A stretch of 20,395 nt of DNA. It comes from a virus. Position numbers and translations under genes: made by a program. The stretch covers positions 1 through 20,395 of IMG/VR virus record IMGVR_UViG_3300010392_001761, one strand, 5' to 3'. The notes under the pieces are model-generated. The model was not told the DNA's origin and made no database searches. It saw nothing but the letters and a program-made list of their open reading frames with translations. The number at the start of each line of letters is the position of its first letter. Position 1 is the stretch's first letter. Shown here in pieces: positions 1 to 20,395 of this stretch.

Positions 1-747
1 AACCAAACCAACACTCAGGACACAACTCAAACCAGCACACAAGACAACAGTCAAAGCACAACTCAAACCAACACGCAAACTCCGGGGGACGTCCCCGCCA
101 CCGATTCCGCTAATGCTCTCGACAGCGAAGAAAGCTCTCGCACGCGCGGAGAAATCGACATCGGTGCTGTTTACAAGCGTCTGGAGAGCGAAGGCCGCTG
201 GAGAGGGCAGATCGAGCTTCAGCGTAACGAGATGATGAAAGAGGCTAAGAAGTCCATTCCTGACAAGCATGAGCGGCAGCAGTGGGTGTACGGTGAACTG
301 GATCGAATGTATCCGCCAGTCAACAAACCGGACATTGTCCTGTTGGACAAAGATGTCCGGAATTCCCCTGATGGGGATGCGACGTCTTCCCCGAAGGCGG
401 ATGATGGGCAGATTCAAGGACTCGGTGCGATACCTGATCACTGGCCGGAGCTTCCTGCGAATGCTTCGCTTGCGGCTGAGGTTGGATGGGTGCAGGCTAA
501 TCGGTTGCGGTGCGTTGATGAGCAGCCTGGACATGCCACGAAGGTGGACCTGGGCGAGGCGCTTTCCCCTGCTCCCTCGTGGTCCGCCCTCGGGTGGTTG
601 GAAACCAGTATCCGTTCGTATGCCAAGTTCGTGGACGTAGCTGCTAAGGCCACAGCTAACGCTGATGATGAGAGCGAAGTGCTACGCATGGAGCGCCGCA
701 GCGTTGATGAGATGCAGGCGCTGCTCGATGAGATGATCGAAGGGTGA
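1..747 (+). CDS. Unrecognised protein, 5' end outside window
   Basis: The frame is open from base 1 and ends with TGA at 745-747, so about 248 codons of a longer gene are visible. The first ~28 residues are almost only Thr, Gln, Asn, Ser and Asp, encoded by an imperfect 36-base (12-codon) repeat: the 18-base stretch at 21-38 recurs at 57-74 with one mismatch. Next comes a charged helical part (visible residues ~50-100), then a region beginning near DHWPELPANASL and running through GWLETSIRSYAKFVDVAAKA to an acidic helix. I have the impression of having seen the WPELPANASL and ALGWLETSIRSYAK blocks in planctomycete or phage hypothetical proteins, but cannot verify that. An ATG at 232 would give 171 residues, but the continuous frame upstream and lack of a ribosome site make it an unlikely start. 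One palindrome copy (319-351) lies inside the gene and encodes KPDIVL. Function unknown; a DNA-packaging accessory role is only a guess. Confidence 0.7.
   Translation, partial: NQTNTQDTTQTSTQDNSQSTTQTNTQTPGDVPATDSANALDSEESSRTRGEIDIGAVYKRLESEGRWRGQIELQRNEMMKEAKKSIPDKHERQQWVYGELDRMYPPVNKPDIVLLDKDVRNSPDGDATSSPKADDGQIQGLGAIPDHWPELPANASLAAEVGWVQANRLRCVDEQPGHATKVDLGEALSPAPSWSALGWLETSIRSYAKFVDVAAKATANADDESEVLRMERRSVDEMQALLDEMIEG
21..74 (+). repeat. Imperfect 36-base tandem repeat coding Thr/Gln-rich segment
   Basis: The 18-base stretch at 21-38 (CACAACTCAAACCAGCAC) recurs at 57-74 with one mismatch. The period is 36 bases, exactly 12 codons, so it encodes repeated TTQT-type residues in the gene covering 1-747. 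It is a low-complexity linker and may continue left of the window. Confidence 0.6.
319..358 (+). repeat. Dispersed palindrome copy 1, with adjacent variant
   Basis: The left arm is the full GTCAACAAACCGGACA (319-334), the centre is T, and the core GGACATTGTCC lies at 330-340. The right arm diverges after TGTCC. Four bases further on, a second, wider-spaced inverted repeat follows: GGACA at 345-349 and TGTCC at 354-358. Both are inside the coding sequence of the first gene. See the palindrome-network finding. Confidence 0.8.
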
Positions 748-750
748 GCG

Positions 751-882
751 ATGGCAGCAGCGGCGAGCGGTGGGCCAGGCGAAGCGAACCGGCTCAGATC
801 CGAACCAGACCGGGCCGGTGGTCGGAGTGACTCCTATCGTATATCCACCCAGAATCGACACACCCAATGCGTGGTAAGATAG
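751..882 (+). CDS. 43-residue ORF, possibly a truncated gene start
   Basis: The ATG lies three bases after the preceding stop and is preceded by GAAGG/AAGGG at good Shine-Dalgarno distance (GAAGGGTGAGCG then ATG). The predicted peptide begins MAAAASGGPGEANRLRSEP and stops at TAG 880-882. I recognise no family. The strong ribosome site and close coupling to the upstream gene suggest translation does start here. The short length and the HNH endonuclease gene immediately downstream make it plausible that this is the surviving 5' end of a longer gene cut off by insertion or deletion. It could equally be a true micro-protein. Both this ORF and the HNH gene begin with ATGGCAGCA. Confidence 0.35.
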   Translation: MAAAASGGPGEANRLRSEPDRAGGRSDSYRISTQNRHTQCVVR

Positions 883-884
883 GG

Positions 885-913
885 TTGCACTAGCTCATAT
901 ACGTTGTTATCTT
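885..913 (+). promoter_or_regulatory. Weak candidate promoter before the HNH gene
   Basis: TTGCAC at 885-890 and TATCTT at 908-913 are separated by 17 bases, the usual spacing for a sigma-70-type promoter. The match is only partial (3 of 6 and 4 of 6). Initiation would fall close to the ATG at 920, which has no visible Shine-Dalgarno, so a leaderless transcript is possible. This is speculative. Confidence 0.2.
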
Positions 914-919
914 GTGTTT

Positions 920-1666
920 ATGGCAGCAAAACGCACGATAGTTAATCCTGGTGATCGCTTTGGCCGCTTGGTTGTGGTTGAGGAGTCAGAGCCTTTTGTG
1001 TCTGGTTCTCAGCGTCAGCGTGCTATGAAGTGCGAGTGTGATTGCGGTAATGTTGGCGTGTACCGTCTTTATGCTTTGCGTAACGGGAATACAACGTCTT
1101 GCGGTTGTCTTGCTCGTGAGCTTGCTGTTGAGCGTGGTCATCGCCTAGGCAAGTTGTATGGCGGTGGTACTCCGAAGCATGGTGGTTGTGGCACTCCTGA
1201 GTATTCGAGTTGGAAGTCGATGATTTCTCGTTGTGCCGACAAGTCGAATTCACGTTATGGTGGTCGCGGGATTAAGGTTTGCGATCGTTGGGTTGAGTCT
1301 TTTGTGGCGTTTCTGGATGACATGGGGCGTCGTCCTAGTGCTGGTCATTCGATTGACCGGATTGACAATGACGGTGATTACGATCCTGGAAATTGTCGAT
1401 GGGCGACAGCAGAGGAGCAGTGCAGAAACAGGTCCAACACGTTGTATTTGTCGCTTAACGGGGAGACTATGTCTCTTCCTGAATGGTCAGAACGCCTAGG
1501 GATTGACCAATCTCTTATTCGCAGCCGTTTAGACCGTGGTTGGTCTGATGAGGAAGCCCTGACGAAGCCTGTCGAGAAGAAGTACCGATCTGATTCTTTT
1601 TACCGCACCCCGATTAAGGATCGCGACGCTGAGTGGTATCGCGAGTACGAGCGTCGAGGTTTTTGA
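920..1666 (+). CDS. HNH (His-Me finger) endonuclease, phage homing type
   Basis: The 248-residue protein has the two-part layout common in free-standing phage HNH endonucleases. An N-terminal segment, GDRFGRLVVVEE, is followed by a Cys-rich cluster (CECDCGN ... SCGC) that probably binds zinc. A C-terminal nuclease core follows: SRYGGRGIKVCDRW, then GHSIDRIDNDGDYDPGNCRW. The HSIDRIDNDG ... NCRWAT block is the metal-binding, catalytic part. A final helix-turn-helix-like tail (LNGETMSLPEWSERLGI) resembles the DNA-binding repeats of these enzymes. I prefer the ATG at 920; an in-frame GTG at 914 is an alternative. Neither has a clear ribosome site. Codon third positions are notably T-rich compared with the head genes, consistent with separate ancestry. 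Such genes usually cut DNA and spread by homing between phages. Confidence 0.9.
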   Translation: MAAKRTIVNPGDRFGRLVVVEESEPFVSGSQRQRAMKCECDCGNVGVYRLYALRNGNTTSCGCLARELAVERGHRLGKLYGGGTPKHGGCGTPEYSSWKSMISRCADKSNSRYGGRGIKVCDRWVESFVAFLDDMGRRPSAGHSIDRIDNDGDYDPGNCRWATAEEQCRNRSNTLYLSLNGETMSLPEWSERLGIDQSLIRSRLDRGWSDEEALTKPVEKKYRSDSFYRTPIKDRDAEWYREYERRGF

Positions 1667-1681
1667 ACATACGAAGTAAAT

Positions 1682-1714
1682 GTCGTGAAACCGGACAATG
1701 TCCGCTTTGTTTAC
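1682..1714 (+). repeat. Dispersed palindrome copy 2, before C5 methyltransferase
   Basis: The core GGACAATGTCC is at 1693-1703. The right arm TGTCCGCTTTGTTTAC differs from the best copy at one base; the left arm keeps AAACCGGACA. It lies between the HNH gene and the C5 methyltransferase start, ten bases before that ATG, an operator-like position. The ATG inside the core (1698) is in frame with the methyltransferase and would add MSALFTGEH. Confidence 0.85.
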
Positions 1715-1724
1715 TGGGGAACAT

Positions 1725-2543
1725 ATGAATGAGTTATCACTGTTTACCGGAATTGGTGGTGGGTTGCTTGGAACCCGATTGCTCGGTTGGAAGCCCGTCT
1801 GCGGAGTGGAAAAAGAGTCGTATTGCCGAGAGGTGTTGCTCCGACGCCAGCGGGACGGTTTGCTGCCTTTGTTCCCAGTCTGGGACGACGTCCGAACATT
1901 CGATGGTAGACCGTGGCGTGGAATTGTGGATGTCGTCACTGCGGGATTCCCGTGTCAGCCATTCTCGGTTGCCGGAAAGCGAGACGGAGCGGACGACGAA
2001 CGGAATATGTGGCCCGAAACCATCCGGGTCATTCGCGAAGTGGGACCGCGATTCTGCTTGTTGGAAAACGTACCCGGCCTTATTCGATTCGATTATTTCG
2101 GCCAAATCCTCGGAGACTTGGCAGAGGCAGGGTTCGATGCGGAATGGGATGTTGTATCAGCGGAAGACGTTGGTGCGAACCATCTCAGGAAGCGGTTGTG
2201 GATTGTGGCCTACTCCGCGGGCCTCAAAACAAGGGCCGGACTTTGCGGCGACCGATCGACCGGGAGCAGGCGGGGACAATCTTCACACGGCAGTGGCGAA
2301 AGCGGAGAAGTTTCCGACGCCTTACGGGTTGAGTTCGAGCCAGGGGCAAGGGGATGGGGAATTCGGGAAGGCGATTCGAAACAGCACATCGATTGGTGGA
2401 CAACTGAACCCGCCTTGGGTCGAGTGGCTCATGGGGTGGCCAATCGGGTGGACCGGCTTGCAGCAATTGGAAACGGGCAAGTTCCGGCAGTGGTTAGAGC
2501 AGCATGGACTCTGATGAAAACCGGACAATGTCCGCTTTGTTGA
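1725..2543 (+). CDS. DNA (cytosine-5) methyltransferase
   Basis: Transfers a methyl group from S-adenosylmethionine to C5 of cytosine in DNA. In the 272-residue protein, motif I is LSLFTGIGGG (4-13), motif IV is GFPCQPFSVAG with catalytic Cys77, motif VI is LLENVPGL (112-119), and motif VIII is HLRKRLWIVAY (153-163). The C-terminal motif IX/X region runs RVDRLAAIGNGQVPAVV (241-257). The target-recognition region (about 165-220) is short and rich in Gly, Ser and Arg. ATG 1725 is chosen because GGGGA sits 5 bases upstream; an in-frame ATG at 1698 lies inside a palindrome and lacks a ribosome site. The last residues, KTGQCPLC and stop, are encoded by the next palindrome copy. No restriction endonuclease is visible beside it, so self-protection or regulation of phage DNA is likelier than a full restriction-modification pair. 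A second frame is open through the gene. Confidence 0.93.
   Translation: MNELSLFTGIGGGLLGTRLLGWKPVCGVEKESYCREVLLRRQRDGLLPLFPVWDDVRTFDGRPWRGIVDVVTAGFPCQPFSVAGKRDGADDERNMWPETIRVIREVGPRFCLLENVPGLIRFDYFGQILGDLAEAGFDAEWDVVSAEDVGANHLRKRLWIVAYSAGLKTRAGLCGDRSTGSRRGQSSHGSGESGEVSDALRVEFEPGARGWGIREGDSKQHIDWWTTEPALGRVAHGVANRVDRLAAIGNGQVPAVVRAAWTLMKTGQCPLC
1729..2514 (+). CDS. Putative overlapping gene inside the C5 methyltransferase (+1 frame)
   Basis: A 261-codon frame starts 4 bases after the methyltransferase ATG (ATGAATGAG gives both starts) and runs almost the full gene. Its second half contains FAKWDRDSACWKTYPALF (102-119), SETWQRQGSMRNGMLY (128-143), TLVRTISGSGCGLWPTPRAS (147-166) and LNPPWVEWLMGWPIGWT (226-242). 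These blocks match, from memory, a widespread set of phage proteins with WKT, SETWPRSGMMRNG, LWPTP and LNPxWVEWLMGWPxGWT motifs. The same DNA in the other frame gives the methyltransferase ENVPGL, LGDLAEAGFDAEW, HLRKRLWIVAY and WWTTEPALGRVAHGV motifs. The N-terminal 100 residues look less convincing and Cys/Ser-rich. It could be a genuine overprinted gene, or a shadow that databases have annotated repeatedly. No independent ribosome site is visible; starting would rely on the shared GGGGA or coupling. Confidence 0.45.
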   Translation: MSYHCLPELVVGCLEPDCSVGSPSAEWKKSRIAERCCSDASGTVCCLCSQSGTTSEHSMVDRGVELWMSSLRDSRVSHSRLPESETERTTNGICGPKPSGSFAKWDRDSACWKTYPALFDSIISAKSSETWQRQGSMRNGMLYQRKTLVRTISGSGCGLWPTPRASKQGPDFAATDRPGAGGDNLHTAVAKAEKFPTPYGLSSSQGQGDGEFGKAIRNSTSIGGQLNPPWVEWLMGWPIGWTGLQQLETGKFRQWLEQHGL

Positions 2544-2544
2544 C
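2512..2544 (+). repeat. Dispersed palindrome copy 3, overlapping methyltransferase stop
   Basis: The core GGACAATGTCC is at 2523-2533. The right arm TGTCCGCTTTGTTGAC (2529-2544) is complete and the left keeps AAACCGGACA. The copy contains the stop of the C5 methyltransferase (2541-2543) and begins on the stop of the overlapping frame (2512-2514). It sits 20 bases before the next gene start. Confidence 0.85.
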
Positions 2545-2563
2545 TGAGAGAAATGGGCGGCAT

Positions 2564-2734
2564 ATGGAATTGGTGTCACACTTGATCATTATGTTTAGTG
2601 TGGGGTTGTTGTTGACAGTTGTTGTTTGCAAGTGGACAATCCTGAAGGCGGGCCTGGTCTTTTTTGAATGGAACCGTGACAGATGGCTAGTGAGGACGCG
2701 ATCACATTTCCCGCATGGTTTCGGTGGACTCTGA
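2564..2734 (+). CDS. Small single-span membrane protein
   Basis: A 56-residue protein beginning MELVSHLIIMF, with one strong hydrophobic segment at about residues 5-27 and a basic, aromatic C-terminal tail (EWNRDRWLVRTRSHFPHGF). The ATG at 2564 is preceded by GGGCGG and, further off, GAGAG. In-frame ATGs at 2504 and 2529 fall inside the methyltransferase end and the palindrome and are less likely. The gene overlaps the next start by 52 bases, which is unusual. It is followed by three more small membrane proteins, so a lysis role (holin or holin regulator) is plausible, but no family is recognised. Confidence 0.5.
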   Translation: MELVSHLIIMFSVGLLLTVVVCKWTILKAGLVFFEWNRDRWLVRTRSHFPHGFGGL

Positions 2735-2949
2735 GTGTGGTTCTTCCGGGTGCGACTTTGTGGGCGACTTTTATCTCTGCTCAGGTGATGCAGATGTCTG
2801 ATATTCCTTCTGAGGTTGATGCTGCGAAGTCGAGGGCGTTATTGAATGCTCAGGACGTGAAGGTTCTCCAGGTGCAGCAGGAGGAGAACAAGCGGGTGCT
2901 CATTCGGATTGAGGACAAGATGGATGAGGCTTTGAAGTTGCTGAAATGA
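2683..2949 (+). CDS. Small membrane protein with C-terminal coiled coil, possible holin accessory
   Basis: An 88-residue protein. The hydrophobic segment WFRWTLSVVLPGATLWATF is at about residues 12-30. It is followed by a charged heptad-like helix from SEVDAAKSRALLNAQDV to MDEALKLLK. One membrane span plus a coiled coil recalls XhlA-type phage proteins, although in XhlA the order is reversed. The start overlaps the upstream ORF and has only a weak ribosome site. The stop overlaps the next start in an ATGA junction at 2946, so translation is probably coupled. The role is inferred from context only. Confidence 0.65.
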   Translation: MASEDAITFPAWFRWTLSVVLPGATLWATFISAQVMQMSDIPSEVDAAKSRALLNAQDVKVLQVQQEENKRVLIRIEDKMDEALKLLK

Positions 2950-3248
2950 GTGACTTCTTGATTCTGGCGTTGGTGGTCGCTCCGATTTATGCTTTGTATG
3001 TGTTTCGAGGTGATGAGATGGGAAAGATTCTTTCGACAGGCAAGAGCGAGTCGAAACCGTTCAGTTTGGACGGGACAGACTTGTGGAAGCTGTTTGTCGG
3101 CTGCTTTGTGGCGGGTTCCGGGGCTTTTCTGGCGACCTTCACTGAAAGCATCGGTGACATTGACTTCGGGGAGTGGACTCCTCATGTCACAGCTGGAGCG
3201 GCTGTTTTGGTCAATGTTCTGAGGAAGTTCTTGGCGGATAACACATGA
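2946..3248 (+). CDS. Holin-like small membrane protein
   Basis: A 100-residue protein with an N-terminal membrane span (DFLILALVVAPIYALYVF, about 3-20) and a short basic loop. A second hydrophobic stretch (LWKLFVGCFVAGSGAFLATF, about 46-65) follows, and the C-terminal region VTAGAAVLVNVLRKFLADN is weakly hydrophobic. Size, two or three spans and a charged C-terminus fit phage holins, which permeabilise the inner membrane at lysis. The ATGA junctions at both ends (2946 and 3245) tie it to its neighbours. I recognise no named holin family, so the call rests on topology and context. Confidence 0.6.
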   Translation: MSDFLILALVVAPIYALYVFRGDEMGKILSTGKSESKPFSLDGTDLWKLFVGCFVAGSGAFLATFTESIGDIDFGEWTPHVTAGAAVLVNVLRKFLADNT

Positions 3249-3664
3249 GTCAACCAACGAATCGTCAGATGATTGCTTCCCTGGGTTTGGCTGCGGCGAC
3301 GTTCGCTGTTTTGCCTTCGATGGGGTTCGTGAAGGGCCAACAGGCTCTTGTGCCTGGGACGTCGATTGAGCTTCCTGCGGAGTTCGCGAAGATTCTGTGG
3401 ACGATTCTCGCTGCGTTCCTTCCGGGATTGCTCAACAAGTGGGTTCCAGGTCTGGGTGATTGGGTGAAGAAACTCTTCGATCAGTTGTTGAAGGGGGGTG
3501 ATCAAATCTCTTCGGATACCCCGAAGCCTGGGGAGCAGATTGATTTGCTGTTGCGTGCGGTGGAACCCATTCGTGGTGATAGCGAAGCTGAGCAGGCAAT
3601 CGAAGACCTCGTTTGTAGGCTGCTGAAGTGCAAGAAAGATGGTGACCACACCCATGAGGTATAG
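3245..3664 (+). CDS. Unrecognised membrane-associated protein
   Basis: A 139-residue protein. It has an N-terminal hydrophobic segment (SLGLAAATFAVLPSMGF, about 12-28) and a second one, FAKILWTILAAFLPGLL (about 48-64). An amphipathic stretch (NKWVPGLGDWVKKLFDQLLKG) follows, then a soluble acidic C-terminal half. It starts in an ATGA overlap with the holin-like gene and ends inside the next gene. The middle resembles a phage holin of the short two-span type, but the long soluble tail is atypical. Probably part of the same membrane/lysis cassette. Confidence 0.6.
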   Translation: MSQPTNRQMIASLGLAAATFAVLPSMGFVKGQQALVPGTSIELPAEFAKILWTILAAFLPGLLNKWVPGLGDWVKKLFDQLLKGGDQISSDTPKPGEQIDLLLRAVEPIRGDSEAEQAIEDLVCRLLKCKKDGDHTHEV

Positions 3665-4013
3665 CCTACTATTGCTGGCGTCTTCCCTGGTTGGTTGTAT
3701 TCAGGACGGGGGTGGTGTTGAGCCGACGCCATCCCCGTCAGGGCCGTTGGAGAAGGCGGTTCAGAAGTCGAAGCAGTATCACCGGCTTTTGGGTGACCAA
3801 TTTCTTGAAGCCGGGAAAATGGTCGAGTCTGGCGAGATTACGACTGGCCGAGAAGCCCACAATTTCCTCTCCGAGCGGAATAAGGCGGCGAGGGACGCGG
3901 CTTTCAAGTTGGTGAATGAGTACATGCAGGATCGGATTGGGAATGGGAAGTGGTCGCGTGAATCGGCTGCGAAGGTTTATACAGAAATAGGACAAGGATT
4001 GAAAAATGAATAA
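3654..4013 (+). CDS. Small lipoprotein, possible outer-membrane spanin-like component
   Basis: A 119-residue protein with a typical lipoprotein signal: MRY, a Leu-rich core and the lipobox LVGC (Cys15), followed by a Pro/Ser/Thr linker (GGGVEPTPSPSGP). The mature part is helical and charged and ends in SAAKVYTEIGQGLKNE. ATG 3654 is chosen over 3639 because it gives the canonical signal peptide; GGTGA lies about ten bases upstream. It overlaps the upstream gene by 11 bases and the downstream gene by 8. Following three membrane proteins, it could be an o-spanin acting in outer-membrane disruption, but it is longer than usual o-spanins. A second partial copy of its C-terminus lies at 4265-4312. 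Confidence 0.75.
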   Translation: MRYSLLLLASSLVGCIQDGGGVEPTPSPSGPLEKAVQKSKQYHRLLGDQFLEAGKMVESGEITTGREAHNFLSERNKAARDAAFKLVNEYMQDRIGNGKWSRESAAKVYTEIGQGLKNE

Positions 4014-4248
4014 AGTTCAGATGCCGAAATACGTCTGTCACAAAGAAGTGTGGGCGTTGCAGATTCGAGACGTTGTAGGCACGCGACTCTTTTTTGATGA
4101 GGGGTATTCTGCACGTGACGTCGGTTCTGAATGGATTGACAGACATAAACCGGAGGTTGGTGGTTATTTCGTCCAGTACGAGGACAGATACACATCATTC
4201 AGCCCGCAAAAGCCTTTTGAGGAAGGTTATACTCTGAAAAATTCATAG
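4006..4248 (+). CDS. Small conserved phage protein of unknown function
   Basis: An 80-residue protein beginning MNKVQMPKYVCHKEVWALQI and ending GGYFVQYEDRYTSFSPQKPFEEGY. I recognise this pattern (KYxCHKxVWAL ... GGYxVxYEDGYxSxSPxxxFExGY) from many phage genomes, where it is annotated only as hypothetical. The start overlaps the lipoprotein stop (ATGAATAA). Its position, immediately followed by a second copy of the lipoprotein 3' end, suggests it was inserted there. No catalytic motif is visible. Confidence 0.8.
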   Translation: MNKVQMPKYVCHKEVWALQIRDVVGTRLFFDEGYSARDVGSEWIDRHKPEVGGYFVQYEDRYTSFSPQKPFEEGYTLKNS

Positions 4249-4281
4249 GAAGTGGGACCGGACAAAGTCCGCTTCTGTTTA
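4249..4281 (+). repeat. Dispersed palindrome copy 4 (degenerate)
   Basis: The core is GGACAAAGTCC at 4260-4270, with ACCGGACA to the left and GTCCGCTTCTGTTTAC to the right. The centre differs from the consensus and one base is inserted in the right arm. It lies in the 60-base gap after the small conserved protein and merges into the duplicated lipoprotein tail. Confidence 0.6.
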
Positions 4282-4312
4282 CCGCGAGATAGGCGAGGCT
4301 TTGAAGAAATGA
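4265..4312 (+). pseudogene. Duplicated C-terminal fragment of the lipoprotein gene
   Basis: This frame reads KSASVYREIGEALKK and then stop. It aligns with the true lipoprotein end ESAAKVYTEIGQGLKNE, sharing S, A, V, Y, E, I, G, L and K in register after one gap. The stop forms an ATGA junction with the mini-ORF at 4309, the kind of junction expected if the lipoprotein gene originally ended here. It therefore looks like the old 3' end, displaced when 4006-4248 was inserted. Confidence 0.55.
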
Positions 4313-4371
4313 GCATCGATGGCATTCTGTTGTTACTGCTGATTCTGTTCGTGGTGACTGGTGATAGATGA
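4309..4371 (+). CDS. 20-residue hydrophobic mini-protein
   Basis: Encodes MSIDGILLLLLILFVVTGDR and stop. It is essentially one short membrane span with an acidic N-terminal edge and a basic C-terminal end. The start sits in an ATGA overlap with the lipoprotein-tail fragment, and the stop region overlaps the next gene's GTG alternative start (4361). GAGG occurs 14-17 bases upstream and GAAGAA directly before the start. A small lysis or regulatory membrane peptide is possible, but it could also be a chance ORF. Confidence 0.4.
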   Translation: MSIDGILLLLLILFVVTGDR

Positions 4372-4381
4372 AAGGTTTCAA

Positions 4382-5005
4382 ATGTCAACTTTTTCAGCAA
4401 GTTACAGAATAAAGCAAAGTCTTAGAGGTTGCAGATTCAGGCCATCTCTTAAGTTGTGCTTGTTCGAGGAAGAGTACTGCCTGGACTTTTTCGGATTCCT
4501 GATCGCACTACCATTTCTCGACCGTTACCGTCGCAGTCCGCACGATATGATGGAGTCGTGGGGAGTCTACTATTACTATCGTGAGTTGTGGTTCTGCTGG
4601 GGGAAACACTCAAAATGCTTATATATGCCGTGGATGCTGAAACACATCAAATGCGAGGTTCTGCGTCCAGATGGATCGTGGGTTCCGTATATCGCCAGCT
4701 ACGAAGAAGGCGATGATGGACGGCGGGAAGAATCGTTTCCCTACACTTACAAGTTGAAATCCGGTGAAGTGCAAGAACGCACCGCAACTGTTTACGTCGA
4801 GCGGAGAGAGTGGCGTCAACGATGGTTGCAGTGGTGTCCGTTGTTCGCAACGCGGAGTCAGTCAATCGACGTTTCATTCGATGGCGAAGTTGGCGAGAGA
4901 ACTGGATCGTGGAAGGGCGGAACGATTGGTTGTGGTTATGAGATGCTTCCTGGAGAAACCGCCGAGCAGACTCTCCGAAGAATGGAACGCGAACGGAAAT
5001 TCTGA
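4382..5005 (+). CDS. Conserved phage protein of unknown function
   Basis: A 207-residue protein rich in aromatics and charge. Recognisable blocks are ALPFLDRYRRSPHDMMESWG, LYMPW, DGSWVPYIASYE, FPYTYKLKSGEVQERTATVY, VERREWRQRW, SWKGGTIGCGYEMLPGET and TLRRMERERKF. I know this set of blocks from many tailed-phage genomes, where the protein has no assigned role. ATG 4382 has AAAGG seven bases upstream; GTG 4361 is an alternative. It is followed directly by the papain-like gene (TGA then ATG). No signal peptide or membrane span is evident. Confidence 0.85.
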   Translation: MSTFSASYRIKQSLRGCRFRPSLKLCLFEEEYCLDFFGFLIALPFLDRYRRSPHDMMESWGVYYYYRELWFCWGKHSKCLYMPWMLKHIKCEVLRPDGSWVPYIASYEEGDDGRREESFPYTYKLKSGEVQERTATVYVERREWRQRWLQWCPLFATRSQSIDVSFDGEVGERTGSWKGGTIGCGYEMLPGETAEQTLRRMERERKF

Positions 5006-5818
5006 ATGAGCGAATTCACGGGATACCCGATTGAATTAGAGCAGCGAGCGGAGTTGGAGCAAGACGCGACCGACTTTCGCGACCTCGTTCGCGGTCTGTA
5101 TTCCGCACCCGAAGAGATTGATCCCCGTCCGTGGCACAAAATCGAGAATCAGGGTTCGATGGGAAGCTGCCAGGGCCATGCCTTGGCCTCGGTCTGCGAG
5201 ATGTCTTACCACATCGCGACGGGCGAAGTGACCCAGTTCTCGAACATCTTCGCGTACTTGGCGACGCAGAAGATTGACGGGTTGTTGGGAAGGGATTCCG
5301 GCAGCACGATCAACGGTGGCCGTAAGTGTGCTCAGCAGTATGGTATGTGTCCTTTGGAAGTATTTCCGTACCCGAACCCTGTGAGATATTCGTCGAGGAT
5401 TCCCGATGCAGCATGGTCCGCAGCCGAACCGTTCAGAATACGAAGTCATGCGTTTTGTCGCAATTACTCTGATGTGTATGATTATCTGGCCAGCGGACAG
5501 GGTGGCGTCGAGATCGGAATTTCCTGGGGTCTCCGACCAGACAATAATGGAGTCGTTGAGAGATTCACTACTGGAGGCGGTGGACATGCTGTGGCATTCC
5601 TCGGTTACTCGAAACGAGTGGATAGGGATGGAAGAAAATACCTCTGGCTCGCAAATTCCTGGTCGAGATCCTGGGGAAACAACGGATGGGCCGAAGTAGC
5701 TCCCAAGGTCGTCGATGATATGGGGAACCACAGATACACGGTGATGATCGGCTTATCGGATTTAACAACCCCGAAGCCGCGTCCGGTCGATTGGGTGAAG
5801 GAGAGCGTGTTCACATGA
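5006..5818 (+). CDS. Papain-family (C1) cysteine peptidase
   Basis: A 270-residue cysteine protease. The oxyanion Gln49 and catalytic Cys55 lie in ENQGSMGSCQGHALAS. The catalytic His194 is in GGGGHAVAFLGY, and Asn217 is in LWLANSWSRSWGNNGW, the NSW motif of papain-like enzymes. There is no signal peptide and no long propeptide, only about 45 residues before the domain, so it is probably cytoplasmic or virion-associated until lysis. It starts immediately after the previous stop and shares an ATGA junction with the next gene. Papain-like enzymes of this layout occur in several environmental phages. Possible roles are lysis of a protein-rich envelope, virion maturation, or attack on a host protein; the sequence alone does not decide. 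Papain-like virion proteases are not the usual capsid-maturation type. Confidence 0.9.
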   Translation: MSEFTGYPIELEQRAELEQDATDFRDLVRGLYSAPEEIDPRPWHKIENQGSMGSCQGHALASVCEMSYHIATGEVTQFSNIFAYLATQKIDGLLGRDSGSTINGGRKCAQQYGMCPLEVFPYPNPVRYSSRIPDAAWSAAEPFRIRSHAFCRNYSDVYDYLASGQGGVEIGISWGLRPDNNGVVERFTTGGGGHAVAFLGYSKRVDRDGRKYLWLANSWSRSWGNNGWAEVAPKVVDDMGNHRYTVMIGLSDLTTPKPRPVDWVKESVFT

Positions 5819-6486
5819 TAGAGCCATACTACCACGACGAGAAGTACGGCATCACGATTTACAACGCTGATTGCCGCGAAGTTCTGCCGCAGTTGGAGCC
5901 GGTGGATTTGGTGCTGACTGATCCTCCGTATGGGATTGGCGAACATGGGGGCAATTCAAGCAGAAGTAAACTGGCAAACGCTAGAGGGTATGGCGGTAGC
6001 GAGTGGGATAATGAAACAAAAGACAGCGAAGTGGAAATGTCGGTTTCCATTGCTCGGAACGCAATAGTATTCGGCGGAAATTATTACAACCTTGGAAAAT
6101 CGTCGTGCTGGCTCGTATGGGATAAAGATAACGGCGCAAATGATTTTGCCGATTGTGAGTTGGCGTGGACAAATCTGAAAAAAGCGGTGCGTAAGTTCAA
6201 ATGGCGATCTCAAGGAATGTTACAGGAACTTGGCGGGGCAAATAAGGAGACGAGACACCATCCGACGCAAAAGCCATTGGCATTGATGAAGTGGTGCATC
6301 AAGGAAGCGGGAGAACCGCAAACGATCATCGATCCTTTCATGGGCAGCGGCACAACCTTAGTGGCGGCGAAGCAATTAGGCCGAAAAGCAATCGGCATCG
6401 AGATTGAGGAGAAGTATTGCGAAATCGCGGTGGAGCGGTTGCGGCAGGGCGTGTTTCAGTTCGAGGAAGAAAGCGTGCTTGTATGA
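5815..6486 (+). CDS. Beta-class DNA methyltransferase (N6-adenine or N4-cytosine)
   Basis: A 223-residue enzyme that transfers a methyl group from S-adenosylmethionine to an exocyclic amino group. The catalytic motif IV is TDPPYG (35-40). The S-adenosylmethionine-binding motif I is DPFMGSGTT (173-181), preceded by HHPTQKP (148-154). Motif IV before motif I defines the beta order, as in many small phage enzymes. DPPYG is most often seen with adenine substrates, but N4-cytosine cannot be excluded. The target-recognition part is short. ATG 5815 is chosen for the ATGA overlap with the peptidase gene; an in-frame upstream GTG start at 5791 is unlikely. No restriction enzyme is nearby, so it appears to be an orphan enzyme, and the second DNA methyltransferase of this window. 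Confidence 0.92.
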   Translation: MIEPYYHDEKYGITIYNADCREVLPQLEPVDLVLTDPPYGIGEHGGNSSRSKLANARGYGGSEWDNETKDSEVEMSVSIARNAIVFGGNYYNLGKSSCWLVWDKDNGANDFADCELAWTNLKKAVRKFKWRSQGMLQELGGANKETRHHPTQKPLALMKWCIKEAGEPQTIIDPFMGSGTTLVAAKQLGRKAIGIEIEEKYCEIAVERLRQGVFQFEEESVLV

Positions 6487-6809
6487 AAGTCTACGGAACA
6501 AGTTACGATTCGGTTTCCGAAGCGGTAGTCGCCGAGAAGCGATACTACGGTGCGAAGGCGGACCTCGTTCGCGAAGTGACTCCGCACGTTCTCAACTGGA
6601 GATCGTCAACGGCGATGCAGTTCAATTCCGATGGGGTGAAGCGGCGGTCGGCGTACCGTTATGTCACCAATCGGGTACAACGACCATCCTTATTCCGCAA
6701 TCCGGTCCAATTCGCATTTTGGCCGATGATTATCCAGATGGTGATTCAACTGGTGCTCGACTGGCTCCAAAGCGATGAATCACTTCAATGGCGGGAGGCG
6801 AACCAATGA
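6483..6809 (+). CDS. Unrecognised small protein
   Basis: A 108-residue protein beginning MKVYGTSYDSVSEAVVAEKR. The N-terminal two thirds are basic and polar. A hydrophobic stretch, FAFWPMIIQMVIQLVLDWL (about 81-99), could span a membrane. ATG 6483 is chosen because it forms an ATGA junction with the methyltransferase stop, and the end forms another ATGA-type junction with the lipoprotein at 6806. No family is recognised. The coupling on both sides supports it being a real gene. Confidence 0.6.
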   Translation: MKVYGTSYDSVSEAVVAEKRYYGAKADLVREVTPHVLNWRSSTAMQFNSDGVKRRSAYRYVTNRVQRPSLFRNPVQFAFWPMIIQMVIQLVLDWLQSDESLQWREANQ

Positions 6810-7522
6810 GGTACTTGCTTATTTGCCTGTTGTTGGTTGGGTGCGTTCAAGCGTCGGCGGACGTTCCCGAACCGGAAGACCAGGTTGTGATCGTCATCCC
6901 GGACCCGCCGAAGCCGGAACCTAAGCCGGAACCGGACGGTGCTGCACCGGAAGAACCGCCGCCTCCTCCTGCCGTGGATTACGAGGATGTCTACGTTTAC
7001 GTGAGCGGACAATGTCCGGTGTGCGTCAGAATGTTCACTGATCTCGGAGTGAGTGGTGATTACTCGAAACCCGTCATCTACGAAGGATTCCGGTTCATTC
7101 CCGTGACGGAGACTCCCGCATTCGTGGGGGCCTTCCCGACAATCCATTTCAAATCACCAACTTCAAACACCGGGTGGAGGAGATTAGTCGGATGGGAGAG
7201 TTTCTCGAAGTTCAAGCAGAAGTACGACAAGGCTCAAGCGGTGCAGACGGTCGAGAAAGTTCCTGCGGAGCCAAAGGCATCATCCTACCAACTCCAGTTC
7301 GGGAGCCGGTCGATGTGGACGTACCCTGGCAGTATCCAGAATCACCTCCGAACGACTCATGGGTTTACTGCTGGGGAGTTGCGTGGCCTTTCTAGGCGTC
7401 AAATGGAACAACTCCACAGTAACGAGCACGAACGCGGCAATCCGCGACGTTCTTACGGTCGCCAAAAGCGGACAATGTCCGGTTTTTATCGTTCCTACTG
7501 CCCGACAGGTAGATGTCCATGA
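6806..7522 (+). CDS. Lipoprotein with thioredoxin/glutaredoxin-like CPVC domain
   Basis: A 238-residue protein. The signal MRYLLICLLLVGC has its lipobox Cys at 13. A long Pro/Glu/Lys linker runs to about residue 55. A thioredoxin-fold-like domain follows, with VYVYVSGQCPVC (CxxC, Cys70 and Cys73), a likely cis-Pro in AFPTIHF (Pro111) and GWRRLVGWESFSKF at the end. The C-terminal part contains HLRTTHGF ... LRGLSRRQMEQLHSNEH, a His-rich helical motif I recall from phage hypotheticals, and ends in CPTGRCP. It is predicted to sit on a membrane and act in thiol-disulfide exchange in the periplasm. The codons for SGQCPV are exactly a dispersed palindrome copy, and a second copy lies near the 3' end. 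ATGA junctions join it to both neighbours. Confidence 0.75.
   Translation: MRYLLICLLLVGCVQASADVPEPEDQVVIVIPDPPKPEPKPEPDGAAPEEPPPPPAVDYEDVYVYVSGQCPVCVRMFTDLGVSGDYSKPVIYEGFRFIPVTETPAFVGAFPTIHFKSPTSNTGWRRLVGWESFSKFKQKYDKAQAVQTVEKVPAEPKASSYQLQFGSRSMWTYPGSIQNHLRTTHGFTAGELRGLSRRQMEQLHSNEHERGNPRRSYGRQKRTMSGFYRSYCPTGRCP
6996..7028 (-). repeat. Dispersed palindrome copy 5, inside CPVC codons
   Basis: The core GGACAATGTCC is at 7007-7017. The flanks GC and GG are those of the reverse orientation relative to copies 1-4. It encodes the GQCP of the thioredoxin-like active site. The outer arms are not conserved here. Confidence 0.75.
7459..7491 (-). repeat. Dispersed palindrome copy 6
   Basis: AAGCGGACAATGTCCGGTTT with core at 7470-7480, in reverse orientation. 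It lies at the 3' end of the thioredoxin-like lipoprotein gene (read as RTMSG) and 39 bases before the G8-domain gene start. Confidence 0.8.
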
Positions 7523-9798
7523 GCTATTCCGAACTACAAGAGAACTTCACGAATCTTCGTGTCTCCCAAGCGACGGACGAGACTGAGATCAGCCTAATTC
7601 GTTCGCTCTGTTCGCAGAACGATTACGGAGATGCCCTCGAAGCCCGGATGCTTGACTATTGCGACAAGCGGCATCTCGATGGTGCGGAGATCGACGGGAT
7701 TCTCAAGGCGATTGCCGATGCTCAACAGCCTGATCCTGGTCCTGATCCCGACCCGCTTCCAGATTCCGATTGGTTGGGGCATGATTACATCCCGGACTTC
7801 GGGAAGTTTGACGGGGCGGTGGTTGTTGAAACTAATCAGGAGGTTCTTGCCCACGAAGCGATAACCCAAGAAATCGTTTCTGTTAAGGGGCGGTTGGACA
7901 TCTACGGAGCATTAAACGTCGGCACGCTCTTAATCTACCCCGGCGGCGAAGTCATCATGCACCCCGGCAGCAAGCTAATCATTCGCGACCTGCCGTTCTA
8001 TCCGTTCGAGAAAGACCCGAAGCGGTGGTCGAATGGGATTATCAATCTGGGGTACTTCGCGGATCACGGGACTGAGAAGACGCCGTTTGTGCGTGCTTAT
8101 TCAGACGTCAGAAAAGGGCATGACTCAATCCTTATGGAGACAACAGTTCTTCAAGGATGGAAAGTCGGTGATGAGATTCTCGTCCCAGACACGATCCAAG
8201 CAGTCTCCCAGCGCGGTAGACACATGCCGAACCAGAATGACGAAGTAAGGAAAATCACCGCCATTGAGAGAGGTATTGTCTCGTTTGACCGTCCTCTGGA
8301 TTACGACCATCCCGGATTCAGAGACGAACACACGGGCCTCGAACGCTTCCCCCACATATGCAACCTCACCCGCGACATCGTAATTCGCTCGGAGAACCCG
8401 AACGGCAACCGTGGCCATCTCGCGTGGCACATGCGGGGTTATGTCGATCTGCGATACACCGAATTCCGGGACATGGGGAGAACGAAGAATGACACCGACA
8501 CCGATGAAACCGTCATCGCTGAAGATGGCACTATCTTGTGGACTGCCACCAACCAGAGAGGGCGGTATCCAATCCACTCTCACCATTCCTTCGGCACTCC
8601 AGGGGGAAGAAGTGATTCTCCCTACCAGTCCACTATTTCCGGGTGCGTTGTTAGAGACTCCCCCTCATGGGGAATCACAATTCATGGTTCGCACTATATC
8701 CAGGTGAAGGACAATGTCCTATTCGGAAATACCGGTGCGGGCATCATGGAAGAGGACGGGACGGAGCACGCGAACGAAATCACCGAAAACGTCATCGTCG
8801 GGTGTCTGGGTCATGAGAAGCCGCAGTTCAAGCGAGTCGTGGAGTTCACGGACGGCACAAAATACCGTTGGGAAACCTTCGGCACGAACGGTTCAGGCGT
8901 GTGGATTACGCGGCAGAATTCCACCGTCAAGAATTGCTACACGTACTCCTCATCGGGCTACGGACTCTATCTGTCGGGTTATGGTTTCGGTTGGGAGTCG
9001 ATGGAACTGGCACTCGAACGCGGCAACCCAAACAAGACCCGCGTGAATGTCCAATGCGCGGCATCCTTCGGGCGCGAGATGGACGGCATCGAAGCGTGCA
9101 ACTGTCGCGGCCTGCTCTATTGGGCGTGGGACCAGGGACCGAACCACAAGTTCTACGAAGACGCCTGCATCGGAATGAAGGATGGAATCGTCGGGTGGAA
9201 TTGCTTCGGTGAACGCGGCGGCGTGCGGATGTATCACTCATCCAAAGCGACTGTCGGTAAGCTCTATCTCATCAACGATCCGGCGATTACCGCATTGGCG
9301 GAACGCACCGAACCGCTAGGTGGAGACTTCGGCACGACGTATGACCTTCAAGCGGTGATCAAATACTTCTACTGCTCCGGTTACGCCATCGGCTTGACGC
9401 CACCCACCAAGGGCAATAAAGCATTTCCGCACGCTCCGTTCTATGTCGAGTCGGGAGCGATTGATTGTCCAATCGGTGTGGCCTTCATGAATACCGAAGA
9501 CGGTGAAGTGGGCGACTCGCACATCACTGCCGAGTTTCTCAGTGGCACTCCAGTCCGCATGGATTGGAAGTACGACACGCAGAAGGTTCACGCACCGTTT
9601 GAGGAGTGCAAGCTGTTCGTGAACGGCTGGCGATATTGGTTCGACGTGCAATCGCCGGACTACATCCAACCGCCGGACGGCAAGGGCAAGCAAATCGTCA
9701 TCATCGACGGGGAGCGGGTGGATATTGTCGGCATGACTTCGCAAGAGGTGTACGACGAATACGGGGTGATTCTCGGCGGGGTGTTCAAGGATAGCTAA
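7519..9798 (+). CDS. G8-domain / right-handed beta-helix protein, probable polysaccharide-active phage protein
   Basis: A 759-residue protein. Roughly 1-70 is helical and of unknown function, and 70-85 is a Pro/Asp linker. From about 95 to 240 is a G8-like beta region, with GRLDIYGALNVGTLLIYPGG then GSKLIIRDLPF. From about 290 to 660 there is beta-helix sequence with TNQRGRYPIHSHHSFG (about 346-361), SPSWGITIHGSHYIQVKDN and NGSGVWITRQNSTVKNC. The arrangement recalls CEMIP/TMEM2-type proteins, which act on or bind hyaluronan. In phages, beta-helix proteins are typically tailspikes or depolymerases. ATG 7519 gives an ATGA overlap with the upstream stop; ATG 7513 is an alternative. The end shares a TAATG with the terminase. 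One palindrome copy lies inside. Catalysis is inferred, not shown, and a gene directly before the terminase is an unusual place for a tailspike. Confidence 0.78.
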   Translation: MSYSELQENFTNLRVSQATDETEISLIRSLCSQNDYGDALEARMLDYCDKRHLDGAEIDGILKAIADAQQPDPGPDPDPLPDSDWLGHDYIPDFGKFDGAVVVETNQEVLAHEAITQEIVSVKGRLDIYGALNVGTLLIYPGGEVIMHPGSKLIIRDLPFYPFEKDPKRWSNGIINLGYFADHGTEKTPFVRAYSDVRKGHDSILMETTVLQGWKVGDEILVPDTIQAVSQRGRHMPNQNDEVRKITAIERGIVSFDRPLDYDHPGFRDEHTGLERFPHICNLTRDIVIRSENPNGNRGHLAWHMRGYVDLRYTEFRDMGRTKNDTDTDETVIAEDGTILWTATNQRGRYPIHSHHSFGTPGGRSDSPYQSTISGCVVRDSPSWGITIHGSHYIQVKDNVLFGNTGAGIMEEDGTEHANEITENVIVGCLGHEKPQFKRVVEFTDGTKYRWETFGTNGSGVWITRQNSTVKNCYTYSSSGYGLYLSGYGFGWESMELALERGNPNKTRVNVQCAASFGREMDGIEACNCRGLLYWAWDQGPNHKFYEDACIGMKDGIVGWNCFGERGGVRMYHSSKATVGKLYLINDPAITALAERTEPLGGDFGTTYDLQAVIKYFYCSGYAIGLTPPTKGNKAFPHAPFYVESGAIDCPIGVAFMNTEDGEVGDSHITAEFLSGTPVRMDWKYDTQKVHAPFEECKLFVNGWRYWFDVQSPDYIQPPDGKGKQIVIIDGERVDIVGMTSQEVYDEYGVILGGVFKDS
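8698..8730 (+). repeat. Dispersed palindrome copy 7 (core only)
   Basis: The exact core GGACAATGTCC lies at 8709-8719 inside the G8/beta-helix gene, where it encodes DNVL. The outer arms are not conserved, so orientation cannot be assigned firmly. Confidence 0.6.
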
Positions 9799-11714
9799 TG
9801 CGGTTCCGCGTACCGAAAGACCCCACTGAAAACGTCGCATGGCGTATTCGCTGCCGTAAGAGAGCGATCGAGGACACGGAATTCCGCGACGTCTTCTATC
9901 AGGCTTGCATGGACGATGTTCTCTTTTTCTTCAACGCTGCCCTCTGGGTTTACGAACCGCGTGCGAAGATCAAGCGAAAGCCCTTCGTGACGTGGCCCCA
10001 TCAAGACCCCGTCATCATCAGGATGGAAGAAACCATCGACGAAGCGACGGAGAACGAGCACCCGATTTCGCTGACCGTTCCCAAGTCCCGCGCCCAAGGC
10101 GGAACTTACCTCTACCTTGGCGTGATGCTTCACCGGGCGTTTAAGGATTCCGGTTTCTCTGGCGGATTGGTCACACGGAACGAAGAACTGGTCGATTCCC
10201 GCACGGATGCCGATGCCGTGATGTTCAAGCTGGCGTGGATGATGGATCTTCTGCCTGCGTGGTTCCTTCCCAACCGGAAGAACCACAAGAAGGGATACGC
10301 CAGGAATTCGACCGAGCACACCATCGCCCTGCACAATGGGTCCGTGTTTTCCGGTTACGCGGCGACGGGAGACGTGGCGCGTGGTGGCCGTAAGACGATG
10401 TTCGCGTTCGACGAGCCTGGTTCAGAGGAATTCGTGTCGGGGAACAAAGACTTCAAGGTCATGTCCTCAGTTTCCCACGTCACGAACTGCACCATCTTGG
10501 TTTCGACGTTCGGAACGGACAATGGGGTGTTTTACGAGTCGGCGACCGATCCTGAGAACAACCGGGTGATTAAGCTGGACTGGAAGGATAACCCGGATCA
10601 TTCGCGAAATGCTTACCTGATCACGGACGGGAAGCCGGCATCAATTCGCCCTGAAGAAGCGGACAATGTCCGGTTTTACCTGGATGAGCACAAGCGGGAA
10701 TTGAAGCGGATCGAGCGACGTGGGCATAAGGTCGAGGGGAAGATTCGTTCGCCCTGGTACGATGCCCACTGTCTCATGCCGGGTGGTACTCCCCGATTCG
10801 TGGCCCGCGAATTGGACATGGACGCCCGCGGAGCCGTTGGGAAGCCGTTCGATGCCGAAATGCTAGACACCGTCCGCTTTCGGGACGTGAAAGCCCCGGT
10901 ATGGCAGGGAAAGCCCATCTTCGATTCGGAAACGCTGAAGCTGAAGGGTTTGATCGCGCGCAGCGACGGCCCTCTCAAGCTGTGGTTCAAGCCGGGAATC
11001 GACAATTCCGCACCGCTGGGTCCGTTTACCTTGGGCTGTGACATCGCGATGGGTGGCGAGACGGAATACTCTAGCAATTCGGTTGCGTGCGGCATCGACG
11101 ACAGGACGGGCGAGCAGGTCTTGGAGTACACGATCAGGGGAATGCAGTCGATCATCTTCGCTCAGAACGTGCTGGGCCTTTGTCTCTGGCTGAGGAATGC
11201 CCTGCTTGGTTGGGAAGATTCGGGCGTGTCGGGTCCGTTCGCGAAGGAGATCATGGAAACCCGCTGCTACGGGAATGTGTATTACCGAGAAGTCGCTGAG
11301 ATCGGTTCCCGCAAGAAGTCGAGGAAGGCGGGTTGGGCGAATACGAAGACCGACGACAAGGCGAATCTGTTCGAGAATATGGGCATCGCGATGGCGTCGG
11401 GCGAATTCGTGGTCCGCAGCGATGATCTGGTGCGTGAATGCGGCGAATACGAGTGGGAGAACGGCAAAATCGTTCACAGGCCGACCAAGAATGTTAGCGG
11501 AGATGAGAAGGCTCACGGCGACCGTTGCATAGCTGCTGGGGTGGCTTGGCTGGTCTACGACGAGGAGAAAACGGGAAAATCCGTTGACAGTTCAGAGGAA
11601 AGCGGTGAAACTGCCGAATATGGGAGCTTCCTGTGGCGTGAGCAACAGGAAAAGCGGAGAACAAGGTCATCAAGTCCCAGTTTCAGCATACGCGACCTTT
11701 TGCACATGGAGTAA
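9798..11714 (+). CDS. terL: Terminase large subunit
   Basis: A 638-residue DNA-packaging motor and nuclease. The ATPase half has a Walker A-like VPKSRAQGGTY (94-104), then GGLVTRNEELVDSRTDADA. A Walker B, MFAFDEPGSEEF (201-212), follows with acidic residues Asp205 and Glu206. The nuclease half begins at LGCDIAMGGETEYSSN (Asp415 as the first metal ligand), a typical RNase H-fold start. The closing SDDLVRECGEYEWENGKIVH region matches terminase C-termini. The length is normal for phage large terminases. The start shares its A with the previous stop (TAATG). No small subunit could be identified next to it; upstream is the G8 protein and downstream are micro-ORFs. A palindrome copy lies at 10661-10671, encoding DNVRF. 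Confidence 0.93.
   Translation: MRFRVPKDPTENVAWRIRCRKRAIEDTEFRDVFYQACMDDVLFFFNAALWVYEPRAKIKRKPFVTWPHQDPVIIRMEETIDEATENEHPISLTVPKSRAQGGTYLYLGVMLHRAFKDSGFSGGLVTRNEELVDSRTDADAVMFKLAWMMDLLPAWFLPNRKNHKKGYARNSTEHTIALHNGSVFSGYAATGDVARGGRKTMFAFDEPGSEEFVSGNKDFKVMSSVSHVTNCTILVSTFGTDNGVFYESATDPENNRVIKLDWKDNPDHSRNAYLITDGKPASIRPEEADNVRFYLDEHKRELKRIERRGHKVEGKIRSPWYDAHCLMPGGTPRFVARELDMDARGAVGKPFDAEMLDTVRFRDVKAPVWQGKPIFDSETLKLKGLIARSDGPLKLWFKPGIDNSAPLGPFTLGCDIAMGGETEYSSNSVACGIDDRTGEQVLEYTIRGMQSIIFAQNVLGLCLWLRNALLGWEDSGVSGPFAKEIMETRCYGNVYYREVAEIGSRKKSRKAGWANTKTDDKANLFENMGIAMASGEFVVRSDDLVRECGEYEWENGKIVHRPTKNVSGDEKAHGDRCIAAGVAWLVYDEEKTGKSVDSSEESGETAEYGSFLWREQQEKRRTRSSSPSFSIRDLLHME
10650..10682 (-). repeat. Dispersed palindrome copy 8, inside terminase gene
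   Basis: AAGCGGACAATGTCCGGTTT, core 10661-10671, in reverse orientation and identical over 20 bases to copy 6. It is read as ADNVRF in the large terminase, a different codon phase from copies 5 and 6. Confidence 0.8.
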
Positions 11715-11740
11715 AACCGGACAATGCCCTCTTTTTCGGA
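11708..11740 (+). repeat. Dispersed palindrome copy 9 (one mismatch)
   Basis: AAAACCGGACAATGCCCTCT, core 11719-11729, with one mismatch in the right half. It begins just before the terminase stop and contains the ATG of the following micro-ORF. The stretch 11714-11752 resembles 11835-11873, so palindrome and flank seem to have been duplicated together. Confidence 0.65.
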
Positions 11741-11903
11741 ATCAGAACTCATTGATTACATAAATCGCAGGCACGAAAAATGCCGCAGCGAAGTGTGTGA
11801 TTTTGTGGAAGAATACTTCTTTGGTTGTGAAGAAGAACCGGACAATGTCCTCATTTCGGAGTTAGAACCCGATGGACGAGAAGAAGATGGAAGCCGCAAT
11901 TAA
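11724..11903 (+). CDS. 59-residue acidic micro-ORF
   Basis: Begins MPSFSESELIDYINRRHEKC and ends in an acidic tail (ELEPDGREEDGSRN). Its ATG is the centre of a palindrome copy, and no ribosome site is visible, so initiation would be unusual. The C-terminal part, EPDNVLISELEPD, is encoded by the next palindrome copy and flank. It lies between terminase and portal and overlaps the next micro-ORF in another frame. No family is recognised. Real translation is uncertain. Confidence 0.35.
   Translation: MPSFSESELIDYINRRHEKCRSEVCDFVEEYFFGCEEEPDNVLISELEPDGREEDGSRN
11829..11861 (+). repeat. Dispersed palindrome copy 10
   Basis: The core GGACAATGTCC is at 11840-11850, preceded by AACC as in the + orientation copies. 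It lies 21 bases before the second micro-ORF start. The downstream flank repeats that of copy 9 imperfectly (TTTCGGA, then AGAACTC versus AGAACCC). Confidence 0.75.
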
Positions 11904-12021
11904 CAGATGCCTGGACAAAGTCGAGGCGAATGCGGCGAGAGAAGACGCAGCCCTGAAGTTTTCGCAAGCGGTCCTTAATCTGGCCCACGCGAAAGAGAAG
12001 TTGAAGAGTATTGAAAAATAG
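11872..12021 (+). CDS. 49-residue helical micro-protein
   Basis: Begins MDEKKMEAAINRCLDKVEAN and ends HAKEKLKSIEK. The whole chain is predicted to be one or two charged amphipathic helices, as in small phage coiled-coil proteins. It overlaps the upstream micro-ORF by 32 bases in a different frame. The ATG at 11872 has only weak purine-rich sequence upstream. Function unknown. Of the two micro-ORFs this is the more protein-like. Confidence 0.5.
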   Translation: MDEKKMEAAINRCLDKVEANAAREDAALKFSQAVLNLAHAKEKLKSIEK

Positions 12022-12099
12022 AGGGGCTGGCTTTTGCCGGTTCCAATTGGCACAAGCGGATTGATCCCCGCCGAGATGCCTCAATTCATCGACGCCTAT

Positions 12100-12130
12100 G
12101 AGGGGGTGGCGAAAGCCTCCCTCTTTTTAT
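12100..12130 (+). terminator. Intrinsic terminator before the portal gene
   Basis: GAGGG (12100-12104) pairs with CCCTC (12119-12123), and GGC pairs with GCC around a GAAA tetraloop, with a small internal bulge. It is followed directly by TTTTTATTT. This is a good Rho-independent terminator shape, closing a ~120-base region without a convincing gene. Confidence 0.7.
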
Positions 12131-12142
12131 TTGGCGTCAAGC

Positions 12143-13921
12143 ATGATCGACCTGAAAGACAAAGAGAAACGCGGTCGTCTTCTCAAGGCGATTAAGACTT
12201 CGCGAGAAGCGTTGCAGCCGTTTCGCCGCGTTCGCAAGCAGTTGATCAAGGATTACGTCGGTTCCTGGTACTCTGAATCCGGGTCCGACAACAAGGTTCT
12301 TGTCAATCTGATGAATCAGACCGCCAGGATCTACACGATCGCTCTGGCGGCGAATCGTCCGCAAGTTCTGGTTTCCACGCCGCGGGAACACAATATCCCG
12401 TTCGCCCGACGCTTCGAGGTGAACCTGAACAAGCTGATCGCGGACATGAACCTGGACCAGACGTTCCGGGCGATTGTTCTCGACGCATTCTTCTGCCTGG
12501 GCTGCGGAGTCGTGATGATGCGCGACACCGACACCCGCTTCCACGGTCTGCTCGAATCAGAGGAAGACGTGTGGCTCGACCTGGGGGAACCCTGGTTCAA
12601 CCGTGTCGCTCTGGATGATCTGATCCTGGACATGAGCGCCAGGGAGCTTTCCAAGATGCGGTACTGCGGTCACCGCTACCGGGCTGATTACGAAAAGGTG
12701 ATGGACGAGCCTGGGTATTCCAAGGCGGTGAAGGACAAGCTGAAGCCCACCAGCCGACAGCAGAAGGAAACCGAAGGGTCCGGTCGAGACGTCGCCACGG
12801 GAGACGGCTGGGTAGAGGATGACGACCTCAAGGACATGATCTGGCTCCAGGACGTCTGGGTTGCTGAGAACAACAGCATTGCGACGATGGCCTGTGACGA
12901 AGACCTTCCCCCGCTGATCGAGCGGGAATGGAAGGGTTCTCAGGCGGGACCGTACAAGTTCCTCTCCCTGGGAAGCGTTCCCGACAACATTATTCCTGCT
13001 TCTCCTGCTGTAAACCTGAAGGGGATGCACGACCTCCAGAACCGTCTTCATAGACGTATGGAAGCGGATTCGGACGCCCACCGCGTGGTGAACGTCTATC
13101 CCCCGCAAGAAGCGGACTTTGCCGAGAGAGTGAGGACTGCGGAGCGGAATAGCTGGGTCAACGGTCGATCACCGGAGCAGATCAAGCAGTTTGAAGTGGG
13201 CGGTATCGACCAGCGCGACATGGCTCTGGCGACGTTCATTCAGGACGAATACGACCGCTTCGCCGGAAACCTTCAAGCGATGGGAGGACTTGGTCCGCAA
13301 GCGGCGACGGTCGGGCAAGAGGAATTGATCCACGGGGCTGTTTCGCGGAACGAGGCCGACATGCGAATGGCGGTGGTCGGTTTCGCTTCTGACTGCATTC
13401 TCGATCTTGGGAGGTTGATGTGGGAGGACCAGACTCTTGAGATCCAGTCGTCGATGGAGATCGGAAACTCAGGAATTGAGGTTTCTTCTGACTGGATTCC
13501 TGGTCATAGGGACGGTCAGTTCGAGGAATACGAGTTCAAGGTCGAACCGTACTCGATGGTCTTCAAGACCCCCGAACAGAAGCTCCAAGAGTTATTCCAG
13601 GTCTTGCAGCAACTCACCCCGCTATGGCCGTTGTTCCAGGCATCCGGCGCTACTCTGGACGCACAGGCGATCGTGGAAGAAATCGCACGTCTGAAGAATC
13701 GACCGGAATTCAAGCGGTTCATCACGTTCGCTGATCCCATGATGATGATGGGCGACCAGAACAGCGGCGGATCACATTCGACGACGGAGAACGTGCGAAG
13801 GAACATTCCCACGGGAGGAACGCAAGAGGCACGTTCCAACGCGATGATTCAATCTTTGATGGGCGGTGGTTCACAGGTGAACGGACAGATGGCAGCAGCA
13901 ATGGGAAGGAGTCCCGCATGA
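12143..13921 (+). CDS. Portal protein
   Basis: A 592-residue protein. The N-terminal half has the look of large portal proteins: a basic helical start, then DYVGSWYSESGSDNKVLVNL, AANRPQVLVST, a mostly alpha/beta central part (ALDDLILDMSARELSKMRY), and GSVPDNIIPASPAVNLKGMHDLQNRLHRRM. The C-terminal half has the long helical region and a Gln/Met-rich tail (MIQSLMGGGSQVNGQMAAAM). It forms the ring at the capsid vertex through which DNA enters and leaves. The position, after the terminase and before the scaffold and capsid genes, supports the call. ATG 12143 is chosen because the in-frame ATG at 12098 lies in the terminator stem. No clear ribosome site precedes 12143. The stop overlaps the next start as ATGA. 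Confidence 0.85.
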   Translation: MIDLKDKEKRGRLLKAIKTSREALQPFRRVRKQLIKDYVGSWYSESGSDNKVLVNLMNQTARIYTIALAANRPQVLVSTPREHNIPFARRFEVNLNKLIADMNLDQTFRAIVLDAFFCLGCGVVMMRDTDTRFHGLLESEEDVWLDLGEPWFNRVALDDLILDMSARELSKMRYCGHRYRADYEKVMDEPGYSKAVKDKLKPTSRQQKETEGSGRDVATGDGWVEDDDLKDMIWLQDVWVAENNSIATMACDEDLPPLIEREWKGSQAGPYKFLSLGSVPDNIIPASPAVNLKGMHDLQNRLHRRMEADSDAHRVVNVYPPQEADFAERVRTAERNSWVNGRSPEQIKQFEVGGIDQRDMALATFIQDEYDRFAGNLQAMGGLGPQAATVGQEELIHGAVSRNEADMRMAVVGFASDCILDLGRLMWEDQTLEIQSSMEIGNSGIEVSSDWIPGHRDGQFEEYEFKVEPYSMVFKTPEQKLQELFQVLQQLTPLWPLFQASGATLDAQAIVEEIARLKNRPEFKRFITFADPMMMMGDQNSGGSHSTTENVRRNIPTGGTQEARSNAMIQSLMGGGSQVNGQMAAAMGRSPA

Positions 13922-14229
13922 AGTACATCATCAACGGGAAAGAAGTCAGTCGGAAGGAATTCCTGAAACGCAAGAAAAGCGATAACTGGCTCGAAGGCGG
14001 ACGTCTTCCGCTTCCCAATACCTACCGCGATCACGACCCCCTGATTTCAGACGGCATCGGCTGCATGAAGAACCAGGTGGGCGAGATGCGGGAAACGATT
14101 CGCAAACACAACATCAAGGGCGTCACTGTACGGGACAGTGGGCAATTGGAAATCACAAGTCGGCAAGGACGGCGTGAACTGCTCAAGGTTCGCGGTCTTG
14201 CAGACGCAGATGCCGGGTTTGGCGACTAG
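13918..14229 (+). CDS. Conserved phage protein between portal and scaffold genes
   Basis: A 103-residue protein beginning MKYIINGKEVSRKEFLKRKK. It carries LISDGIGCMKNQVGEMRETI, HNIKGVTVRDSGQLEITSRQ and GRRELLKVRGLADADAGFGD. I recognise this pattern (IxGKEV ... SxGxGxxKxQVxEMRExIxxHxIxGVxVxDxGQxEITSRxGRRELLKxRG) from other phages, always beside the portal gene and without known function. The start forms an ATGA overlap with the portal stop. No membrane span is evident. Confidence 0.85.
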   Translation: MKYIINGKEVSRKEFLKRKKSDNWLEGGRLPLPNTYRDHDPLISDGIGCMKNQVGEMRETIRKHNIKGVTVRDSGQLEITSRQGRRELLKVRGLADADAGFGD

Positions 14230-14323
14230 CACGAAACATTGCACGAAAGATGCACGAATTATTCTTTCGTGCTGCACGATTTATAAGGCGTTATGCGGCA
14301 TTGGTTTAACGCTGCACGATTTA
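14229..14323 (+). repeat. Cluster of GCACGA repeats with a hairpin
   Basis: GCACGA occurs at 14229, 14241, 14252, 14274 and 14314, and inverted (TCGTGC) at 14267. GCACGAAAGA (14241-14250) and TCTTTCGTGC (14263-14272) form a perfect 10-base inverted repeat with a 12-base loop. GCTGCACGATTTA (13 bases) is repeated exactly at 14271 and 14311, 40 bases apart. The cluster fills the gap before the scaffold gene, whose ribosome site GGAGA follows. It may bind a regulator or act as a transcript hairpin. There is no U-run, so it is not a clear terminator. Confidence 0.75.
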
Positions 14324-14336
14324 ATCGGAGAACCTG

Positions 14337-15332
14337 ATGGCTGACACAATCGAACTGACGGAAGAATCAACGCACGAGGATATCGAAGCTGCGGTCGATC
14401 AGATTATCGCAGATCAGAACGCCGACGAATCCGTTTCAGAAGCCGAAGAAACGTCCGATGCGGAGAAACTCGGTTCGGGCAAAGCAGTTACGGAACGCGA
14501 CCCCGAAACTGACCAGTCAACAAACCGGACATTGTCCGCTAGTACAAACCCTAAGAAGGAAGACAAATCCGGCGAGGAAGAGTCCGCCGATTGGCGAGAT
14601 GAAGCCAAAGCCGAGGCATCCGCGTATGGATTCAGCGAAGAGGATATTGCTGATTTCGAGACACGCGAGGAATTGGACCGTGCCTTAAAGCTGTTCGAGC
14701 GCCAGGTGGATGTTGAGCGGGATAAGCTCAAGTCCGAAGGCGAAGAGGACAAGGGAGGCAAGGAACCAAAGGGGGAAGCTGCCCCGAAAGAGCCGACCGA
14801 GAATCAATCCGGTCGCTACGAAGTCCGGTTGGACCCTGACATCTACGACGACGAGATCATCGAGGAATTCAATTCCTTGCGTGATCACTACGAATCGCAG
14901 GTGGAAGCCTACGAATCTCGACTGGAAGTATTGGAAAGCCGCTTCGCTGATGCGGATGCCCAAGCTGCCGAGGAGCGGTTTGATCGTAGTGTGGACAGCC
15001 TGCAATTCTCGCAGTTGTTCGGGAAGACCGGAGAGGAAAGCGCGGCGGAACTTCAACGACGCGCGGACCTGCACGACCACGTTCAGGTCGAGCTTGAAGT
15101 GATGGAGCGTATGGGAAGGACGGTCGATCAGGATGCTCTTGTGGAGCGTGTTGCCCGGTCACTCTTTCCCGAAGAGTACGACAAACGACTTATCAAAAAC
15201 CACACCCGCAAGGTTTCTTCCCAGGCGAATAGTCGGCTTGGCGGAGCGCAGACGCGACCCACCGATCCGCCTCAAACGCTCGAAGAGGAAATGCGCCAGT
15301 ATTACAAAGAACTGGAGCATCAAGCCGGGTGA
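14337..15332 (+). CDS. Scaffold-like protein
   Basis: A 331-residue, very acidic and probably largely helical protein. The N-terminal 150 residues are disordered-looking (Glu, Asp, Ser, Lys), followed by a long coiled-coil-like stretch (about 163-217, with DDEIIEEFNSLRDHYESQVE and AYESRLEVLESRFADADAQA). It ends in a basic patch and a charged tail. Charge, helicity and position directly before the major capsid gene fit a capsid scaffolding protein, which shapes the procapsid and then leaves. GGAGA lies seven bases before ATG 14337. A palindrome copy at 14516-14548 codes NRTLSA in the disordered part. The identification is by context and composition, not by a recognised family. Confidence 0.7.
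   Translation: MADTIELTEESTHEDIEAAVDQIIADQNADESVSEAEETSDAEKLGSGKAVTERDPETDQSTNRTLSASTNPKKEDKSGEEESADWRDEAKAEASAYGFSEEDIADFETREELDRALKLFERQVDVERDKLKSEGEEDKGGKEPKGEAAPKEPTENQSGRYEVRLDPDIYDDEIIEEFNSLRDHYESQVEAYESRLEVLESRFADADAQAAEERFDRSVDSLQFSQLFGKTGEESAAELQRRADLHDHVQVELEVMERMGRTVDQDALVERVARSLFPEEYDKRLIKNHTRKVSSQANSRLGGAQTRPTDPPQTLEEEMRQYYKELEHQAG
14516..14548 (+). repeat. Dispersed palindrome copy 11, inside scaffold-like gene
   Basis: The full left arm GTCAACAAACCGGACA is at 14516-14531 and the core GGACATTGTCC at 14527-14537. The right arm continues only as GCT before diverging. It encodes STNRTLSA in the disordered region of the scaffold-like protein. Confidence 0.85.
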
Positions 15333-15349
15333 CTTCATAAGGAGTAACA

Positions 15350-16456
15350 ATGGCTTTAGGCATTGAGCAGATTGATGATTTTGTCGCATCGTATCTGCAA
15401 AAGTACCCGATGGGTAAGTGGCAGGATATTTCCTCGCCGCTGCAAAAGTATTACTTCGCTTCCCGTATCTTCGACAAGGGTACGAAGCGGCAAATGTCCA
15501 CTTCTCAGGCGAAGTGGAAGATCAAGGTGCGGAACAACAGCAACTTTCAGGTTGTGGGTCTGTACCACCGTGATTCGTCCGATCGCGTCAACGTGCTCGA
15601 TGAGGGTTCGTTGAAGTGGGGCTTGACGACCACGAACTACCACTACGACATCGACGAGGAAATCTTCAAGCAAGGCGCTGACGAGATCGTGAATTACATG
15701 AATCTCCAAGAGCAAGGCTTGATGCAGGACTTCTTCGAAGGGATGGAGAACTTGATGTTCGGTCCTGGCCCGTCCAGCCCGACGCAATCACCGTTCCCGC
15801 CAGTGTCGCTGCTGTGGTGGATCACCGCGACCGACGATTCCACATCCGAGAACAACTCGGAAGAGGGATTCGACGGTTTCGAACCTGTGGGTTGGGGTTC
15901 TTCCGGTGTCGGCGGAATTTCCTGCACGACCTACGATCAGTGGCGGAACCGCACGTTCCCCTACACGACCGTGGACCGGGACGACTTCGTGGAGAAGGTC
16001 ATCAATTCGATGGACCTCTGCACGTTCATGCCTCCCGTAAGCCGGTCGGACATCAAGCCCGAAGGAAACCATCGTTGGGAACTTCTCACGACGCACAGTC
16101 GCGTTGCGGAAGCCCGTCGATTGCTTCAGTTGGGTAACGACAACATCAAGGACGACCTGGCCGCACATAGCGGTTCGGTCTTCATCCGTGGTGTGCCGAT
16201 GACTTGGGTTCCTGCCTGGACGAATTCCGCCAGCGAGAATGCTCGTACTGATGGAATCATCCTGGGCGTGGACTGGAATACGTTCGATTGCTACTACGCG
16301 AGCGGTCGATCACAGCGCAAACGGAAGCCGTACCAGCACCCCGAAATGAGCAACGTGCGCGTTCGGGCGATGGACGATTCCTTGCAGTTGGTGTGTTACA
16401 ACCGGCGGGCCAACTTCCGTGGCTACTGCACGGAAACCGTCACTGAAACCACCTAG
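15350..16456 (+). CDS. Major capsid protein
   Basis: A 368-residue protein with AAGGAG six bases before ATG 15350, the clearest ribosome site in the window, as expected for the most abundant virion protein. It starts MALGIEQIDDFVASYLQKY and contains WKIKVRNNSNFQVVGLYHRD, FFEGMENLMFG, TTHSRVAEARRLLQLGNDNI, IRGVPMTWVPAW and IILGVDWNTFDCYY. The ends are typical of the HK97-like capsid family used by phages with this portal and terminase type, though I cannot name a subfamily. It follows the scaffold-like gene and is followed by a strong hairpin, so its messenger may end or be stabilised there. Confidence 0.8.
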   Translation: MALGIEQIDDFVASYLQKYPMGKWQDISSPLQKYYFASRIFDKGTKRQMSTSQAKWKIKVRNNSNFQVVGLYHRDSSDRVNVLDEGSLKWGLTTTNYHYDIDEEIFKQGADEIVNYMNLQEQGLMQDFFEGMENLMFGPGPSSPTQSPFPPVSLLWWITATDDSTSENNSEEGFDGFEPVGWGSSGVGGISCTTYDQWRNRTFPYTTVDRDDFVEKVINSMDLCTFMPPVSRSDIKPEGNHRWELLTTHSRVAEARRLLQLGNDNIKDDLAAHSGSVFIRGVPMTWVPAWTNSASENARTDGIILGVDWNTFDCYYASGRSQRKRKPYQHPEMSNVRVRAMDDSLQLVCYNRRANFRGYCTETVTETT

Positions 16457-16466
16457 GAACTTCGCA

Positions 16467-16500
16467 ACCGGGGCGGCGATGTAGTCGCCCCGGTGTTTCA
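16467..16500 (+). terminator. Terminator-like hairpin after the capsid gene
   Basis: ACCGGGGCG (16467-16475) and CGCCCCGGT (16486-16494) form a perfect 9-base stem with a 10-base loop, followed by GTTTCA. The U-run is short. A second, weaker structure follows (ACCC/GGGT inside GGGA/TCCC, about 16502-16543) and ends in TTTTTT. Together they probably terminate or attenuate transcription, or protect the capsid message. Confidence 0.65.
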
Positions 16501-16557
16501 CAGGGACAACGCCCACCCTTGGCTGGGTAATCCCGCTTTTTTGAAAAGGATAGAGAA

Positions 16558-17406
16558 ATGCCTTTGCTGACTTTCGACGACTTTGATTCCAGGCTGCTTT
16601 CGGGTCGCCTCTGGAAGGGTTTCGCGCCTCCGATGGCGATGGGACCGAACGGAACTTATTGGCAGACACCAAGCGGGAATCCCGCCTTCGGGTTCTTCGA
16701 TAACTTCCACACCTTCAATGCCACGACTCTCGTGGGTCCGTATGCCAATCTGGTGACCTCTGGTGGCTCATTGGCGTTGGCGGCAGACACGGCGACCGAG
16801 AAGGGAATTCTGGCGGCAACTCTCGCCGGGGATACCCAAGAGGACGAAGTTATCCTCAAGTGGGGTGGGACATTGTCCGCACCCTTCAAACTTGCGGATA
16901 ACGATCTCGTCTTCGAGGCACGCCTGTCGGTTTCGGCGATCACCGCCGCTAAGTGGAATATCGGTATTGGTCTAGGCCAAGCCGATATGATCACGACCGA
17001 CTTGTTCTTCACTGATTCTGACGCTTTGGCCGACAAGAACTTCCTCGGTTTCGTCAAATTGGCGGCAGAGGGAGCGAATTGGGACGGTGCTTACAAAGCT
17101 GACGGTCAGACGTACCAAGACGGTGCGACCAAGACCAAGCTGGATTCGCTGGTGACCGCAGTTGCATCGACCTACGTGAAGGTCGGATTCCGGTATCGTG
17201 CTCATCCGAAGAAGGTTGAGTTCTACGTCGATAACGTCCTTCCCGGTGGGAACCTGACGCCCGCACGTTTGACGACTGCGGAAATCGACGCGGCCACCTT
17301 CCCGGATGACGTGCTTCTCGCACCGATCTTCGGAATCAAGGACTCCGCAGGCGACACCGCCTTAACAGTCAATCTCGACTGGTGGGCCTGCGCCCAATTG
17401 ATGTAA
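16558..17406 (+). CDS. Structural protein with lectin-like (concanavalin-type) fold
   Basis: A 282-residue protein starting MPLLTFDDFDSRLLSGRLWK. Alternating beta-strand pattern dominates: DNDLVFEARLSVSAITAAKW, NIGIGLGQADM, YVKVGFRYRAHPKKVEFYVD and a closing TVNLDWWACAQLM. The pattern (F-E-A-R-L at about 120, then V-E-F-Y-V-D-N) is that of LamG/concanavalin-like jelly-rolls, which appear in phage capsid decoration or fibre proteins. AAAGGATAGAG precedes the ATG. It is flanked on both sides by hairpins, so it is probably a separately controlled, abundant virion component. A palindrome core (16868-16878) encodes GTLSA. The fold call is by eye. Confidence 0.6.
   Translation: MPLLTFDDFDSRLLSGRLWKGFAPPMAMGPNGTYWQTPSGNPAFGFFDNFHTFNATTLVGPYANLVTSGGSLALAADTATEKGILAATLAGDTQEDEVILKWGGTLSAPFKLADNDLVFEARLSVSAITAAKWNIGIGLGQADMITTDLFFTDSDALADKNFLGFVKLAAEGANWDGAYKADGQTYQDGATKTKLDSLVTAVASTYVKVGFRYRAHPKKVEFYVDNVLPGGNLTPARLTTAEIDAATFPDDVLLAPIFGIKDSAGDTALTVNLDWWACAQLM
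16857..16889 (+). repeat. Dispersed palindrome copy 12 (core only)
   Basis: The exact core GGACATTGTCC lies at 16868-16878 with GC following, within the lectin-fold gene (read as GTLSA). The outer arms are not conserved. Confidence 0.6.
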
Positions 17407-17415
17407 GCCTGTCCT

Positions 17416-17457
17416 GCCCCGGTGCGGTGATTCCTTGTAGCCGCGCCGGGGCGTTTT
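17416..17457 (+). terminator. Intrinsic terminator after the lectin-fold gene
   Basis: GCCCCGGTGCGG (17416-17427) pairs with CCGCGCCGGGGC (17441-17452), a 12-base stem with a single T-G wobble and a 13-base loop, followed by GTTTTCTC. It is directly followed by the best palindrome copy and then a new gene start. Confidence 0.8.
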
Positions 17458-17462
17458 CTCTA

Positions 17463-17495
17463 GTCAACAAACCGGACAATGTCCGCTTTGTTGAC
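17463..17495 (+). repeat. Dispersed palindrome copy 13, most complete
   Basis: Left arm GTCAACAAACCGGACA, centre A, right arm TGTCCGCTTTGTTGAC. The arms match at 15 of 16 positions, the exception being a C opposite C at the tenth base. It is intergenic, between a terminator and the ribosome site of the gene at 17517. This copy defines the 33-base consensus. Confidence 0.9.
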
Positions 17496-17516
17496 CATGT
17501 CACACGAGGTGGAATC

Positions 17517-17966
17517 ATGGCATTTCCGGCTTCAGCGGGTGATCAAGCTACCGCACTTCAGAGAGCGATTGGGGTTGCGTCTCGACTGAAGACACGAACA
17601 ACGAACGTCAATAATCAAATGGCGGCAGGGGACACGTCAGCCGAAGTCGCATTGGCGATTCGCGATGATCTGATCAATGCGGACTCTGTATTCGCCGATG
17701 TCGCGGCGGTTTCGGGGATTGCTCAGTACGCGAAAGACCAATTCAACGATCAAGGGTATGACGTCGTTGCGGACTTCAGTGCGATGCGAACTGCGATTGC
17801 CGCTGCGATCACGGCTATTGAAACCGCGTTCCCGGCATCGGGTGGCTTCATTCTCAAGGAGTCGCTTGTGGCGAACACGAGCGGAACATCGATTCGCACA
17901 TTCACGCCTACTCAAACCGCTGGGATTAGAACAACTCTCGCCGCTGTTATTTCCTCGATCGAGTAA
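17517..17966 (+). CDS. Unrecognised probable structural protein
   Basis: A 149-residue protein rich in Ala, Ser and Thr, beginning MAFPASAGDQATALQRAIGV and ending TAGIRTTLAAVISSIE. The composition suggests an alpha-helical bundle (ALQRAIGVASRLKTRTTNVN; VALAIRDDLINADSVFADVA; FSAMRTAIAAAITAIETAFP). GAGGTGG lies just upstream of ATG 17517, a good ribosome site. It lies among head and neck genes, so a small virion or head-completion protein is likely, but there is no recognisable family. Confidence 0.7.
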   Translation: MAFPASAGDQATALQRAIGVASRLKTRTTNVNNQMAAGDTSAEVALAIRDDLINADSVFADVAAVSGIAQYAKDQFNDQGYDVVADFSAMRTAIAAAITAIETAFPASGGFILKESLVANTSGTSIRTFTPTQTAGIRTTLAAVISSIE

Positions 17967-17972
17967 ACCAAT

Positions 17973-19229
17973 ATGGCTGCGCCTGTCGTTGCATCAACAA
18001 GCGGAAATCACAGCGATGCTGGTGCTGCGTCTCTGGAATTGACCAAGCCTTCTGGGACAGTAGAAGGCGATTGGCTGATTATCCATGTCGTGACACGTGC
18101 AGACGTAGACGCTACGTGTACGGGATTCACGGAGGTTTATAGCGCACTACAGACACTAATTCGCGGTACGGTCCTGAAGAAAAAGGCAGGCGGATCGGAA
18201 CCAGCGAGTTATACGGTCAATTTCTCTTCAGGTACGCCGAGGTGTTCAGGCAGTATCGGAAGGATTACCGGTGGCGATTCTTCTGACATCGTTGACGTCG
18301 CAGCGACGCCAAGCACGGGTAGTTCCACTGCACCGACATGTCCCAGTGTGACGACCACAGTTGCCGATACATTGGTGTGTCGTTTCGTAGCTCTCGACCA
18401 ATCTTCGTCTCCGTATGAACCGGTCACGGTCCCTTCGAGCCACACGGAAGAATGGAACGAAGACCCTGACAACGGCGGTCGCCCGGAAGAGGCGATGGCG
18501 TCAATCGAGCAAGCAAGCGCGGGTTCTTCTGGAACTGGTGTTTGGTCTGTCGCCCTAGCTGAAAACTGGGTTGCCGGGACAGTCGCATTTGCTCCAGCGG
18601 CGGCGGCTGGTTCATCAAGTCCTTCATCGTCGGCAAGTTCCTCACCGTCGAGTAGTGCGTCATCGTCGCCGTCGAGTTCACCTTCGCCTTCATCGTCACC
18701 GTCGTCATCGGCTTCAAGTTCGCCATCAAGTTCACCTTCACCTTCTTCTTCGCCTTCCTCGTCGGCAAGTTCGAGTCCTTCAAGCTCTCCGTCGCCGTCG
18801 AGCAGCGTATCGTCATCGCCTTCCTCATCACCATCGAGTTCGGCGAGTTCGTCTCCGTCAAGTAGCCCCAGCCCGTCGTCGTCGGTTTCGTCCTCGCCGT
18901 CCTCGTCGGTGAGTAGTTCGCCGTCGTCGTCGGTGTCGTCATCACCGTCGAGCAGTCCTTCCTCTAGCCCTTCACCGTCTTCTTCGCCGTCCGCTAGTTC
19001 ATCCTCCTCCCCCTCCGCGTCCGTCTCGTCGTCGCCGTCTTCGAGTTCGTCATCGTCTCCAAGTTCCAGCCCCAGTGGAGTCGGTGCGACAATCACCATC
19101 GAAGCGAACTGCTTCACGAGAGGATCGGAGGGGGTCAATGTAGACGCCAACCGCTTAATTCAATTCTCCATGACGAACGATGATGATGTCATCTTCGTCT
19201 TCGATGAAACGGAGGTCAGTGATGCCTGA
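17973..19229 (+). CDS. Structural protein with beta domain and long Ser/Pro linker
   Basis: A 418-residue protein. Residues 1-212 form a beta-rich domain (SLELTKPSGTVEGDWLIIHV ... WSVALAENWVAGTVAFAPAA), of a type I recall from phage or viral structural proteins in metagenomes. Residues about 213-370 are nearly pure Ser and Pro with some Ala and Val, repeating SSPSSSPSPSSS-like units. Residues about 371-418 are a short C-terminal domain (GVGATITIEANCFTRGSEGV ... FDETEVSDA). The Ser/Pro stretch should be an extended, flexible, possibly glycosylated spacer, like those in virion fibres. The ribosome site is weak (GAG). The stop overlaps the next start by 8 bases. The serine codons are heavily mixed, so the DNA lacks long exact repeats. 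Confidence 0.75.
   Translation: MAAPVVASTSGNHSDAGAASLELTKPSGTVEGDWLIIHVVTRADVDATCTGFTEVYSALQTLIRGTVLKKKAGGSEPASYTVNFSSGTPRCSGSIGRITGGDSSDIVDVAATPSTGSSTAPTCPSVTTTVADTLVCRFVALDQSSSPYEPVTVPSSHTEEWNEDPDNGGRPEEAMASIEQASAGSSGTGVWSVALAENWVAGTVAFAPAAAAGSSSPSSSASSSPSSSASSSPSSSPSPSSSPSSSASSSPSSSPSPSSSPSSSASSSPSSSPSPSSSVSSSPSSSPSSSASSSPSSSPSPSSSVSSSPSSSVSSSPSSSVSSSPSSSPSSSPSPSSSPSASSSSSPSASVSSSPSSSSSSSPSSSPSGVGATITIEANCFTRGSEGVNVDANRLIQFSMTNDDDVIFVFDETEVSDA
18612..19077 (+). repeat. Low-complexity Ser/Pro coding tract
   Basis: About 155 codons of Ser, Pro, Ala and Val, using all six serine codons (TCG, TCA, TCC, TCT, AGT, AGC). The amino-acid pattern repeats with short periods, but the DNA does not repeat exactly over long lengths. 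It produces a spurious long acidic reading frame on the minus strand. Confidence 0.8.
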
Positions 19230-20395
19230 CAGGACAATTTCCCAGACGTTCAAGGTTGGTGGGACTCTTACGAGCGCCACGACCGCGAAACTCTCAGACC
19301 CGACTGGAACCTACGGAATCAAGCGAAACGACACCGACGCGGTGGTGGTTGCCGATGGGACCGCGCTCACCGAATCATCGACGGGGGTTTACGAATACAC
19401 CCTGTCTGCCCTGGTGAACGTCGCGTACACGGCGTATTTCGAGTTCGTTTACGACGGAGACACGATCTACGTCGAATTCGATCTGCCTGCCATCTCGGAC
19501 GACTTCGGGATGCTTGCCAGCTACAACAGCCTGCTGGAGCGGGTTGGGCATGAACTGTTCGGGATTCGTTCCGGCTTCAGCACGGATCAGACGACTGATG
19601 TACTTCAGTGTATTCGGGACGGATTACACTATGTCTATTCTGCCCACAACTGGTCATTCTTCCGTCCGGTGGAAGACATCTCGACCACAGCGCCGTACAC
19701 GACGGGAACGGTGACGATTGCTTCCGGGGTTGTGACCTTGGTGACGGGAACCTGGCCGAGTTGGGCGGCACAAGGGATTCTGAAGGTTTCCAACAGCTAC
19801 TACTCCATCAACACCCGCGACAGTGATTCGCAGATCACGCTGGACGACACCTCGGTGACGGTGGCGGCGGCTTCGACGTATGAACTGGGACGACCTGAGA
19901 TTCCTCTTGCGGACACGTTCGAGGCGATTTCCGGTGACAGTGACCTGACTTACTACCCGGACCAGAACGAATTGTATCCACCCGTTCGGCAGCGGGATGA
20001 CCAATACATTCGCACGAAACAGCAGGACGACCCGTATTACGACCGTCCCTGCTATTATTCGGTGCGGACGGTGGAATTCGATCCCACGGTGGGTTCGAGG
20101 AAGCGGTTGGCCTTGTATCCGACGCCGGATGCGGCTTATGTCCTACGGGTTCCGATGATCCTTCGCCCGACGATGATCGACGCTACGAATCAGTATCCGG
20201 TGGGTGGCGAGACGCTTTCGCAGTTGATTGTCGAGGCTTGCTTGATGGCTGTGGAACTGGATTTCAACCGGATGCCCGACAGACACACGGCACAATTCCA
20301 GCAAATGCTTCCGCTGGCGATTCGTGCCGACCTGGAAAAATCAGCCCCGACTTCGCTTGGACCTGACAGACCGCGTGGGGAAGGGTATCATTTCG
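19222..20395 (+). CDS. Probable head-tail adaptor / neck protein, 3' end outside window
   Basis: The frame is open from ATG 19222 to the window end, 391 codons, with no stop. The first ~85 residues are beta-rich (TFKVGGTLTSATTAKLSDPT ... YFEFVYDGDTIYVEFD), like an immunoglobulin or fibre-base domain. The rest begins MLASYNSLLERVGHELFGIR, then DVLQCIRDGLHYVYSAHNWS, a pattern (helix, then W-S-F-x-R-P) seen in phage connector or neck proteins. It ends in a helix with ETLSQLIVEACLMAVELDFN. The start overlaps the upstream stop by 8 bases. Position after head genes fits a head-completion or tail-attachment protein. The role is inferred, and the N-terminal domain is not typical of plain adaptors. 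Confidence 0.6.
   Translation, partial: MPDRTISQTFKVGGTLTSATTAKLSDPTGTYGIKRNDTDAVVVADGTALTESSTGVYEYTLSALVNVAYTAYFEFVYDGDTIYVEFDLPAISDDFGMLASYNSLLERVGHELFGIRSGFSTDQTTDVLQCIRDGLHYVYSAHNWSFFRPVEDISTTAPYTTGTVTIASGVVTLVTGTWPSWAAQGILKVSNSYYSINTRDSDSQITLDDTSVTVAAASTYELGRPEIPLADTFEAISGDSDLTYYPDQNELYPPVRQRDDQYIRTKQQDDPYYDRPCYYSVRTVEFDPTVGSRKRLALYPTPDAAYVLRVPMILRPTMIDATNQYPVGGETLSQLIVEACLMAVELDFNRMPDRHTAQFQQMLPLAIRADLEKSAPTSLGPDRPRGEGYHF

Follow-up and report, generated by a model that had tools for sequence, protein, structure and literature searches.

A predicted full-length relative of TMEM2/CEMIP encoded directly upstream of the large terminase gene of a metagenomic phage

Introduction

TMEM2 and CEMIP have a central part in hyaluronan turnover, and a gene for a protein of this type directly in front of a phage large terminase gene raises the question of what such a protein might do for a phage. 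The gene lies in a 20,395-nucleotide phage sequence (IMG/VR record IMGVR_UViG_3300010392_001761, here called the window), from a phage for which metagenomes are the only source. Catalysis by TMEM2 and CEMIP, including human TMEM2's own activity, is disputed, and neither has an assigned active site (PMC10206443, PMC10474455).

Results

The gene and its setting

The open reading frame extends from 7513 to 9798 and encodes 761 residues. A preliminary description of the window had placed the gene at 7519–9798; the frame and its end are real, but 7519 is the second in-frame ATG and a longer frame opens at 7513. As that description stated, the gene directly precedes the large terminase gene, which starts at 9798, giving a one-base overlap. 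In another record (L002) the gene is identical, with 20 differences elsewhere across the 10.6-kb overlap. The features discussed below are as follows (all on the + strand).

232–747, +: lineage-conserved protein, in relatives usually just upstream of the large terminase; small terminase is a guess
1698–2543, +: C5 cytosine DNA methylase
2504–4013, +: clustered small proteins, with membrane segments and in one case a lipobox; putatively lysis-like
4361–5005, +: Acb3-family CBASS inhibitor (E 4e-50)
5006–5818, +: papain-like C1 peptidase
5791–6486, +: N4/N6 DNA methylase
6788–7522, +: lipobox protein with a CPVC motif and a C-terminal LH..HE...YCPT region; partner gene common with contigs L172/L173
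7513–9798, +: CEMIP/TMEM2-type beta-helix protein of 761 residues, starting at either 7513 or 7519
7513–7710, +: helical N-terminal stretch, residues 1–66; relative not found, low model confidence
7711–7785, +: disordered Pro/Asp-rich linker, residues 67–91
7792–8127, +: divergent G8-like region, residues ~94–205, shorter at its start than that of L173 by ~30 residues
8557–8973, +: CEMIP beta-helix core PF24606, residues 349–487 (Pfam E 1.3e-18)
8563–8586, +: RYPIHSHH, residues 351–358, with invariant Y352, H355 and H357
8683–8766, +: segment holding H391 and E414 (both invariant) and E418 (nearly so), which with Y352/H355/H357 make up the candidate active site
9798–11714, +: large terminase
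12098–13921, +: portal protein
15350–16456, +: probable major capsid protein, judged by its place and by its conservation, which is the highest in the lineage

The CEMIP-type gene sits in an accessory position, among the anti-CBASS Acb3 gene, the methylases, the papain-like peptidase and the lysis-like genes. The earlier remark that this is an odd site for a tailspike therefore holds: the stretch varies among the phage's relatives and carries accessory and lysis-like genes here. The nearby genes with membrane segments or a lipobox, together with the papain-like peptidase, are suggestive of a lysis or envelope module; the peptidase is a distant match to the annotated endolysin of Alicyclobacillus phage MMB025. 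Structure prediction of the CPxC partner protein gave a pLDDT of 38 (two sequences), and a literature search for Acb3 together with CBASS returned nothing in the library searched. A bacterium of the Planctomycetota–Verrucomicrobiota group is the probable host; both phyla harbour distant prophage relatives. Exact capsid peptides, looked for in 84,980 species genomes, revealed no integrated relative; a profile search of samples yielded two genomes.

A CEMIP/TMEM2-type beta-helix

Pfam, profile comparison and the predicted fold all assign residues ~88–759 to a right-handed beta-helix of the CEMIP/TMEM2 type. The PF24606 match scored 67.9 bits against a cut-off of 27.3, and a profile built from 42 relatives matched human TMEM2 at E 5e-31. 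Among PDB structures, TMEM2 (8c6i) ranked first for the AlphaFold model in both Foldseek and VIA-align, with Z 22.4 and an rmsd of 3.9 over 522 residues; phage depolymerases came next in Foldseek. Both the long beta-helix and the likeness to CEMIP/TMEM2 noted in the preliminary description are thus borne out, the structural comparison with CEMIP-type folds that it had proposed as its own check having returned TMEM2. Among tailspike families the only match was the phrog_2234 tail spike (E 0.064), and PADLOC and NCBIfam gave a parallel beta-helix repeat and nothing more. Judged by sequence and model, the protein is a predicted full-length relative of TMEM2/CEMIP.

TMEM2 and CEMIP (KIAA1199/HYBID) likewise have a beta-helix that opens with a G8 region, and identity between the window protein and human TMEM2 is 18%. 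Unlike them, the window protein has no transmembrane or signal segment and lacks the first part of the G8 region. The earlier assignment of a G8 region stands in part: a divergent G8-like region is predicted, but its start is missing and the Pfam model PF10162 finds no match at E<=1, nor at E<=10, because that start has been lost. The assignment comes from aligned relatives that bear G8 and from profile comparison, in which the relatives' G8 regions align onto the window region at E 1.1e-7 (hhalign).

A further difference concerns lectin-like domain 1 (chain 165–336), inserted in TMEM2, which is skipped in the profile sequence alignment and has no counterpart in the window protein. According to PMC10206443, hyaluronan degradation by both animal proteins needs an arginine of the lectin-like domain (R187 in CEMIP, R265 in TMEM2). 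Since the domain bearing this arginine is absent from the alignment, hyaluronan, to which the preliminary description had alluded, is not supported as the substrate. Tailspike depolymerases (Klebsiella K1 lyase 7w1c, Sf6, LKA1) and the AlgG/AlgE4 epimerases share the same overall right-handed beta-helix, at ~8–15% identity over the fold; the family profile had no sequence match to tailspike depolymerases or alginate epimerases at E<=10.

Invariant residues and a candidate active site

The RYPIHSHH motif lies within the beta-helix, as first described. In an alignment of 97 relatives (15 viral and 82 bacterial), Y352, H302, H355, H357, H391 and E414 are identical in every row and E418 in 96; for the viral rows the counts are 15/15 and 14/15, respectively, which argues for retained enzymatic function. 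The Y/H/H/H/E/E set, defined here from the alignment and complete in the window protein, is also retained in TMEM2, at 8c6i sequence positions 465, 468, 470, 503, 526 and 530 (hand-counted off the alignments), making these residues candidates for the active site of the family. We infer from sequence that Y352, H355, H357, H391, E414 and E418 form a putative active site and that the window protein is probably catalytic. With few invariant residues and no lectin domain, the phage/bacterial branch offers a simpler protein for probing TMEM2/CEMIP chemistry. AlgE4 and AlgG seem to have the same Y-x2-[DH]-x-H spacing; active-site homology with alginate epimerases was set aside as a claim and is kept as a lead.

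Relatives in phages and bacteria

The closest relative, encoded on viral contigs L172/L173, is 42% identical across residues 88–758 and resembles the window also in its upstream gene. There, the CEMIP-like gene directly follows a gene for an exported, thioredoxin-like CPxC protein (thioredoxin PHROG match, E 0.0018) that has the same C-terminal region as in the window and is itself preceded by a weakly matrixin-like metallopeptidase gene. The sequenced stretch compared contains no homologue of the window phage's terminase, portal or capsid. The two CPxC proteins give a weak pairwise score (E 0.001), and a wider search found no copy beyond these two phages, so that the partner-gene link is based on two phages and this score. 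In the tree, the window and L173 proteins share a deep branch that includes no bacterial row; together with the phage-only partner gene, this suggests long residence in phages.

Within the phage lineage, one of 41 other records searched has a copy of the gene. In contig L090, of the same lineage, a CEMIP-type gene lies between capsid and tail-like genes, and in L012, L016 and L175 such genes lie amid tail-like genes (judged by eye). The location of these four relatives counts against a released enzyme. The tree places the window and L090/G034 far apart, but an AU test fails to reject a single clade (p 0.257), and two separate acquisitions in one lineage are therefore not claimed.

CEMIP-type homologues were found at 78 bacterial loci, those of Roseobacter adjoining genes for glycosyltransferases or family-16 glycosylhydrolases. 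Bacterial G8 domain-containing proteins (Acidobacteriota, Nitrosomonas, Planctomycetota, roseobacters) have the core and the invariant residues as in the window protein; their identity to it reaches ~42% at most, across a portion of the core, and they are separate from the window/L173 branch. No literature was found for 'G8 domain-containing' with exopolysaccharide in the library searched. For 'G8 domain' with phage, the returned portions of papers concerned phage depolymerases, where the term was absent, or human and animal CEMIP/TMEM2. A tblastn search of 50,697 phage records with window, L094 and L011 probes found no full-length family member. The cultured Curvibacter phage PCA1 encodes a G8-like protein directly downstream of its tail-fibre gene, which we rejected as a family enzyme (weak G8 match, E 0.0075; no RYxxHxH).

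The N-terminus and export

The N-terminal ~66 residues are separate from the beta-helix, helical and poorly predicted, and had no relative in any phage searched. They might serve as a virion anchor or as a chaperone, as the preliminary description suggested for the first 70 residues. The window protein has neither a signal-like N-terminus nor a transmembrane segment, which speaks against a released enzyme; its extra N-terminal stretch would also fit a virion anchor. A hydrophobic, signal-like N-terminus is found in 8 of the 15 viral members, including the L173 relative and L090, and in L013 when begun at an inner start, indicating export rather than virion assembly. The L172/L173 proteins have a complete G8 start and a signal-like N-terminus, as opposed to the 87-residue extension of the window protein.

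Proposed role

From sequence and model, we consider the chances evenly balanced that the enzyme cuts polysaccharide of the host envelope or slime late in envelope opening, and not as a classical tailspike. The substrate would probably be acidic, and we infer late action alongside the papain-like peptidase and the exported CPxC protein of the neighbouring gene, by which the envelope would be opened and progeny freed from the matrix. The family would then be a further type of enzyme with which phages may handle host polysaccharide.

Alternatively, the N-terminal helices and linker might fix the enzyme to the tail as a tailspike-like depolymerase that clears polysaccharide at entry, a serious contender that we nevertheless think rather less likely. 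The missing signal-like N-terminus, a layout recalling anchor, linker and enzyme, the depolymerases that follow TMEM2 among the Foldseek matches, and the place of the PCA1 protein (which lacks the catalytic motif) after a tail-fibre gene would all suit a tail-attached protein. The gene, however, lies upstream of the terminase amid lysis-like and anti-defence genes, outside the tail module, and in the closest relative a signal-like N-terminus takes the place of the extra stretch. Virion anchors, moreover, are usually common to multiple phages, whereas this stretch has no relative in those searched. An ordinary tailspike gene is not favoured, given where the gene lies and that most relatives have signal-like N-termini.

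It is improbable, in our estimate, that the gene was acquired from a bacterium to serve the infected host, for example in modifying the host's own extracellular polysaccharide, and plays no part in entry or lysis. The wide distribution of bacterial homologues, some inside polysaccharide gene clusters, the nearby anti-CBASS and methylase genes, and the rarity of the gene in its lineage would fit such an origin; the deep window/L173 branch apart from bacterial rows and the phage-only partner gene do not. A non-catalytic, structural beta-helix would accord with the absence of hyaluronidase activity from the TMEM2 ectodomain in one study (PMC10206443), but a purely structural role leaves the invariance in 97/97 rows unexplained and seems very improbable.

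For the CPxC protein, a disulfide-bonded planctomycete wall was considered as a target; the literature searched, including PMC4432640, gave no support, and the idea stays speculative because planctomycetes possess peptidoglycan according to that paper. Returning to late envelope opening, we suggest only tentatively, and with more doubt than confidence, that in phages of the Planctomycetota–Verrucomicrobiota group the CEMIP-type enzyme, the CPxC redox protein and a peptidase might constitute a three-part module that dissolves a protein- and polysaccharide-rich envelope, with Y-x2-H-x-H, a later H and E...E, carried by consecutive turns of the helix, as the active site of the enzyme family.

Genomic context of the CEMIP-like gene

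The window, a complete IMG/VR virus record, is a linear fragment of 20,395 bases, in which the following features were located:

1698-2543 and 5791-6486, + strand, methylases
4361-5005, + strand, Acb3-family CBASS inhibitor (anti-defence; Pfam PF25187, E 4e-50)
5006-5818, + strand, papain-like C1 peptidase (Pfam)
6788-7522, + strand, CPVC-containing lipobox protein, immediately upstream of the CEMIP-like gene
7513-9798, + strand, CEMIP-like ORF, 761 residues, in-frame start at 7513 or 7519
9798-17406, terminase-portal-capsid module, without close relatives in the phage collection
17973-19229, long protein of Ser/Pro repeats (PSSSPSSS), encoded 3' of the capsid-like gene

The CEMIP-like ORF and the large-terminase gene overlap by one base. 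A second record of the same phage (L002) covers positions 5079-15655 with 20 differences, none inside the CEMIP-like ORF or the preceding gene; since the two records match over both genes, the ORF is unlikely to be an assembly accident.

A related terminase is encoded in 65 further viral metagenomic loci. The lineage shares the gene order terminase, portal, small gene, scaffold-like gene and capsid-like gene, and the stretch ahead of the terminase differs between loci. A homologue of ORF 232-747 starts 0.6–2.9 kb before the terminase in 12 of the 17 tabulated loci that have one and 4.8–10 kb before it in five; in the window the distance is 9.6 kb. At E ≤ 1e-4, the lineage loci compared gave no homologue for the ORFs at 2504-5818, 6417-6809 and 6788-7522, among whose products are the Acb3-family inhibitor, the papain-like peptidase, small membrane and lipobox proteins, and the CPVC lipobox protein. 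The portal found no match among 50,697 phage records. A search of 41 of the 65 terminase loci gave one CEMIP match, in G034, where a protein of 704 residues with a signal-like N-terminus is encoded downstream of the capsid-like gene. Repeats resembling the PSSSPSSS protein also occur in that lineage member (locus L090). The Acb3-family gene lies near two DNA methylases and has relatives in 52 phage records (Vibrio, Sulfitobacter, Thalassomonas, Caulobacter, Synechococcus); the C1 peptidase is distantly similar to a protein annotated as endolysin in Alicyclobacillus phage MMB025.

A capsid profile matched 1 of 392 Planctomycetota genomes (E 4e-60), 1 of 288 Verrucomicrobiota genomes (E 7e-33) and none of 398 Pseudomonadota or 297 Acidobacteriota genomes, the phyla of the samples being inferred from the named locus taken as centre. 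Each of the two matching genomes has the terminase, portal and capsid genes in the lineage's order, at 25–31% identity. These capsid and module relatives, few and distant as they are, suggest hosts within the Planctomycetota-Verrucomicrobiota group. The relatives in these two genomes (L188 and L190) are integrated, and the Verrucomicrobiota genome holds two capsid copies 51 kb apart.

Relationship to CEMIP and TMEM2

The preliminary description likened the protein to CEMIP/TMEM2, and both sequence and fold bear this out. Pfam CEMIP_beta-hel matched residues 349-487 above cut-off (E 1.3e-18), with weaker matches to NosD and Beta_helix; phmmer matched human TMEM2 (PDB 8c6i) at E 3e-4, and a profile built from 42 relatives returned TMEM2 as its sole PDB match (E 5e-31). 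An AlphaFold2 model (42 rows; pLDDT 79, pTM 0.83) has ten-residue pLDDT means mostly above 85 across residues 101-420, low-confidence helices at residues 1-66 and disorder at 67-91. The CEMIP-type fold is recovered, TMEM2 being the top PDB match in Foldseek (E 5e-12) and the top match in VIA-align (Z 22.4 and rmsd 3.9 over 522 residues, spanning model residues 88-759), where AlgG reaches Z 19.4 and tailspikes about 15–18. A beta-helix fold by itself is common, and what sets the TMEM2 kinship apart is the sequence evidence.

The proposed G8 region stands only in part. It aligns with the G8 regions of the relatives L009, L094 and L010 (hhalign E 1.1e-7, or 4.6e-15 once L173, from a closest relative's contig, joins them), although the Pfam G8 model, strong in L009 and L094 and weak in L010 and L090, has no match in the window protein, from which the region's first ~30 residues, present in L173, are missing. 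According to the TMEM2 structure paper, G8 belongs to the continuous beta-helix and is no separate domain (PMC10206443).

Candidate active site

In an alignment of 97 rows (15 viral, 82 bacterial), Y352, H302, H355, H357, H391, E414 and G322 are identical throughout, E418 and R287 are kept in 96 rows and R351 in 95, with a bias at R351, Y352 and H355, which lie in one of the two peptide patterns used to gather the bacterial loci; H302, H357, H391, E414 and E418 fall outside both patterns. The matching TMEM2 positions retain Y, H, H, H, E and E (phmmer and profile alignments). H355/H357, H391 and E414 lie within or end predicted strands 354-359, 388-391 and 411-413, which would place each on one coil, as expected of a groove, judging from the AlphaFold2 strand list rather than coordinates. 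The TMEM2 authors were unable to assign an active site (PMC10206443), and whether TMEM2 is catalytic is disputed, one report finding no activity (PMC10206443) and another finding activity (PMC10474455).

Partner gene and proposed function

The closest relatives of the window protein, on contigs L172 and L173, are 42% identical over residues 88-758. Their contigs carry a head maturation protease, a virion structural protein and a tape measure protein; in the stretch compared they have no homologues of the window's terminase, portal or capsid. Directly before the CEMIP-like gene they encode an exported protein with CPPC (thioredoxin PHROG match 0.0018), itself preceded by an HExxH peptidase with a weak resemblance to matrixins (Pfam M10, E 0.004, under the cut-off). 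A C-terminal LS..E..LH..HE...YCPT region is common to the window's CPxC protein and theirs (BLAST E 0.001; two cases only), and a regular expression for it found no other match among ORFs of the compared loci.

We consider it likely that the window protein is enzymatic. As a beta-helix enzyme it would cut polysaccharide, in our preferred reading working alongside the CPxC protein and the peptidase in breaching the envelope or releasing progeny from slime; hyaluronan should not be assumed as the substrate. We give a late, released mode an about even chance. Attachment to the tail is a less probable alternative, whose strongest point is the N-terminal stretch, for which no search found a relative outside the window phage.

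CEMIP-like genes in other phages and bacteria

By crude hydropathy, a signal-like N-terminus is found in eight of the 15 members labelled viral by IMG/VR, whose contigs can hold bacterial DNA; a further viral member, L013, shows one when read from an inner start, and the window, L009, L010, L011, L014 and L016 have none. Some viral copies lie among tail-like genes, as judged by eye. On a quick tree the viral label changes six times, at least three changes being forced by starred branches, so that phages probably acquired CEMIP-like genes more than once; the window protein and L173 form a fully supported pair on a long stem. A full-length CEMIP-type protein was absent from the phage collection (three tblastn probes). 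The family is known, and the phage variant described here combines a shortened G8 region, an extra N-terminal stretch and a partner gene that recurs.

The gene directly after a tail-fibre gene in Curvibacter phage PCA1 (L191, 305-3250) encodes a protein of 981 residues that matches G8 weakly and does not contain RYxxHxH. On roseobacter plasmids, G8-type proteins adjoin glycosyltransferases (L005, L008) or family-16 glycosylhydrolases (L004, L005), and that of L005 bears a type I secretion target.
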